Shown: piece after piece, positions 1 to 64,000 of the stretch
How the letters are laid out: every line of letters begins with the position of its first letter
How positions within the stretch are numbered: position 1 is the first letter of the stretch
Assembly: GCF_013009555.1 (NCBI RefSeq)
Contig: NZ_CP046176.1
Coordinates: forward strand, 3,689,501-3,753,500
Length of the DNA: 64,000 bases
Direction of reading: 5' to 3'
DNA from: Phocaeicola dorei
GTDB taxonomy: Bacteria; Bacteroidota; Bacteroidia; Bacteroidales; Bacteroidaceae
Program-made: the position numbers and the translations under genes
Notes under the pieces: model-generated
What the model saw: only the letters and a program-made list of their open reading frames with translations
What the model was told of the DNA's origin: nothing
Databases searched by the model: none

Positions 1-2
1 AT

Positions 3-251
3 GAAATCACCCTTCAAATCAGTAAAGGGATAGAACCTGTTACCGCATTGATAGACAGTTCCCAAAGCCGTCTTCGTCCTGTTATGATGGCTTCGCTGAC
101 CACCATTCTGGGTATGATTCCCTTGCTGTCCGATGCCATGTTCGGCTCGCTGGCGGCAGCTATCATGGGCGGATTGCTGTGCAGCACGCTGATTACACTG
201 CTCTTTATCCCTATATTATACGCCTTGTTCTTCAAAATAAGAAACGATTGA
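3..251 (+). CDS. RND efflux transporter, C-terminal end (partial)
   Basis: This is the last ~82 codons of an inner-membrane RND (AcrB/CusA-type) pump whose start lies before the window. The frame is open from base 3. The segment RLRPVMMASLTTILGMIPL, then a glycine-rich hydrophobic stretch GSLAAAIMGGLLCSTLITLL and a short basic tail KIRND, is the typical end of this family: the conserved R-P-(I/V)-x-M-(T/A) turn followed by the last two membrane helices. A TolC-type gene follows 32 bases downstream on the same strand, as expected for a tripartite efflux operon. Substrate cannot be told from the tail. Confidence 0.9.
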   Translation, partial: EITLQISKGIEPVTALIDSSQSRLRPVMMASLTTILGMIPLLSDAMFGSLAAAIMGGLLCSTLITLLFIPILYALFFKIRND

Positions 252-283
252 TTTATTTCACTGACATACAAAACCAAGAACAA

Positions 284-1663
284 ATGAAAAAAACAATGAT
301 AATCCCCTTCTGTTTTCTGTTATGGCATCTTGTCGCCCCGGCACAGGCACAGGAAACACTGAGTCTGAAAGAATGCCGTGAAATGGCATTGAAATACAAT
401 AAGGAGATGGCGGCTTCTGTAAAACAAACAGAAAGCGCCCACTACACAGCCAAGAGTTACAAGGGGAACTTCTTCCCCAATCTGACAGCTAGTGGAACCG
501 GACTTTACAGCAATGCCGACGGCAGTTATGGCATAGCCGGAGGCAACCTGCCCGTCTTTCTGCCCGACGCCACCGGACAGTTTAATCCGGGACAACCCTC
601 AGGTTTCGCCTATTTTCCCGGTATCAACCTGGATTACAAGATAGGATGGGTCTACATGGGTGGCATACAATTAGAACAACCCCTCTATATGGGCGGTAAA
701 ATCCGCGCCGCCTACAAAATGTCCCTGTTAGGTAAAGAAATGGCACAGATGAACGAAACCCTGACCGCCACAGAAGTCATTCTGAAAACAGACCAGGCAT
801 ACGCTCTGGTAGTGAAAGCGAAAGAGATGAAAACAGTGGCCGACACATACCATGCCGTATTGGCCGAATTGCAAAAGAACGTGGAGAGTGCCTACAAGCA
901 CGGATTGAAACCTCAGAACGATGTGCTGAAAGTGCAAGTGAAACTGAATGAAAGTGAACTGGGCATACGCAAAGCCGAGAATGCTCTCCGCCTGGCTACC
1001 ATGAACCTCTGCCACCTGATAGGAAAACCGCTGACCACGGAGATCCTCATTTCCGGAGATTTCCCGGAAATAGAACAGGAAATGGAATTACAGGTACTGG
1101 ATATCACCCGTCGTCCGGAATACGGTATACTGGACAAACAAGTGGCCATCGCCCGCCAACAAGTCAAGTTAAACCACAGCGAACTGCTTCCCAAAGTAGG
1201 CATCAAAGGTTCATACGACTATGTACACGGTTTGGAACTGAACGAAAAGAATTTTCTGGATAATGCCAGTTTCTCTGTCCTGTTGAACGTAAGTATTCCC
1301 CTTTTCCATTTCGGCGAACGCAGCAACAAGGTACGTGCAGCCAAAGCCAGGCTGGAACAGACCCGTCTGCAACAGCAAAATCTGAACGAGCAAATGCTAC
1401 TGGAACTGACCCAGGCCGCCAACAATTTGGACGAAGCGAAACTGGAAAGCGAACTTGCCGACCGTTCCCTGTGGCAGGCGGAAGAGAACCGACGCGTCAG
1501 CAAAAGCCAGTACGAAGTAGGACTGGAAACTCTTTCAGACCATCTGGAAGCCCAAGCACTATGGCAACAGGCATACGAAACCCAAGTGGATGCCCGTTTC
1601 CAACTTTACCTGAACTATGTGGCTTATCTGAAAGCAGCCGGGACTTTACATGACAAACTGTAA
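284..1663 (+). CDS. TolC-family outer-membrane efflux protein
   Basis: This 459-residue protein is the outer-membrane channel of the tripartite pump encoded just upstream. It starts at ATG 284 because residues 1-23 (MKKTMIIPFCFLLWHLVAPA...QAQ) form a signal peptide; an in-frame ATG at 179 lies inside the RND gene and would bury that signal. The mature part has the two OEP repeats of the family: long helical stretches rich in Ala, Gln, Leu and Glu (about residues 150-240 and 330-440), each preceded by beta-barrel segments such as GWVYMGGIQLEQPLYMGGKI and SFSVLLNVSIPLFHFGERSNK. The length fits the family. It is probably the last gene of the efflux operon; a hairpin-bounded element follows. Confidence 0.9.
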   Translation: MKKTMIIPFCFLLWHLVAPAQAQETLSLKECREMALKYNKEMAASVKQTESAHYTAKSYKGNFFPNLTASGTGLYSNADGSYGIAGGNLPVFLPDATGQFNPGQPSGFAYFPGINLDYKIGWVYMGGIQLEQPLYMGGKIRAAYKMSLLGKEMAQMNETLTATEVILKTDQAYALVVKAKEMKTVADTYHAVLAELQKNVESAYKHGLKPQNDVLKVQVKLNESELGIRKAENALRLATMNLCHLIGKPLTTEILISGDFPEIEQEMELQVLDITRRPEYGILDKQVAIARQQVKLNHSELLPKVGIKGSYDYVHGLELNEKNFLDNASFSVLLNVSIPLFHFGERSNKVRAAKARLEQTRLQQQNLNEQMLLELTQAANNLDEAKLESELADRSLWQAEENRRVSKSQYEVGLETLSDHLEAQALWQQAYETQVDARFQLYLNYVAYLKAAGTLHDKL

Positions 1664-1684
1664 AAGTCTCTACCCTGAGTTTTT

Positions 1685-1850
1685 GGTTCTTCTTCATTTT
1701 GGGGGCAAGTGATTTATTCATATCCCTTTATTCATCGGCTATTAGATTGTATTCGGGGATATATTATTCTCTATTTTCGAATATTCATTCGAATGTCTTT
1801 ATTGGTCGAACTTTGGTAGTGAAGTGTTGCCCCCAAAATGAAGAAGAACC
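1685..1850. repeat. 166-bp element with 24-bp perfect inverted ends (MITE-like)
   Basis: Bases 1685-1708 (GGTTCTTCTTCATTTT then GGGGGCAA) are the exact reverse complement of 1827-1850. The 118 bases between them have no coding frame. The element lies between the convergent 3' ends of the TolC and HU-like genes. The 7-base sequence GAGTTTT occurs just outside both ends (1677-1683 and 1853-1859), which could be a target duplication. It may be a miniature inverted-repeat transposable element. A bidirectional terminator is less likely, as the loop is very long. Confidence 0.6.
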
Positions 1851-1928
1851 CCGAGTTTTAAAAAGTGCTACCACCCTTTCTTGTATAACCACCTTCCTTC
1901 TCTTTTTATTCCCAAACGGATAAAAAAA

Positions 1929-2552
1929 CTAAACTTCGGGAACACCTTCCTGCTTGCGCAGCACATACACCGCATGAGAGTGCTTTCCCTCTTTGTCCAA
2001 TCTCTTCTCTTCGTACCAACCCTTCAGCTCATAAGCAGCCGTGGTGCGCGCCATCCCCAAGCATTCCGAATAAACCAGACGTGTAATGGAACCGTGTTCC
2101 TTCAAATAAGCTTCCAGCAATTTCCAACGCTCCTCTTTAGTATACTTCTTCCCCGTAGGCAGGAAGCCGAACTCGGCACGAAGGATATCCGTATCCTGAC
2201 GTACCCTCTTGACTAACTCCGGTACCGGACGGAAGTTCACTTTCTTTATCCTCACGGATGCCGCACGTATCTCTTTCCGGTCTGTCACCTCACGCGAAGA
2301 CAAGGCAAGAGAGAACGTACCCAGTCCGTCCAGCCGCACATTTTTCCCTTGCCGCAAATGGGATACAACCATATCGGCCACCTCCTGTAGCACTCCCACC
2401 ACACAGCCCACCGAATATGCGCTGTGCTTGGACAACTCCTTCACAATGTGATCGGTAGTAATCGTTTCCTTCACCACTACCGCCGGATAAAGCACCGGCT
2501 TGCCGTCCTTTTCCTTGAAAGGGTTGGCCTTGAAATCATATTTTATATCCAT
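1929..2552 (-). CDS. HU-like DNA-binding protein (HU-related family)
   Basis: This 207-residue protein belongs to the Bacteroidetes HU-related family. Residues about 1-125 follow the IHF/HU fold: MDIKYDFKANPF..., a helical part with HSAYSVGCVVGVLQEVADMV, and the beta-arm entry NVRLDGLGTFSLALSSREV. A basic C-terminal extension (about 125-205) contains KKYTKEERWKLLEAYLKEHGSITR, which resembles a helix-turn-helix. ATG 2552 was chosen because family members start with this MDIKYDFK-type sequence; the upstream in-frame ATG at 2654 would run the coding region into a tandem palindrome array. It probably binds DNA as an architectural or regulatory protein. The array 73-156 bases upstream is a plausible control region. 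Confidence 0.85.
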   Translation of the reverse strand: MDIKYDFKANPFKEKDGKPVLYPAVVVKETITTDHIVKELSKHSAYSVGCVVGVLQEVADMVVSHLRQGKNVRLDGLGTFSLALSSREVTDRKEIRAASVRIKKVNFRPVPELVKRVRQDTDILRAEFGFLPTGKKYTKEERWKLLEAYLKEHGSITRLVYSECLGMARTTAAYELKGWYEEKRLDKEGKHSHAVYVLRKQEGVPEV

Positions 2553-2624
2553 CATTAAAAGATTTGATCTGTATCCGTAAGCCCTTTCTGCTCTATGGTT
2601 AAGGGTTCTCTTCCTTTTGTATTC

Positions 2625-2708
2625 TATCTCCATAAGCTTTGGACTTAACTCCAAAGGCTATGGAGTTATCTCCAAAGCTTATGGAGTCAACTCCGCAACC
2701 TATGGAGA
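2625..2708. repeat. Four tandem 21-bp palindromic units upstream of HU-like gene
   Basis: Four consecutive units of exactly 21 bases (2625-2645, 2646-2666, 2667-2687, 2688-2708) each carry the imperfect palindrome CTCCA-N7-TGGAG. Junctions between units are also palindromic (GGAG-N4-CTCC). The 21-base period is two helical turns, so equivalent half-sites lie on one face of the DNA. This suits a cooperative operator or nucleoprotein array in front of the minus-strand HU-like gene starting at 2552. No CRISPR-like variable spacers are present. Confidence 0.85.
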
Positions 2709-2999
2709 TAGAACACATCTGGACAAAAGTACTTAATCTTTAGGGGAAAAAGGCTTAATATAACGGAAAAGATGGATTAAGGAGAAAAATAATCAGGTAG
2801 TTGGCCCCTTCGTAAAAAATAGAATGAATAAACAAAAGGATACGAAGTGATTTGATGTACACGGAAAGCAATGAAAACATTGTCTGATATAAACAGAACC
2901 GTTATAACCAATCATCTGAAAATATATTTGATATATATGAGTTAGAAAAAGAAGTCCTATGCGCAAAATCGACACTTGCAACAAAACTCTTACTGCCTT

Positions 3000-3032
3000 T
3001 TTGCCACATATCACTTTTTTATCGTATTTTTG
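3000..3032 (+). promoter_or_regulatory. Bacteroidetes-type promoter for the lipoprotein gene
   Basis: TTTG at 3000-3003 (-33) and TATTTTTG at 3025-3032 (-7, matching TAnnTTTG) are 21 bases apart and lie 38 bases before ATG 3070. The rest of the 517-base gap from 2553 to 3069 holds the 21-bp palindrome array and otherwise AT-rich sequence with no convincing gene. Confidence 0.7.
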
Positions 3033-3069
3033 TGTTGGCAACAAACTAATACCCATAATACACAGACTG

Positions 3070-3744
3070 ATGAAAACCACCATTTTACTTGGCTTATTAT
3101 TAACTCTTACAGCTTCATGCAAACACCATTCCAACCCCGTAACTACAGAAGAAAACTTCCACACCCAAGAAGCCAACCGTCTGGTAGCAGAAGCGGGAAA
3201 CCTATGGTCTCCTTCTTTGGACAGCACTTTCTTCTTTAATAATGACAGTGAACATATCTCTATAAACGACAAGGAAATATGGGCCAAACTGGACAGCGCG
3301 TTAGCCATTGACCCTACCAATATAAAAGTGTATGTGGGAAGAATTAGTTATTTATCAGCGTGCAAAAAGTACCGTGAGATTCTATCTGTACTCCGGCAAG
3401 CCGAAAAACAATCCACCCTCAGTGCCGACTTATGGTCAATGAAAGCGATGTTTGAAGATTATTTCGGAGACAGCCTTACCGCCCAAAAAAATTATCGGTC
3501 TGCCGATTCCGCCTATGCCATCCTCATAAAAGAATATGCTACAGACAGCCTCAAGTATGCCAGTTTCCGCATTAACCGCGCACTGAACATGGCATTGATG
3601 ACTGATAATATTGCGGTTCTTAAAGAAGAGGTGGAACTCGCTAAAAAGATATTTCCTGAGACATGGAAAGGACTTGACACTAATGTTTACGGGAAAAACA
3701 AAAAAGACTTTTTCGACAAATGCTTTAACGTCCGCAAAAAGTAA
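3070..3744 (+). CDS. TPR-like lipoprotein of unknown function
   Basis: This 224-residue protein has a lipoprotein signal: MKTTILLGLLLTLTASC, with lipobox LTAS-Cys at about residue 17. ATG 3070 is chosen over an upstream in-frame ATG because it starts this signal and follows the promoter at 3000-3032. The mature part is helical with tetratricopeptide-like spacing (KLDSALAIDPTNIKVYVGRISYLSACKKYREILSVLRQAEK, about 75-120, written here in summary only by its key residues A-L-P-N-Y-R). No catalytic motif is visible. It is probably a periplasm-facing or surface lipoprotein. Its neighbours, a broken small membrane gene and an ABC transporter, do not define its function. Confidence 0.75.
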   Translation: MKTTILLGLLLTLTASCKHHSNPVTTEENFHTQEANRLVAEAGNLWSPSLDSTFFFNNDSEHISINDKEIWAKLDSALAIDPTNIKVYVGRISYLSACKKYREILSVLRQAEKQSTLSADLWSMKAMFEDYFGDSLTAQKNYRSADSAYAILIKEYATDSLKYASFRINRALNMALMTDNIAVLKEEVELAKKIFPETWKGLDTNVYGKNKKDFFDKCFNVRKK

Positions 3745-3941
3745 TCCTGCCTGCTACATTAAGAAAATTACTAAATCATTACATTTGAAAGAACAGACCT
3801 GTAATACCTACTTTCAATACAAAGATTTTTATAGCACAAAGGTGTAACTTTCTCCCCTTTCTGCCGACTAACCTTTGGAATCTTGCTTTATGTTTTGGCT
3901 CTAAACTTTATCGGAATTATAAAACTGGAAAAAAATAAAGA

Positions 3942-4186
3942 ATGTACTCCAATACAAAAAGTTATTTCATTGGGGCTATATTACAGGATACCCAATTGTT
4001 ACCATATTCCTCGGTGTATTTTTTTATAATTACCATCAATGGTGGATGGTATTGACCATATCTATCTTGATGCTGATGGCTATTCTGACTGACTATTTCC
4101 TCTTCCATTATGTATCTGACAGAATTAAAGAGCTGACACGGGTGAACAAAGAGTTGGCAGAACTGAAAGAGGAGCATAAAGAATAA
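3942..4186 (+). pseudogene. Small membrane protein, frameshifted in an A-run
   Basis: From base 3959 to the stop at 4184-4186 there is a coherent 75-residue frame with two hydrophobic segments (GYPIVTIFLGVFFYNYH and VLTISILMLMAILTDYFLF) and a charged C-terminal helix (RIKELTRVNKELAELKEEHKE, highly Glu/Lys). This frame has no ATG of its own. ATG 3942 lies in another frame that stops early. Adding one A to the A5 run at 3956-3960 would join the ATG to the membrane-protein frame and give ~81 residues. It may be a frameshift mutation, a phase-variable homopolymer or a sequence error. It lies 14 bases before the ABC permease gene and may have belonged to that operon. Confidence 0.45.
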
Positions 4187-4200
4187 TTTTTCACTCCATT

Positions 4201-5193
4201 ATGAGGGTACTTAACCGGATATTTTATTCCTTTGTACCCTCAACTAGAATAAAAAAGCACTTTATGTTTCAGCTGTATCTGCTGCTTCGTTTAAAAAATT
4301 TTGGAAGGATAGTCATAGAACTGGGCATCTTCAGAATAGTCTTCCTTACCATCTTAACGGTGGCTGCCATCATGATATTGTTCTTGGCAGAAAACCGTTT
4401 CGTCATTCCTGTGGTATGCGTTCTCTTATTGGCCAGCTATCATAATTATAGAAAAGATAAAGAGTTTCTACACACTTTAACGTCCCATCTTCCAGTCTTC
4501 CTGATCAAAGAGTATACTTTAATCACATTGCCATTTGCGGGAATGGAAATGATAAAAGGGCGATTTACAGAAGCTATCGGTTTATGGCTGTTCGCCACGT
4601 TATTGCCTTTCCTGAAAGAAATTAAGCTGGAACACAAACCTATCCGCTTACCTTTTCTCTACAAAGGAAGTTATGAATATATACGGATGTTCCGCCAATC
4701 TTTCTGGATATATGCCCTACTCTTGCTTTTTTCCATAGCAGGAACCGTACACGGAAATATAAAAATAGACAAAGTGTGTGTCGTTCTATGGGGATTGATA
4801 CAGGCGTCAGGCTATCTGCAACCAATGGACACCGGATATCTTCTTCATTTCAAAAATTTCAAGACTTTATGCCGTTTCCAATCGAAAAGTATCGCATGGA
4901 ATGTTTTCATCACCTCCATTCCTTTCGGCTTAGCACTTATAGCATCTACCTATGACCAAGATGAAATCCTCTTTTTCTTATCTTATTATATCGCCACCTT
5001 GATTTATGCCATTGGCATCAGTATGTTGCGCCATATCATCCCATCCCCCCTATTGCTGTTTATTGTGCAATTAAGTATATTGATGCCTTTTTATTTAGGT
5101 TCTCTTTTTGTTCCGTTTCTTTTAATACCCGGCATGGCTCTTACCACATTGTTGAGCTGCCAGACACGCAAACATTTAAAAAGATTACTATGA
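4201..5193 (+). CDS. ABC transporter membrane protein (permease)
   Basis: This 330-residue protein is strongly hydrophobic, with about eight to ten predicted membrane segments (for example FRIVFLTILTVAAIMILFL, WIYALLLLFSIAGTV and LFFLSYYIATLIYAIGISM). It has no soluble domain and no close family signature that I recognise. Its stop codon overlaps the start of the ATP-binding protein gene by four bases (ATGA), so the pair is almost certainly translated together as an ABC exporter. The start could be ATG 4201 or ATG 4264 (MFQLYLLLRLKN...); neither has a strong ribosome-binding site. The substrate is unknown. Confidence 0.75.
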   Translation: MRVLNRIFYSFVPSTRIKKHFMFQLYLLLRLKNFGRIVIELGIFRIVFLTILTVAAIMILFLAENRFVIPVVCVLLLASYHNYRKDKEFLHTLTSHLPVFLIKEYTLITLPFAGMEMIKGRFTEAIGLWLFATLLPFLKEIKLEHKPIRLPFLYKGSYEYIRMFRQSFWIYALLLLFSIAGTVHGNIKIDKVCVVLWGLIQASGYLQPMDTGYLLHFKNFKTLCRFQSKSIAWNVFITSIPFGLALIASTYDQDEILFFLSYYIATLIYAIGISMLRHIIPSPLLLFIVQLSILMPFYLGSLFVPFLLIPGMALTTLLSCQTRKHLKRLL

Positions 5194-5867
5194 TAGAAGT
5201 GAATGATTTACATAAAAAATTCGGTAAAGTCAAAGTATTAAACGGGATTCATTTAGAATATCACCCTGGAAAAATATATGGTTTGGTGGGTGAGAATGGT
5301 GCCGGAAAGACTACTTTATTCAACTGCATGACGGGAATCTATGATTATACTGGAAGCATAACCAAAAGCAAAACTTTAAAAGCAGGTTATCTGTCTGCAT
5401 CCAACTTCTTTTATTCCCAAATCACGGGTCTTGAATACTTGGAATTCTGTATGAAGGCCAAAGGTCTGCCGGTCAGTACACTCACCATTCAACATTTAAA
5501 TGAAATTTTCCAACTGCCCCTTGACAGGTATGCTGCCGAATATTCTACCGGAATGAAAAAGAAACTGGGATTTATGGCATTATTATTGCAAGAAAATGAC
5601 GTATTTATTCTTGACGAGCCGTTCAATGGGGTGGACTTGAAGGGGTGTATCCTGATGAAAAGACTCATCCGGCAACTGAAAGCAAAAGAAAAGACGGTGA
5701 TAATTTCATCACATCTCATTGCCTCGTTAAGGGAAATATGTGATATTATCCACTATCTGAATGAAGGGGTTATCTACAAAGAATACCATGAAGAAACAAC
5801 AGAAGAGATAGAAGAGGATATATTATGCAACACTAAAAAGATACAGTCCACCTCATACTTTCAGTAA
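5190..5867 (+). CDS. ABC transporter ATP-binding protein
   Basis: This 225-residue protein is a single nucleotide-binding domain. Walker A is GENGAGKTT (34-42), the signature region is YSTGMKKKLGF (about 118-128), Walker B is VFILDEPF followed by the D-loop NGVDLKG, and the switch histidine is in IISSHL. This is the CcmA/multidrug-export type that drives a separate membrane subunit. It overlaps the permease gene by ATGA and would energise it at the inner membrane. It converges with the outer-membrane barrel gene on the other strand across a 58-base gap. The substrate is not evident. Confidence 0.9.
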   Translation: MIEVNDLHKKFGKVKVLNGIHLEYHPGKIYGLVGENGAGKTTLFNCMTGIYDYTGSITKSKTLKAGYLSASNFFYSQITGLEYLEFCMKAKGLPVSTLTIQHLNEIFQLPLDRYAAEYSTGMKKKLGFMALLLQENDVFILDEPFNGVDLKGCILMKRLIRQLKAKEKTVIISSHLIASLREICDIIHYLNEGVIYKEYHEETTEEIEEDILCNTKKIQSTSYFQ

Positions 5868-5925
5868 AACACACAGCACTGTCCTTACATGAAAGCTACA
5901 AGTTTAACTCCATCCCAATTCTTTT

Positions 5926-8586
5926 TCACCACTGATATTGCACAGATACCATAAATTCGCGGGGACGAAGTTTTACCCAAGAAGTATAATTCTGCACAGC
6001 AGAATAAAGAGTATAACGATATTGTTCCTTATTAAACAGATTCATAGCAGAAGCGGTAAACCTCCATTTTCCGGATTTATGTATCAATGAAACATCTGCA
6101 AGCCAAGTATTCAGATGCTGGTCCTTGCTTAAATCATTATAAAAATGCTCTCCGGATAACCGGAAGTCCGTATCATGAAATCCCAAACTGAGAGTCAGCC
6201 GTTGAGCTACATCCCATAAAGGGTCTAAACGGGTATCCTTTCCTATTCCGGAACCCCCACAACTGACCGTCGCTTTGTATTCAACCTCAAAAAGTGCAGA
6301 AGGGGCCCACACAATTTTAGGTTCGACGCGCAGATAGTCATACCTGTAATTCTGAACGATATTTTCATTCAACTGTTTACCTTCATTGCGTGCTAAAGTC
6401 AGTTCCAGAGAAGTCTTCAAATTCCAGTCATATACCCCTTTCGACCCTATGGTATTCAAGGCGTAACTATAAGAGGAATGATTTCTTTCCACAGACGAAA
6501 GATAAAAATTACCGTCCTTATAATTACGTTCTGCCATCAGATTATAACGATTGTGGGAATAGGAAGCTGATAAAGTCCAGAAAAATTCCTTGACAGTATT
6601 TTTGTATTCCAGATAGCAGGTATAAAGTTGCCGGACGGTTACAGCTACTTTTCCCGTGTGTTTCACCACAGTACGATAATCTTCACGATAATGGAAAGGA
6701 TAGATATCCTGTATTCCTCCTTCACTCTCGTCCAGGCTGCCTGATAAGGACATTTTCCAACGGGGACTAAACTTATAGCGAAAATAAAGGGAGGGAGCGG
6801 CATAAAAACGGGAATAAGATTGCTTTGGAAGACGATTCCACCAGACAGTGGCAGCAGCGGTGAGTAAAAAATCAGTCCTCTCCCATTCTATACGGGGAAT
6901 AGTATAGAAGGAATAACGAGGAACAGAGTAACTATTCTCCTGTCTCACCGAAGAAAGTTCGCCACGAAAACCACCTGTAAGCTGGTAATTCACTCCATTC
7001 TTTTTCCGCATCCCATAAAGGGCATTATCCGTGTAGGCATTGTCGATGTTCATTTCTTCATATTCCATAGGGATAGATTCATATGTCTGTCCGGTGACAG
7101 TTCGATATGTGTTTTCGTTGATGTTATCAGGCAAATTCAATTCGTCCCTACGGTGGATGCAGGTGGCAATCAGTCTGTTATCGGCAGATGACACGGGCAG
7201 GTTGCGGTGAATCACTGTCAGTAAAGCAGGAAGATGGGTGTAACGGATATACGACCGGATTCCCCAGGTGTATTTTTCTTTGGTGTAAAGTTGGTTGAAA
7301 TAATTCTTCAATTCCCATTGTGAATTCTTTATCTTTTGGAAAATAACATTATCACCCGTTATATCCGAAACTCCTGATTTCCATGTTCCTGCAAACGAAA
7401 AATTCTCACGAGTGTACCGACTTGCAGCATTATCTTCATAATTTACTTCACCATTCAGACAATCGGTTTTTAAACGGTCATGCCGGTTGGTAGCCGTATG
7501 CACCGTATCTTGTGCAAAATAATAGATTTCCTCACTTCCATATTGCCGGGTTGTGCGGTCATGGATATACCCTAACTGAAATCGTAATTGCTTTTCTTCA
7601 TCCAATCGGTACAGGCGGTTGGCAGAGGCTGTATGCGTTTCATTGAATAACAGCCTTTTTTGCGACAAGGGCATGGCCGGTTCGGGTAAAGGAAGAAAAA
7701 TGGGAGGATTGCTGTCCGTCACCCGGTCAAAGCTATTGCCGGATGCCAGTTTCTGTTGGTCGGAAAACAGATTCCGGCCTATATTATTTGCCTTGTAAGT
7801 ATAGACAGTCTGTCGGTTACGACTCAATTGCAGTACATTGAACGAAGCGTCGTAAAGTGCCTTCTCTCCATAACCTCCCCCTGCCATAACGGTATAAATC
7901 CATTGGGAACGGACTTCGGGTTTCAATTTCAAATTCAAGGCAACGTCATCCGTAAAGGTCTTGCCACGCAAGGACTTAATGGGTTGGTGTCCTTCAATGA
8001 CCTCCGCTGCCTGTACGGCATCCGCTTTCAGATTATTATTAATTTGATTATAACGACCGCCACTCACATCCATACCTTCCACATAGAGATTACTGATCAC
8101 TTTTCCATTATATTTTATAGTTCCATTCTCTTCCACATTGATGCCGGGAAGTTTTTTCAACACATCACTTACATTCCGATCTTTGGAAGATGTAAAACGG
8201 GTGAGGTCATATTTCAAGGTATCCTGCCGTCCCCATACGCGCCCCGGACGAATCTGTACTTCTTTCAGCAAGACAGCTTCCTGCTCCAGTTCGATAGTTA
8301 ACGGACGACTGATAAGTACCGATATGGTCTTTTTCCTGTAACCCATATAAAATACCGTTATTGTCCTGTCTTTCAAGGATGAAGAGGAAAGTTGAAAACG
8401 TCCGTCAGCATCTGTCAAAGTATAGTTGATGATATTGCCATCCCCTCTCTGTTGCAAAGTGACGGTAGCGGATTCCAAAGGCTGACGGGTAACTTTGTCC
8501 GTTACCCGTCCCTTTATCGTGTTTTGTGCGTTTGTGTGAATATGAAGCAAAAAGCTCAACAAAGAGAGAATGATTGCTGTTTTCAT
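5926..8586 (-). CDS. TonB-receptor-like outer-membrane beta-barrel protein
   Basis: This 886-residue protein has a signal peptide (MKTAIILSLLSFLLHIHTNAQ) and then a carboxypeptidase-regulatory-like beta-sandwich (about 22-110: IKGRVTDKVTRQPLESATVTL ... DADGRFQL). A plug-like domain (KKLPGINVEENGTIKYNGK...LYVEGMDVSGG, about 140-180) follows, then a long barrel rich in aromatic residues ending in W. This is the outer-membrane-barrel/TonB-receptor superfamily, not a classical SusC, and no SusD partner is adjacent. Its start lies 4 bases after the stop of a GLPGLI gene, so the two are cotranscribed. This pairing is common in Bacteroidetes and suggests export or surface assembly rather than sugar uptake, but the cargo is unknown. 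Confidence 0.85.
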   Translation of the reverse strand: MKTAIILSLLSFLLHIHTNAQNTIKGRVTDKVTRQPLESATVTLQQRGDGNIINYTLTDADGRFQLSSSSLKDRTITVFYMGYRKKTISVLISRPLTIELEQEAVLLKEVQIRPGRVWGRQDTLKYDLTRFTSSKDRNVSDVLKKLPGINVEENGTIKYNGKVISNLYVEGMDVSGGRYNQINNNLKADAVQAAEVIEGHQPIKSLRGKTFTDDVALNLKLKPEVRSQWIYTVMAGGGYGEKALYDASFNVLQLSRNRQTVYTYKANNIGRNLFSDQQKLASGNSFDRVTDSNPPIFLPLPEPAMPLSQKRLLFNETHTASANRLYRLDEEKQLRFQLGYIHDRTTRQYGSEEIYYFAQDTVHTATNRHDRLKTDCLNGEVNYEDNAASRYTRENFSFAGTWKSGVSDITGDNVIFQKIKNSQWELKNYFNQLYTKEKYTWGIRSYIRYTHLPALLTVIHRNLPVSSADNRLIATCIHRRDELNLPDNINENTYRTVTGQTYESIPMEYEEMNIDNAYTDNALYGMRKKNGVNYQLTGGFRGELSSVRQENSYSVPRYSFYTIPRIEWERTDFLLTAAATVWWNRLPKQSYSRFYAAPSLYFRYKFSPRWKMSLSGSLDESEGGIQDIYPFHYREDYRTVVKHTGKVAVTVRQLYTCYLEYKNTVKEFFWTLSASYSHNRYNLMAERNYKDGNFYLSSVERNHSSYSYALNTIGSKGVYDWNLKTSLELTLARNEGKQLNENIVQNYRYDYLRVEPKIVWAPSALFEVEYKATVSCGGSGIGKDTRLDPLWDVAQRLTLSLGFHDTDFRLSGEHFYNDLSKDQHLNTWLADVSLIHKSGKWRFTASAMNLFNKEQYRYTLYSAVQNYTSWVKLRPREFMVSVQYQW

Positions 8587-8590
8587 CTTG

Positions 8591-9457
8591 TTATTTTTCA
8601 GATAATTCTATCGGATTATAAGGTAACTCAAAGTTTTTCAACGTATTACCTTGTTCATCTTTTACCGTCAATTTTACATTGGGGGCTGTAGAAGTGATAA
8701 AGCCTATCGGGTCCTTGGCATAACGCTCATATACCTTATTCAAATCTCTACGACTGATGGATTCAAAACCTTTTCCATTGAAAAGAAGTGGTTTCGGTCC
8801 ACGGAATTGCTCGATACCTGTACATTCAAATGAATAATGTCGGCGGTCATCCTCAGCCTTTATGATGAGACCTGGCAATCCACAAAGTTTCCAAGGCCCT
8901 TCACTTACAGGAATTTCCATCGTGAACCATGCCGTATAACTTCTTCCCCGGAAGTGACCAGTTGCTTTCCGGCAATGATAAGTCAGAATAGTAGCCGTAT
9001 CGGGTAATAAGGTCCATACCGGTTTTTCATTCTTTTCCTCGCAACGGAAATTACTGGTAGCCAACCGGTCAAGCGTTGTCACCTTTCCCGTAGGATAGTT
9101 CTTATAAATCCGATATGTAATACGCCCGTTTCCATAAGCCTTGGCATGTTGCTGCAAGACATCTTGGGACACTTTATTAGCATAGTCAGCGATCAAAGTA
9201 GAATCCCGAAGATAAGTAGTGTAACTATAAAATTGCGAACATTTCTTTCCCACTTCCAGCATCATCGTTTCCGAATTGGGCTGACGGTCGGCCTTAGTTG
9301 TGTCCTCTACCATCTTCAACTCATACTGGGCACGGAAAACCAATTCATCTATGGGTTCGCTTTTCTTCACATCATCCATAGCGAGAATGGTTATCTGCGC
9401 CGTAGCCGGCAATGCCATGATTGCCCAAAATAACAGGTTTGCCAGTTTCTTTTTCAT
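8591..9457 (-). CDS. GLPGLI family secreted protein
   Basis: This 288-residue protein carries the family hallmark, GPWKLCGLPGLIIKAED, at about residues 185-200. It has a signal peptide (MKKKLANLLFWAIMALPATAQ), so ATG 9457 was chosen; the long upstream in-frame extension is low-complexity noise crossing the promoter. The family is widespread in Bacteroidetes and its biochemical role is not established. It is the first gene of a two-gene unit with the barrel protein and is transcribed divergently from a two-component system. A good -7 box (TAGCTTTG) lies 36 bases upstream. Confidence 0.85.
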   Translation of the reverse strand: MKKKLANLLFWAIMALPATAQITILAMDDVKKSEPIDELVFRAQYELKMVEDTTKADRQPNSETMMLEVGKKCSQFYSYTTYLRDSTLIADYANKVSQDVLQQHAKAYGNGRITYRIYKNYPTGKVTTLDRLATSNFRCEEKNEKPVWTLLPDTATILTYHCRKATGHFRGRSYTAWFTMEIPVSEGPWKLCGLPGLIIKAEDDRRHYSFECTGIEQFRGPKPLLFNGKGFESISRRDLNKVYERYAKDPIGFITSTAPNVKLTVKDEQGNTLKNFELPYNPIELSEK

Positions 9458-9493
9458 AATCCGAATTGTTTTTAAGTGATGAATTTTATACTG

Positions 9494-9501
9494 CAAAGCT
9501 A
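9494..9501 (-). promoter_or_regulatory. -7 box for the GLPGLI/barrel operon
   Basis: On the minus strand TAGCTTTG exactly fits the Bacteroidetes -7 consensus TAnnTTTG, about 36 bases before ATG 9457. A TTTG lies 25 bases further upstream, slightly more than the usual spacing. Confidence 0.55.
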
Positions 9502-9577
9502 GGTCCTTCTCTCCTTCCCGATACCACAAAATTATTACTGAAATATTACGCCGATGAAAAAACAACCCTCGTGTACA

Positions 9578-9607
9578 TTGCATATCTAAGGATAGCCCGT
9601 ACCTTTG
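9578..9607 (+). promoter_or_regulatory. Promoter for the histidine kinase/response regulator pair
   Basis: TTG at 9578-9580 and TACCTTTG at 9600-9607 (matching TAnnTTTG) are separated by 19 bases, about 22 bases before ATG 9629. Together with the divergent box at 9494-9501 it makes this 171-base gap a compact two-way control region. Confidence 0.65.
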
Positions 9608-9628
9608 CTTTAACGAAAAAAAGAAAAG

Positions 9629-11062
9629 ATGGAAAAAAGAATAAAAACAGTATGGATACTGACTATCATTACAGCTATACTGATAATAGGCGGTCAAGGC
9701 TATTGGCTTCACCACCAATATTGCTATTCAACGAGAACGTTCATGCAGGAACTGCATAAACAAATACTGCAACTGGAAAAAGAAGAAATGAATACACGCT
9801 ATGACAAACGGACTAACAACCACAAATATACACTGAGCTACAAAATAGAAATGCCGGATTCGGTGAACCAAAACGGCAAAACAACCTGTGTCATTAGTTT
9901 TTATAGACAAAAAAGTGAAATTAATAATCTGGATTCATTGATAAAACAGAATGCATTGTTGAATGAGGAAAGTGTTATAGTCCGCGACAGTTTTCGGGTA
10001 GAGAACATTTCCAATGAAATTCTATTTGATGCAGCCACACGTTATAGAGCCGAGATGACCCACCCCTTTCGAGCTGAAAATTTTGATTCACTATTACAAG
10101 CCAACCAGATAAAACTGACAAATATCAGACTGATGCAGACTGATTCTATCCTGTGGCATGGAAGCTATACCTCTTCCACCCGATTGTTCAAACCTGAAAT
10201 GTATATTGTTTATCCTTATAATCCTTTACTTAAACAGGCATTGACGGCATCCATACAGATACCTTTCCCCTCCCTTCTCCAACAAATGGCATGGCAGCTG
10301 TTGGGTAGCCTGATATTAGTTCTGCTCTTGGTATTCTGCCTTATCTACCAGATCAAGACCATTTTGAAACAACGGAAAATAGACGAAATGAGAAAAAGCT
10401 TTGTAAATACCATGATACATGAACTGAAACGCCCCGTACAAACCTTGAAAATGTGTATTGCCTTTCTCAACAACAAGTCCATGCGTACAGACGAAAGAGC
10501 AATGGATGAAGTAGTAAAGGATTCCATGTTTGAACTGGACAATCTTTCTGCCTACCTAGCCAAAGTAAGGGATATGACACGGGCTGACTATGAACACACG
10601 CCTCTCCACATCCGTACTTTTGATTTACGGGAAACCGTAAATAAATTAATCCGGCTTACCAATATACCTGCCGATAAACAGGTTACGGTTCATCCGTACT
10701 ATAAAATGGAATCCACTTTGGTCATCGCCGACCCGGTACATATTGCCAACATCATCAGCAACCTGATAGAGAACGCCATCAAGTACTCCGGTAAAGAAGT
10801 CCGGATTGATTTATCCTGTATACAGAAAGGGCACACCCTTACTATACAAATAACAGATAACGGAATTGGAATTCCGCCAGCAGAGCAAAGCAAGGTTTTT
10901 GATAAGTTTTATCGCGGCAGCCATATACCAGACCGAAATATACCGGGTATCGGACTAGGGCTAAGTTACGTAAAACTTCTCACCGAAGCACACCACGGAT
11001 ACGTATCCTTGACCAGCCAGCCGGGTAAAGGAACGACTTTCAGTATTGTATTACCTCAATAA
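9629..11062 (+). CDS. Sensor histidine kinase
   Basis: This 477-residue inner-membrane kinase has a first membrane helix at about 8-27, a periplasmic sensing region (about 28-220), a second helix at about 223-243 and a cytoplasmic kinase. The phospho-acceptor box is MIHELKRPVQTLK with His264, a form common in Bacteroidetes kinases. The N box is NLIENAIKYS, and the G boxes are DNGIGIPPAEQ and GIGLGLSYVK. The response regulator gene begins 22 bases downstream, so the two form one unit. Because they are divergent from the GLPGLI/barrel operon, that operon is their most likely target. This is inference from position. Confidence 0.9.
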   Translation: MEKRIKTVWILTIITAILIIGGQGYWLHHQYCYSTRTFMQELHKQILQLEKEEMNTRYDKRTNNHKYTLSYKIEMPDSVNQNGKTTCVISFYRQKSEINNLDSLIKQNALLNEESVIVRDSFRVENISNEILFDAATRYRAEMTHPFRAENFDSLLQANQIKLTNIRLMQTDSILWHGSYTSSTRLFKPEMYIVYPYNPLLKQALTASIQIPFPSLLQQMAWQLLGSLILVLLLVFCLIYQIKTILKQRKIDEMRKSFVNTMIHELKRPVQTLKMCIAFLNNKSMRTDERAMDEVVKDSMFELDNLSAYLAKVRDMTRADYEHTPLHIRTFDLRETVNKLIRLTNIPADKQVTVHPYYKMESTLVIADPVHIANIISNLIENAIKYSGKEVRIDLSCIQKGHTLTIQITDNGIGIPPAEQSKVFDKFYRGSHIPDRNIPGIGLGLSYVKLLTEAHHGYVSLTSQPGKGTTFSIVLPQ

Positions 11063-11084
11063 TCATTTCAACAATTCATGTAAG

Positions 11085-11771
11085 ATGAAAACAATCAAAA
11101 TACTTTTCGCAGATGATGATTTAAAATACTCCATGCTCTTAAAACGTTTTTTGGAAACAGAAGGCTATGAAGTTACTTACGCAGGGAACGGAAACATTGC
11201 TTTACAGCAATTTCCCTTAATAAAGCCCGATTTGGTATTGCTTGATATCAATATGCCCGAACTGAACGGCTTTGAGGTAGCGGCAAAAATACGGAAACAA
11301 AATCATCAGGTACTTATTTTCTTTCTTTCAGACCGTAGCGATAAAGCCGACCGTCTGAAAGGTTTTGATCTGCAGGCCAATGATTATCTAGCAAAGCCTT
11401 TTTATCCCGAAGAGCTGTTGGCACGTATCCGTGAACGGTTTCAATGTGTAGACAACAGAATTGAAACAGAAATCTATACATTCGGGAAAAGTACATTCAA
11501 CTATACCACCAATGAAATAAGGACAGGAAATAACAAGGTACTGATTACTTCCCGACAGGCTGAGATACTCCGAATATTAGCTAAAAACCTCCATGTTCCC
11601 GTAGACCGGGAAATACTGTTGAAACATGTATGGGGAGCTTCATCCTATGCCAATTCGCTGGCATTGAATGTACAAATAACCTATTTACGAAAAGCGTTGC
11701 GCAATGACTCCAGTGTGAAGATAGAATCACTGATGAAGAAAGGATATGTGTTACACATAGAAAAAGGATAA
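11085..11771 (+). CDS. OmpR-type response regulator
   Basis: This 228-residue protein has a receiver domain (1-120) with acidic pair D10-D11, phosphorylation site D54 in LVLLDINMPELNGFE and a conserved lysine in LAKPFYPEE. A winged-helix DNA-binding domain (about 135-228) follows, with the typical end MKKGYVLHI. ATG 11085 (MKTIKILFADDD) is chosen over an upstream in-frame ATG at 11046, which overlaps the kinase gene end. It is the partner of the adjacent histidine kinase. Confidence 0.9.
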   Translation: MKTIKILFADDDLKYSMLLKRFLETEGYEVTYAGNGNIALQQFPLIKPDLVLLDINMPELNGFEVAAKIRKQNHQVLIFFLSDRSDKADRLKGFDLQANDYLAKPFYPEELLARIRERFQCVDNRIETEIYTFGKSTFNYTTNEIRTGNNKVLITSRQAEILRILAKNLHVPVDREILLKHVWGASSYANSLALNVQITYLRKALRNDSSVKIESLMKKGYVLHIEKG

Positions 11772-11775
11772 GAAA

Positions 11776-11830
11776 ACTCTTTATAGTTCGTCATTCTTCA
11801 TTTCATTCAGAAAGGCAAACTATAAAGAGT
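11776..11830. terminator. Inverted repeat between convergent genes
   Basis: ACTCTTTATAGTT (11776-11788) and AACTATAAAGAGT (11818-11830) form a perfect 13-base stem with a 29-base loop. It lies between the response regulator stop (11771) and the nagA stop (11856) of the opposite strand, so it could end transcripts from both sides. The loop is longer than usual and no long T-run follows on the plus strand. Confidence 0.5.
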
Positions 11831-11855
11831 ATCAAATTGCCGAAAGCACTCTTTT

Positions 11856-13019
11856 TTATAATGTATAAGTTCCTTCGACCAGCTTGCCCATCGCCCATAC
11901 GGCACGGATATTCAAATCCTGGTCAAGAATCAAGATATCGGCATCTTTTCCTTTCTGCAAGGAACCTTTACGGTCATATACTCCCATAAATTTCGAAGGA
12001 GTTTCGGAAGCCATACGGACAGCATCCTCCAAAGGAATTTCCGCCTTCTGCACCAAGGTACGGATCAAACGGTCCATGGTGGCCACACTGCCTGCCAATG
12101 CTGAACGGTCTGCCAGTTTGCACACACCATCCTCTATGATGACACGAGGATCGAAAGCCACGTTACTGTCACTGGCCGCACATGCCAAAGCATCTGTAAT
12201 GACACAAGCACGTTCTACACCCTTTATCTTATAAACCAACCGTAAAATGGTAGGTGGTACATGAATGCCATCGGCCACCACTTCCACATTCATATCGTCT
12301 ATCAGATAAATACTCTCTACTGTTCCTTCATATTTATACTCACGACGCTTGTGAAAACCGGGCATTGCATTATAGAAATGCGTGGCCAGCGTATAACCTG
12401 AATCCCATGCAGAACGAATGTCTTCATATTCAGCCTGAGTATGGGCCACAGATGCCACAATCCCTTTTCCCGTAATGTATTTTCCGAACTGCATAGCCCC
12501 CGGCAATTCGGGAGCTGCATCCCAACGCTTGATACAATTCCATTTCTCTACAATAGGAATATACTCATTAGGGTCCGGATCTTTAATATTCTCAGGCATT
12601 TGTCCACCAGCCATCTTGATGTTCAGATAATGACCTTCCAGGTGCAATCCCAATACCGGACTGTCCGGTTCCGCCATCAACTTGGTACAAGTTTCGGCAG
12701 CCGCCTCAATCATCGGTACGGTAGAAGAAGACAATGTTGGAAAAATACTGGTAGTACCATGTTTCATGTGAGCATTAATGGCTGTACGGAAAGCCTCTTC
12801 CGTACCTTCCATAAAATCACCGCCACCACCACCATGACAATGGATTTCCACACCACCGGGAACAACATACATACCTTTAGCGTCAATCAGCTCGGCTCCG
12901 ATAACAGCTAAATCACAATTGGTAACTTCTAAAATCTTATTGTCGCGCATAAGGACAGACCCGTCCTTCAACCAGCCCTGTGGGGTAAGAATCTTTGCGT
13001 TAATGATTTGGGTCAACAT
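11856..13019 (-). CDS. nagA: N-acetylglucosamine-6-phosphate deacetylase
   Basis: This 387-residue cytoplasmic amidohydrolase converts N-acetylglucosamine-6-phosphate to glucosamine-6-phosphate and acetate. Diagnostic sequences are the metal-binding VEIHCHGGGGGDFMEG (about 57-72), the LHLEGHYLN region, SVAHTQAEYEDI, the ATHFYNAMPGFHKRR segment and the VITDALACAA end of the active site. ATG 13019 (MLTQIINAKIL) fits the family length; the longer in-frame upstream extension crosses a promoter and terminator. It sits downstream of the glycan-degradation operon but has its own promoter. The GH20 enzymes upstream would supply GlcNAc, so this gene links the locus to amino-sugar catabolism. Confidence 0.92.
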   Translation of the reverse strand: MLTQIINAKILTPQGWLKDGSVLMRDNKILEVTNCDLAVIGAELIDAKGMYVVPGGVEIHCHGGGGGDFMEGTEEAFRTAINAHMKHGTTSIFPTLSSSTVPMIEAAAETCTKLMAEPDSPVLGLHLEGHYLNIKMAGGQMPENIKDPDPNEYIPIVEKWNCIKRWDAAPELPGAMQFGKYITGKGIVASVAHTQAEYEDIRSAWDSGYTLATHFYNAMPGFHKRREYKYEGTVESIYLIDDMNVEVVADGIHVPPTILRLVYKIKGVERACVITDALACAASDSNVAFDPRVIIEDGVCKLADRSALAGSVATMDRLIRTLVQKAEIPLEDAVRMASETPSKFMGVYDRKGSLQKGKDADILILDQDLNIRAVWAMGKLVEGTYTL

Positions 13020-13067
13020 GATACTATGATAAGTTAGGATTTTTAATTGGCATATTAAATTCGCCAA

Positions 13068-13075
13068 CAAAAATA
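13068..13075 (-). promoter_or_regulatory. -7 box for nagA
   Basis: On the minus strand TATTTTTG fits TAnnTTTG and lies about 48 bases before ATG 13019. It lies downstream of the terminator at 13138-13164, so nagA can be transcribed independently of the operon before it. Confidence 0.6.
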
Positions 13076-13137
13076 GCAACTTTTTCACTTTCTGAAACAG
13101 ATTTCCCCAATTATTTTCTAACTTTTTTAATAAATAA

Positions 13138-13164
13138 GCCCCGCTTAATAAAATCAAGCGGGGC
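13138..13164 (-). terminator. Rho-independent terminator of the glycosidase operon
   Basis: The perfect stem GCCCCGCTT/AAGCGGGGC encloses a 9-base loop and is followed on the minus strand by a T-rich tract (TTATTTATT). It lies 30 bases after the stop of the GH2 gene at 13194, the last gene of the operon. Confidence 0.85.
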
Positions 13165-13193
13165 ACAGATAGTGGAAATTGAAACAAATCTTT

Positions 13194-15698
13194 TTACTTA
13201 CTTATTAAAACTAGCCTACCTGATTTAAGTCCTTTACCTGTTGCGGTCAGTGTAATTTCTCCCGGTTTATCGGTGCTTTGCACAACAGCAGTCATCATTC
13301 CGTTAAACACTTTCATTTGCGGAACATGGAAAAGTTCCAATGAAGTGGGGTCTCCGTTTGCACCGGCACGATAGGTTCCCGCACCTTTTACAGCATACTT
13401 GATGAGATGTTGCGCATCGGGACAAAGGTTACCTTCTTTATCCACCACTCTCACCGTGACAAATGACAAGTCCTTGCCATCAGCCTTTATTTCATTGCGA
13501 TCTGCAACCAATTCTATATGGTCGGGCTTACCTGCCGTATGGATTTCCTTTTCGGCTACAGCATCCCCTTTCTCATTGTATGCAACCACTTTCACGGTTC
13601 CCGGCTCATACTTTGTATCCATCCACATCAAACGGTAGCGTTTCTGGCGCTTGAAATCTGCTATGGAAGCAGAATCCGCACTATTTTCAGCCGTTACAGT
13701 CAAATCCTTGGTACGCTTACCCTGGCTCTTGCCATTGATAAACACTTCTGCAGACGGATAATTGGTATAGACAAAGATCGGGGTCACTTCTCCTTCACGT
13801 CCCGGCCATGTCCAATGAGGAAGGATGTGCAGTGTCTCTTCATCTTTGTTCCAATGGCTGCGGTACAAATAGTAACGGTCTTTGGGCAATCCGGCCAAGT
13901 CGATTATACCGAACAAAGAAGAATGGCTGGGCCAGTCAGTATAATAAGGAGTCGGTTCGCCCAGATAATCGAAGCCCGTCCATACGAACTCTCCGATCCC
14001 CCATGCGTTATCCTCGTGCCAAATCCAGTCGTCTTCCGGCAAATTGGACCAACCACAATGTTCCACATCGTAAGAAGAAGACTGATGATCGTCATATTTC
14101 TTCATAGCCTGACGGACAACGGGGAATTTATAGACACCACGCGAACTTACTGTAGAAGCTGTTTCACTACCTAAAATAATCTGCTGAGGCAACTTCTTAT
14201 AGTTTTCAGGATATTTATGGGGACGATAATTGAAACCGGCCACATCCATAACGGCAGCCATATTATTGTTTACCACGGCATCGGGCGCATCCATACCTTG
14301 TGTTACAGGGCGGGTGGGGTCTTCACGATGGCAAATATCCTGCAACATACGCGAGAGTTTCGGACCGTTACTGCCGCTCCACTGATCAGGTACTTCATTA
14401 CCTGTACACCACATCACAATACTTGGGTTATTACGATAGTGACGAATCAGATTCGTCAAATCCTTATCCACCCATTCATCAAATACTTTATGATATCCAT
14501 TGGCCATCTTTGCCGATTTCCATTCGTCAAAGGATTCCGCCATCACCATCATACCCATCTCGTCACAAGCCTCCACCAGTTCGGGAGCCGGCATATTATG
14601 AGAAGTACGGATTGCATTACAGCCCATATCTTTCAGAATACGAATCTGACGACGGATAGCGGCATCATTTACAGCACCTCCCAACGGGCCCAAGTCATGA
14701 TGGTTACATACTCCTTTGAATTTGGTCAATTTTCCATTCAGAAAGAAACCCTTGTCGGGGATAATCTCCAAGGTACGGATACCAAAACGAGTGGTATATT
14801 CGTCTTTCAAGGTATTCCCTTCATATACTTTGGATTCAGCCGTATAAAGAACCGGAGTTTCAGGACTCCACAACTCAGGATTGGCTACTGCAAACTCCTG
14901 TTCAAACAAAGTATTGTCAAAAACACTTAACTTGTTTTCCCCGGTAGCAACCACTTTGCCGTTTTTATCCTTAATCTGCGTCACAATACGGTAATTATCC
15001 TTATTGGCTCCTTCGGGACTAACCAAAGAAGTTTTCAAAGACACTTTTGCATATTTGTCTGTCACCACGGGAGTGGTAGCATACGTCCCCCATGTCGGGA
15101 TATGCGCATCTTCATTGATTACCAGATGAACATTGCGGTACAAACCGGCCCCCGGATACCAACGTGATGATTCAGGCTCGTTTTCCAAACGGACTGCCAG
15201 CTCGTTCTTCTCACCCGGTTTCAGATAAGGGGTCGCATCCACATAAAAGGAATTATAACCGTATGGCCAATAGCCTGCCTCCTGCCCGTTCACATAGACA
15301 CGGGCATGGCTCATTGCTCCGTCAAATATCAAAGTAGCCTTCTTGCCTTTTTCAAAACCGGGAGCATCAAAGTTCAGGCGATACCATCCGGTTCCTACAA
15401 ATGGAAGACCTCCGGTACGGCCGGCATGTTCCAGAGCCTCTGTTTGTCCATCCTGAGTGATAGCCATTTCCTGCTTGTCGTTATTGATACTGAACGGACC
15501 ATAAATCGCCCAATCATGAGGAACGGTGACGTTCTGCCATTTACTGTCATTATAACCGGGATTGGCAAATTCCGCATTATCTTCACGCGTAAATTTCCAC
15601 CCTTTTTCGAAAGTCTGCTCTGTACGTACCTGCGCTTGCATAAAAGCAAAACAACAAACAGCTCCTAACGCAGCACACAAAAATCGTTTCGTATTCAT
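13194..15698 (-). CDS. Glycoside hydrolase family 2, beta-galactosidase type
   Basis: This 834-residue exported enzyme has a signal peptide (MNTKRFLCAALGAVCCFAFMQA) and the GH2 order: jelly-roll sugar-binding domain (about 25-200), immunoglobulin-like domain (200-310), TIM barrel (310-600) and C-terminal beta-sandwich domains. The acid/base is Glu435 in WCTGNEVPDQW and the likely nucleophile is Glu512 in ILGSETAS. Family members of this size in Bacteroidetes include beta-galactosidases, and an operon with sialidase and hexosaminidases suggests removal of galactose after sialic acid. Specificity cannot be proved from sequence. It is the last gene of the operon, 2 bases after GH92. Confidence 0.85.
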   Translation of the reverse strand: MNTKRFLCAALGAVCCFAFMQAQVRTEQTFEKGWKFTREDNAEFANPGYNDSKWQNVTVPHDWAIYGPFSINNDKQEMAITQDGQTEALEHAGRTGGLPFVGTGWYRLNFDAPGFEKGKKATLIFDGAMSHARVYVNGQEAGYWPYGYNSFYVDATPYLKPGEKNELAVRLENEPESSRWYPGAGLYRNVHLVINEDAHIPTWGTYATTPVVTDKYAKVSLKTSLVSPEGANKDNYRIVTQIKDKNGKVVATGENKLSVFDNTLFEQEFAVANPELWSPETPVLYTAESKVYEGNTLKDEYTTRFGIRTLEIIPDKGFFLNGKLTKFKGVCNHHDLGPLGGAVNDAAIRRQIRILKDMGCNAIRTSHNMPAPELVEACDEMGMMVMAESFDEWKSAKMANGYHKVFDEWVDKDLTNLIRHYRNNPSIVMWCTGNEVPDQWSGSNGPKLSRMLQDICHREDPTRPVTQGMDAPDAVVNNNMAAVMDVAGFNYRPHKYPENYKKLPQQIILGSETASTVSSRGVYKFPVVRQAMKKYDDHQSSSYDVEHCGWSNLPEDDWIWHEDNAWGIGEFVWTGFDYLGEPTPYYTDWPSHSSLFGIIDLAGLPKDRYYLYRSHWNKDEETLHILPHWTWPGREGEVTPIFVYTNYPSAEVFINGKSQGKRTKDLTVTAENSADSASIADFKRQKRYRLMWMDTKYEPGTVKVVAYNEKGDAVAEKEIHTAGKPDHIELVADRNEIKADGKDLSFVTVRVVDKEGNLCPDAQHLIKYAVKGAGTYRAGANGDPTSLELFHVPQMKVFNGMMTAVVQSTDKPGEITLTATGKGLKSGRLVLISK

Positions 15699-15700
15699 AG

Positions 15701-17953
15701 TTATTTCTTATTAGGATTTTCTGTTACTATAAAAGTAATTTCACCTGCCTTGATCAAATCATCATGCGAAATCAAATATTTATTAAGTTTCTTATTGCCC
15801 AGTCTGATTTCCTTTATATAATCCCCTTGTCCTTCTTTCTTGATAACCAATTCTTTCTTGCCCCAATAGTTAGGATCAAGCTGAACGGTCACTTTATCAA
15901 AAGTAGGAGTAGTCAATGTATATTCGGGCACACCCGGACAATCCGGATAGAATCCCATCATACTGAATATAGCCCATGCAGACATCGTACCCGTATCATC
16001 ATTGCCAGGAATTCCATCCGGCTTAGTTGTGAAATACTTAGCCAGCAATTCCTTCACCAATTTCTGTGTACGCCATTCTTCACCCTTGAAACGACTGAAC
16101 AGGTAAGGATAAGCTATATCGGGTTCATTAGCCGGATCATAATTTCCTTCATCGAACACGCTTTGCAGCTTATCGACAAATTTCTTATCACCTCCCATCA
16201 GTTTCACCAGTCCATTGATATCATGAGGAACAAAGAAAGTGTAATTCCATGCGTTACCTTCGTGGAAACCGGGACTAGGTGCAAAATTCGCTCCTTCTTT
16301 CGGGTCAAACGGTTCATAGAACTTACCTTCCTTGGTGATAGGACGCAAAGTTCCGAAATCCTTGCTATAATAATTCTTATACCCCATAGAACGTTTGCGG
16401 AACAGTTTCGCATCTTCCTTTTTACCTAGAGCCTCTGCCAAAGTGGACAGCGCATAGTCGGCAACATAATATTCCAAAGCATGAGAAACCGAGTTGTCAT
16501 ACTGGCTTTCCATCGGCACATACCCTTTGGACATATAATCGTCATTATCCGGACGCATCAGATTATCCTTGCCCGGAGTAGTGGCCGACTTATACATTCC
16601 CTTATAAGCTTCGTCAATGTCAAAGTCTTGCAATCCCTTCATCCAACTGTCTACCAGAACAGGAATAGAGGGGTCACCTTCCATAGTCAATGTTTCACGA
16701 CCATATAATTCCCATTTCGGGAACCATCCGTGTTCCTTATACATACCCATCATAGTATGTATCATATCCATCTGACGTTCCGGATAGACCAAAGTCATCA
16801 ACTGATGGTAGTTACGATAAGTATCCCACAATGAGAATACCGTATAACGGTTACGGTTGGTGGTCAGAATCTTGTCTCCCTCCATTTGTGGATATTGTCC
16901 GCTTACGTCCTGCAAAATATTAGGATGAATCATGGTATGATACATAGCGGTATAGAATACTCCCTTTTGTTCTTCCGTACCACCTTCTACCTTGATACGG
17001 GAAAGATCATCGTTCCATCTCTTACGGGCCTCCGCACGCAGTTTGTCGAATGTTGTGCCGAAAGGCTGTTCTTTTTCCAAATTCAGACGAGCATTCTCAA
17101 TGCTGACAAAAGATACGCCCATACTGACCTCAATCACTTCTTCCGCCGTAGTATCGTAAGTAAACCACACTCCTATATCATCTCCGCTTATTTCTTTTGT
17201 ATAAGCAGTATAGAGTTTGTATTTACCGGCTGTATCGTCCCATTGCGCCTCCACACCCATCGGACGCATCATTTTCCAATAACCGCGTTTTGCCGGTACT
17301 TTGTTGATACGCATTACAAAATAGATGGGAAATACTGCCTGAGGATTGTAACAGAAAGTTCCCAACAACTTGGTACCTTCAATCTCACGGTCGTTTACAA
17401 AACGAACGGTAGCACCACTCTCATTGGTCAATCCCTCTCCCAGATTCAACAAGATATTGCTTTGTCCGGCAGGAAAAGTAAAGCGTGCCATACTGGTACG
17501 TGGGGTGGCAGTCAGTTCACATTTCACATTGTATTTATCCAGTATATTGGTATAATAACCCGGATTTGCAGTTTCACCTTGATAGAAACTTCCATAATTA
17601 TGATAATCCACATCCAGTTTGCCGGTGGTAGGCATCAATAACAATGACCCCAATTCCGGACAGCCTACCCCGCTAAGGTTAACGTGCGCAAAACCGGTAA
17701 GATATTTATTATTGAATTCGTATGGAGTGGACCACCATTGCTTATCTTTATCCTTATCCCCTTCGGGAACTCCCATCACATTGAAAGGAGTCACCGACAT
17801 CATTCCATGAGGAGTTAATGCTCCGGGATTTGTCGTACCGTAATTAGTAGTACCCACAAAAGGGTTTACATAATCTACCGGCTCTTTCTGTGCTGCCGCA
17901 GAAAAAACTGAGATACAAATCAGAACAGCCGATAACAAAATTTGTTTCTTCAT
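15701..17953 (-). CDS. GH92 alpha-mannosidase
   Basis: This 750-residue exported enzyme has signal peptide MKKQILLSAVLICISVFSAAAQ and begins the mature part with the GH92 hallmark VDYVNPFVGT. Other family segments are NLSGVGCPELG, FSLWDTYRNYHQLMTLVYP and the metal and catalytic region near PGNDDTGTMSAWAIFSMMGFYP. GH92 enzymes are calcium-dependent exo-alpha-mannosidases acting on N-glycans and yeast mannan. In this operon it would trim the mannose arms of host N-glycans. The linkage preference (alpha-1,2, 1,3 or 1,4) cannot be read from the sequence. The start follows GH20 by 26 bases. Confidence 0.92.
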   Translation of the reverse strand: MKKQILLSAVLICISVFSAAAQKEPVDYVNPFVGTTNYGTTNPGALTPHGMMSVTPFNVMGVPEGDKDKDKQWWSTPYEFNNKYLTGFAHVNLSGVGCPELGSLLLMPTTGKLDVDYHNYGSFYQGETANPGYYTNILDKYNVKCELTATPRTSMARFTFPAGQSNILLNLGEGLTNESGATVRFVNDREIEGTKLLGTFCYNPQAVFPIYFVMRINKVPAKRGYWKMMRPMGVEAQWDDTAGKYKLYTAYTKEISGDDIGVWFTYDTTAEEVIEVSMGVSFVSIENARLNLEKEQPFGTTFDKLRAEARKRWNDDLSRIKVEGGTEEQKGVFYTAMYHTMIHPNILQDVSGQYPQMEGDKILTTNRNRYTVFSLWDTYRNYHQLMTLVYPERQMDMIHTMMGMYKEHGWFPKWELYGRETLTMEGDPSIPVLVDSWMKGLQDFDIDEAYKGMYKSATTPGKDNLMRPDNDDYMSKGYVPMESQYDNSVSHALEYYVADYALSTLAEALGKKEDAKLFRKRSMGYKNYYSKDFGTLRPITKEGKFYEPFDPKEGANFAPSPGFHEGNAWNYTFFVPHDINGLVKLMGGDKKFVDKLQSVFDEGNYDPANEPDIAYPYLFSRFKGEEWRTQKLVKELLAKYFTTKPDGIPGNDDTGTMSAWAIFSMMGFYPDCPGVPEYTLTTPTFDKVTVQLDPNYWGKKELVIKKEGQGDYIKEIRLGNKKLNKYLISHDDLIKAGEITFIVTENPNKK

Positions 17954-17979
17954 GCTATTTGTTGTTTATATAGGTTCTA

Positions 17980-20034
17980 TTATTTCACTACAATTTCATC
18001 TGTAAACAAGAAACCTCCGAATTCACCCGAAGATGCCTGATAACGTATGTAACGTGCTTTGGCATTTCCTTCCCAACCAAAGTTGGTGAAAGTCACCTTG
18101 TCATCCTTCACTACTTTGTGTTCCATGCGCTTCAGTTCCGTAAACTCCTTACCATCATTAGAAACGGAAATGATTACTTCTGAAGGCATAAAGACTTCAG
18201 GTCCACACACCTGCATAAAGTCTGCTCCAACAGAATGAATTTCTGTTTCTTTTTCCATATCAATGGTCACATCCATTCTTTTTTTGTCTATGAAACCTTG
18301 CCAGCGCTTGTCACCATAAGTCCAGCCTCCAATCACCCCATCTACCAAGGCACTATCACCACCGGCCGAATAGCCGGGATAATAAGCGGCATCCGGTCCG
18401 TAAGTCACTTTCTTACCTACTGCCAAGTGTTGTATGGGCTGATCCGCTCCCGGACGATTTCCTATCTCATTTTTCAAATCGAAAGGATGGTATCCTTCAG
18501 CTTTCAATGCCTCTACCTCTTTCAATGCGCGAGCATGAAAATCATCATAGTTCTTCACAGAAGGATCACTCCAAGCAACTTCCGCCAACGCAAGAATACG
18601 AGGATAAATCATCATTTCCGCATGTTCCGGAGTCGGAATATATTCTGTGAATAAATTAGCTTGTACTCCATACACTAACTGGACTTTATCCGCACTCAAA
18701 GTATCGGGTACAGGATTAAATGAATAAACTTTGGCCAAAGGCAGATACCCTCCTATTGCTTCCGGCTGGGAATCAGGAGCATCCTGATAAGAATCAAAAT
18801 AGCAGAACTCACCCGGACTCATAATAGCCATGTGGCCGGAATCAACCGCTTTCATTCCCCCTTCCGTGCCACGCCATGACATGACAGTAGCATTAGGCGC
18901 CAAACCACCTTCCAATATTTCATCCCAACCCAATAATTTACGTCCGTGGGCATTCAAAAAGACCTCGATACGATGAATCAGATAACTCTGTAACTCGTTC
19001 ACATCTTTCAAGCCCTCTTTTTTCATACGTGCCTGACACAGTTTGCAAGTGGGCCATGAGGCTTTACCGGCCTCATCCCCTCCTATATGAATATATTCGG
19101 ACGGGAAAAGTTCCATCACCTCTGTCAACACATTTTCCAGAAACTCAAAAGTCTTTTCATTACCGACACAGAAATCGGCTTGTTTGTAAGGTTCGTGTGT
19201 ACAAGACAACTCGGGATAAGCAGTCAGTACTTCTTCCGAATGTGCAGGCATCTCTATCTCAGGAATAACAGTAATAAAACGTTCCTGAGCGTATGCCACC
19301 AGTTCACGGATATCATCTTGAGTATAATAACCTCCGTGAGCATCTTTACTACCTTCTTCTTCATACCGTCGTCCGTTATTCCACCATTCTTTCCATGTAG
19401 GAAACTCACGCCATGCCGCAAATTCTGTCAGACGGGGATATTTTTTTATTTCAATACGCCAGCCCGCAGCGTCAGTAAGATGCAGATGCAAACGGTTCAA
19501 TTTATAATATGCCAAAGCATCCATCTGCTTTTTTATAAATTCCTTGTTGAAAAAATGACGGGAAACATCCATCATAAAGCCACGATAAGCAAAACGGGGC
19601 TCGTCTGTAATGACTCCTACCGGCAATCCTTTTTCATCAGCCATTTGCAGCATAGTCTGAACTCCATAGAATAGTCCTGCTCCGGAAGTCGCACGAATAA
19701 GTACCTGATCAGGAGTTACCGTCAGAACATACCCCTCGGAAGAGTTTACCTCCGGCAATTGAGCCACTTGCTTCAAGACAATAGTATGTCCCTCTTCTGC
19801 CGCTACCGGTTTCAGCTTCATGAAAGAAGCCGCCAAATAATCCTTCAAAATCTTTTTATCTCCTTCGGACGCATCTATATACAATCCTGTTTCCGGATTC
19901 AGAGGAAACACTCCCTGTTGCAATTCCACCTTCAATGGTGCAGGAATAACAGAAAGTGTGCGTTGCTCTTCCTTTGTGCAACTTGCAAACAACAAGCCCA
20001 ATGCAGCTCCTGCCAATATAATCAATTTTCTCAT
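17980..20034 (-). CDS. GH20 beta-N-acetylhexosaminidase (third copy)
   Basis: This 684-residue lipoprotein (lipobox LLFASC, Cys at about 19) has the GH20b helper domain (about 28-145), the GH20 TIM barrel (146-500) and a C-terminal discoidin-like carbohydrate-binding domain (about 540-684). The catalytic Asp-Glu pair is D320-E321 in HIGGDEAGKASW, and the substrate tryptophans lie in VMSWRGTEGG. It removes terminal GlcNAc or GalNAc by substrate-assisted catalysis. Its start overlaps the mutarotase-type gene stop by 4 bases (ATGA). It differs clearly from the two other GH20 genes of the operon, suggesting different linkages or positions. Confidence 0.9.
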   Translation of the reverse strand: MRKLIILAGAALGLLFASCTKEEQRTLSVIPAPLKVELQQGVFPLNPETGLYIDASEGDKKILKDYLAASFMKLKPVAAEEGHTIVLKQVAQLPEVNSSEGYVLTVTPDQVLIRATSGAGLFYGVQTMLQMADEKGLPVGVITDEPRFAYRGFMMDVSRHFFNKEFIKKQMDALAYYKLNRLHLHLTDAAGWRIEIKKYPRLTEFAAWREFPTWKEWWNNGRRYEEEGSKDAHGGYYTQDDIRELVAYAQERFITVIPEIEMPAHSEEVLTAYPELSCTHEPYKQADFCVGNEKTFEFLENVLTEVMELFPSEYIHIGGDEAGKASWPTCKLCQARMKKEGLKDVNELQSYLIHRIEVFLNAHGRKLLGWDEILEGGLAPNATVMSWRGTEGGMKAVDSGHMAIMSPGEFCYFDSYQDAPDSQPEAIGGYLPLAKVYSFNPVPDTLSADKVQLVYGVQANLFTEYIPTPEHAEMMIYPRILALAEVAWSDPSVKNYDDFHARALKEVEALKAEGYHPFDLKNEIGNRPGADQPIQHLAVGKKVTYGPDAAYYPGYSAGGDSALVDGVIGGWTYGDKRWQGFIDKKRMDVTIDMEKETEIHSVGADFMQVCGPEVFMPSEVIISVSNDGKEFTELKRMEHKVVKDDKVTFTNFGWEGNAKARYIRYQASSGEFGGFLFTDEIVVK

Positions 20035-21158
20035 CTTCTATTTTCTTTAATTCTATTAATTTCATTGGTACGAATGCCCGGTTTCAGTTCTCCATTAATA
20101 ATGTAATGGAATCCGTCCTGAGAAACTATTACAGCTCCGGCACGCGCACCTTGCTCATATTCACCTAATGTAGTCCATTTATTCGTCTGTGGATGATAGA
20201 GCAGCAGATTTCTGTTAAACCGATACCACTCTACAGGATGTGACAAATATTCTTTTCCCGCATAAATACCTTGGAGAGCCTTTAAGAATATATCCTTATC
20301 AACTCCTCCGGCACACAATATCATCCCCTCGCCAAAAGAGGTTCCCATTCCACCACCTAAAGAGATCTCATTACCTTCTGCATCACACGGAGTGGCAACC
20401 GATGACCATTCTTTCGTTTCCGGAGAATACATATATCCATCTACCGATAAAGAAGCCTGGTGCCCTTCAATAGCCGGGGCAAAGCCACCCCATATATAAA
20501 GTTTTCCGTCTTGCGCCACGCAAACAGGTTGTACTCTGGGTTCACCCGGAATATCTGTTTCTTTTTTCCATCCTCCAGACAAATCCAACAGATCAAGCAT
20601 GTACATGGCCGAGGACGGAATGCCATTTACATTTCCCCCGACAATATATAGTGAATGTCCTACTAATGCACCTGCCATATTATCTATAGTTGCAGGTAAG
20701 GATGGTAACGTATCCTTTTTCAAAACGTCTTTTTGCAAAGATAAAAGAAAAACATCAGACAGGCTATGGGTTGCTGTAGCTCCTCCAACACAAATTAACC
20801 CTTTTTCAGTAGAAATAGTGACTCCATAAGCTGCTGCCTGAGGCAGTTGGCCTATTTTTTTCCACTCAAAAGCCGTATCATTTGACAAAGAGGTTATATA
20901 TACATCTGGGTAAAAGACTTTTTTCCCGCCATCGGCCGCCGGTGTATCGGGAAAATTACAACCTCCGGCTATTAATAAATTTCCATCAATCACTCCCGCA
21001 TATAATGCAGAAACTCCCTTAAGAAAACCAGCATCCTCCGTAGGAAATCCCTGCATTTTCTCAAGAGATATTTCATAAACATCCGGCCGGCTGCTACAAG
21101 CAGTCACTACCATCATGCCTATTATCGCATAAATGCCATATATTATTTTCCTGATCAT
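20031..21158 (-). CDS. Cyclically permuted Kelch mutarotase-type lipoprotein (NanM-like)
   Basis: This 375-residue protein has a lipoprotein signal (IIGMMVVTACSS, Cys at about 21) and Kelch-type beta-propeller repeats: LLIAGGCNFPD, LICVGGATATH, LYIVGGNVNG, LYIWGGFAP and MILCAGGVDKD. This fits the cyclically permuted mutarotase family related to NanM, which equilibrates alpha- and beta-sialic acid after sialidase release. The sialidase in the same operon supports that role. It would act in the periplasm or at the outer membrane. It is unusual as a lipoprotein tightly coupled to a GH20 gene (4-base overlap). Confidence 0.8.
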   Translation of the reverse strand: MIRKIIYGIYAIIGMMVVTACSSRPDVYEISLEKMQGFPTEDAGFLKGVSALYAGVIDGNLLIAGGCNFPDTPAADGGKKVFYPDVYITSLSNDTAFEWKKIGQLPQAAAYGVTISTEKGLICVGGATATHSLSDVFLLSLQKDVLKKDTLPSLPATIDNMAGALVGHSLYIVGGNVNGIPSSAMYMLDLLDLSGGWKKETDIPGEPRVQPVCVAQDGKLYIWGGFAPAIEGHQASLSVDGYMYSPETKEWSSVATPCDAEGNEISLGGGMGTSFGEGMILCAGGVDKDIFLKALQGIYAGKEYLSHPVEWYRFNRNLLLYHPQTNKWTTLGEYEQGARAGAVIVSQDGFHYIINGELKPGIRTNEINRIKENRR

Positions 21159-21194
21159 GTTTTCATGGTGAAGTTTACAAATTCTTTACAAGCA

Positions 21195-21235
21195 GTGTTG
21201 CGCAGCTATCTTTTAGGACAAACGCTACGCAACAC
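21195..21235. other. Intercistronic hairpin
   Basis: GTGTTGCG (21195-21202) and CGCAACAC (21228-21235) form a perfect 8-base stem in the 94-base gap between the second GH20 gene and the mutarotase gene. No T-run follows on the minus strand, so it is more likely an mRNA stability or processing element than a full terminator. Confidence 0.4.
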
Positions 21236-21252
21236 CAGCACTGATTTTACAA

Positions 21253-23577
21253 TTAATCTACAGTAATTTCATCTACAAACAGAAATGCAGGATTTCCTTT
21301 GCCTCCATGCCAAGAAGGAATATTGTATTCCGGCTTTGCCAATACTTTCAGATAACGTGCTTTCACAGGTTCAAAGCTCAATACATGTTCATATAATTGG
21401 TTTGGATTATCCAAAGTCATTGCAGGATATTCTTCTGAAGCTACTTGCTTGAAATTCTCACCGTCTTCTGAAACAGCGACACTGATGGAACGCGCGTCAA
21501 ATATCCAGTCACCCTTCTCCACATTTGTAGTAAGTGTCACTTTGCTGAAATCAGCCGACTGCCCGAAATCAATCACGGCTTCCATATCATTCTTATAAAA
21601 AGCAATCCAACGTCCTGTCTTATAATTTCTATTTCCTTTCAAACCATCCACCAAGGTAGAGATACCGGCAAATTCATATTGCTTGTTCACAGGTTGTAGA
21701 GCTGTTATTTTCTTTGAAGTCGATTTGCTGAACGCAATGTCTTCTTTCACAATACGACTATTGCCTGTAGGACGGACAGCCATAGCCTTAAACGTACAAT
21801 TTGTATTGATCTTCACCGGTTCTGTATAAAGCTGTGAAGCGGTAGTGGGATCTGTGCCATCCAATGTATAATATACCGGACAGTTGTCTACAGTAGACAA
21901 AGTAACATCCACCGTACCAGTTTCCGCATTAGGCTCAAACCGGGCAGTCACATCAAACACGTGCTTGGCATAATTATACTGATATACATCATATATCTTC
22001 ACCATACGTACCAAACGCTGCAAGAAATCCTGATAATCCTTATGTTCAGGATTTGTCCATTGAATATCTGCCAAAGCGGCCATACGTGGTAATTCCATAT
22101 ATTCCACCTGACTAAATGTAGGAATATACTCAGTCCACAAATTAGCCTGTACACCTTTAATATATTTCTGTTCCTCCGGTGTCAGTGATGCCGGCATAGG
22201 TTCATAACTATACACACGTTCTAAAGGTAAGTAACCGCCAATGGCTTCCGGTTCCTGTTCCACATCCTTGCTCTGATAATAGTCAAAATACAAATAAGTA
22301 TTCGGTGACATAATAACATCATGCTTCTGCTTGGCAGCCTCAATACCGCCACCTTCACCACGCCATGACATGACAGTAGCATTAGGAGCCAACCCGCCTT
22401 CCAGAATTTCATCCCAGCCAATAATCTGACGTCCGTGGTCATTCAAGAATTTTTCCGCATGATTGATAATGAAGCTCTGTAATTTTTCCTCTGCCGTGTG
22501 GTTCTTGTCAGCCTTAATACCTAAAGCTTTGATACGATCCTGGCACTTTGGACATTTTGTCCAACGCACTTTAGGACATTCATCACCACCCACATGAATA
22601 TATTCTGACGGGAAAATCTGAATAATTTCTCCCAATACATCATCTATGAATTTCAAGGTTTCATCATTTCCTGCACAAAGCACATCTTCCGATACTCCCC
22701 AGATTTTCCATACTTCGTACGGACCACCTGTACAGCCTAAGTTAGGATATGCAGTCAATGCCGCTTGCATGTGCCCCGGCAAATCTATTTCAGGAATAAC
22801 CGTGATATGACGTTCGGCAGCATAAGCTACAATTTCTTTTGCTTCTTCCTGTGTGAAGAAGCCACCATAAGGCTTTCCATCATATTTTCCCGAGTTATGA
22901 CCGATAACGGTTTCCGTTCTCTTAGAACCCACTTCCGTCAATTCAGGAAGACCTTTGATTTCAATTCTCCAACCTTGATCATCTGTAAGATGCCAATGAA
23001 AACGATTCATATTATGTAAAGCCAACATATCTATAAAACGCTTTACCGAATCAACCGGGAAGAAATGACGGGAAACATCCAAATGAGCACCACGGTAAGA
23101 GAAACGAGGATAGTCATTGATTTCAACCGCCGGTAAAGCGATATCCACTCCTTGTGCCACCGGAATAGATTTACGCAAAGTCTGGATGCCATAAAATACT
23201 CCGGCTTCCGTAGGTCCGGAAATAACCACTTGGTCGCTGGTTACCTTCAACTGGTATCCTTCAGGATTTTTAGCATTTCCACCCAATTGCAGGATTATCC
23301 CCTTGCCATCTGTGCCAGCTTGTACAGCCAATGACTTTCCGGTAAGATCTTTGATATAACTTGCCAGAAATTCAGCATTCCTTTGCATCTTTTCATTGCC
23401 TTCCGGATACATTATCTTAGTTCCATTTGACAAAATGAACGGAGCAGCCTGATCCATTACCGAAATTTCCTGCGGTAACGGAATTATCTGATAATTTGCT
23501 TCTTTTACTTCTGTGTTACAGGATAAAAGCATAAAACCTGCCATTGTCAGCCCTGCAAGGCCCATTAAAGTTTTCAT
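21253..23577 (-). CDS. GH20 beta-N-acetylhexosaminidase (second copy)
   Basis: This 774-residue lipoprotein starts at ATG 23577, giving lipobox FMLLSC with Cys20; an in-frame ATG 30 bases upstream overlaps the previous gene and hides the signal. It has the GH20b domain (about 28-155), the catalytic TIM barrel (155-530; D332-E333 in HVGGDECPKVRW), a chitobiase C-terminal-like domain containing PVYYTLDGTDPTT (about 575-600), and a terminal discoidin-like domain (about 630-774). The extra sugar-binding modules suggest attachment to complex host glycans. The 16-base gap after the beta-mannosidase gene indicates cotranscription. Confidence 0.9.
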   Translation of the reverse strand: MKTLMGLAGLTMAGFMLLSCNTEVKEANYQIIPLPQEISVMDQAAPFILSNGTKIMYPEGNEKMQRNAEFLASYIKDLTGKSLAVQAGTDGKGIILQLGGNAKNPEGYQLKVTSDQVVISGPTEAGVFYGIQTLRKSIPVAQGVDIALPAVEINDYPRFSYRGAHLDVSRHFFPVDSVKRFIDMLALHNMNRFHWHLTDDQGWRIEIKGLPELTEVGSKRTETVIGHNSGKYDGKPYGGFFTQEEAKEIVAYAAERHITVIPEIDLPGHMQAALTAYPNLGCTGGPYEVWKIWGVSEDVLCAGNDETLKFIDDVLGEIIQIFPSEYIHVGGDECPKVRWTKCPKCQDRIKALGIKADKNHTAEEKLQSFIINHAEKFLNDHGRQIIGWDEILEGGLAPNATVMSWRGEGGGIEAAKQKHDVIMSPNTYLYFDYYQSKDVEQEPEAIGGYLPLERVYSYEPMPASLTPEEQKYIKGVQANLWTEYIPTFSQVEYMELPRMAALADIQWTNPEHKDYQDFLQRLVRMVKIYDVYQYNYAKHVFDVTARFEPNAETGTVDVTLSTVDNCPVYYTLDGTDPTTASQLYTEPVKINTNCTFKAMAVRPTGNSRIVKEDIAFSKSTSKKITALQPVNKQYEFAGISTLVDGLKGNRNYKTGRWIAFYKNDMEAVIDFGQSADFSKVTLTTNVEKGDWIFDARSISVAVSEDGENFKQVASEEYPAMTLDNPNQLYEHVLSFEPVKARYLKVLAKPEYNIPSWHGGKGNPAFLFVDEITVD

Positions 23578-23593
23578 AATAGATATTAATTGA

Positions 23594-26161
23594 TTAGTTA
23601 GTATCACTTAATTGCTTGATAGTTATATCAACCTTTTCATTCTTCTTCAGTTTATCTGAAGTAATAATCACTTTCTTTGTCTGTCCCGGCAACAAGTCAA
23701 AGAAGTTATCAGTAAATTTCGCACCTTGAACAGGAATCTCTATGAACACATCCCTGGCCAGCTGTCTGGCAGACAGAGTCACTTCATATTTTCCATCCAT
23801 CGGCTTCACTTTATAGCGGATCTCGGTCTTCGGTAGCTCCTGATCTTTTGCGTGGTTAAAGTAATAAATTTCTTCGGATAAAACCTCACCTTTCTTGTTT
23901 TTTAATGTCATTAGAAGAAAAGTATTTTGAGGACTTGTTGTTATACCCGCATAAGGTTCCTTATAATATAAGGTGGAAGCATTGGCCGGAACCTCGCCCT
24001 TGATACTCTTTTTAGTCAGAACTTTTCCATTAAAATCCATCACACGCAACAATAAAGTCACCTCTTTATCCGCTTCCAGCTTGTCCGACATAACATAAAT
24101 ATTCAAATCCTCCCCTTCCTTGACAGCATCTACCAATACCGGAGCAAAAGCTCTTTTTGCCTGATAATGCAACGCTTTCCAATTGCCATAATAATCAATG
24201 CTCGACCAGGAAACGACCGGCCAGCTGTCATTCAGCTGCCAATATAAAGTCCCCATACAATAGGGACGGTTACGACGATGGGCTTCCAAACCCTGGCGCA
24301 CTCCTACCCCCTGCAAAACCAAACCCATATAAACCAACTGATCGAAATCTTCAGGTACTTTATAATACAGTCCCATAGTCTTCTTGATGAGGAAATTACC
24401 GATAGTGGCTTTTTGATGAGCATTCATCACCTCCGATTCCAATGCATAATCTTCCGGTGAGGCAAAAGTAGCAATCGTCTTCATTTCAGGAAATGCCTGA
24501 AAACCAAACTCACTCATAAAACGCGGAATTTCCGTATCCAGACTTTCAAACGGTTTCTGACCATACCAGATACCCCAATTATGGCTGTCGGCAATCTTCC
24601 AGCTTTCGGGACGTCCCCAATTGGCCTCGTACGGAGAACCATGCATATAGAAACGGTCCGGATCAAGTTCAGCTACTTTACGAGGCAACAACTCACGGAA
24701 AAGTTTGTCATAACCCTGCTTCATTCCTTCCATAATACCGGGATCAGTGTATTTCTTATCCCATCCCCAGTAACGCATACCTTCATAAATTTCATTATTT
24801 CCACACCACATAGCCAGACTGGCATGGTTCCGTAAACGCTTGATATTATATTCCGCCTCGGCCTCTACCCGTTTCATAAAAGCAGGATCGGACGGATAAG
24901 TAGTGCAGGCAAAAATAAAATCCTGCCAAACTAAAATTCCATTCTCATCCGCCGCCTGGTAAAAAGCATCATCCTCATAAATCCCTCCACCCCATACACG
25001 AATCATATTCATATTGGCATCTTTCACATCCTTGAACAACTGGCGGTAACGTTCTTCAGTAATGTTAGGCAGCAAAGCATCATCCGGAATAAAATTCGCG
25101 CCTTTGGCAAACATCGGTTCACCATTGACTACAAAATAGAAGGATTCTCCCTGATCGTCTTTTTCTTTCACCACCTTTATTGTACGGAGTCCGATACGCT
25201 CTTTTTGAGAAGCTATCACTTTACCATCCACCTTTATTACGGCTTCAAAGTCATACAATGCAGGTTCCCCCCAACCATTAGGCATCCATAAATGAGGCTG
25301 CCGTATCTCTATGGGAAGAAGAATATGGTTTGTTCCTGGCTGCAATGTCACCTCTTTCTGTTCGGTTACCTTTTCACCCTCCTTATAAGAATAAGCAACG
25401 GTTACTTCCGCTTTCTGAGGAGTTGCAGAAACACTGTTTACAGTCAGGAGGTTTTCAACTTTCGCCAGATCTTTTGTTACCGAAGCCTGACGTACATAGT
25501 AATCATCAATGCGTGCCACATCATAAAAAGTCAGTGTCACAGGCCGCCAGATACCACTGGTTACCAAGCGGATTCCCCAATCCCAGCCATAACTGTAAGG
25601 CGCTTTACGGCTATAGATACTGACCCGCTTATCACTATGGTCATTATCAGCAGGATAATCAAAGCCATTGGTTTCCCATTGGGGCAACGTTTGCTTGACA
25701 GGTGAATGAAACAGAATCTGCAAATGGTTTTCTCCCTTCCGCAACACCTCTTTTACCGGAAGAGTATAGCCGACAAACATATTGTCCGTACGTTCCAACA
25801 AAGAGCCGTTCAGGTAAATATCTGCATACGTATCCAATCCTTCCAAAATCAACAAGGCAGCATCCCGCGAGAGTTGCTCATCTGTCACATTAAAAGTAGT
25901 TTTATAGACCCAGTCCTCATTCTCCACCCACTGCACTTTTTGCTCATTCATCCCATAAAATGGATTGGGCAGTTTATTATGAGAAATCAAATCCTGATGT
26001 ACCGTTCCGGGCACCGTAGCCGGCAACCATTCATTCCGGCCGACCTGGGCGAACTCCCATCCCTTATCAAGACTCAGACTCTCTGACTTCTTATACTCCT
26101 TTGCACTGAGCATCATCGGAAAGCATCCTAACATCATCAAAACTTTTAATGTTTTCTTCAT
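23594..26161 (-). CDS. GH2 beta-mannosidase
   Basis: This 855-residue exported enzyme has signal peptide MKKTLKVLMMLGCFPMMLSA and the arrangement of mannosidase-type GH2 enzymes: sugar-binding domain (25-215), immunoglobulin-like domain (215-330), catalytic barrel (330-680) and C-terminal domains. The acid/base is Glu457 in MWCGNNEIYEG and the nucleophile Glu551 in RFMSEFGFQAFP. The WCGNNE and MSEFGFQ forms are typical of beta-mannosidases rather than beta-galactosidases. It would cleave the core Man-beta-1,4-GlcNAc bond of N-glycans once the alpha-mannose has been removed by GH92. Confidence 0.9.
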   Translation of the reverse strand: MKKTLKVLMMLGCFPMMLSAKEYKKSESLSLDKGWEFAQVGRNEWLPATVPGTVHQDLISHNKLPNPFYGMNEQKVQWVENEDWVYKTTFNVTDEQLSRDAALLILEGLDTYADIYLNGSLLERTDNMFVGYTLPVKEVLRKGENHLQILFHSPVKQTLPQWETNGFDYPADNDHSDKRVSIYSRKAPYSYGWDWGIRLVTSGIWRPVTLTFYDVARIDDYYVRQASVTKDLAKVENLLTVNSVSATPQKAEVTVAYSYKEGEKVTEQKEVTLQPGTNHILLPIEIRQPHLWMPNGWGEPALYDFEAVIKVDGKVIASQKERIGLRTIKVVKEKDDQGESFYFVVNGEPMFAKGANFIPDDALLPNITEERYRQLFKDVKDANMNMIRVWGGGIYEDDAFYQAADENGILVWQDFIFACTTYPSDPAFMKRVEAEAEYNIKRLRNHASLAMWCGNNEIYEGMRYWGWDKKYTDPGIMEGMKQGYDKLFRELLPRKVAELDPDRFYMHGSPYEANWGRPESWKIADSHNWGIWYGQKPFESLDTEIPRFMSEFGFQAFPEMKTIATFASPEDYALESEVMNAHQKATIGNFLIKKTMGLYYKVPEDFDQLVYMGLVLQGVGVRQGLEAHRRNRPYCMGTLYWQLNDSWPVVSWSSIDYYGNWKALHYQAKRAFAPVLVDAVKEGEDLNIYVMSDKLEADKEVTLLLRVMDFNGKVLTKKSIKGEVPANASTLYYKEPYAGITTSPQNTFLLMTLKNKKGEVLSEEIYYFNHAKDQELPKTEIRYKVKPMDGKYEVTLSARQLARDVFIEIPVQGAKFTDNFFDLLPGQTKKVIITSDKLKKNEKVDITIKQLSDTN

Positions 26162-26187
26162 CTTACCTATCTTTATTAATTTATATA

Positions 26188-28251
26188 CTATTCAGCCCGG
26201 AATGTGGAAGCAGGCAAACCGGCGCCATTTACCAGATTGGCACGGGTAAATGGCTGCCATCCGTAACGAACCGTTTCCGGCTCTTTCACCTTATCACTCC
26301 ATACTTTTATTTTACCGTTTTCAACAACAGCCTGTGCCGGATAAAATAATCCATCATCACCTGCCACTTCGAATGTACGAACCGGTTTCCCATCCGAAGT
26401 GGACAACTTCTCCGCATAATCAAAAGAAATATAAGCCGCACCTCCACTAAATACGACTGATTTATAAAGCGGTCCCGAAGGAATGACATTTTTATATCCG
26501 TATGTTTTATTCAAAGCCCATGCAGCTAACCGTTCACCGACTTCTCTTTTCTGTTTGGGGTGTACGTCCAATGAGTCTCCCCTATCTGAACTGACAGCCA
26601 TACCGATATGAGGAATCTCCGCCATCAAACGACGCTGGCTATCACGGAACCAAGTCCATGACGGACGGTCTATACTGGACAATTGGACAAAATAGAATGG
26701 AAGTTCCGCATCCCCCCAATTCTTGCGCCAACTTTCCACCAACAATCTGAACAACTTTTCATGAGTCTCCCGATTATGGGCATTAGACTCACCCTGATAC
26801 CAAATAAAGCCTTTGACCGGAAACTGTTCCAAAGGACGGATACCCGATTCATACAAATAACAAGGCTCATAAGGATGGCGTTGCAATTTATTGAAAGACT
26901 TCTTTACATTCAAGGCAGCACGCCCACGCACCCAGTCTTGGATAAAATCATTCTGCATCCAATTACGTAAAATAGCCGGAAAACGATATTCCAATGTACT
27001 ACGGTCTATCCATGCTTCAGTAGGAGATCCGCCAATGGCATTGCAAATCAGTCCTACAGGGACTTGCAAACTATCCTGCAATTTCTTTCCGAAATAGTAA
27101 GCCACCGCCGAAAAATTACCGGCTGTTTCAGGCGAACAAACTGTCCACCGTGTATCCTTATAATATTGCAGATGATTCAATGAATCGAGTACCGAAGCAT
27201 CCCACTCCACCGCATCCGTACGCCAACGGGCTTTCATATCATAAAAACGGATATTGCTATTTGCAGCTTGAGGAACATCTTGTGCGGCAGTCGCACTCCA
27301 ATTCAGATAAAACTCCATATTCGATTGTCCGGAACAGAGCCACACTTCTCCCGCCAACACATTTTCATAGACCAGTTTCCGTTTTTCTGTAGAAACAGTC
27401 AGTGTATATGGACCGCCCGCCTTCAATGGCCGGACATCCACCGCCCACTTTCCATCTGCTCCCGTCACAGCCTGAAGTTGCTGCCTGTCTATGGAAACAG
27501 TTACTTTCTCACCGGCATCCGCTTTTCCCTGAATAGTCAGCAGACGTCCATGCTGCAATACCATATTGTCCGTATAAATTTCCGGCATTTGCAAACCGCC
27601 AAAATCACCGGTTATGCCTTCATACACCGTTTTTGCCAAGACAGCCGCACCTTCCTTATCGGGATGGACAGCATCGGGCAACATAAAAGGATATGGATAT
27701 AAAGGTGCATGAAAATCTATCAACTGTACTTGTGCGTATTTCGCTATCGTTTCTATAGCCAGCTGAATCTCATCATGCCAGTCGCGTGTGCCGGACTCAA
27801 ACCGCGGATGGCGGTCGGCAATCGGAGTCAGACGGGCAATCAAAATACGACATTCAGGATTCGCCACTCTGAACGAATCAATCAGTGCACGATAATCCGC
27901 TATAAAAAAATCACGGTAATTGGGCCAATCACGCGGATCTGTATCATTCACTCCTAAATGAATAACCACTACATCACCAGCAAAAGCCAATGCATCCTTA
28001 AACTCTTTCTGTTGCATAAAAGGCCGGTGTCCCTTGTTCAGCAACGTAGCTCCCGGCTTTCCAAAACGCTCCACCGTATACCCTTCACCCAGCATTTGCT
28101 GTAACCGGGCAGGATAGGACTCCTTATCAGGATCGGATACACCTATGCCATAGGTAATGCTATTACCTACACAAGCAACCTTCACCCGCTTCCGTGCAAA
28201 TGAAACGGTACAAAGAAACAAACATAAAATCAGTATTAATGTCTTCTTCAT
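26188..28251 (-). CDS. Two-domain sialate O-acetylesterase
   Basis: This 687-residue exported protein has signal peptide MKKTLILILCLFLCTVSFA and two esterase domains. The N-terminal SGNH domain (about 20-215) has GNSITYG with Ser31, HLGVND and DAVHPD. The C-terminal sialate O-acetylesterase domain (about 220-687) has SGQSNM (307-312) and QGESN (486-490). It would remove 9-O- and related acetyl groups from sialic acids, which block sialidases. The start overlaps the upstream small esterase gene by 4 bases (ATGA). Two catalytic centres in one chain suggest action on more than one acetyl position. Confidence 0.88.
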   Translation of the reverse strand: MKKTLILILCLFLCTVSFARKRVKVACVGNSITYGIGVSDPDKESYPARLQQMLGEGYTVERFGKPGATLLNKGHRPFMQQKEFKDALAFAGDVVVIHLGVNDTDPRDWPNYRDFFIADYRALIDSFRVANPECRILIARLTPIADRHPRFESGTRDWHDEIQLAIETIAKYAQVQLIDFHAPLYPYPFMLPDAVHPDKEGAAVLAKTVYEGITGDFGGLQMPEIYTDNMVLQHGRLLTIQGKADAGEKVTVSIDRQQLQAVTGADGKWAVDVRPLKAGGPYTLTVSTEKRKLVYENVLAGEVWLCSGQSNMEFYLNWSATAAQDVPQAANSNIRFYDMKARWRTDAVEWDASVLDSLNHLQYYKDTRWTVCSPETAGNFSAVAYYFGKKLQDSLQVPVGLICNAIGGSPTEAWIDRSTLEYRFPAILRNWMQNDFIQDWVRGRAALNVKKSFNKLQRHPYEPCYLYESGIRPLEQFPVKGFIWYQGESNAHNRETHEKLFRLLVESWRKNWGDAELPFYFVQLSSIDRPSWTWFRDSQRRLMAEIPHIGMAVSSDRGDSLDVHPKQKREVGERLAAWALNKTYGYKNVIPSGPLYKSVVFSGGAAYISFDYAEKLSTSDGKPVRTFEVAGDDGLFYPAQAVVENGKIKVWSDKVKEPETVRYGWQPFTRANLVNGAGLPASTFRAE

Positions 28252-28913
28252 TTTTGGTCAACATAAGGTTTTACAATATCACGCCACAGCAAGTATCCCT
28301 TTCCTAATAAATGTAATCCGTCATTAGTATATACTGGATTCATCTTGCCTGTCTCTTTCTCCACAAAATGACTATACAAATCAATATAGGCAGCTCCTTC
28401 CTTTACCGCCAATGGTTCCAACAAATCATTAATTTGTTTTACCATCTGCCAGCGTGATGTATGCCCGTTAAACATACCGTAACAATCATTCACCGGCAAT
28501 ACACTTTGCAAATATAATTTTGTTTTTGGAGATTCTTGCTTTATTTTCCGAACAATCATACTTATTTCTGAAATAATTTTATCCGCAGACGTTCCCCGAG
28601 AAACATCATTGATACCGATCAATAAAAAAATCTTTGCCGGTTTTCCCTTTACAATCGGATCCAAACGGTCATATACCCCCATACAGATATCTCCACTGAT
28701 ACCCCTGTTCTTCACATTCTTATTTTGGAACAACTCAGCCCACTCGCAACCGTTGGTAATACTGTTCCCTAAAAAAATAATATCTTTTGAAGTAACCGGA
28801 AGTTCTTCAAACAAAGTCGCTCTCTGCTCATAAAAAGTAGAATACTTGCGTTCCTGAGCAAACTGGGGTAACGCTAATAATAATCCCAATAACAATAAGA
28901 CAATACGTTTCAT
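28248..28913 (-). CDS. SGNH/GDSL-type esterase
   Basis: This 221-residue exported enzyme has signal peptide MKRIVLLLLGLLLALPQFAQ and the four SGNH blocks: FLGNSITNG (catalytic Ser), NRGISGD (Gly), IGINDVSRG (Asn) and NDGLHLLGKG (Asp-His). It is translationally coupled to the two-domain sialate O-acetylesterase that follows. A second, separate deacetylase or a different ester specificity is likely. Gene context suggests a sugar ester, not lipid, but the sequence does not settle this. Confidence 0.85.
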   Translation of the reverse strand: MKRIVLLLLGLLLALPQFAQERKYSTFYEQRATLFEELPVTSKDIIFLGNSITNGCEWAELFQNKNVKNRGISGDICMGVYDRLDPIVKGKPAKIFLLIGINDVSRGTSADKIISEISMIVRKIKQESPKTKLYLQSVLPVNDCYGMFNGHTSRWQMVKQINDLLEPLAVKEGAAYIDLYSHFVEKETGKMNPVYTNDGLHLLGKGYLLWRDIVKPYVDQK

Positions 28914-28914
28914 T

Positions 28915-30921
28915 TTATTTTTGTTTATCTGGTGAATAAATCAATCCTTCTACCGCCCTTTCTCCGTCAGGAGTCACAAAGACAGTGGTAAACATCCATT
29001 TCACAAGACGCGTCTCAGCCATCTTAAACTTACCGATAGGTAACTTTAAGAAAACTTTGTTCCAACCTTTATTTAAATGCACCGCCAATGGAGATCTTCC
29101 TACGCAATTCTCATTTCCCAAAGGTACTTCATAACTTTTCACCTTATGCGTAGCAGTCCATACAGGAGGTAATATTTCGCAACCATTAATCCAGATGCGG
29201 CTTCCCTTATAATCCCATTTGCCAGGCAATGGCGCCAGATCCATTTCCGAACGACTGTAATTCTGGAATTCCGCCCACAGCCCCACCTCCTGATCCTTGG
29301 GCGAATACACCCAAGTATATGCATAAGCCGTGTGGTTTTCCTTAGGATCAGCATAAAAAGCAGGAACCATATCCCCCCAGACATGACGCAAATAAATACC
29401 TGCCCCCATTGCCTGACGTACACCATACGTATTCCCGTTATAATGATAGATATCCTTTAATTCCTGTTCAGGCGGGAACACCTTATCCATATCGCCCCCA
29501 TTAGGAAAAGCATCCGTAATATTCCATTTTACATTAGTCTGTTTTACATAGGCGAAAGGATATCCTTTAAACGTATGCTCCTTATGCCACAACATACGCT
29601 TTTCAAAATCAGCGAATTCTTTAAATGCTTCCGTGTCTTCGGAGGGAAGTATCGTACCCAGTCCGTCAAAATATTCCGTACCTCCCCCTCTCCAGGCACG
29701 CTCGGCAATAGCAAGCATATTGGGGTACAAGCCATTTTCAATAACCAGATTCCACTCATTGTCAATCAAACGATCGTGCCACAAAGCCAATATAGTTCCC
29801 GCAACGTCCTCACTGCCTTCTGCCTGATCATAAATACGGCTGTTATACAAAGCTACAATATCACCGAAAACATCAAAATGATTCAGATAATGAAATTTGG
29901 AATCGATAGCAGGAATACCCGGTTGCGCCTTTCCACGGTAACTCCACAAATGTGTCATGTCTATTTCCCCCGGTTTATAGTGCCAGCCCGGATTCCAGGA
30001 TATTACTTTTTTCCCTTTTGAGCGTACATACGCCACCATTTCGGGTACAAAATGCGGATTGGTAAACTCCACCTCATCTGTACCTATATGTAAATAAGGC
30101 ACATCAAATGTCTCACACACCTCATCCAGTAACAGTTTCAATATTTTCATCCCTTCCGGACTTTGCATATCATGGCGGAAAGCACGCACAAAGGCAGCAC
30201 TATGCCCTGGCATATCTATCTCAGGAATCAACAACACCTGATGTTTCTTACAAAAATCCACCAAATCGCGTGCCTCTTCCAGCGTATAATATTTACCCGG
30301 CATACGGATAGTATTCACACTATCATTCAGCATAGGAAAAATTTTACTTTCCAATCTCCATGCCTGGTTTTCCGTAAGATGCCAATGAAATACATTAATC
30401 TTAAACCGGGATAAAATCTCTATCTCTCTTTTCAATTCTTCCATTGAAATATAACTGCGTCCCACATCCTGCATAAATCCGCGTATCCTGAATGCCGGCC
30501 AGTCTACAATCTCACATCCGGCAACAGAGCTTCTTTTCCCTTTTTTCTGCTCCAATTGCCGAAGTGTCTGCATAGCCCAATACACACCCTGTTCTGTTAC
30601 AGCCTCTATCTTTATTCGCTTGTTTGAAACAGAAAGACGATAGGCTTCATCCCGGTTTAACCTAGCTTCATCAATAGACGGAACCAGTTCCACTTCAATC
30701 ACCGATGATGAGTGTTCAACAATCTCACCACCCGCATTCATGATAAAAACTTCCCACTCCGGCCTCAATACCGGAGTAGAAAGTTTCACCTTTCCCATAG
30801 TAAAGTTCTTCCCCGTATCCTTACACAACTGAGGTTTAGGAAGTAATGAGATACTGGTTTGTGCTATGGTTATAGCACAAACCAGTATCATACCAATAAA
30901 ACTAGAAAACCAGCGTTTCAT
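28915..30921 (-). CDS. GH20 beta-N-acetylhexosaminidase (first copy)
   Basis: This 668-residue exported enzyme has signal peptide MKRWFSSFIGMILVCAITIA. The GH20b domain (about 22-140) and TIM barrel (142-470) carry catalytic D282-E283 in HIGTDEVEFTN. Thr replaces the usual second Gly of the HxGGDE motif. The C-terminal ~170 residues are beta-rich with WNKVFLKLPIGKFK, unlike the discoidin-type ends of the two other GH20 proteins here. It follows the sialidase gene by 3 bases. It would remove terminal GlcNAc or GalNAc; the divergent active site may mean a distinct substrate. Confidence 0.87.
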   Translation of the reverse strand: MKRWFSSFIGMILVCAITIAQTSISLLPKPQLCKDTGKNFTMGKVKLSTPVLRPEWEVFIMNAGGEIVEHSSSVIEVELVPSIDEARLNRDEAYRLSVSNKRIKIEAVTEQGVYWAMQTLRQLEQKKGKRSSVAGCEIVDWPAFRIRGFMQDVGRSYISMEELKREIEILSRFKINVFHWHLTENQAWRLESKIFPMLNDSVNTIRMPGKYYTLEEARDLVDFCKKHQVLLIPEIDMPGHSAAFVRAFRHDMQSPEGMKILKLLLDEVCETFDVPYLHIGTDEVEFTNPHFVPEMVAYVRSKGKKVISWNPGWHYKPGEIDMTHLWSYRGKAQPGIPAIDSKFHYLNHFDVFGDIVALYNSRIYDQAEGSEDVAGTILALWHDRLIDNEWNLVIENGLYPNMLAIAERAWRGGGTEYFDGLGTILPSEDTEAFKEFADFEKRMLWHKEHTFKGYPFAYVKQTNVKWNITDAFPNGGDMDKVFPPEQELKDIYHYNGNTYGVRQAMGAGIYLRHVWGDMVPAFYADPKENHTAYAYTWVYSPKDQEVGLWAEFQNYSRSEMDLAPLPGKWDYKGSRIWINGCEILPPVWTATHKVKSYEVPLGNENCVGRSPLAVHLNKGWNKVFLKLPIGKFKMAETRLVKWMFTTVFVTPDGERAVEGLIYSPDKQK

Positions 30922-30924
30922 TAT

Positions 30925-32565
30925 TTATTTGGTCTTTACAATATCTTTCAATTTTATCGCTTGGAAAGTCATGTGGGCCACACTGCTTTCATATAAAATC
31001 CCTACTGTTTCCTTGTCAATCATAGTTAAGCAGCTATATCCCCAACCCCAACCGGCATCCAACAACAATTGATTCTCGGGCAACCAAGTCACCCCGCCAT
31101 CCAGACTTGCTTTGATTGTAATGCTATGACGGTTCTTGGTATCATTCGGATTAGAGAACAAAAGAATGTCTTTACCTAATACATTCTCTTTAGCTTTAAC
31201 ACTAATCAAACTGGCCATACAAACCGGTTCCTGTAAGGCTGTACGTGAAGATTCATGTTCTTTCCACGTTTTACCTAAATCTGTAGTTGTAGAAACGGCA
31301 CGACTGCCGCCACGATTATCACGCATATTCAGCATCAGCACTCCCGGTTCCACTTCCACTACCTGAGATTCAGTAGTATTAGTGCGTGCCAATGTGCTGA
31401 TATTCCATGTCTTTCCATGATCCTTACTGTATATAACACCGGCATTAGGAATACGATCACTGCCAATATACTGGCTGGCAAAAACCAATGTTCCATCTTC
31501 CATAGAGATACCTCTACCGGGACCTTGCAGCAAGAAATACCATGACGGATCTTTCACCTGTTCTGTTATATTCATAGGCTCCGACCAGGTTTTACCATCA
31601 TCATCACTTTTCACCATCATTAATTGCGCTGTATGATTACGGTCCATACCTGTTTGTGAATTCCACCACGCACGACCATTCCCCATACCATGTGTCCAGG
31701 CAGCAACAATCCAGATAGTTCCTGTCTTTTTATCAACTAAAATGGCAGGATCACCTACTCCATTCTGTGCTTTAGGCAGACCATCATATTCACCAAATGC
31801 CATCGGAATGCGCATTTTCTCCCAAGTCTGCCCTCCGTCCGTACTTCTGCTCAGACCTATTTCCACATACTCCTGTAAATCCGCACTATTATTATAGCGT
31901 ACATCATATACCCCCAACAAGGTTCCTTTATTTGAAGTGACCAACCCGGGAATACGATAAGCAGCAGCCCCGTCATCACCGGCATGGCGCACGCCTACCC
32001 CCATATAATGGGTATCCGCCTTACGAACTATCTTCAAAGGAGCAATCTGTCCGTCAATCTTAGCTTCCACCACTTTTGCCGACACTTTAGACAAGATAGA
32101 AGCAATAGGCTTCATTTGCAGGCTAATCCAAAAATAATTCACTCCCGGAAACAATTTTTGGTCAGCTTTCAATATAACCTCGCGCTTCGGGGCCTTTACT
32201 TCCGACTTCAAAACGGAATAAGAAGTATTGGCAGCCAATGTTTTTCCCGGAGTATTATTAGATATATAATCTACCGGAGCAAAATAAGTCTTTCCTCTCC
32301 TCTCCACGCTTTCAGTTCCACCATAATAAAGTTTCACAGATTCAATTTCATTTAAATTCACGTCTTTGCCGAAGTCCAACTTCACTTCATTCAGCATCTG
32401 ACTTTGAGCAGCCTCTATACGTAAATGAAACAACTCATTATCCTGCCTTTCAATCAACACAGGAATCCGGGTTTCGCGGACAGCAACCGTATCTGCCGCC
32501 GCACTTAACTTGAAGGGTGCTAATATAAAAACAACAATTAGCAGTAATAAGCTAGGGTTTCTCAT
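30925..32565 (-). CDS. nanH: Exo-alpha-sialidase (GH33)
   Basis: This 546-residue exported enzyme has signal peptide MRNPSLLLLIVVFILAPFKLSAAA, an N-terminal beta-rich domain (25-185) typical of Bacteroides sialidases and the six-bladed propeller. The YRIPGL motif (203-208) supplies the arginine that binds the sialic-acid carboxylate. Asp boxes include STDGGQTW (241-248), SDDDGKTW, SKDHGKTW, TTDLGKTW and SLDGGVTW. It releases terminal sialic acid from host glycans. It is the first gene after the terminator following SusD and heads a ten-gene enzyme operon. Confidence 0.93.
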   Translation of the reverse strand: MRNPSLLLLIVVFILAPFKLSAAADTVAVRETRIPVLIERQDNELFHLRIEAAQSQMLNEVKLDFGKDVNLNEIESVKLYYGGTESVERRGKTYFAPVDYISNNTPGKTLAANTSYSVLKSEVKAPKREVILKADQKLFPGVNYFWISLQMKPIASILSKVSAKVVEAKIDGQIAPLKIVRKADTHYMGVGVRHAGDDGAAAYRIPGLVTSNKGTLLGVYDVRYNNSADLQEYVEIGLSRSTDGGQTWEKMRIPMAFGEYDGLPKAQNGVGDPAILVDKKTGTIWIVAAWTHGMGNGRAWWNSQTGMDRNHTAQLMMVKSDDDGKTWSEPMNITEQVKDPSWYFLLQGPGRGISMEDGTLVFASQYIGSDRIPNAGVIYSKDHGKTWNISTLARTNTTESQVVEVEPGVLMLNMRDNRGGSRAVSTTTDLGKTWKEHESSRTALQEPVCMASLISVKAKENVLGKDILLFSNPNDTKNRHSITIKASLDGGVTWLPENQLLLDAGWGWGYSCLTMIDKETVGILYESSVAHMTFQAIKLKDIVKTK

Positions 32566-32620
32566 AATATTTATAATTTTACGGGTGTAAAAATAAAAGT
32601 TTTTATTGAAATTAGAAAAT

Positions 32621-32666
32621 AAAAAGACGGTTTCTTTATTAATTTCATAAAGAATACCGTCTTTTT
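32621..32666 (-). terminator. Hairpin terminator between susD and the sialidase operon
   Basis: AAAAAGACGGT and ACCGTCTTTTT flank an inner stem TTCTTTAT/ATAAAGAA, giving a long hairpin with T-runs on both strands. It lies 32 bases after the SusD stop. SusC/SusD transcripts should therefore end here at least in part, and the enzyme operon either has its own promoter in the 55 bases before 32565 or depends on read-through. No perfect TAnnTTTG box is visible there. Confidence 0.8.
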
Positions 32667-32697
32667 ATGCAATTAAGGATACTTATCAGACAAAAAT

Positions 32698-34200
32698 TTA
32701 ATAACCAACCGTCTGTTTCAACAATGGATTATTAGTAAGAGCTCCTTGGTTGATAGGCCAAAGCAGACGGGCAGACTCCGCCGGAGTATAGTCAAGTACG
32801 TACGAATCGCCAAAACGCCGCAAGTCATACCATCGTTTTCCTTCCAGCATAAATTCAAACAAACGTTCCTGCAGAACAGCATCCGCCGGATACTTATCAA
32901 TTTCCTGATTGGGGAATCCCACTGTTGAAGCATCATACGCATCACCAAACGCACGCTGACGCACCCGGTTTATCTCTGTAGCCGGATCCTCACCCAAAAG
33001 CACTTTCGCCTCAGCCAGCATCAATAGCAAATCCGAATATCTATAAATAGGATAATCATCACATCTCACCCGTGTACTTCCATTCATAACTCCCCAATAC
33101 TTATGCGGATACAGCCCCACCAATTCCAACTCGCCATTTTCCACCTTATTATATACATCTTTCAATGTAACGTCACGACGAGTGTCTCCCGGCAGAAATT
33201 TCTTGAAGTTTTCCAATTTCACCATCAGGCGCATGATACCGAAATTATTCTCGACAGACGTATTTATCAAAGTACCATCCGCATTATAGAATTTCCCTAA
33301 ATAATCCGCCTGCGGAAACAAATCATTATTTCCATTCCACAGGTTATATTCAAACAACTCATTATGAATGGTAAAGATAATCTCTTTATTACCTTTATTA
33401 TCATAAGCAAACACTCCCTGGTAAGTATCCATCAAGTCCAGATTGCTACGGCTGATATTATTCTGTATGTCAACCAACGCATTCTTTGCTGTCCGGGCAT
33501 CTCCTTCTCCCCCGTCACGATGGGCACTCCACAAATATACATCCGCTTTCAGCATCAATGTGGCAGCCTTTGACCACAGCGATTTTTTTTCCTTTATGGT
33601 ATAATCAGGCCCAAAATAACTTAATGAAGATTCTATATCTTTTTTTACCTGCTCAAAAATTTCGGCAGCCGGAGTCGCCGCCTTTGCCAATTTACCCACT
33701 TCAAAACCCAAGCTGGGCTCTTCCGTAAACACGGCATCTCCCCATGAACGGTATAACTGATACATATAGTAGGCACGCAATCCATATACCTGTCCTAAAT
33801 AATAGTTCTTAGCACTTTCAGTCAGAACATCCGTATGGAGGGTCCTGCTGATAAACAAATTCATCTGGTTAATATTCTGATACAAATCACCAAATCCGCT
33901 GATTCCGGGATTCTCCGCATTCAATGTATTATAAGGAAAACGTTCCATCCCCTGGGTGGCTTCTCCACCAAAAGGAGTTCCCCCAAAGACATCACTTCTT
34001 GCCTCACCCAATAAAAACATATTCCACGAATGGCTTCTGAAGCGACTATGCAGTCCAAAAACAAATGAATCAAACTGTTCCGGAGTTTTCCAGTAATTCA
34101 AGTCAGTGATATCGCTCACCGGGTCCATATCCAACGAAGTACATCCACCGGCCAACATAGCCGATGCGGCAAAAGCCAACATTACCTTTTTTATGTTCAT
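32698..34200 (-). CDS. SusD-like surface glycan-binding lipoprotein
   Basis: This 500-residue lipoprotein has a lipobox at LAGGC (Cys20), followed by SusD-type sequence TSLDMDPVSDITD, a helical TPR-like core (AYYMYQLYRSWGDAVF, about 140-160) and the family C-terminal segment RLFEFMLEGKRWYDLRRFG (about 445-463). It sits on the cell surface and hands glycan to the SusC transporter whose gene ends 20 bases upstream. Context suggests host N-glycan or sialylated oligosaccharides as ligand. Confidence 0.93.
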   Translation of the reverse strand: MNIKKVMLAFAASAMLAGGCTSLDMDPVSDITDLNYWKTPEQFDSFVFGLHSRFRSHSWNMFLLGEARSDVFGGTPFGGEATQGMERFPYNTLNAENPGISGFGDLYQNINQMNLFISRTLHTDVLTESAKNYYLGQVYGLRAYYMYQLYRSWGDAVFTEEPSLGFEVGKLAKAATPAAEIFEQVKKDIESSLSYFGPDYTIKEKKSLWSKAATLMLKADVYLWSAHRDGGEGDARTAKNALVDIQNNISRSNLDLMDTYQGVFAYDNKGNKEIIFTIHNELFEYNLWNGNNDLFPQADYLGKFYNADGTLINTSVENNFGIMRLMVKLENFKKFLPGDTRRDVTLKDVYNKVENGELELVGLYPHKYWGVMNGSTRVRCDDYPIYRYSDLLLMLAEAKVLLGEDPATEINRVRQRAFGDAYDASTVGFPNQEIDKYPADAVLQERLFEFMLEGKRWYDLRRFGDSYVLDYTPAESARLLWPINQGALTNNPLLKQTVGY

Positions 34201-34219
34201 ACTTTCTCTTTTTTACATA

Positions 34220-37200
34220 TTAAAATGACAATTGTAAACCAAACAAAACGGTTCTTGGTGTAGGATAACGTCCATTGTCTATACCACCACGACCATTTGC
34301 CTGAATATCCATAACCGGTTCCGGAGAAGTTCCATCATATCCGGTAATATAGAATAAATTCTGTCCCGTAACATACACGGACGCATCGGTCAAGAACACC
34401 TTATTTATAAGATTCTTCGGGAATTTATAACTCAAGGTTACCTCACGCAGACACAAATAATCCCCCTTTTCATAGAAAGTAGAGTTATTATTGTTCAGAT
34501 TCGTTGTACCATTATTGGAACGGGTAATGTTCTTTTTCGCATTCTGGTCAGCCCAATAAAATTTAGGAATACTAGTTTCCGTATTGTTTTCAGACCACGA
34601 ATTTCTGACATCCGTAATCAAATTGAACGACCCGTTATACTGCCCCAAGATTCTTGCTTTCAAATCATTGTAAATGGTATGACCTACCGCATAGTCAAAA
34701 CGACCATACAAAGACCAGTTTTTATAATTCAGCGTGGTAGAGAAACCACCTGTCCATTTCGGATAGATATTACCCACCACCTGACGGTCGTATGAGTTTA
34801 TAATGTTATCACCATTTTTGTCATCCCACAATACATCTCCAGGCTCAATAGGCTTCCATCCCGGCTTTCCTGCATATTCGGCAGCTTTATTCGGCCCATA
34901 CAGGTTGGCAACTTCATCCACAAAATCACCGGCATGGTTTCTCACATCATCCCAGTCACGCAAGATACGCACTTGTTTATAAGCAATGATATCACCCAAG
35001 CTTTTTCCTTCCTGAATACCGCCTACCCAAACCAATGAGTTGGATTTTGGATCCCATATCTGCTCACCCCCCTGACGGTTGTTCACATTCCCATTAAAAG
35101 GCAGCTTCTTCACCATATTCTTCACAAACGAAGTATTAGCGGTGACATCCCATGACCAGTCCTTCTTTGTCAGCAGATTCACCTTGGCTTCCAGTTCGAA
35201 ACCACGGTTACTGATAGTACCTAGATTCGTTTTGAACGAAGGGAATCCCGTATATTCCGGCAAATTCACATCAGTCAGCAAATCGGAAGTCGTACGGTTA
35301 TAATAGTCCATAATCATGTGAACCCGATTATTGAAAAAGCCCAGATCAAGACCCAGTTCAAACGTATGACTCTTTTCCCAACGCAATTTACTATTAACCA
35401 CTCCGGTATTCAAATAACCCAGATTACCATTATAAGCACCCACCGAACCGTATTTACCATATACATCAAAGTTACCAATACCATTTACATTCCCGTTCAA
35501 CCCATAGCTGATACGCGGTTTAATCAAGGATACTACTTCCGCAAACTTTGAATCTTTAAAGAAAGCTTCCTCATGCACATTCCAACCGGCGGATATACCC
35601 GGAAAGAATCCCCAACGATTGTCAGATAGTTTAGAGATACCGTCATAACGGGCTACCACCGACACCATATAACGATAATTATAATCATAATTAACACGGG
35701 CAAAACCGGAAAGAATACGATAACCGGTCTTGATGGAAGTAGTATAAGTACGATTAGTACCCGCATTCAAAGTAGGTATATCATCTGTAGGAGCACCGGA
35801 GACACGCGCCTCCAAGTTCTGATACTGATAATCAAAATACTCGCCACCTAGCATAGCATTGATATTATGTCCGCTAAAACCTTTTTTATATTCCAAAGTC
35901 AATGCATGTTGTTGTTGAAATACTTTTGTATTTGTTTGCGAAGCATTACGATTGGTGTTAGGAGCCTGACCTATCTGCTGATACTTCTTTTCGAACAATT
36001 CAAACTGATAATCGGTATAATACATAGAGCTGTTTCCGTTCAGAAACAATTGCTGCGGAATAATTTCTAAAGCAAAACCAATATTAAACGAAGTCTTACG
36101 GTTCGTCGTAGAACGAGTCAGCTTATCTTTCCAATAATAAGGATTACCATCCTGATTACTCCATCCGGCAGCAGGACTTCCATCCTCATTCCACGGGTTC
36201 CAAGTGGGAAACATACTCATAGTACGATAGAACAACTCATACTCTCCCGTTTCTCCATTCCAAGGGCTTTTCAGATCGTAAGTCCATAAATCGGGCATCT
36301 TAGACCATGAAAAACTACCACCGGCATTCACTGTCAAAACGGGCAACAACTTGTATGAACCGTTGATAGTCCCGTTCACACGCTGATAATTGGTGGAAAT
36401 AATCTGACCATCTTCTGAATAGTATCCCAAAGATGAAGAAAATGTTCCTTTGTCATTACCTCCCGACAGATTCAAATAATGATCTTGGGTAAACGCGGCA
36501 TTACGGAAAGTCAGGTCATGCAGTTCACCGGCATGATTTCTAAAAATCAAAGTTTTATCAGGATCTGTAGGGTCCGCCATAAATTGCCATCCTTCATTCA
36601 ATAAATGCTTGTTGGCCTCTGTCATGAAAGCCAGATCCACTCCGGAGTTAACTCCAAAACCTTTCTGGTTCTCCATACTTGTACCGCCATTGGTACGCTG
36701 CCATCCCAAACGTTGATAATACAAATAGTCACCGGCATCCAGATATTTATATCCTTCACGCGCAAAGTTCACACCGCCTTTGAACTTGTAAGTAATCTGT
36801 GTTCTGCCTTCCACCCCTTTCTTGGTTGTCACCAGAATCACACCATTATTGGCACGGGCACCATAAATAGCTGTGGAAGCCGCATCTTTCAACACCTGTA
36901 TGGATTCAATATCCGAAGGATTGATATCATCCATAGAACGCACAAGGCCATCCACCACGACCAACGGACCTTCCAGATTCTTGTTTATGGAAGCACCACC
37001 ACGCAATACGATATTGGGCGAACTACCCGGTTTACCCGAAGTATTTGTCACACGCAGCCCACTGACAGTCCCCTGCAAGGATTGAGCCGCATTACTCATA
37101 GCCGCATTCTGCAACACTTTATCGTCCAACTTCGAAATAGAGTTCGTCATCAACGAACGTTTCTGACTCATTCCATAACCAGTCACCACGACCTCATCCA

Positions 37201-37495
37201 GCATTTCTGCATCTTCTTTTAAAACAACCTTGTAGATGTTTGGCACTCCCACAACAATTTGTTGTGTTTTGTAGCCTATATAACTTACATCCAGTTTCGC
37301 CCCCACAGGTACTTGGATAGTGAAGTTACCGTCTACATCAGTTATTGTACCATTTGTTGTCCCCACCTCCAGGACACTCGCTCCGATAACAGGTTCACCA
37401 GTGGCATCTACCACTACCCCCGTTATCGTTTTTGTTTGCGCCATCATGTTTATTGCAAAACAGAGGCATACGATAAAAAAGAGAGCTTTCTTCAT
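34220..37495 (-). CDS. SusC-like TonB-dependent outer-membrane transporter
   Basis: This 1091-residue protein starts with signal peptide MKKALFFIVCLCFAINMMAQ. A carboxypeptidase-regulatory-like domain follows (about 24-105: ITGVVVDATGEPVIGASVL), then a TonB box region DEVVVTGYG, a plug domain with SNPSDIESIQVLKDAASTAIY-like sequence (here NPSDIESIQVLKDAAS, about 192-207; GARANNGVILVTTK) and a 22-strand barrel. The protein ends in an aromatic-terminated strand, FGLQLSF. It imports glycan fragments across the outer membrane with TonB energy. It lacks an N-terminal STN domain, so it is not itself an anti-sigma-signalling receptor. Confidence 0.94.
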   Translation of the reverse strand: MKKALFFIVCLCFAINMMAQTKTITGVVVDATGEPVIGASVLEVGTTNGTITDVDGNFTIQVPVGAKLDVSYIGYKTQQIVVGVPNIYKVVLKEDAEMLDEVVVTGYGMSQKRSLMTNSISKLDDKVLQNAAMSNAAQSLQGTVSGLRVTNTSGKPGSSPNIVLRGGASINKNLEGPLVVVDGLVRSMDDINPSDIESIQVLKDAASTAIYGARANNGVILVTTKKGVEGRTQITYKFKGGVNFAREGYKYLDAGDYLYYQRLGWQRTNGGTSMENQKGFGVNSGVDLAFMTEANKHLLNEGWQFMADPTDPDKTLIFRNHAGELHDLTFRNAAFTQDHYLNLSGGNDKGTFSSSLGYYSEDGQIISTNYQRVNGTINGSYKLLPVLTVNAGGSFSWSKMPDLWTYDLKSPWNGETGEYELFYRTMSMFPTWNPWNEDGSPAAGWSNQDGNPYYWKDKLTRSTTNRKTSFNIGFALEIIPQQLFLNGNSSMYYTDYQFELFEKKYQQIGQAPNTNRNASQTNTKVFQQQHALTLEYKKGFSGHNINAMLGGEYFDYQYQNLEARVSGAPTDDIPTLNAGTNRTYTTSIKTGYRILSGFARVNYDYNYRYMVSVVARYDGISKLSDNRWGFFPGISAGWNVHEEAFFKDSKFAEVVSLIKPRISYGLNGNVNGIGNFDVYGKYGSVGAYNGNLGYLNTGVVNSKLRWEKSHTFELGLDLGFFNNRVHMIMDYYNRTTSDLLTDVNLPEYTGFPSFKTNLGTISNRGFELEAKVNLLTKKDWSWDVTANTSFVKNMVKKLPFNGNVNNRQGGEQIWDPKSNSLVWVGGIQEGKSLGDIIAYKQVRILRDWDDVRNHAGDFVDEVANLYGPNKAAEYAGKPGWKPIEPGDVLWDDKNGDNIINSYDRQVVGNIYPKWTGGFSTTLNYKNWSLYGRFDYAVGHTIYNDLKARILGQYNGSFNLITDVRNSWSENNTETSIPKFYWADQNAKKNITRSNNGTTNLNNNNSTFYEKGDYLCLREVTLSYKFPKNLINKVFLTDASVYVTGQNLFYITGYDGTSPEPVMDIQANGRGGIDNGRYPTPRTVLFGLQLSF

Positions 37496-37766
37496 GAATC
37501 TCAGATTTGGTTGATAAATTAATGTTTAAATAAAAAAGTTTAATTAAGCGTTAGTTTTAAAACACCTCAAAAAGAAAATAATTTTAAAATCAACAGCGAA
37601 TATATGCACGCATATTTAGTATATACAAGGAATAAAAGGAACTATATCCTTTATTAGTGTTTGTTTTTTAGAATAAACTAAATATTAAGGCATATTTTAA
37701 AAAGTTACATAAGGGAATAACTCAAAAAAGAAAAAAAAGTTCATACGGAGAAGATATAACAAGAAA
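37496..37766 (-). promoter_or_regulatory. AT-rich upstream region of susC
   Basis: This 271-base stretch between susC and the tRNA terminator holds no gene. It must contain the susC promoter, but no perfect TAnnTTTG box was found. The near-palindrome ATATGC-AC-GCATAT at 37602-37615, about 110 bases before the start, is a possible regulator site. No hybrid two-component, ECF-sigma or AraC-type regulator gene lies next to the locus. Confidence 0.35.
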
Positions 37767-37796
37767 AACCTCCTTGCAATTCTTTGCAAAGAGGTT
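37767..37796 (-). terminator. Terminator of the tRNA-Arg transcript
   Basis: On the minus strand a hairpin (AACCTC...GAGGTT with inner TTGCAA pairing) is followed by TTTTTCTT, 10 bases after the tRNA 3' end. Confidence 0.8.
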
Positions 37797-37805
37797 ACTG
37801 AATTG

Positions 37806-37877
37806 TACACCCGATGAGAATCGAACTCATATCGTCGGAACCGGAATCCGGTATTCTATCCATTGAACTACGGGTGC
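37806..37877 (-). tRNA. tRNA-Arg (anticodon CCG)
   Basis: The 72-base minus-strand sequence folds as a cloverleaf: acceptor GCACCCG/CGGGTGT, D-arm GTTC...GAAT, anticodon stem CCGGA/TCCGA with loop TTCCGGT (anticodon CCG, reading CGG), a four-base variable loop and T-arm ATGAG-TTCGATT-CTCAT, with discriminator A. The first anticodon-stem pair is a C-A mismatch. CCA is not encoded. It has its own -7 box and terminator. Such tRNAs are common integration sites, but no integrase lies next to it. Confidence 0.93.
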
Positions 37878-37895
37878 GTCTGAAACTTGGACGTG

Positions 37896-37903
37896 CAAAA
37901 GTA
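37896..37903 (-). promoter_or_regulatory. -7 box for tRNA-Arg
   Basis: TACTTTTG on the minus strand fits TAnnTTTG and lies about 18 bases before the tRNA 5' end. Confidence 0.65.
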
Positions 37904-38039
37904 CAAAATATATTGTCTTTCTCCTAATAATTTGAGATATTTATCTATCAAAATAATATTTTGCACATTAATTTAAGAACAAAACAATCAATTTGATTAT
38001 ATTTTTACCCAAATATATAACAATATCACAAATAATTTC

Positions 38040-38047
38040 TATATTTG
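38040..38047 (+). promoter_or_regulatory. -7 box for asnA
   Basis: TATATTTG fits TAnnTTTG exactly and lies 32 bases before ATG 38080. The -33 element is weak. Confidence 0.6.
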
Positions 38048-38079
38048 CAAGCAATTAAAACAATTAGATCTATTTTACA

Positions 38080-39120
38080 ATGAGTTACCTAATTAAACCA
38101 GCTAACTATAAAGCCTTGCTTGATTTAAAACAAACAGAGTTAGGCATTAAGCAAATAAAAGAGTTCTTTCAACAGAACTTGTCGTCAGAATTACGTCTGC
38201 GCCGTGTCACCGCCCCGCTATTTGTATTGAAGGGAATGGGTATCAATGATGACTTGAGCGGAACCGAACGGCCGGTATCTTTCCCTATTAAAGACTTGGG
38301 AGACGCACAGGCCGAAGTTGTCCATTCATTGGCAAAATGGAAAAGGCTGACTTTGGCCGATTACAATATAGAACCGGGTTATGGCATCTATACCGACATG
38401 AACGCCATCCGGGCTGATGAGGAATTAGGTAATCTCCACTCACTATATGTAGACCAGTGGGACTGGGAGCGTGTAATTACCAAAGAACAACGCACAGTTG
38501 ATTTCCTGAAACAAATAGTAACCCGTATTTATGCAGCCATGCGCCGCACAGAATATATGGTATGCGAAATGTATCCGCAGATCAAACCCTTCCTGCCACA
38601 TGACATTCATTTCATCCACTCAGAAGAGCTTTGCCAAATGTATCCCGACAAAACTCCGAAAGAACGCGAACATGCTATTGCGCAAAAATATGGTGCTGTA
38701 TTTATTATAGGTATAGGATGTAAACTGAGTGACGGTAAAGAACATGATCTGCGTGCACCTGACTATGATGACTACACCACAATTAATCCGGAAACCGGAC
38801 TCCCCGGTCTGAATGGTGACTTGTTGGTTTGGGATAAAATATTAGACCGTTCTGTTGAGCTTTCCTCTATGGGTATCCGTGTAGACAAAGAAGCGTTACT
38901 CCGCCAACTGACACTCAGCGGACAGGAAAAGCGTAAAGAATTGTACTTCCACAAACGCTTGTTGGATGAAACTCTGCCTTTATGTATCGGCGGTGGTATA
39001 GGACAATCACGACTCTGTATGCTTTATTTACAGAAAGCCCATATAGGTGAAATCCAAGCCAGTATATGGCCCGAAGATATGAGAAAAGAATGCGCTCAAT
39101 TGGGTATGCAACTTATTTGA
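38080..39120 (+). CDS. asnA: Aspartate-ammonia ligase (asparagine synthetase A)
   Basis: This 346-residue cytoplasmic enzyme makes asparagine from aspartate, ammonia and ATP, forming AMP. It resembles class II aminoacyl-tRNA synthetase cores and matches AsnA throughout: ETELGIKQIKEFF-type start (here TELGIKQIKEFFQQNLSSEL), FPIKDLGDAQAEVVHSLAKWKR (AsnA consensus), MNAIRADE, YVDQWDWERVI and the C-terminal motif IGGGIGQSRLCMLYLQKAHIGE. Length fits the family. It is a single-gene unit with its own promoter and terminator. Confidence 0.95.
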   Translation: MSYLIKPANYKALLDLKQTELGIKQIKEFFQQNLSSELRLRRVTAPLFVLKGMGINDDLSGTERPVSFPIKDLGDAQAEVVHSLAKWKRLTLADYNIEPGYGIYTDMNAIRADEELGNLHSLYVDQWDWERVITKEQRTVDFLKQIVTRIYAAMRRTEYMVCEMYPQIKPFLPHDIHFIHSEELCQMYPDKTPKEREHAIAQKYGAVFIIGIGCKLSDGKEHDLRAPDYDDYTTINPETGLPGLNGDLLVWDKILDRSVELSSMGIRVDKEALLRQLTLSGQEKRKELYFHKRLLDETLPLCIGGGIGQSRLCMLYLQKAHIGEIQASIWPEDMRKECAQLGMQLI

Positions 39121-39144
39121 TTATAATCTATCAGCAATCGAAGA

Positions 39145-39177
39145 AGAGGGTGATACAAAAGTCATCCTCTTTTTATT
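39145..39177 (+). terminator. Terminator after asnA
   Basis: The stem AGAGGGTGAT/GTCATCCTCT (with G-T pairs) and loop ACAAAA are followed by TTTTTATTTG, 24 bases after the asnA stop. Confidence 0.75.
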
Positions 39178-39235
39178 TGTCATTTTTACAAATAACCCCT
39201 ATCTTTAACGCACATTTTTAATAAAAAGAAAGCCT

Positions 39236-39898
39236 ATGAACGTACAAATAGAAGAAAGCTGGAAACAACATCTGGCACCCGAATTTGAAAAAGATTACTT
39301 TATCAAACTCACAGAGTTTGTAAGAAGCGAATACCAGACTACCACTATTTACCCACCGGGTAGATTTATATTCAACGCCTTCAATCTGTGCCCGTTTAAT
39401 AAAGTGAAAGTCGTCATTATCGGCCAAGACCCCTACCATGGTCCCGGCCAGGCGCACGGACTCTGCTTTTCCGTTAATGACGGAGTACCTTTTCCCCCTT
39501 CCCTACAAAATATTTTCAAAGAAATACAAAGCGATTTGGGTGCTCCCATCCCCACTTCAGGCAATCTGACCCGCTGGGCGAATCAAGGAGTATTATTACT
39601 CAATGCCACACTGACAGTCCGTGCCCATCAAGCAGGCTCTCATCAACGACGGGGCTGGGAGGAATTTACAGATGCCGCCATCCGTATACTGGCAGAACAA
39701 CGTGAAAATATTGTATTCATCTTATGGGGATCTTATGCACAGAAAAAAGGAGCCTTCATAGACCGCAACAAACACCTGGTACTGGCTTCCGCACATCCGT
39801 CACCCCTGTCAGCCTATAATGGTTTCTTTGGCAACAAGCACTTCAGCCGCACCAACGAATACTTGCAAGCACACGGGCAAACACCGATTGAGTGGTAG
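39236..39898 (+). CDS. ung: Uracil-DNA glycosylase
   Basis: This 220-residue enzyme removes uracil from DNA in base-excision repair. Family 1 motifs are complete: [14 protein letters not shown] (63-76) with catalytic Asp65, LLLNATLTV, the [11 protein letters not shown] segment and the DNA-intercalating [13 protein letters not shown] loop with the catalytic His. The length and all motifs are normal. It is a single-gene unit bounded by terminators. Confidence 0.96.
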
Positions 39899-39928
39899 AC
39901 ATAAATTAAAGACCAGAATAAAAAAATG

Positions 39929-39970
39929 AGAAATGGTTGCCGATAACAACATGCAACCATTTCTTATTTT
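39929..39970. terminator. Bidirectional terminator between ung and lptD
   Basis: AGAAATGGTTGC (39929-39940) and GCAACCATTTCT (39953-39964) form a perfect 12-base stem with a 12-base loop, followed by TATTTTTT on the plus strand and preceded by an A-run that serves the minus strand. It separates two convergent genes. Confidence 0.85.
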
Positions 39971-39986
39971 TTATTCTCAGTTTCTC

Positions 39987-42722
39987 CTAGTACCAATTCA
40001 CTGCACTACCCGTATTGCTTCGCTGGTCCCATTTCAAAGCATCGGTCAGCATACTGGAGTTAGCACGAATACTGAAGTTATAGGAAGTAAAGGGACCAAA
40101 TACCAAGCCACAACTCATATTGAAACAGTGCAGGTCACGGCTGATATTGACCGTTGTCATTGACATCTCTTTCGTATTAAAGTCATATCCTGAAGAATAA
40201 TTCACATTCCAGCGGCTACCCAATTTCACATTACCGGAAACATTCAATGAATGGGTTATTGAATAAGGATAACGCATCGTCTTAATATTAATCTGCTTAC
40301 TTCTGTCCTCACGAATACTATAACTATAACTCAAACTCAATGACCATGGCATCTTGAAAGCCATATAGCCATCCGGATCTATAGCCGCCTTCTCTGTCTT
40401 TCTCAAGCCGGAATTATCTTCTTCCTCCTTGTTTTCATTGTCATCATCACTGTACTCATCCAGATTTTCATTCTTCTTGTCTTTATCCCCTTTACTGTCC
40501 TTTTCATCTTTCGGGCCAAACCATTTTTTCCACGAATCATTATTCAATGTATACGAGAAAGAACCGCTATACCCCTGAAAACGACCGAAACGTCCGTATG
40601 ACCATTCTGTACGATTACCTTCCACTACCTTACCATCTTTATCAAACTCATAAGCATAAGTAGCAAACAGGGCGTTCATATTAAAAGTATAGCTCTTGGT
40701 CAGTTTCAAACGCAGATTCATACTCAAGTTTCCCCACGGCTTCTCTTTAGCTGCTGCATTATAAGAAATGCTGGCCCCCAACTGGTCAATCAAGCTGATT
40801 TTCTTCACTCCGGTAGTATCCGCATCGGATTTCACTTTCATTTCCACATTATTGTCTATAGAGAAAGTAAAATTCTCGGATTTACCACTGGGTGAGAAGG
40901 AGTAAGGCAAACCTTCATATGGATTATAAGTCTGAGTACGTACCTCTCCATCCGTATCAGTATAAGTATACGTTCCCACATATCCATACCTAGACGTACT
41001 GAAATCCGGCGCATAACTCATGCTAACCGAAGGAGTAAAGACGTGACGGATCATTTCAATCTTGTCACCAAACAATTTCTTCCACGGTTTGTAGAAACCA
41101 TACATCTTGGTATTCACCTGCAAACTCAAATCATAGTTATACACACGGTTGAAACCGTTGATTGTATCTCTCCGCACATTATTAGGTGCCGACGGATCAT
41201 AACTCTGCTCTACCTTGCGCATATACCAACGCTCGGTATAGTTAAAAGAAGGCACGATATTGATATATTTGAATAAAGTAAATGTAGCACTGATAGGAAT
41301 TTTGTGCTGCATACCATTGGTCCATTTATTCAATCCTTGCTTCAGAATCAGATTATCCTTGGTATTAATAGAGTTCGTCACCTGACCGGTATACTGAAGT
41401 GAGATTTTTTCGTACCAACGTTCATCACCTACCGCCTTCTTACGCTTGAACGGATAAATACGGTTCAATGAAATATTCAAGTCCGGCAACGTCACGCTGA
41501 TAGAAGAGTCCCGTGTATTCTGAGAAATATTGAATGTACTGGACAAATTCAATCCTATCTCGGGAAAGTTACGCGAATAACTCACACTAGACGTCTTGGT
41601 ATTATTTGAATATTGCTGCGGATTATACAAACTACTCAGGTTACGCTGGTCATAACTACTGGTTGCAAAGTTCACATTAGCCGAAAAAGAACTGTTGGGA
41701 CTGGCCTTGGCATCCTGTCTGTGGCTCCATGCAATTCTGAAGTCTTTTGTAACCATATAGTCCGGCATATTCTTCTCACCTGTCTTCGTTACCAAATAAC
41801 TGGCATTGAAATTACCACTATATCTGTACCTTTTATTATAATTGGACTGCGTGGAAAGTCCCCATGAGCCCTTTGTAAAAATCTCACCCAGCACTTTCAA
41901 ATCCATACGATCACTGATAGCAAAATAATATCCACCATCACGTAAATAGAAACCACGATTCATTTCATCACCGTATGTAGGCATAATGAATCCTGACGAA
42001 TAACTGCTATTGAACGGGAAAAAACCAAAAGGAATAGCAAGAGGCAACGGCACATCCTCTACCACCAACTGGGCAGGACCAAATACTACATTCTTCTTGG
42101 GACGTACTTTCGCCATAGAAAGCTTCAGATAAAAGTGAGGATGTTCGTGATTATCACACGTAGTGTATCGTCCGTGACGCAGATAAAGCTCATCATTGGA
42201 ACCTTTCTTTGATTCTTCACTGGTTACATACCCTTCACCTTGCTGAGTTACAATATTATTGATGAAACCTTTCTTCGACTTGAAGTTATAACGCATGATT
42301 TTTGACTCGTACGGAGTCTCGCCATCTTTAAAGATAGGAGTACCTTTTTCCACGCCAACCGAATCGGGAACACCACGGGCATACACCGTACTGCTATCCA
42401 TGTTCATTGTAATCACAGCAGAGGTCAATTCAATTTTCTCATAGTTCACCTTACCGTCACCATACAGATGGGCATATCCGCCCTCAGTGAATACGATAGA
42501 GTCATTTGCTTCATAAATAACAGGCGCATCCAACGGCTGCTTCTTTTTAGGTGCAACCGTATCAATAGACAACGTATCTACCAAAGTACTATCTACTTTC
42601 AGGGAATCATTGCCGGATGCAGAATTCCGCTTTCTGCGTTGAGCACCCGTACTTAAAGAAAGCAACAGGCATGCAAATAGTAGTAGGAATGTTATAAATC
42701 TATGTCGTTTTAGTGGCGTCAT
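39987..42722 (-). CDS. lptD: LPS-assembly protein LptD-like outer-membrane protein
   Basis: This 911-residue protein has a signal peptide (RFITFLLLFACLLLSLSTGAQ region), an OstA-like jelly-roll (about 70-200: YEANDSIVFTEGGYAHLYGDG, KVNYEKIELTSAVITM) and a large barrel (about 230-911). The barrel is rich in Tyr, Ser and Asn, with the family stretch FGPAQLVVEDVPLPLAIPFGFFPF. The acidic low-complexity insert about 770-800 (KDSKGDKDKKNENLDEYSDD) is an unusual feature. In the Bacteroidetes version the protein puts lipopolysaccharide into the outer leaflet. It has its own -7 box. Confidence 0.85.
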   Translation of the reverse strand: MTPLKRHRFITFLLLFACLLLSLSTGAQRRKRNSASGNDSLKVDSTLVDTLSIDTVAPKKKQPLDAPVIYEANDSIVFTEGGYAHLYGDGKVNYEKIELTSAVITMNMDSSTVYARGVPDSVGVEKGTPIFKDGETPYESKIMRYNFKSKKGFINNIVTQQGEGYVTSEESKKGSNDELYLRHGRYTTCDNHEHPHFYLKLSMAKVRPKKNVVFGPAQLVVEDVPLPLAIPFGFFPFNSSYSSGFIMPTYGDEMNRGFYLRDGGYYFAISDRMDLKVLGEIFTKGSWGLSTQSNYNKRYRYSGNFNASYLVTKTGEKNMPDYMVTKDFRIAWSHRQDAKASPNSSFSANVNFATSSYDQRNLSSLYNPQQYSNNTKTSSVSYSRNFPEIGLNLSSTFNISQNTRDSSISVTLPDLNISLNRIYPFKRKKAVGDERWYEKISLQYTGQVTNSINTKDNLILKQGLNKWTNGMQHKIPISATFTLFKYINIVPSFNYTERWYMRKVEQSYDPSAPNNVRRDTINGFNRVYNYDLSLQVNTKMYGFYKPWKKLFGDKIEMIRHVFTPSVSMSYAPDFSTSRYGYVGTYTYTDTDGEVRTQTYNPYEGLPYSFSPSGKSENFTFSIDNNVEMKVKSDADTTGVKKISLIDQLGASISYNAAAKEKPWGNLSMNLRLKLTKSYTFNMNALFATYAYEFDKDGKVVEGNRTEWSYGRFGRFQGYSGSFSYTLNNDSWKKWFGPKDEKDSKGDKDKKNENLDEYSDDDNENKEEEDNSGLRKTEKAAIDPDGYMAFKMPWSLSLSYSYSIREDRSKQINIKTMRYPYSITHSLNVSGNVKLGSRWNVNYSSGYDFNTKEMSMTTVNISRDLHCFNMSCGLVFGPFTSYNFSIRANSSMLTDALKWDQRSNTGSAVNWY

Positions 42723-42749
42723 TCACAAATCATTTACGCTTTTGAGGGG

Positions 42750-42757
42750 CAAAATTA
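42750..42757 (-). promoter_or_regulatory. -7 box for lptD
   Basis: TAATTTTG on the minus strand fits TAnnTTTG and lies 28 bases before ATG 42722. Confidence 0.55.
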
Positions 42758-42812
42758 AGCATTATCCGCCAATAATGAACTATTTAGCGGATATTTAATT
42801 TATTTTTAAGGC

Positions 42813-43349
42813 TTACAAGAAACATTCGCACCAATGGTTAAAACGGATTATCCCATCTTCCCCATAACGTGAAATACTCTTTAACGCCTTCTCCACGCTT
42901 TTTTCCTTGTCCAGATGTGTCTTTGAAAAAAACTTGTCGGCAAAGCAGATAACCTGTTCCTCCAGTGATACCGGAACCATATCCCGATGAGGAACGGGCA
43001 ATTGCTGGTCAATAATACTTTGCAAAGATATACCTGCCCCCGTATGTCTCTCACAGACCAACGCATGGCGCGGGAATCCTTCTTTCCGCATCAGATCAGC
43101 CCCCAAATATCCATGACAAATATAAGAATAAGATCCGAAACAACAAATACCATCAGCATCTGTCATAAAAATACCGATATCGTGCAGCATTGCCGCTTCT
43201 TCCAAAAATTGCTTGTCCAGATTCAATTCCGGATGCTTGCCGGCAATCCATAACGCTTTATCGGCCACCGAACGGCTATGCGTCAGCAGGATATGTTTCA
43301 GTTCATTATCTTCAGGATAATATTTATTAATGATAGCAAGTGCGTCCAT
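42813..43349 (-). CDS. HD-domain phosphohydrolase
   Basis: This 178-residue cytoplasmic protein has the HD metal-binding signature: H in THSRSVADKALWIAG, the HD pair in EEAAMLHDIGIF and a further H in CERHTGAGIS with a late Asp in CFADKFFS. It resembles small HD proteins that hydrolyse nucleotides or phosphate esters. Exact substrate is unknown. ATG 43349 (MDALAIINKYYPED) is used; the frame is open only two codons further to a TTG. It is divergent from the NamZ-type gene and 90 bases upstream of lptD, possibly in the same transcript. Confidence 0.8.
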   Translation of the reverse strand: MDALAIINKYYPEDNELKHILLTHSRSVADKALWIAGKHPELNLDKQFLEEAAMLHDIGIFMTDADGICCFGSYSYICHGYLGADLMRKEGFPRHALVCERHTGAGISLQSIIDQQLPVPHRDMVPVSLEEQVICFADKFFSKTHLDKEKSVEKALKSISRYGEDGIIRFNHWCECFL

Positions 43350-43364
43350 TCTCAATTAAATTCT

Positions 43365-43372
43365 TATTTTTG
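43365..43372 (+). promoter_or_regulatory. -7 box for the NamZ-type gene
   Basis: TATTTTTG fits TAnnTTTG and lies 30 bases before ATG 43403. The -33 sequence is weak. Confidence 0.6.
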
Positions 43373-43402
43373 TGCAATATTACAAAATAATCACCACATA
43401 TC

Positions 43403-44563
43403 ATGAAAACAAAATACATTTTCCTATGCTGCCTCTTGTTTACTTTCAACGCCGTGACCGCGCAAAAAGTTATTACCGGAGCCGAACAGATGGACCACCT
43501 CTTACCTATATTAAAAGGGAAGCGTGTAGCATTGGTTGTAAACCAAACCTCCAGGGTAGGAGAAACTCATCTGTTGGACACCCTGCTGGCAGCGCATATA
43601 CAAATAAAAAAGGTATTCGCTCCCGAACACGGCTTCCGGGGTGACGCCGATGCCGGAGAAACCATCAAGAACGGAAAAGATACCCGTACAGGAGTACCCA
43701 TCCTGTCCCTTTACGGTAAAAATAAAAAGCCGGCTGCGGCACAGCTACAGGATATAGACCTGATTGTGTTTGACATTCAGGATGTAGGCGCCCGTTTCTA
43801 TACCTATATCAGCACCATGCAGTATATAATGGAAGCTTGTGCCGAGAACCGGAAACAACTGGTCATCACAGACCGTCCCAATCCTTGCGATTATGTGGAC
43901 GGTCCTGTGCGACAGAAAAATCAGAAAAGTTTCGTGGGCATGCATCCCATACCTATTTTACACGGTTGCACTGTAGGCGAGTTGGCTCAAATGATCAATG
44001 GTGAAGGCTGGTTATCCAATGGCAAAAAATGCGCGTTGACCGTTATCCCCGTAGAAGGTTGGAAACACGGACAACCCTATTCGCTTCCGGTAAAGCCCTC
44101 TCCCAACCTGCCCAACGACCAAGCAATTGCCTTATATCCTTCACTCTGCCCGTTTGAAGGTACAGCCATCAGTGTGGGCAGAGGTACTCTTTATCCTTTT
44201 CAAGTAATCGGTTCACCGGATATCCGCATCTCCTCCTTTTCTTTCAGACCGGAAGCCTTGGAAGGCTTTGATAAGAATCCGATGTATAAAAACCAATACT
44301 GCTATGGCAATAATCTCCGCCATATCACCGCCCCGAAAGGATTCTCTTTAAAATACATCATCACCTATTATCAAGCTTATCAAGACCTTGGAAAAGCGGA
44401 CAAGTTCTTTACCCGCCCACAATGGTTCGACCTGTTGATAGGGAACCGTACCGTAAGGGAACAAATCACGAAAGGAGCCAGTGAAGAAGAAATCCGTGCA
44501 GGATGGCAGAATGAACTGGAAGCCTACAAAAAGATGAGAGAGAAATACCTGCTTTATGAATAA
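43403..44563 (+). CDS. Exo-beta-N-acetylmuramidase NamZ-type (DUF1343, GH171)
   Basis: This 386-residue exported protein has signal peptide MKTKYIFLCCLLFTFNAVTAQ. It matches the DUF1343 family, to which the exo-muramidase NamZ belongs: GKRVALVVNQTSR, VFAPEHGFRGDADAGE, DTRTGVPILSLYG, IVFDIQDVGARFYTYISTM, the DRPNP segment and FEGTAISVGRGTLYPFQ. NamZ cleaves terminal MurNAc from peptidoglycan fragments, so this enzyme probably takes part in wall recycling in the periplasm. It is a single gene that converges on the peptide-modification operon. Confidence 0.88.
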   Translation: MKTKYIFLCCLLFTFNAVTAQKVITGAEQMDHLLPILKGKRVALVVNQTSRVGETHLLDTLLAAHIQIKKVFAPEHGFRGDADAGETIKNGKDTRTGVPILSLYGKNKKPAAAQLQDIDLIVFDIQDVGARFYTYISTMQYIMEACAENRKQLVITDRPNPCDYVDGPVRQKNQKSFVGMHPIPILHGCTVGELAQMINGEGWLSNGKKCALTVIPVEGWKHGQPYSLPVKPSPNLPNDQAIALYPSLCPFEGTAISVGRGTLYPFQVIGSPDIRISSFSFRPEALEGFDKNPMYKNQYCYGNNLRHITAPKGFSLKYIITYYQAYQDLGKADKFFTRPQWFDLLIGNRTVREQITKGASEEEIRAGWQNELEAYKKMREKYLLYE

Positions 44564-44590
44564 TATTTCCTTCCAAGCTGACGGCTTTCG

Positions 44591-45058
44591 TCAAAAAAGG
44601 AGCCAACAACCCAATCTATTCAGGACACGCAACACCATTCCTCTGCATCCACCAAGTCCCAACCACAAACGGCTTTCCAACCGCCAACAGGCGGAATCTG
44701 TTTCAATCTTCTTTCCGGAAGGTCTGCATACCCTTCTCACCACCCCGATGATATCCGTGTCCTCACATTCCTCATAAAAACGACAAACGCCATCTCCCTG
44801 CATCAAATAACGACTGCCTCTTTTTTGAATAATCCGATGCAATACATACCGGTCTGTCTGCCGGAACAGAATGACATCAAAAAGTTTCAACTCCTCCTTA
44901 TCATACGGCCCCACCACCACTTCATCCTTCCCATTTCTCAGTAAAGGCATCATGGAATTGCCTTTCACCCGGAACTTCACACTCCTGCCACTTTTGATTT
45001 CCGACTCCACCCACGCAAAGAAACATTCATTCGCTATCCGCTTCATACCCATCTCCAT
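44591..45058 (-). CDS. S24/S26-type peptidase of the peptide operon
   Basis: This 155-residue protein has the signal-peptidase fold start: VKFRVKGNSMMPLL (Ser35) with VVVGPYDKEELKLFDVILFR and YVLHRIIQ (His74), then QGDGVCRFYEECEDTDIIGVV. The Ser-His pattern is that of the SipW/Sec11-type signal peptidases. The C-terminus is a hydrophobic stretch rich in Leu and Gly (about 130-155), perhaps a membrane anchor. It overlaps the HPr-kinase-like gene by about 30 bases; ATG 45046 (MKRIANECFF) is an alternative start. It may remove a leader from the exported peptide, although no cleavage site is proven. Confidence 0.75.
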   Translation of the reverse strand: MEMGMKRIANECFFAWVESEIKSGRSVKFRVKGNSMMPLLRNGKDEVVVGPYDKEELKLFDVILFRQTDRYVLHRIIQKRGSRYLMQGDGVCRFYEECEDTDIIGVVRRVCRPSGKKIETDSACWRLESRLWLGLGGCRGMVLRVLNRLGCWLLF

Positions 45059-45953
45059 ATAAAGTACGACATACTAATTTCACCGCCTCCGCATCGGGCA
45101 AACACTCCAGATGATAAACAGGAATGGATGAAACCATCTTTTCCAACAGACTACAAACCCCACTGTATAATTCCTCCTCGTATGCAAATGCAGGAGGAGC
45201 AGACGGATGCAAAGCTGCATAAGCCTGCAAAGTGTTCAATCTCCGTATCTTATTATACGGTGCTTGTGACAAACGTACACATCCGGCCAACGGATAACAT
45301 TCCGCCTTATAACAAGGAGTCTTCCCACTCCACGGGCTGCCATATACCCACACGCCCCCCTCTTCATAACGCACAATGGGACTGTCATCATTCAGCAACT
45401 TACTTCCTGCTATATTTTCCCTCCACAAACGAGTATGGGTACTTTTGCCGGTTCCGCTTTCACCTAAAAAAAGAACCGCTTTCCCCTTATAAACAATACA
45501 ACTGCCATGCAAGGCAACCGTATCTTTCCGTACCGTCATCAGACCATACCCCATCCATAAGGCAAATCTTAAAAGACGGGGAGAATAATGACCATATAAA
45601 CAGATACCTTTCCCAGTTTCACCCATCGTCCGGAGATAAAGCGACGGTTCTCCCTGCGGAGCCAGTTCCAACAAAAAACTATCCCCACTCACACCGAAAG
45701 TACCGGTTACATCTTCATATCCGAACCCATAGGACTTTCTCTGAAAAGCCGGAAAATCCCAACCGTTTCCCTCCCAAACAGTAAAATCCGGCAACCAAGC
45801 ACCCTCGTATACATCTTTTACCAAAACCAGATCCGGTTGCCAAATAAAAGGCTTGAAACCGCTGATACCATCCACCACCTCCATCAACCTTTCGTCCGGC
45901 AATGCGAAGCAGTGGCCACCTATTTTATAAATTTGATCCATTGTCTTTTCCAT
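45027..45953 (-). CDS. HPr kinase/phosphorylase-related kinase
   Basis: This 308-residue protein has an N-terminal region with no known enzymatic motif (1-145) and a C-terminal HprK-type P-loop domain: ALHGSCIVYKGKAVLFLGESG, Walker A GESGTGKST (164-172), LLNDDSPIV (187-195) and GSPWSGK (205-211). HprK homologues phosphorylate serine in HPr, but related kinases occur in peptide clusters, including lasso-peptide clusters such as paeninodin (from memory), where they modify the precursor. No HPr gene is here. It overlaps the ABC gene by about 29 bases (17 if ATG 45941 is used), a sign of tight coupling. Confidence 0.8.
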   Translation of the reverse strand: MEKTMDQIYKIGGHCFALPDERLMEVVDGISGFKPFIWQPDLVLVKDVYEGAWLPDFTVWEGNGWDFPAFQRKSYGFGYEDVTGTFGVSGDSFLLELAPQGEPSLYLRTMGETGKGICLYGHYSPRLLRFALWMGYGLMTVRKDTVALHGSCIVYKGKAVLFLGESGTGKSTHTRLWRENIAGSKLLNDDSPIVRYEEGGVWVYGSPWSGKTPCYKAECYPLAGCVRLSQAPYNKIRRLNTLQAYAALHPSAPPAFAYEEELYSGVCSLLEKMVSSIPVYHLECLPDAEAVKLVCRTLYGDGYEADSE

Positions 45954-47577
45954 TTAATCTGATTACACGATGACAATATGCCAATGAGCTTTCCCGATGG
46001 GCTATCGTAAGAATAGTCAGCCCCCTACACTCCTTCATCAGACTGAGAAGCATTTCATTGACAGCCCGTTCAGTCTCATTATCCAATGCAGAAGTAGCCT
46101 CATCCAGTAGAAGCACCTCCGCTTTCTTATACAAAGCACGGGCGATGCCTACCCGTTGTTTCTGACCTCCCGAAAGCCTTCCTCCCCCTTCACCCAAAGG
46201 AGTATCCATTCCTTGCGGCAATTCATCCACCCAAGCATCCAATCTCACCTGCCTCACTATCTCCGCTACCCATTCCTTATCTATAAACCGGCATCCCAAA
46301 GCAATATTTTCCGCCAAGGTCCCATCCAGCACAAACACTTCCTGTTGCACATATCCCACCTTGCGATGCCATTCCTGCCTCGGCACATCGACAAGCGGCC
46401 TGCCATCTATCCGAATAGCGCCTTTATCCGGAGTGACAAATCCCAAAAGCAGATAAAACAAGGTAGACTTACCCACGCCACTCTCACCACAGATACCTAC
46501 ATATTCCCCTTTACGAATAGTACAACAAAAATCCTTTAGAACCTCTTTACTTTCAGGATAAGCATAGGTGAGGTGTTCTATCCGTATCTCTTTTTGAAAA
46601 GAAAACGCTTCCTGCCCCCATGATGGAGAAACTGCTTCTATCCCCTTATCCCCCAACCCTTCCTCTATAATCCGCAGAGAATAGACCGCATTCTGTACTT
46701 GTGTCCAACCACCTAAGATGCCGCGCAAAGCGGGTAACAGCCGGAAAGCCGCCACAGCAAAGACACCTACCAGCGCTTTGATATCCCCTGTTCCGAAAAC
46801 GGTGAGCAAGGTCAGTCCCGATATAACTGCCATTTCGGAAAGGCAAAAAGGAAGGTGCTGTATCATTTCCAGTTTCAAACGGCTCTCACTGATTTTCCTT
46901 ATCCTCTCGGCGAATGCCTGCTGAAAAAAAGGAAACGCCGCATTCAGTTCCAATTCGGCATACCCTTTCATCGTTTCCGTGACCAGCCGGGACTGCTCAC
47001 GACGAGCCTGCTGCTCCTGCTCACCATAACGGCGCATCGGTTTCCTGATCCCCCATCCGTAAATCAACATAAAAGGCAGAAAGGCAATATACAGCATCAG
47101 TACCGTCAACGGAGCGTAAACCAACAAAGCTGCCGTCACCCATAAAATAAGCAGCAGTTCTCCTGTCATGCGAAGCAAGGGGGAAAGAAGATTTAAAGAA
47201 AAAGCATAACAAATATAATTTACCTCATATCCCAGCCGGATACTCCCCCTGCTGCGTATAAACAATAATCCCCGTTGATAGTAAGAAGTAAAGAGAGAAA
47301 AGCTGAGCCGACGGTAAAGAGACATCAGAAAATGGTTTTGAAAACGTGAAAGCCCCGCTACCAAAGCGTTTTTCACCAAAATAAAGACTATTGCCACCAG
47401 ACAAAATAACAGGGCGGCATCTTTATCCCTCCCGTCATCCAACAGAAAAAACAAGACAGGCAACAGGGCAGCGAGTCCGGCAAAGTCAAGTAATGCGCAA
47501 AGAAATACGGCACAAACCACCCTTATCCCCATTTTCCTTTCATCAGGCAACAACAAACGGCAGATTCTTTTCAACAT
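45925..47577 (-). CDS. ABC exporter (fused membrane and ATP-binding domains)
   Basis: This 550-residue half-transporter has six membrane segments (about 18-300) and an ATP-binding domain with Walker A GESGVGKST (364-372), signature LSGGQ (468-472) and Walker B LLLDEATSALD (489-499). No C39 peptidase domain lies at the N-terminus, unlike bacteriocin exporters that cleave double-glycine leaders, so leader removal must be done by another protein, perhaps the S24/S26 peptidase. ATG 47577 was chosen: it lies 7 bases after the nucleotidyltransferase stop and starts just before the first membrane helix; an 81-codon extension is an overlap artefact. It probably exports the modified peptide. Confidence 0.87.
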   Translation of the reverse strand: MLKRICRLLLPDERKMGIRVVCAVFLCALLDFAGLAALLPVLFFLLDDGRDKDAALLFCLVAIVFILVKNALVAGLSRFQNHFLMSLYRRLSFSLFTSYYQRGLLFIRSRGSIRLGYEVNYICYAFSLNLLSPLLRMTGELLLILWVTAALLVYAPLTVLMLYIAFLPFMLIYGWGIRKPMRRYGEQEQQARREQSRLVTETMKGYAELELNAAFPFFQQAFAERIRKISESRLKLEMIQHLPFCLSEMAVISGLTLLTVFGTGDIKALVGVFAVAAFRLLPALRGILGGWTQVQNAVYSLRIIEEGLGDKGIEAVSPSWGQEAFSFQKEIRIEHLTYAYPESKEVLKDFCCTIRKGEYVGICGESGVGKSTLFYLLLGFVTPDKGAIRIDGRPLVDVPRQEWHRKVGYVQQEVFVLDGTLAENIALGCRFIDKEWVAEIVRQVRLDAWVDELPQGMDTPLGEGGGRLSGGQKQRVGIARALYKKAEVLLLDEATSALDNETERAVNEMLLSLMKECRGLTILTIAHRESSLAYCHRVIRLNGKDNGSNL

Positions 47578-47584
47578 AAACCGC

Positions 47585-48700
47585 CTATTTTCGTTCCGTT
47601 TGGAAGATGGTATGGGGAGAGCGCAGATGCAACAGAATAGAAATTCCAACCCATTTGCACAGTGAAATGCGCAACACGCTGTTACACGCACGATGAGTAT
47701 GCAGCATACGTTTGGTTTTATAAACCAGAATACTCCATTTATTCTTCGCCGGAACAAACTTAGTATAGGGTGGCCGGATGATTTCCCGCAAGATTTCCTC
47801 CGCCAACCCTTCTCCTCCATATACAGGAACGGAAGTTCCTAAATAATCATTACAAAGGTGAGTCATTGCCAGCATCATATTTCTAAAACGAATATCCGTC
47901 ACTTCCTCAGGAATATGCAGGCCGTATCTATTCAGCAGGCAAGCCCAGTCGCAAAGATGATGAAGCGCCAGGCCGCGTGCGTAATGCTGGGCGGCATGAA
48001 AAGCGAGAAATACAGTATTAAAAGTGGAAGATGGAATGAAAATGGGGTATTTTCCGTCCAATTCCGCCGATACGGGTCGTAGCAGTTCTTGAAGGAGCTT
48101 ATCCATCTTCACCGCTATATGGTATGTTTCCGAATTAATGAAGGTTTTATGATTTTCTATCGGAATACCTTTATAGTAAAACATACTATGCTTTTCGGAG
48201 TGTTCAAGGTCTACCTCTATTCCTTTTTCTTCCATTAACCGGTCTGCCAGCCGGTTGGCCTCGGCATCACTTTTCCGGGAATGGTCTGCCGAATAAGTGA
48301 AGATGTCTATATCTCCCCCTTCCCTGTGCGAAGGAATGGGATAATAGGTGGAGAGGCCCACTCCTTTCAACTGGACCGTGGTAATGCCATGCGTTTTATA
48401 AAAAGCTGAAAGTTCGGCTATAGTATGGCAGTACCGCCGGTAGCGTTTTTCATAGTTCTCTACCGCCATCGCCCAGTTTAATTTCAAAGCCTTCGGGGGT
48501 TGCAAACAGGCCGGCAGGGTCTGTATTCCGTCCCATGCCAAGGCCATCACTCCCTGAGTGCAAGCTAGTTTGTAACACGCCTGCCAAAGGGCAGGAGATA
48601 TATCGGTAAAAAGGATTTCACTAACCGGCTTTGTGCTGTTCAACGCGGATCGGAGCAAGGCAAATAGCATTTGCTCCGGTTTATCGAGTATTATATCCAT
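47585..48700 (-). CDS. Nucleotidyltransferase of the peptide operon (NTP_transf_5 type)
   Basis: This 371-residue protein has the nucleotidyltransferase core: GITTVQLKGVGLSTYYP (about 105-121) and the metal-binding REGGDIDIF with Asp130 and Asp132, then a later VDLEHSEKHS. This organisation matches the large nucleotidyltransferase family that occurs in lasso-peptide clusters with an HprK-type kinase. The reaction is unknown; transfer of a nucleotide or sugar-phosphate onto a peptide or its phosphate is possible. ATG 48700 (MDIILDKPEQ), 7 bases after the PqqD stop, is used; the frame extends only to a TTG. Confidence 0.75.
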   Translation of the reverse strand: MDIILDKPEQMLFALLRSALNSTKPVSEILFTDISPALWQACYKLACTQGVMALAWDGIQTLPACLQPPKALKLNWAMAVENYEKRYRRYCHTIAELSAFYKTHGITTVQLKGVGLSTYYPIPSHREGGDIDIFTYSADHSRKSDAEANRLADRLMEEKGIEVDLEHSEKHSMFYYKGIPIENHKTFINSETYHIAVKMDKLLQELLRPVSAELDGKYPIFIPSSTFNTVFLAFHAAQHYARGLALHHLCDWACLLNRYGLHIPEEVTDIRFRNMMLAMTHLCNDYLGTSVPVYGGEGLAEEILREIIRPPYTKFVPAKNKWSILVYKTKRMLHTHRACNSVLRISLCKWVGISILLHLRSPHTIFQTERK

Positions 48701-48707
48701 TGTTATA

Positions 48708-48977
48708 TCAATCAAGTAAGGCTGAACATTTTTTTAGTGCATCTGCCCAAATCACCACATCTCTTTCGGCCTGCTCTTGAGGAATATGATAAGATTCCAC
48801 CAACACCAAGGCTGCCTCTTGTAAAGTGAAATCCTTTCCCGAAAGTCGTTTCCAAAGTAAGCAAGCGGAAAAATTAAAGGAAATAATACGGGTCAAATCA
48901 GTATCGGGAACACCTTGGTTCACAATTATTATTTCTCCGGCTATGGAGCGGAGTTTGAAATGGGGATTAAGTTTCAT
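48708..48977 (-). CDS. PqqD-family RiPP recognition-type protein
   Basis: This 89-residue protein has PqqD features: an N-terminal beta segment (LNPHFKLRSIAGEIIIVNQG), the central FNFSACLLWKRLSGKDFT and a C-terminal helical half, LQEAALVLVESYHI...DVVIWADALKK. PqqD-like domains bind leader peptides and present them to modifying enzymes. The ATG is 13 bases after the T-rich run of the hairpin terminator at 48991-49037, so this gene and those behind it should be expressed at a lower level than the peptide and lipoprotein genes in front. Confidence 0.8.
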   Translation of the reverse strand: MKLNPHFKLRSIAGEIIIVNQGVPDTDLTRIISFNFSACLLWKRLSGKDFTLQEAALVLVESYHIPQEQAERDVVIWADALKKCSALLD

Positions 48978-48990
48978 AATCTTCTAATCT

Positions 48991-49037
48991 TAAAAAAAGA
49001 AAGCCGCCCGACCTTTCGAGACAGGACGACCTTCTTT
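48991..49037 (-). terminator. Attenuating terminator inside the peptide operon
   Basis: On the minus strand the stem AAAGAAGGTCG.../...CGGCTTTCTTT is followed by TTTTTTTA. It sits between the lipoprotein gene (stop at 49090) and PqqD (start 48977). The PqqD gene has no visible promoter of its own, so it must be reached by read-through. This would give a high ratio of peptide to modifying enzymes. Confidence 0.75.
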
Positions 49038-49089
49038 TATTACAAATCACTTTCTGCCATGACTAATAACATGATAGCAAATAATTCTC

Positions 49090-51921
49090 TTATTTTTTAT
49101 AACTATCCCAACCGGTTCCTTTAAAAGAAGGAGTACCAGTCACGTTAATGATAGAGGAAGCATTTGTTATCGATGAATCAACAACCAAATTGCCGTTAAA
49201 AGTACCACCCTCAATATTCAATTCCATAGGTTCGGTGTTTCCGGTACTTTTTGATAATTCCACGTTACCATTAATAATACTAGTACCTTTAACAGTTACT
49301 TTAACTCCGTCAGTGTAGGTTGAATAGCCGCAAACATCAAATGCATATGCACCAGTTCCGGCATTAATCGTAGTATTGCTAATCAAAATATTACCACAAT
49401 TGTTACTCAATACATATAAGGCATTTAGCCCCTTCACTGTCATAGCATCCAACGTCAAATTACAGTAGTTCTGAATCATAATTTTATCATTATCACTTGC
49501 CAGTGTTCCGTTTTTCATAGTAACGGTAGAACCTTTCAACAATTGACAACTGTTCGTTTCTGTGCCAGCCGAGCCAACGGTCGGTTTAGCAAGTGTAAGC
49601 ACATGGTTGTTCAAGTCCAATTCTACAGATTGTCCACTTTGCGTTTTAAAGCCATTACAAGTAGCGTCTCCATTCAAACGTATCTTCACGTTAGCATTAC
49701 CGCTTAAGTATAAAAGTGCGGACGGATCGGAAAAAGTACCACCGGTAACAGCCAGCGATGCACCTGCACCAACCACATAAATCTTGCCATTCAGTGTACC
49801 ACCACTGATAGTCATCTGTCCCAAGTCATTGGCTGCACCATTATGACCTTCATTATCCACCACATACTGAGCGGAACCAGTCGTATTGAATGTACCTCCT
49901 TTGATTTCAGCCACATGATGATTCTGTACGGTTGCCTGAGACATATTGGTGAACGTACCGTCGTTGATGACAAGCTGGGCTCCATCATCATTTTTAATGG
50001 TATTAAGACCTCCGGCAAATGTACCACCGTTTATGATAAGTGAAGGATTCTGATGATTGGTACCACTTACATATCCATTTCGCGGATTCGTATTGGTATA
50101 ATCATAATACCCATTGGCTATCATCGAAGAATAATGCCCGTTTTGCGATATCTCCACATTTGGATTAATCGTCATCTCGCCATGATTCAGAATATTATAA
50201 TAGCTGTTACCACCTGAACTTTCTGAATTCTGACCGTTTTCCTTACTTCTAATATAGGTTCCGTCATTAAGAATTACTGTACCGTTATTATAGATACAAG
50301 TCTTCCCATGACTTACATTATCCACTGTACCATTTCCGTTGATTGTCAGTTTACTATCCTTATTTACGGTAAATGTATCACCAGATTTGTTGGTAATTTT
50401 ATGACCGTTCAAATTGATGATAACTTCCTTTGTTGCGGAAATAGTAAAATCTCCCGTCAAGTCTGTGGCAAGAGTATAAGTTCCACCATTTTTTGCGACA
50501 TTTTGCAAGTCGGCTACGGCAGCATCAACTACTTCAAATGCGTCATTACCGGACAGATTGGGTAATTCAGCCCCCTCTTCTTTATAAATAATGACAGTTG
50601 AAGTGTTACCGCTTTCACGAATAATGGCTGTTACTTTGGCACCACTCTTCACTCTTACATTACCGGCTTTTACCTTCAATGTATTAACCGTAATCCCTTT
50701 ATCAAGAACCAATGTATTTGCAGCAGTAGTTGCCGTTACTTCATCATAAGTAGCTGTTTCGCCATTGGCAGCCAAAGTTACGGTAGAAGAAGGCAGCTCT
50801 ATCTCAAATTTAGGCGCAGTATCTAATTGCGGTACAGATACCAACACGTTTTCAGGTGCTGAATTACCACTAGCGCCAGTGCTCGCTTCTTTTATAGCAA
50901 CAGTAGCAGTAGTAGAAATATTTTCAAAGGATATGCTGACATTTTCTGCCGGTGTATTTTTTTTCGGTATTGAAACTGTAGGACTGGCTTCAGTTGGAGC
51001 CACATCAGTCACAGAAACCGAATTAGTTGTTGCTAAAGCATCGGCTACCGCTGATACACTTTCAACTGTTGTCGGTACACTTCCGGATACTTCGTCCAAC
51101 GTTATAGTTGTGGTATAACGTTCGTTACGTTTAGCATCTAAAGCTTTTGTCTTTAAAACCTGGCTTGTAGAGCCATTACCAATGGAAAGTTCCAAGGCAG
51201 GATACTCGGCTACAGGCAACGGGAAATAGAATGTTTTACTGGTCACGTCATTGCCAGCAGTAAAGTTTATAGTTATGGAAGAGGAATTTAATGTTCCTGT
51301 GGTTGTCAATGTAGGGATACCTTCGGCGAATGCTATTTGTGCATTTCCTGCAATGGCTGGAGCAGTAGTTCTTTCTCGAGCGGTCATAGAAGTCAATTTC
51401 GCCCAAATATAGTCCTTCGGGATATTATTGACAGTTACGCTCATCAAAGCACCTGCATTTTTAAATGCCAAGACATCCTGTGCGCTCTCATTTATTTGGC
51501 AAGCCATAAGAGCACTGCTGTTTTCTCCTTCCTTATAATTATAGGTATCCTTCAACGTTAATGATATTTTACTTCCATCATAAGAAGCATCGCTGCCATA
51601 AGGATAAAAAGCAGCTTTCTTTACAGGATTCTCACCTTCCAGTACTCCTGAGAACCCTGCGTTCTTGGTCCCGGCTCCACTGGATAATGAATAATTAGTG
51701 TTAGTATATGTAGAAGAACTTCCATTCGTTACAAAAATGCCAATCTCGTCACCTGTACTCCAAACGACAGAATTGCCATTCATAGCAGTACGCGATTCAG
51801 CATCTCCCATAGTGGCACATACTTCATCAACGCCACTTTTCGCCACGCCCAAATCTTCATTGGAACAACCGGTTATTCCTAATCCAAGAACAGCCAAAGA
51901 TGTGAACAATATCTTTTTCAT
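49090..51921 (-). CDS. Fimbrillin-like lipoprotein with beta-helix region
   Basis: This 943-residue lipoprotein (lipobox LGITGC, Cys19) combines two folds. Residues about 30-280 resemble fimbrillin/Mfa-type domains (ESRTAMNG, VVWSTGDEIGIF and KAAFYPYG). Residues about 460-930 are a right-handed beta-helix of short repeats rich in Asn, Gly and Thr (INLNGHKITN, LTINGNGTVDN, LIINGGTFAGG, LVINDGTFTN, AEIKGGTFNT, MTISGGTLNG), as in surface adhesins. A Thr/Ser-rich linker joins them. It is exported to the cell surface and may present or anchor the small peptide encoded in front of it; that is inference from the 30-base gap. Confidence 0.8.
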   Translation of the reverse strand: MKKILFTSLAVLGLGITGCSNEDLGVAKSGVDEVCATMGDAESRTAMNGNSVVWSTGDEIGIFVTNGSSSTYTNTNYSLSSGAGTKNAGFSGVLEGENPVKKAAFYPYGSDASYDGSKISLTLKDTYNYKEGENSSALMACQINESAQDVLAFKNAGALMSVTVNNIPKDYIWAKLTSMTARERTTAPAIAGNAQIAFAEGIPTLTTTGTLNSSSITINFTAGNDVTSKTFYFPLPVAEYPALELSIGNGSTSQVLKTKALDAKRNERYTTTITLDEVSGSVPTTVESVSAVADALATTNSVSVTDVAPTEASPTVSIPKKNTPAENVSISFENISTTATVAIKEASTGASGNSAPENVLVSVPQLDTAPKFEIELPSSTVTLAANGETATYDEVTATTAANTLVLDKGITVNTLKVKAGNVRVKSGAKVTAIIRESGNTSTVIIYKEEGAELPNLSGNDAFEVVDAAVADLQNVAKNGGTYTLATDLTGDFTISATKEVIINLNGHKITNKSGDTFTVNKDSKLTINGNGTVDNVSHGKTCIYNNGTVILNDGTYIRSKENGQNSESSGGNSYYNILNHGEMTINPNVEISQNGHYSSMIANGYYDYTNTNPRNGYVSGTNHQNPSLIINGGTFAGGLNTIKNDDGAQLVINDGTFTNMSQATVQNHHVAEIKGGTFNTTGSAQYVVDNEGHNGAANDLGQMTISGGTLNGKIYVVGAGASLAVTGGTFSDPSALLYLSGNANVKIRLNGDATCNGFKTQSGQSVELDLNNHVLTLAKPTVGSAGTETNSCQLLKGSTVTMKNGTLASDNDKIMIQNYCNLTLDAMTVKGLNALYVLSNNCGNILISNTTINAGTGAYAFDVCGYSTYTDGVKVTVKGTSIINGNVELSKSTGNTEPMELNIEGGTFNGNLVVDSSITNASSIINVTGTPSFKGTGWDSYKK

Positions 51922-51951
51922 ACGTGTATGTTTTTAAATTATTTATTTCAA

Positions 51952-52071
51952 TTACCAAGGATGTTGGTCATAGTCTTCTGTTCCACCACTTACTGCAAAT
52001 CCTTTTTCCACTTCTACTTCGATAATCTCCACTTTAGGAGCCTCATACATTTCCATATTGTTTGTTTCCAT
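51952..52071 (-). CDS. 39-residue precursor-like peptide
   Basis: This 39-residue peptide begins METNNMEMYEAPKVE, continues IIEVEVEKGFAVSGG and ends TEDYDQHPW. It resembles short acidic peptides seen in many Bacteroidales genomes, with the pattern P-x-V-E-x-I-x-V-E-x-E-x-G-F-A-x-S-G. The first 30 residues are leader-like and end in Gly-Gly; the last nine are short and polar, with Thr31, Tyr34, His37 and Trp39. It is the first gene of the operon with PqqD, kinase, nucleotidyltransferase, exporter and peptidase, so it is the best candidate substrate. No cleavage or modification can be seen directly. Confidence 0.6.
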   Translation of the reverse strand: METNNMEMYEAPKVEIIEVEVEKGFAVSGGTEDYDQHPW

Positions 52072-52124
52072 AATTTCCGTACAATAAATTTAGATTATAA
52101 TTTTTCAATGATTCTGTTCAGACA

Positions 52125-52298
52125 TTATACGCCCCAATTATATACCATAGAATATTTTTTATAGAAAGATGCTATAATTGCCGTCTGTGGGCAGAAGATT
52201 CCTGGCGGTCCGGTGACATACACTTTGTCTCCGCAACCTCGACTTGACAGATAACGGGAAATAAGGATACGCATTCCCGCTTGCAGTGTTGTTTTCAT
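52125..52298 (-). CDS. Possible 57-residue small protein
   Basis: A minus-strand frame of 57 residues starts MKTTLQAGMRILISRYLSSR and contains GCGDKVYVTGPPGIFCPQTA. It lies between the structured RNA and the peptide gene. No homologue is recognised and the ribosome-binding site is weak, so it may be chance. Confidence 0.2.
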   Translation of the reverse strand: MKTTLQAGMRILISRYLSSRGCGDKVYVTGPPGIFCPQTAIIASFYKKYSMVYNWGV

Positions 52299-52372
52299 AC
52301 GTCTGTAAATGTTAGATCAGTCTATCTTGTCAAAAGACTTTGCCTAACTCCCCCTCCTCTGTTCGGCGGTTA

Positions 52373-52627
52373 ATAAAAAAAGCGTGAGGGCTGTATCTTG
52401 TTTATCTTATCATCGGGCCTTCGCATTGCCTTGGTCTAGATAAACAACAGCCACCCACGCCATTAGGTATATAGATGCCACAGTAATGGCAGGTATATAA
52501 CACAGACGTGAGCGTTGTTGTTATCATCTTCAGACCTTTATCAAAGTTGCGAAGTTTGATGATAGAAGATAATTTCAATAACGCTTCTTAAAATATATAA
52601 CGTTCTACTACGCCATAGTAGAATAGT
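52373..52627 (-). ncRNA. Candidate structured transcript with promoter and terminator
   Basis: On the minus strand a perfect -7 box (TATATTTG at 52633-52640) predicts a start near 52626. The following ~250 bases fold into four hairpins: TTCTACTA/TAGTAGAA (52603-52623), ATCAAA/TTTGAT around 52540-52562, TGCCA/TGGCA near 52471-52488, and a branched stem beginning GCGTG(G)GTGGCTGT and closing ACAGCCCTCACGC, followed by TTTTTTTATT near 52373-52380. This is the form of an independent small RNA or a terminated leader before the peptide operon. A 41-residue Cys-rich frame (52402-52527) overlaps it. Confidence 0.55.
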
Positions 52628-52632
52628 CGGTA

Positions 52633-52640
52633 CAAATATA
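52633..52640 (-). promoter_or_regulatory. -7 box for the structured transcript or peptide operon
   Basis: TATATTTG on the minus strand fits TAnnTTTG. It is the only perfect box seen between the inverted-repeat element at 52757 and the peptide gene, so it may also serve the operon through read-through of the terminator at 52373-52400. Confidence 0.5.
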
Positions 52641-52756
52641 ATAATTTCTTAAATAGGAAAAACGTTTCTTAGCGATTATTTTTAATAATTGCTACAACAA
52701 GCATTAAAAACACTTCTGTATTTCACAATAAATCGACTCAACATAACACCAATATT

Positions 52757-53579
52757 AATAGAAAGTTATAAGCAATTATGCCCTCATGCTCTCACTAAGA
52801 AGTTAACATATTGATAATTAATACAAAACGAATAATAATAGCATATTTCAAAAAGTATCTTTGCCCTCATGCCCTCATTCTACAGAACAAACAAAAAGAG
52901 TATATCTATCTTATAATCAACAACATAAACACATACAAAGTCTTAATTCAAAAGTTTATCATTCATTGCATTTTAAGCTTTTTCATCACAGTGTACCCTA
53001 TTTTATAAGCATCCGATTACATTTTCATGCTGATAAGTTCTACTCAACGTACTTTCCTATTTGTTTTTTCTATTATTTGAAATTACTTAACCACGACTGT
53101 GACTAAGTTTAATCACCTTTGTGACTAAAATTAATCACGATAGTGATTAACTCTAATCACAACTGTGATTAAGCAATTTATAATAGTAAAGAACTGCAAT
53201 ATGAATGCCCGATTATCATATAATGATCTCTATATAAACTATCAAGAACTCCCTAAAATGTAGTAGTTACCGTTGTTTCTCCTAGCAAAATATGATAAGA
53301 TTCGTGTATATAAAAGAGATCTTGTAGGCATTATGCCACTTTTCTTCACCTAAAACGGCAAAATAGACTCTTTTCTCACCTGAGTGATTTTGAAACGAAT
53401 TCAGCTATATCACATTGAATATAAACACATTATATAGTAATCAGTATAATTAAACAGTGAGAGCATGAGGGCAAATTGTTTCTTCAAAAATATGCTACCA
53501 TCATTCATTCAACACTCATTATCAATTGATTATATGCATAATGAGAGCATGAGGGCATATTTGCTTATAACTTTCTATT
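52757..53579. mobile_element. 823-bp element with ~116-bp inverted ends
   Basis: The ends (52757-52872 and 53463-53579) are inverted copies. The outer 38 bases differ at one position; the next ~54 bases have the same length in both arms with shared blocks (ATTGATAAT and TAGCATATTT); and each arm contains two sites of the form TGCCCTCATGC(T/C)CTCA, so there are four sites, two in each orientation. An internal -7 box (TATCTTTG, 52857-52864) points inward in the left arm. No transposase or complete gene lies inside; it holds the 22-bp palindrome array. The 290 bases from 53173 to 53462 show nothing else. It may be a non-autonomous element or an invertible segment. Confidence 0.55.
53087..53172. 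repeat. Four tandem 22-bp palindromic units
   Basis: Four copies of TTAATCAC-N4-GTGATTAA begin at 53087, 53109, 53131 and 53153, exactly 22 bases apart. The third copy is a perfect 20-base palindrome and the others have one to three changes. The layout (four palindromes at about two helical turns) copies that of the array at 2625-2708, but the sequence is different. It is likely a protein-binding array. No adjacent HU-like gene is present here. Confidence 0.85.
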
Positions 53580-53593
53580 GTTTTCTCCTTTCT

Positions 53594-53710
53594 TTATTCC
53601 TTGATATTACGGATATGTCTGACAGGAACACCGCCCACAACTGTATTTGCCGGAACCTCTCTTGTCACGATCAAACCTGCTGCAATGACAGCATTGTTTC
53701 CGATGGTTAT
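53594..53710 (-). pseudogene. Relic of a hexapeptide acyltransferase (C-terminus only)
   Basis: On the minus strand 38 codons read ITIGNNAVIAAGLIVTREVP then ANTVVGGVPVRHIRNIKE and stop at 53594. This is the left-handed beta-helix end of capsule or O-antigen type acetyltransferases (xIGxNAVIAAGxVVTxxVPxNTVVGGxPAxxIR). An in-frame stop lies directly upstream at 53711-53713, so the rest of the gene is lost. The relic ends 15 bases from the inverted-repeat element, which suggests deletion or rearrangement of a former polysaccharide gene. Confidence 0.8.
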
Positions 53711-53799
53711 TTATCGGATAAATGAAGAATAAGTGCTTTGTTTCTTATTCTATTTATCAAATGTAACTTGTACCATTAGAATGAAGAAGGCTGATTAGT

Positions 53800-53892
53800 A
53801 TGAATGTGAATATGCTGCATATAAATTTTCAACCAAAACAATTATGGATTGCCGATGAAAAACTTAAATGTCTAATACATGGTTTAGATTAA
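53800..53892 (+). CDS. Possible 30-residue peptide or gene tail
   Basis: A short plus-strand frame, MNVNMLHINFQPKQLWIADE then KLKCLIHGLD, ends at 53890-53892 and is followed directly by a strong terminator. The terminator suggests a real transcript end. It may be the tail of a truncated gene; no family is recognised. Confidence 0.3.
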   Translation: MNVNMLHINFQPKQLWIADEKLKCLIHGLD

Positions 53893-53918
53893 GGAGAGGA
53901 TTTTTCCTCTCCTTTTTT
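53891..53918 (+). terminator. Terminator in front of the silent hsdS cassette
   Basis: AAGGAGAGGA (53891-53900) and TCCTCTCCTT (53905-53914) form a perfect 10-base stem with a TTTT loop followed by TTTT. It ends one base before the 70-bp recombination arm and would block transcription into the silent hsdS. Confidence 0.85.
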
Positions 53919-53919
53919 C

Positions 53920-53989
53920 CTTCCGATACGCCCCATTATCCCTATTTGTTACCAAATGGGTGGGAATGGTGCAATTTAGAAGATATTGT
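53920..53989. repeat. 70-bp inverted repeat, left copy (hsdS exchange site 1)
   Basis: I compared all 70 bases and they are the exact reverse complement of 57576-57645. They code for SDTPHYPYLLPNGWEWCNLEDI, the boundary of the first target-recognition domain. Confidence 0.95.
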
Positions 53990-54587
53990 TTCTTTTGGTG
54001 GAGGTAAAACTCCGTCAATGGATAATAAAGAATATTGGGATAATGGGAATCATCTATGGGTAACTTCTAAAGATATGAAGTATAGCTATATTACAAACTC
54101 CCTGATGAAAATCACAGATAAGGCCTTGGAAGTAATGACAATATATGAGAAAGGTACGTTACTTGTAGTAACACGTAGTGGCATATTAAGACATACTCTT
54201 CCTCTTTCTATATTAGAAAAGCCAGCTACAGTTAACCAAGATTTAAAAACTATTTCACCCCATATACAGGAGCTTTCTGAATATCTGTATGTTGTTATTA
54301 AAGCTAACGAACACTTTATCTTAAAAGAATATCATAAAGATGGAACGACAGTAGATAGTATTGATTTTGATAAGTTCAGATGCTTACCGATTCCTTTAGC
54401 TCCTATCGCAGAGCAAAAACGTATAATTGTTGAGACAAAGCGTTGGTTTGCTTTGATTGACCAAGTCGAACAAGGAAAAGTCGACTTACAAACTACAATT
54501 AAACAAGCTAAGAGTAAAATTCTTGGCCTCGCTATTCACGGCAAACTCGTGCCGCAAGACCTAAATGACGAGCCAGCCATTGAACTA

Positions 54588-54635
54588 TTGAAGCGCATAA
54601 ATCCCGACTTCACACCTTGTGATAACGGGCATTAT
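54588..54635. repeat. 48-bp inverted repeat, left copy (hsdS exchange site 2)
   Basis: These 48 bases are the exact reverse complement of 56933-56980. They lie in the central conserved region, LKRINPDFTPCDNGHY, between the two recognition domains. A further 29-base shared block lies just upstream. Confidence 0.95.
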
Positions 54636-54639
54636 ACAC

Positions 54640-54661
54640 AGTTGCCTGAAGGATGGGCTAT
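54640..54661. repeat. 22-bp inverted repeat, left copy (hsdS exchange site 3)
   Basis: These 22 bases are the exact reverse complement of 55494-55515 and code for QLPEGWAI at the start of a second recognition domain. Confidence 0.85.
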
Positions 54662-55102
54662 TTGTAAAATGAAACAGATTACAAGTATAACGAATGGGAA
54701 GTCTCAAAAAAATGTTGAAACACTTAACGGTATATATCCAATTTATGGTAGTGGCGGTGTTATAGGTAGAGCTAATCAGTATCTTTGCATCGCAGGTTCT
54801 ACAATAATTGGAAGAAAAGGTACAATTAATAATCCTATATTCGTAGAGGAACATTTTTGGAACGTTGATACAGCTTTTGGCTTGAAGGCTAATGATGCTA
54901 TACTTGATAAATATCTGTATTATTTCTGCTTATCATTTGATTTTAGCAAATTAGATAAAAGTACGGCTATGCCCAGTTTAACAAAAACATCTATTGGTAA
55001 TGTTTTAATACCCATACCGCCATATAAAGAGCAAGAACGAATTGTGGCTAAAATAGATATGGTGCTTGATACGATGAATGAAATATTACGGGCTGTATAA
55101 AC

Positions 55103-55530
55103 AATCCGTTTTTGTTCTGCCTTCGGTGGTATAGGTATCTCTTATTTTGAGTATTCAGAAATCCAATATCGTTTATGAGTGTCACCTATCAATCTGGTTA
55201 CACTCATAAACATTGCCACATAATCAATCTCAATATCACTGTGTATTTTTAGAATCTTCATTACTGATGATTTTACCTTGAAAGGAAAAACAACTAGTTT
55301 TGAATCTGTTGTAAAATCATCAAAGATTATACAAGGAAGATTTGAGCATATCCCTGTCGTTTCATTGGTATAACCAATTATAAAAGACTTACCTGCGGTT
55401 AAGACTGGTATTGAGTAGGAATCATCATAAGCCGTTGAATTTATAATATAAGCAGTAGGTTGTTCATAATCTACAACTTATTCAAGCCTGCACATAGCCC
55501 ATCCTTCAGGCAACTTCTTATCATGTTCGA
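55103..55530 (-). pseudogene. Decayed third HsdS recognition domain
   Basis: On the minus strand the sequence reads KLPEGWAMCRLE, stop, VVDYEQPTAYIINSTAYDDS, then YSIPVLTAGKSFIIGYTNET, and later YWISEYSK, stop, EIPIPPKAEQKRIV. This is a single S-subunit recognition domain of the VVDYEQPT...PVLTAGK...GYTNET type. Two TAA codons (at 55478-55480 and 55142-55144) break it. It lies between the silent hsdS and the recombinase and is partly bounded by exchange site 3. It could still supply sequence by recombination but not a working domain unless repaired. Confidence 0.85.
55494..55515. repeat. 22-bp inverted repeat, right copy (hsdS exchange site 3)
   Basis: Exact reverse complement of 54640-54661, at the LPEGWAM start of the decayed recognition domain. 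Confidence 0.85.
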
Positions 55531-55576
55531 TATATTCTCTTATATTGTTACTGTATTCATTATAAATCAATGTAGT

Positions 55577-56380
55577 ATGGTAACAAAATTCAAAAATCAT
55601 TTGGCAAAGACTAATCTCGCCAAGAACACCGTTACATCGTATGTGTGGACGGTACAGTATTTCCTCAATCATTATGGAGAAGTAAACAAGAAGAACCTTT
55701 TGGCATACAAGGGGTATTTGGTGGAGAACTTCAAACCACAGACGGTTAACCTGCGATTGCAAGGAATTAACAAGTATCTGGAGTTTACGAAACAAGAAAA
55801 ACTAAAAGTGAAGTTCGTAAAAGTACAGCAAAAGAACTTCTTGGAAAATGTAATCAGCGATGCTGATTATAAATTTCTTAAAGCCCAACTTAAAGTAGAT
55901 GGTTATGAGGAGTGGTATTTTATTGTGTGGTTTATGGCGGCTACCGGAGCACGTGTTAGTGAATTACTCCACATCAAAGCGGAACACATTAAAGTGGGCT
56001 ATCTTGATTTATATAGTAAAGGCGGAAAGATTCGACGACTATACATCCCCAAGAATCTACGGACAGAATCTGAAAAATGGTTGAAAAACCAAGGCTTGAC
56101 ATCCGGTTACATCTTCCTGAATCGTTTCGGACAGCGTATTACTACTCGCGGAATCGCTTCCCAACTCAAGCATTTTGCAGAAAAATACGGAATGAACAAG
56201 GAGGTAGTTTATCCTCATTCGTTCCGTCACCGTTTTGCCAAAAACTTCCTTGACCGCTTTAATGACCTTGCTCTACTAGCCGACCTAATGGGGCATGAAA
56301 GCATAGAAACTACACGCATCTATCTACGTCGCACTGCCAGCGAACAGCAGAAGATTGTGGATAAAGTGGTTAACTGGTAA
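55577..56380 (+). CDS. Tyrosine recombinase of the hsdS shufflon
   Basis: This 267-residue protein has an N-terminal SAM-like DNA-binding domain (about 1-90: FKNHLAKTNLAKNTVTSYVW) and the catalytic domain with Arg in ATGARVSELL, Lys in the SKGGKIRRLYIP hairpin, HSFRHRFAKNF (His-x-x-Arg), GHESIETTRIYLR (His and catalytic Tyr). ATG 55577 was chosen to match family length. It lies inside the invertible locus, between silent and active hsdS copies, like recombinases of other Bacteroides hsdS shufflons, and is the likely enzyme for inversion at the repeats listed here. Confidence 0.92.
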   Translation: MVTKFKNHLAKTNLAKNTVTSYVWTVQYFLNHYGEVNKKNLLAYKGYLVENFKPQTVNLRLQGINKYLEFTKQEKLKVKFVKVQQKNFLENVISDADYKFLKAQLKVDGYEEWYFIVWFMAATGARVSELLHIKAEHIKVGYLDLYSKGGKIRRLYIPKNLRTESEKWLKNQGLTSGYIFLNRFGQRITTRGIASQLKHFAEKYGMNKEVVYPHSFRHRFAKNFLDRFNDLALLADLMGHESIETTRIYLRRTASEQQKIVDKVVNW

Positions 56381-56390
56381 AGTCGCATCA

Positions 56391-56425
56391 GCCTTTAGAA
56401 GTGTATTCATTTACACTTCTAAGGC
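56391..56425. terminator. Bidirectional hairpin between recombinase and active hsdS
   Basis: TTAGAAGTGTA (56395-56405) and TACACTTCTAA (56412-56422) form a perfect 11-base stem with a six-base loop; ATTTT follows on the plus strand. The minus-strand arm includes the last codons of hsdS, so coding and stop signals overlap. Confidence 0.7.
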
Positions 56426-57817
56426 ATTTTGAATGTTATCAAGAACAGAGAATAGTTCTTCTATCTTTTGAACAATGCGTTGTTGTTCGGCAAGTGGAGG
56501 AAGTGGCATTTCAATTTTATGTAAAGCATTGGAAGATAGTCCAAGTAATCCAATACCTTTCCCTCCTATCAGATTGTTTTCCTTTAAATATGCAAATGTG
56601 TAGTAATAAAATGGCACACATAAATCTATCTTTGGACGAAGTCTATGAATATGATTTTGAATGCAAATATCGTAATCATAATTCCATATTGCAGAGCGTC
56701 CAATATCTCCACCTTCGCATACAAGTAAATCACCCTTCGTAACAGTGCATTTATTCAATTCGCTTTCTTTGAATGGCATTTGTTTTATTGCTGTAAAATC
56801 AAACTTATTCCAGTACACATTGGATGTGGTTAAATAATCCTTGAATATACCTTCTTTGTTTGACGAATTGAGTGCTTTGCCTGTATTGTGGCTAAAAAGT
56901 TCTCCTAGAATAGTTTCTATCCATCCAACGGGATAATGCCCGTTATCACAAGGTGTGAAGTCGGGATTTATGCGCTTCAACAGTTCAATGGCTGGCTCGT
57001 CATTCGGATCTTGCGGCACGAGTTTGCCGTGAATAGCAAGATTGAGGATTTTACTTTTTGCCTGCTTGATAGTTGTTTGTAAATCTTCCTTGCTATTCTT
57101 GATAGTATCAATTAAAGAAATCCACTTGGCCACCTCTACAACAATTCTTTCTTGTTCCTTTAAGGGTGGGATAGGTATCATTAATTGCGAAAGCTTTTGA
57201 GCATTGATATTAGACTGATTAACAGCATCCGTTTTTACATTATAGCACCAATTACGATAATAGCTGCTATTCATTACAGTATTAAGGTAGTCTGAAAAAA
57301 TCAATATCGGTCTAATGCGAATAAGATAGCCAGCATATATGGCTGGTTGTTCTTTCTTATAGATTGCCGTTTTCCCTACCCATTCACTACTGTTTGTGCG
57401 ATTGAACAGTAAATCGTCTTTTTCAAGTGAGTACAGCTTAATATCTTCATTATTTGACGAATACACTAAATTAGAATAATCGATTGTACCGACATTAGTA
57501 ATATTCCCCATTCGCAAGACAGCTATTTTTCCCACACTTAAAGACTTCTCTGAAGTTCCGTATTTCAATTCGCACACAATATCTTCTAAATTGCACCATT
57601 CCCACCCATTTGGTAACAAATAGGGATAATGGGGCGTATCGGAAGACTTTGCAGACTTCTTACTCCGTTTGATTTTGCCTTCTTTTATCAGTCGTTCTTT
57701 TTCAGCCTTGATTCGTTCGAGCAGAACTGATGCTGGTTCATCGTTGGGATCTTGGGGTACAAGTTTTCCATGTATCGCAAGGTCGAGTATCTTTTGACGT
57801 AACGCTTTTGTATCCAT
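56411..57817 (-). CDS. hsdS: Type I restriction-modification specificity subunit (active copy)
   Basis: This 468-residue S subunit has two recognition domains (about 60-215 and 290-430), each followed by the conserved dimerisation helix: IPIPPLKEQERIVVEVAKWI and LPPLAEQQRIVQKIEELFSV. Repeated AIHGKLVPQDPNDEPA segments (near 12 and 262) mark the two-fold symmetry. ATG 57817 (MDTKALRQKILDLAIHG) is used. It gives sequence specificity to HsdM and HsdR, whose genes lie upstream on the same strand. It is the only copy with a start region, so it is the expressed one in this orientation. Inversions at the listed repeats would replace one or both domains. Confidence 0.93.
   Translation of the reverse strand: MDTKALRQKILDLAIHGKLVPQDPNDEPASVLLERIKAEKERLIKEGKIKRSKKSAKSSDTPHYPYLLPNGWEWCNLEDIVCELKYGTSEKSLSVGKIAVLRMGNITNVGTIDYSNLVYSSNNEDIKLYSLEKDDLLFNRTNSSEWVGKTAIYKKEQPAIYAGYLIRIRPILIFSDYLNTVMNSSYYRNWCYNVKTDAVNQSNINAQKLSQLMIPIPPLKEQERIVVEVAKWISLIDTIKNSKEDLQTTIKQAKSKILNLAIHGKLVPQDPNDEPAIELLKRINPDFTPCDNGHYPVGWIETILGELFSHNTGKALNSSNKEGIFKDYLTTSNVYWNKFDFTAIKQMPFKESELNKCTVTKGDLLVCEGGDIGRSAIWNYDYDICIQNHIHRLRPKIDLCVPFYYYTFAYLKENNLIGGKGIGLLGLSSNALHKIEMPLPPLAEQQRIVQKIEELFSVLDNIQNALEV
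56933..56980. repeat. 48-bp inverted repeat, right copy (hsdS exchange site 2)
   Basis: Exact reverse complement of 54588-54635, inside the active hsdS between its two recognition domains. Confidence 0.95.
57576..57645. repeat. 70-bp inverted repeat, right copy (hsdS exchange site 1)
   Basis: Exact reverse complement of 53920-53989, inside the active hsdS where its first recognition domain begins. Confidence 0.95.
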
Positions 57818-57835
57818 CGTTATATTTCTGTTTGT

Positions 57836-57861
57836 AATTGTGCAGTTTTGGCTGCACAATT
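57836..57861 (-). other. Hairpin in the hsdS leader
   Basis: AATTGTGCAG and CTGCACAATT form a perfect 10-base stem with a six-base loop between the stop of the DUF1016 gene and the hsdS start (57817). No T-run follows on the minus strand. It may be an mRNA processing or attenuation site that tunes S-subunit level. Confidence 0.55.
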
Positions 57862-57862
57862 A

Positions 57863-58992
57863 CTATTCATGTTCTTCCAGTCTCTTTAATTCCTCATTTT
57901 CTTCAAACTCTTCAATCCATTCCTTCACCTTAGCTTGCAATAAAGCCTTGTTGGGGAGATAGAGTTGATAAGCAGAAGCATAGATGTTAGCATCCTTAGG
58001 CAAGGTAAGTTCCACTAGTGCATCGTTCTTCTCCTTACACAGTAGAATACCAATTGTCGGCTTTTCAAAGTCTTGTTTGACATAGCGGTCGTAATAGTTG
58101 ACATACATCTGCATCTGCCCAAGGTCTTGGTGAGTTAGTTTGTCTATCTTCAAATCTATAAGCACATAGCATTGTAGCAAACGATTGTAAAACACCAAGT
58201 CAACAAAGAAATGCTGCTCATCAAATGTGAACCTTTTCTGCCTTGCTTCAAATAGAAATCCTTTGCAAGTTCTAATAGGAATTGCTGCATCTTGTTGATA
58301 ATGGCATTCTCTAATTTAGACTCTGAATAAACTGCATCGGGTTTTAGACCAAGAAACTCTAATGTGATGGGATTCTTGATAATGTCTGATGGTTTCTCAA
58401 TAGATTGTCCTTCCTTAGCCAACCGCATTACTTCATCTTTGTTACGGCTCAAAGCCAATCTCTCATAAAGACAGCTTCCTACTTGACGGCTGAGTTGTCT
58501 TTTAGACCATTGTTGTTGAGTACATTCTATTTCATAGAAACTGCGGGCATCCGGATTTTCCACCCTCATCAGTATAAGATAATGAGACCATGAGAGAGCG
58601 AATGTCGGCTCAGAGATACATTCCTCTGACTTCGGATAATCGGCTAACCACTGGTTAGCCTTTTGACTCGGCTTTGGACAACCACTGGTTAGCCCTTTAG
58701 AAAAAACAATATAAAACTGCCGTATATTCTTAAGCGTTGAATATGACCATCCATCTCCCAACCTATCAGTCAGACGTTTGGAGAGTTCTTTCAGCACCGC
58801 CTTTCCATATTCGGCTCTTGTTTCCCCCTTTTGCTCATATTCTACTATATATTGTCCGATATGGAACTTAGTATAAACCTCAGCTATATTGACGGCTGTT
58901 GCCACACGTTCCCTTGCCTGCGTGACAAGGTTAACAACCTTCAAGAACAGGTCGTTTATATATTTATCATTTGTGAAAATCTCTTTTCCCAT
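57863..58992 (-). pseudogene. DUF1016/YhcG-type PD-(D/E)xK nuclease, frameshifted
   Basis: The first part (58992 down to about 58262) is the DUF1016 N-terminal domain: VNLVTQARERVATAVN...WSYSTLKNIRQFY, LSWSHYLILMRV and FYEIECTQQQWSKRQLSRQV. A single missing base in the AAAGG tract at 58260-58265 then shifts the frame; after the shift the sequence continues as FLFEARQKRFTFDEQHFFVD, LVFYNRLLQCYVLIDLKI and on to 57863, giving the PD-(D/E)xK part. Together these make a protein of normal size. The gene sits between hsdM and hsdS, a common place for this family. Cause may be mutation or sequence error. Confidence 0.82.
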
Positions 58993-58995
58993 AAC

Positions 58996-63121
<4,126 letters not shown>

Positions 63122-63211
63122 GTTCTTAATAATATATATTATCAGAAGTTCATAGGCACATCTGCAACAGGTTACAAAAGGAACCAGAACCTCCTAACCG
63201 TATTAAATAAT

Positions 63212-63421
63212 TTATTGTAACCTTTCTTTTTTATCGGTTATCAAATCCTTCAAATCAACTTGTAATATCTCCGCAATCCGTTGCAAGGTTTCCAAATTAG
63301 GCTGAATCCGATTACAGGCATAGGCATTGACCATACTGAAACTCTTATCTAGCTGTTTAGCTAACCACGTTTGAGAAATACCTTTTTCGGATAAAACAGT
63401 CTTTATTCTATTCAGTTTCAT
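63212..63421 (-). CDS. XRE-family DNA-binding regulator
   Basis: This 69-residue protein is a single helix-turn-helix domain: KTVLSEKGISQTWLAKQLDK, then SFSMVNAYACNRIQPNLETL and RIAEILQVDLKDLI. Such small proteins before restriction-modification operons act as controllers. It lies 90 bases upstream of hsdR on the same strand and is divergent from the GIY-YIG gene. Its own -7 box lies at 63444-63451. Confidence 0.85.
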   Translation of the reverse strand: MKLNRIKTVLSEKGISQTWLAKQLDKSFSMVNAYACNRIQPNLETLQRIAEILQVDLKDLITDKKERLQ

Positions 63422-63443
63422 TACTTGATATGATTTTATTAGA

Positions 63444-63451
63444 CAAATATA
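63444..63451 (-). promoter_or_regulatory. -7 box for the XRE regulator/hsd operon
   Basis: TATATTTG on the minus strand fits TAnnTTTG, 23 bases before the XRE start. Confidence 0.65.
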
Positions 63452-63474
63452 GGGAATTATATTCGATAATAGTG

Positions 63475-63482
63475 TATATTTG
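63475..63482 (+). promoter_or_regulatory. -7 box for the GIY-YIG gene
   Basis: TATATTTG on the plus strand fits TAnnTTTG, 63 bases before ATG 63545. The two divergent boxes are only 23 bases apart, so a single regulator could control both directions. Confidence 0.6.
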
Positions 63483-63544
63483 CATTAAGAAAAGTCAGTT
63501 CTTAAATGAGTTATACCTCAAAGTAATTGAATTTAGACATATTT

Positions 63545-64000
63545 ATGGGAAAGACAGTAACAACATATCTCATTGATGGAGACCCAAAAGGAACTCAATA
63601 CGCATTCATTAGCAACAAAATTTGCCAAATGTTTGTCGTACCACGTTCTAATCTCTCTTATTTGAATACACAAGAGAAGTTACAAAAACCTGCATTCTAT
63701 ATATTGCTGGGGGAAGATGAATCAACCAAGCCGCAGGCGTATATAGGTGAAACGGAGAACTTTAAAGAACGTGTAAAAGACCACGATAGCAAAAAATCGT
63801 TTTGGCAAAAAGCACTCATATTTGTATCGAAAGACGCCGATATGACTAAAGTTGATGTGCAATACCTAGAACATAAAGCTATAGCCGAAGCCAAGAAAGC
63901 AAACGCTTTTGTTTTAAGCGATAATAAACAAATTCCTAAAGCCCCTAACCTACCGGAGCATCAACAGGACTCAATGAATGAATTTTTCGAAGATGTGAAG
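63545..64000 (+). CDS. GIY-YIG nuclease family protein (partial)
   Basis: The frame is open from ATG 63545 to the window end (152 codons). After an N-terminal region of about 47 residues (MGKTVTTYLIDGDPKGTQYA...) the GIY-YIG core appears as AFYILLGEDES...AYIGETENFKERVKDH, with the FWQKALIFVSKDADMTKVDVQYLEHKAIAEAKK helical part behind it. This form, with an N-terminal extension and YIGET, is the family often found next to type I restriction systems. It may be a defence-associated nuclease. The C-terminus is outside the window. Confidence 0.8.
   Translation, partial: MGKTVTTYLIDGDPKGTQYAFISNKICQMFVVPRSNLSYLNTQEKLQKPAFYILLGEDESTKPQAYIGETENFKERVKDHDSKKSFWQKALIFVSKDADMTKVDVQYLEHKAIAEAKKANAFVLSDNKQIPKAPNLPEHQQDSMNEFFEDVK

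Follow-up and report, generated by a model that had tools for sequence, protein, structure and literature searches.

A lasso-like gene cassette without a cyclase, and its candidate phosphorylated, lipoprotein-paired peptides, in Bacteroidales

Lasso peptides carry a YxxP leader motif that is recognised by B1 proteins, and the accessible text of the study that describes this also reports that the kinase BsfK phosphorylates Ser3 of BsfA, accepts threonine, and reacts faster with BsfB1 (PMC10368454). Substitution of alanine for either the Tyr or the Leu of the BsfA leader left phosphorylation unaffected (PMC10368454), and YxxP binding therefore need not control the kinase; other steps of BsfA maturation depended on the Tyr more than this one did. 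According to the available portions of two papers, the paeninodin-type kinases characterised so far act on a C-terminal serine (PMC8498205, PMC10368454). The paeninodin kinase uses this C-terminal Ser with otherwise little specificity, and in pseudomycoidin a nucleotidyltransferase puts a hexose on the phosphate (PMC8498205, accessible sections). Our search of the open literature, with subscription papers and preprints outside its scope, found no description of the system that we examine here in Phocaeicola dorei.

The window, by which we mean the whole 64,000-nucleotide stretch of DNA that was analysed, had been described in a first-pass annotation as holding seven minus-strand genes in tight order at 44591..52071, and all seven ORFs are present at those positions and on that strand. 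Five of them form an enzyme block encoding a PqqD-like protein, an NTP_transf_5 nucleotidyltransferase, an ABC exporter, an HprK-like kinase and a Ser/His S26-type peptidase; these genes overlap or nearly abut. The tight order breaks at the junction between the lipoprotein and PqqD genes, where a gap of 112 bp contains a terminator-like hairpin (48995..49038, minus strand; -22.5 kcal/mol, z -3.7). A consensus terminator scan found a shorter version of this hairpin, a call that carries little weight alone because the scan returned 9 sites in total against 7.4 expected. The genes for a 39-amino-acid peptide and a lipoprotein lie upstream of the enzyme block, across the hairpin, and in view of the gap and the hairpin they look like a separate unit. 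The gene set of the earlier description thus stands, and its single tight unit is probably two.

The PqqD-like protein (48708..48977, minus strand) matches PF05402 with 38.1 bits against a cut-off of 23.4. A profile built from 16 such sequences (A5) found TfuB1 (6jx3, E 1.5e-6) as its best match in the PDB, followed by TbiB1 (E 0.0018), both of which we take to be lasso-peptide proteins; the locus thus has a PqqD-type recognition element of the lasso B1 kind. The kinase (45027..45953, minus strand) matched HprK-like and related P-loop models of Pfam, all below their cut-offs. PF27840 is annotated on many of its homologues and is absent from the window kinase's own Pfam scan results, and a PDB sequence search with the kinase profile gave a marginal match to the HPr kinase 1ko7 (E 0.007) with ABC transporters close behind. 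Comparison with the published BsfK motif H148-G163-G166-G168-K169-S170-D186-D187 (PMC10368454, accessible text) identifies the same eight residues in the window kinase as His149, Gly164, Gly167, Gly169, Lys170, Ser171, Asp189 and Asp190. In an alignment of 21 kinases (A3), which as a group carry the H-G-G-G-K-S-D-D signature of lasso-peptide kinases, H149, G167, G169, K170, S171 and D190 are invariant, and G164 and D189 occur in at least 90%. The earlier proposal of lasso-like parts is upheld by both proteins.

The other three enzymes differ in how closely they fit known families. The nucleotidyltransferase (47585..48715, minus strand) matches PF14907 with 176.9 bits (cut-off 31.2), and K117, G118, D135, D137, H176, H189, H240, H244 and D256 are invariant across 15 aligned sequences. 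The exporter (45925..47577, minus strand), an ATPase plus permease that likely starts at the ATG at 47577 rather than at the ORF caller's 47820, matches ABC_tran (PF00005) with 115.7 bits and ABC_membrane below its cut-off; Pfam gave no C39 match, in agreement with the first description, and among the NCBIfam matches listed the best were exporter families, all below cut-off. The predicted leader peptidase (44591..45058, minus strand) had been called S24/S26. Pfam S26 and S24 matches are both below cut-off, and the S26 half of the call is supported by the family profile (A6), which matches signal peptidase I (E 2.5e-4), and by the putative Ser35/His74 pair, conserved in 99% of 77 sequences and accompanied by GxSMxP, HR and GD motifs. 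The nearest NCBIfam model is the archaeal-type signal peptidase TIGR02228, which it matches with 30.4 bits (cut-off 51.85).

The 17 window ORFs between 34220 and 60414 gave no match to Asn_synthase, the lasso cyclase C, and none to a transglutaminase-like B2 leader protease, as the first-pass annotation had held. The AsnA encoded at 38080 belongs to a family other than Asn_synthase. Across 14 loci, 97 neighbour ORFs yielded 169 Pfam families, and the 25 commonest of these likewise include neither cyclase nor B2, nor any recurrent extra enzyme; this census covers 97 of 103 listed ORFs (six are likely antisense or overlapping) and leaves out ORFs above 850 aa and the core genes.

The 39-aa precursor-like peptide (51952..52071, minus strand) consists of a leader, YEAPKVEIIEVEVEKGFAVS (Tyr9 to Ser28), and the tail GGTEDYDQHPW. 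In family alignments (A1, A2) the leader reads YxxPxxExxEVxxExGFAxS and is followed by variable tails; the earlier description mentions neither this YxxP leader nor the Tyr+19 Ser. In 59 profile-selected peptides the Tyr and Pro are present in all, and Tyr+19 is Ser in 48 and Thr in two (Ser/Thr in 50 of 59) and Ala in six, a conservation that stems in part from selection, since the family was found with profiles holding the motif. BsfA Ser3, by YxxP numbering, corresponds to this same Tyr+19 position (PMC10368454, accessible text). On the strength of family conservation and this spacing, we predict that Ser28 (Tyr9+19; codon 51988..51990, minus strand) is the phospho-acceptor; the shared spacing could be coincidence. 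The lasso motif YxxPxL is matched in its Tyr and Pro, and Leu itself is rare, its position being mostly V, T, C, M or I (V 31, T 8, C 7, M 4, I 4, L 3, with two further peptides beyond those listed). At position 16, the lasso -2 position, where lasso peptides have Thr or rarely Ile or Val, the 59 listed peptides show G 38, M 9, V 3, I 2, N 1, A 1 and five others, with no Thr seen by eye. Positions 18 and 20 are mostly small residues, and Pro directly follows Ser20 in eight of the 59.

Two observations indicate that this is a genuine peptide family. Over the first 30 codons, the window's peptide gene differs from that of P. sartorii by 10 synonymous and 2 non-synonymous codons, and we reject a mere upstream reading frame for this reason. 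Reversed decoy ORFs (12,140) gave no peptide match at E<=0.1; at E<=0.01 a peptide was found in 21 of 80 kinase loci. No signal peptide was seen by eye. An NCBIfam scan of four peptides yielded no significant match, the nearest being that of L041's peptide to the paeninodin-family precursor model (E 0.11, 12.3 bits, cut-off 27). No more than one peptide was recognised in the window's genome. A search of that genome for the VExGFA motif found three further places, each within a longer unrelated ORF.

The 943-aa lipoprotein (49090..51921, minus strand) has a lipobox (ITGC) and, by eye, GGTF-type repeats. Its earlier label, fimbrillin/beta-helix, was not confirmed: Pfam gave no match at E<=0.1, and among five lipoproteins scanned only L049's had a match above cut-off, to GLUG. 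A lipoprotein-like ORF directly follows 44 of 57 peptides, compared with a baseline of 106 of 1049 ORFs, and such pairs occur at cassette-free sites too; genome G149 has nine pairs around one split cassette, with near-constant leaders and different tails. We conclude that these peptides are usually partnered by a lipoprotein.

Among relatives, the named ones being gut and rumen Bacteroidales, a peptide gene is present at 11 of the 14 loci that have PqqD, nucleotidyltransferase and ABC genes, as the first-pass annotation would predict. Composition varies more widely across all 80 kinase loci: 71 have an S26 peptidase no more than 6 kb from the kinase, 47 a PqqD and just 16 an NTP_transf_5 gene, so that the enzyme is optional and nucleotidyl tailoring is not core, contrary to the first interpretation. 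No recognised peptide lies near the kinase in 59 of the 80, some of which end at contig ends. Sampling of the window's family found the kinase in 122 of 151 genomes and peptides in 106, with 450 peptide matches, often away from the kinase; the enzymes would thus have to act in trans in many relatives. These numbers make 'one gene set, one peptide' too simple, and in view of the dispersal in relatives we reject a single-cluster RiPP with one peptide. What survives of that interpretation is the lasso-like parts, the peptide gene and the lack of a cyclase or B2 protease among the 17 window ORFs scanned.

Peptide and kinase nonetheless occur together. In the family sample the peptide is present in 102 of 122 kinase-positive genomes (20 lack it at E<=0.01) versus 4 of 29 kinase-negative ones (Fisher p 1.6e-12), two of these four being 94 and 99% complete. 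In the order sample, counted without its four listed family members, the figures are 10 of 17 (seven lack the peptide) versus 4 of 274 (p 1.7e-11), those four genomes being 98, 99, 89 and 65% complete. These tests treat related genomes, which are not independent; permutation within genera gave p 3e-4, with five genera informative. In a phylum sample of 247 genomes, strong kinase matches and peptides occurred only in the window's genome and G152. Of the 150 peptides listed, 20 lay 7 kb or less from a kinase gene, with about 0.9 expected, a figure that is inflated because the seeds of the first peptide profile came from beside kinases. A profile made from 15 peptides off kinase contigs still found a peptide in 19 of the 80 kinase-chosen loci and none in decoys.

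The association of a short precursor with a conserved leader and a variable core near a recognition element, tailoring-enzyme genes and an exporter gene is that of an RRE-dependent RiPP system. We think it reasonably likely, from sequence comparisons, that the locus encodes a cyclase-free, lasso-derived and partly trans-acting system of this type that yields phosphorylated, exported, lipoprotein-paired peptides. The PqqD-like protein would bind the YxxP leader and help the kinase to phosphorylate the Ser/Thr at Tyr+19. Where present, the nucleotidyltransferase would cap the phosphate, with a hexose if the analogy to pseudomycoidin holds; the S26-type peptidase, replacing the transglutaminase-like lasso protease, would cut the leader near the Tyr+19 Ser; and the exporter would carry the product out of the cell, where it may work with the lipoprotein encoded directly downstream of the peptide. 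In many relatives, one cassette would serve several pairs of peptide and lipoprotein encoded at other places in the genome. We put forward only tentatively a wider version: that across Bacteroidales a single lasso-derived cassette acts in trans on many scattered YxxP peptides, phosphorylating them and in some species also glycosylating them, and exports them for display with, sensing by or assembly onto their cognate surface lipoproteins, as a cyclase-free class in most sampled family genomes.

Alternatively, the peptides could be dedicated to the lipoproteins, as their regulators, chaperones or surface components, and not be substrates of the cassette, with peptides and cassette both common in the same lineages or surface loci. 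The pairing of 44 of 57 peptides with a lipoprotein-like ORF, cassette-free sites included, would fit such a role, as would the hairpin between the peptide unit and the enzymes and the retention of peptides in 4 of 29 kinase-negative genomes. We consider it unlikely, since co-occurrence persists within genera, the profile from dispersed peptides is still enriched beside kinases, the leader is of the kind that lasso B1 proteins recognise and the PqqD is nearest TfuB1, and the peptides show no signal peptide by eye, while the cassette includes an exporter. Quite improbable, in our judgement, is a cassette that modifies another substrate, for instance a polysaccharide or the carrier of one, with the adjoining peptide incidental. 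HPr-rel-A genes occur in exopolysaccharide loci, L007, L049, L054 and L057 lie by eye in capsule or exopolysaccharide regions, and only a minority of the 80 kinase loci have a peptide close by; yet L049, L054 and L057 each have a YxxP peptide with a lipoprotein ORF after it, the co-occurrence in the family and order samples also counts against this reading, and the lasso-B1-like PqqD suggests a peptide ligand.

The remaining two readings keep the peptide as the substrate. Cleavage after Ser20 could make the conserved N-part the product, phosphorylated on its C-terminal Ser as in paeninodin, with the variable tail discarded or transferred. Positions 18 and 20, with their mostly small residues, resemble a signal-peptidase site, for which a -3/-1 rule holds, but Pro right after a cut site is poor for such cleavage and stands there in 8 of 59 peptides. 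That the paeninodin kinase targets a C-terminal Ser and otherwise shows little selectivity (PMC8498205) would suit this reading; a conserved N-part with a variable tail, however, is the usual leader/core pattern, and YxxP is a lasso leader motif (PMC10368454, accessible text), so that we hold it very unlikely. We give least credence of all to the idea that this is a genuine lasso system, with the genes for its cyclase and leader protease at other sites of the genome. Lasso-type character is shared by the recognition element, the kinase motif, the nucleotidyltransferase, the exporter and the YxxP leader, but neither of the two missing enzymes was found among the 17 window ORFs or the 25 commonest neighbour families of the 14 loci, and position 16 is mostly Gly or Met and never Thr in the 59 listed peptides. 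On the same three negative findings (cyclase, B2 and Thr at -2) we reject a true lasso cluster at the locus.

If the peptides are substrates, as we favour, these bacteria would make phosphorylated peptides that are exported and linked to surface lipoproteins, a large class so far missing from catalogues, and lasso recognition and kinase modules would function without macrocyclisation. The precise prediction is a phosphate on the Ser at Tyr+19. Searches keyed to a lasso cyclase, a radical SAM enzyme or a GG/PCAT pair could miss such peptides; relatives' peptide genes are often scattered beside lipoprotein genes, and a sizeable peptide system may therefore be overlooked.

How, then, does this system compare with described ones? 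The Bacteroidales GG-motif/PCAT RiPP clusters share a short precursor and an ABC exporter with it but pair a peptidase-containing exporter with a GG motif; the accessible text of that study mentions a kinase only as histidine kinase, and in it we found no nucleotidyltransferase, S24 or S26 (PMC10352776). HPr-rel-A systems (TIGR04352 kinase, TIGR04353 PqqD) are similar in combining an HprK-related kinase with a PqqD-like peptide chaperone. Membership is rejected, the window kinase scoring 17.9 bits against the TIGR04352 cut-off of 200; the window PqqD had no match in NCBIfam, TIGR04353 included, at E<=0.1, and a relative's PqqD reached 16.7 bits with the HPr-rel-A model (cut-off 35). The SynChlorMet cassette (TIGR04248/TIGR04249) has an HprK-like ScmC and a PqqD-like ScmD; the kinase scores 16.1 bits, far short of the TIGR04249 cut-off of 125, and membership is rejected here too; unlike SynChlorMet the window's cassette has no radical SAM protein. 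A second locus of the window's genome, where two radical SAM proteins look SPASM-like by eye, resembles SynChlorMet. With paeninodin, pseudomycoidin and BsfA clusters the system shares the B1-type PqqD, YxxP leader, HprK-like kinase, nucleotidyltransferase, ABC exporter and Ser spacing; it differs in having an S26-type peptidase instead of cyclase and B2 at the locus, no Thr at -2, and precursors that are often dispersed and paired with lipoproteins. Judged by its genes, the system is probably a variant of lasso-type tailoring whose parts are known and whose cyclase-free combination appears to be new.

In the ORF listing, seven minus-strand genes run from 52071 down to 44591: a 39-aa ORF, a 943-aa lipoprotein, a PqqD-like protein, an NTP_transf_5 protein (NT5), an ABC exporter, an HprK-like kinase and an S26-type peptidase. 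A Pfam scan placed PqqD, NTP_transf_5 and ABC_tran over the cut-off; the kinase and peptidase gave superfamily matches below cut-off only (Pfam, NCBIfam). All five enzyme genes overlap or almost abut. Because the 112-bp gap between the lipoprotein and PqqD genes contains a terminator-like hairpin, we read the peptide and lipoprotein genes and the enzyme cassette as two separate units. Genes for an HD-domain protein, NamZ, a uracil-DNA glycosylase and AsnA, as well as type I restriction genes, are among the neighbours scanned. The AsnA-type aspartate-ammonia ligase (PF03590, window 38080-39120) was rejected as a lasso cyclase, as it does not belong to the Asn_synthase family of those enzymes. 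At window 53868-57859, a gene of phage-integrase type sits, by Pfam, between two oppositely oriented Methylase_S (type I restriction specificity) genes; the arrangement resembles an invertible, phase-variable HsdS locus.

In a census of 80 loci, some of them cut by contig ends, that counted genes within 6 kb of the kinase and on its strand, we found the peptidase in 71, the ABC exporter in 53, PqqD in 47 and NT5 in 16. The commonest gene orders (P, PqqD; N, NT5; A, ABC; K, kinase; S, peptidase) were AKS (20), PKS (16), PNAKS (8), which is the window's order, and PAKS (6). The best solved-structure match of the PqqD profile was the lasso protein TfuB1 (E 1.5e-6), followed by TbiB1 and a protein named as a lasso PqqD chaperone. 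The peptidase profile matches signal peptidase I; across 77 sequences, Ser35, His74, GxSMxP and GD are each kept in 97 to 100%. The kinase profile gave only a marginal HPr kinase match against PDB sequences. Phocaeicola sartorii supplies the nearest named kinase (81% in the best segment) of a listing from which the closest kin of the window's genome may be missing.

Peptides like that of the window are present around the kinases of sampled family genomes. We aligned 9 and later 31 peptides, and the matches of the 31-peptide profile in the examined loci comprise 59 non-redundant peptides. All 59 carry a Tyr and, three residues on, a Pro, and 53 have Glu at position 14 (counted from the Tyr). 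At position 20 (Tyr+19), 48 have Ser, 2 Thr, 6 Ala and 3 another residue; beyond it, variability rises. Part of this conservation reflects profile selection. The window's peptide differs from that of P. sartorii by 10 synonymous and 2 non-synonymous codons (30 codons), and from that of P. faecalis by 7 and 1 (22 codons). One genome, G149, holds nine peptide-lipoprotein pairs in about 51 kb surrounding a split cassette, with near-constant leaders and differing tails; summed over all pairs, its leaders show 138 synonymous versus 124 non-synonymous differences, which is weaker evidence of constraint. In a subclass (L057:15208-15393, L073:1441-1644, L079:1498-1713, L082:1486-1680, L084:1492-1683), GFMAAS, GFMSAS, GFMKAS or GLLKAS shifts the Ser by one residue (Tyr+20); tails are longer, and some members lie, by eye, in exopolysaccharide-type loci. 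Dispersed peptides from several genomes (L072:671-868, L083:1444-1620, L085:1501-1668, L090:1438-1611) share a tail of the type RRGxWGxLW or similar, which suggests a common C-terminal element.

Peptide and kinase occur together. Of 151 genomes of the window's family, 122 matched the kinase profile (E<=1e-5) and 106 matched that of the peptide (E<=0.01): 102 had both, 20 the kinase only, 4 the peptide only and 25 neither (Fisher p 1.6e-12, a value inflated by kinship of genomes). Stratified by genus, omitting eight kinase-negative genomes of unknown genus, the association gave a CMH p of 4e-4 (five informative genera) and a within-genus permutation p of 3e-4. At completeness of at least 95%, the corresponding counts were 51, 8, 1 and 12. 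The order sample (295 genomes, kinase E<=1e-30) gave 12, 7, 4 and 272, or 10, 7, 4 and 270 minus four listed family members. In the phylum sample of 247 genomes, 8 had a kinase match at E<=1e-15, strong only in the window's own genome and G152, and peptides were found in these two genomes alone.

Peptides also lie close to the kinase gene. Within 7 kb of it were 20 of 150 listed peptides, in 17 of 53 genomes; assuming a 3.2-Mb genome that carries 1.3 kinases, about 0.9 would be expected. The peptide profile was partly seeded from kinase-adjacent peptides. A fairer test took 80 named loci picked by kinase alone and a profile of 15 peptides from contigs other than the kinase's: 19 loci matched, and no decoys. 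Family-wide, 450 matches in 151 genomes (on a slightly different E-value scale) amount to roughly one per megabase, which predicts about one for the 1.33 Mb of these loci, which partly share genomes with the family sample (L095 matches G062). A peptide was found in 11 of 14 loci having PqqD, NT5 and ABC, versus 10 of the remaining 66.

Of the 59 peptides, 57 had enough flank to assess the lipoprotein pairing (2 lie at contig ends). A same-strand ORF followed within 250 bp in 51, and 44 of these ORFs carry a lipobox by our own rule; the baseline in the 80 loci is 106 among 1049 ORFs that are 100 aa or longer. Since the pairing is kept at sites without a cassette, the product probably acts at the surface together with this lipoprotein; adhesion, signalling and interbacterial competition are candidates for the pair's role.

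By lasso leader numbering, family position 20 is core residue +3. According to PMC10368454, the exact target of the HprK-like lasso kinase BsfK is Ser3 of its precursor BsfA, with Thr accepted, and the reaction is sped up by its own B1 protein; all eight catalytic positions of BsfK are kept in the window's kinase family. Given this matching spacing, the Ser/Thr at Tyr+19 is the predicted acceptor, which the kinase would phosphorylate. Counting against a simple reading are the same paper's reports that Ala at BsfA Tyr(-17) or Leu(-12) was without effect on phosphorylation (the Pro variant precipitated), and that other lasso kinases target a C-terminal Ser (also in PMC8498205). In pseudomycoidin, as PMC8498205 describes, the nucleotidyltransferase puts hexoses on such a phosphate. 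The S26-type peptidase would stand in for the transglutaminase-like protease, and export of the product would fall to the ABC exporter, which lacks C39.

The window's genome holds a second, divergent minus-strand cassette (L007, C1:1909000-1925000, at 5896-14630), with ABC, NT5, two PqqD, S26 and an HprK-like protein carrying NGD in place of NDD. By eye, this locus is capsule-like and also encodes two SPASM-like radical SAM proteins. Two neighbours of about 130 aa begin YQKP/YTKP and contain a VAAC whose Cys falls exactly at Tyr+19; they resemble a second family of YxxP precursors in which Cys replaces Ser.

Searches of an open-access library listed no paper that describes this system of cassette and YxxP peptide. 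Its novelty rests on those searches and on a survey of RiPPs in Bacteroidales from 2023 (PMC10352776), whose available portion describes GG/PCAT systems.
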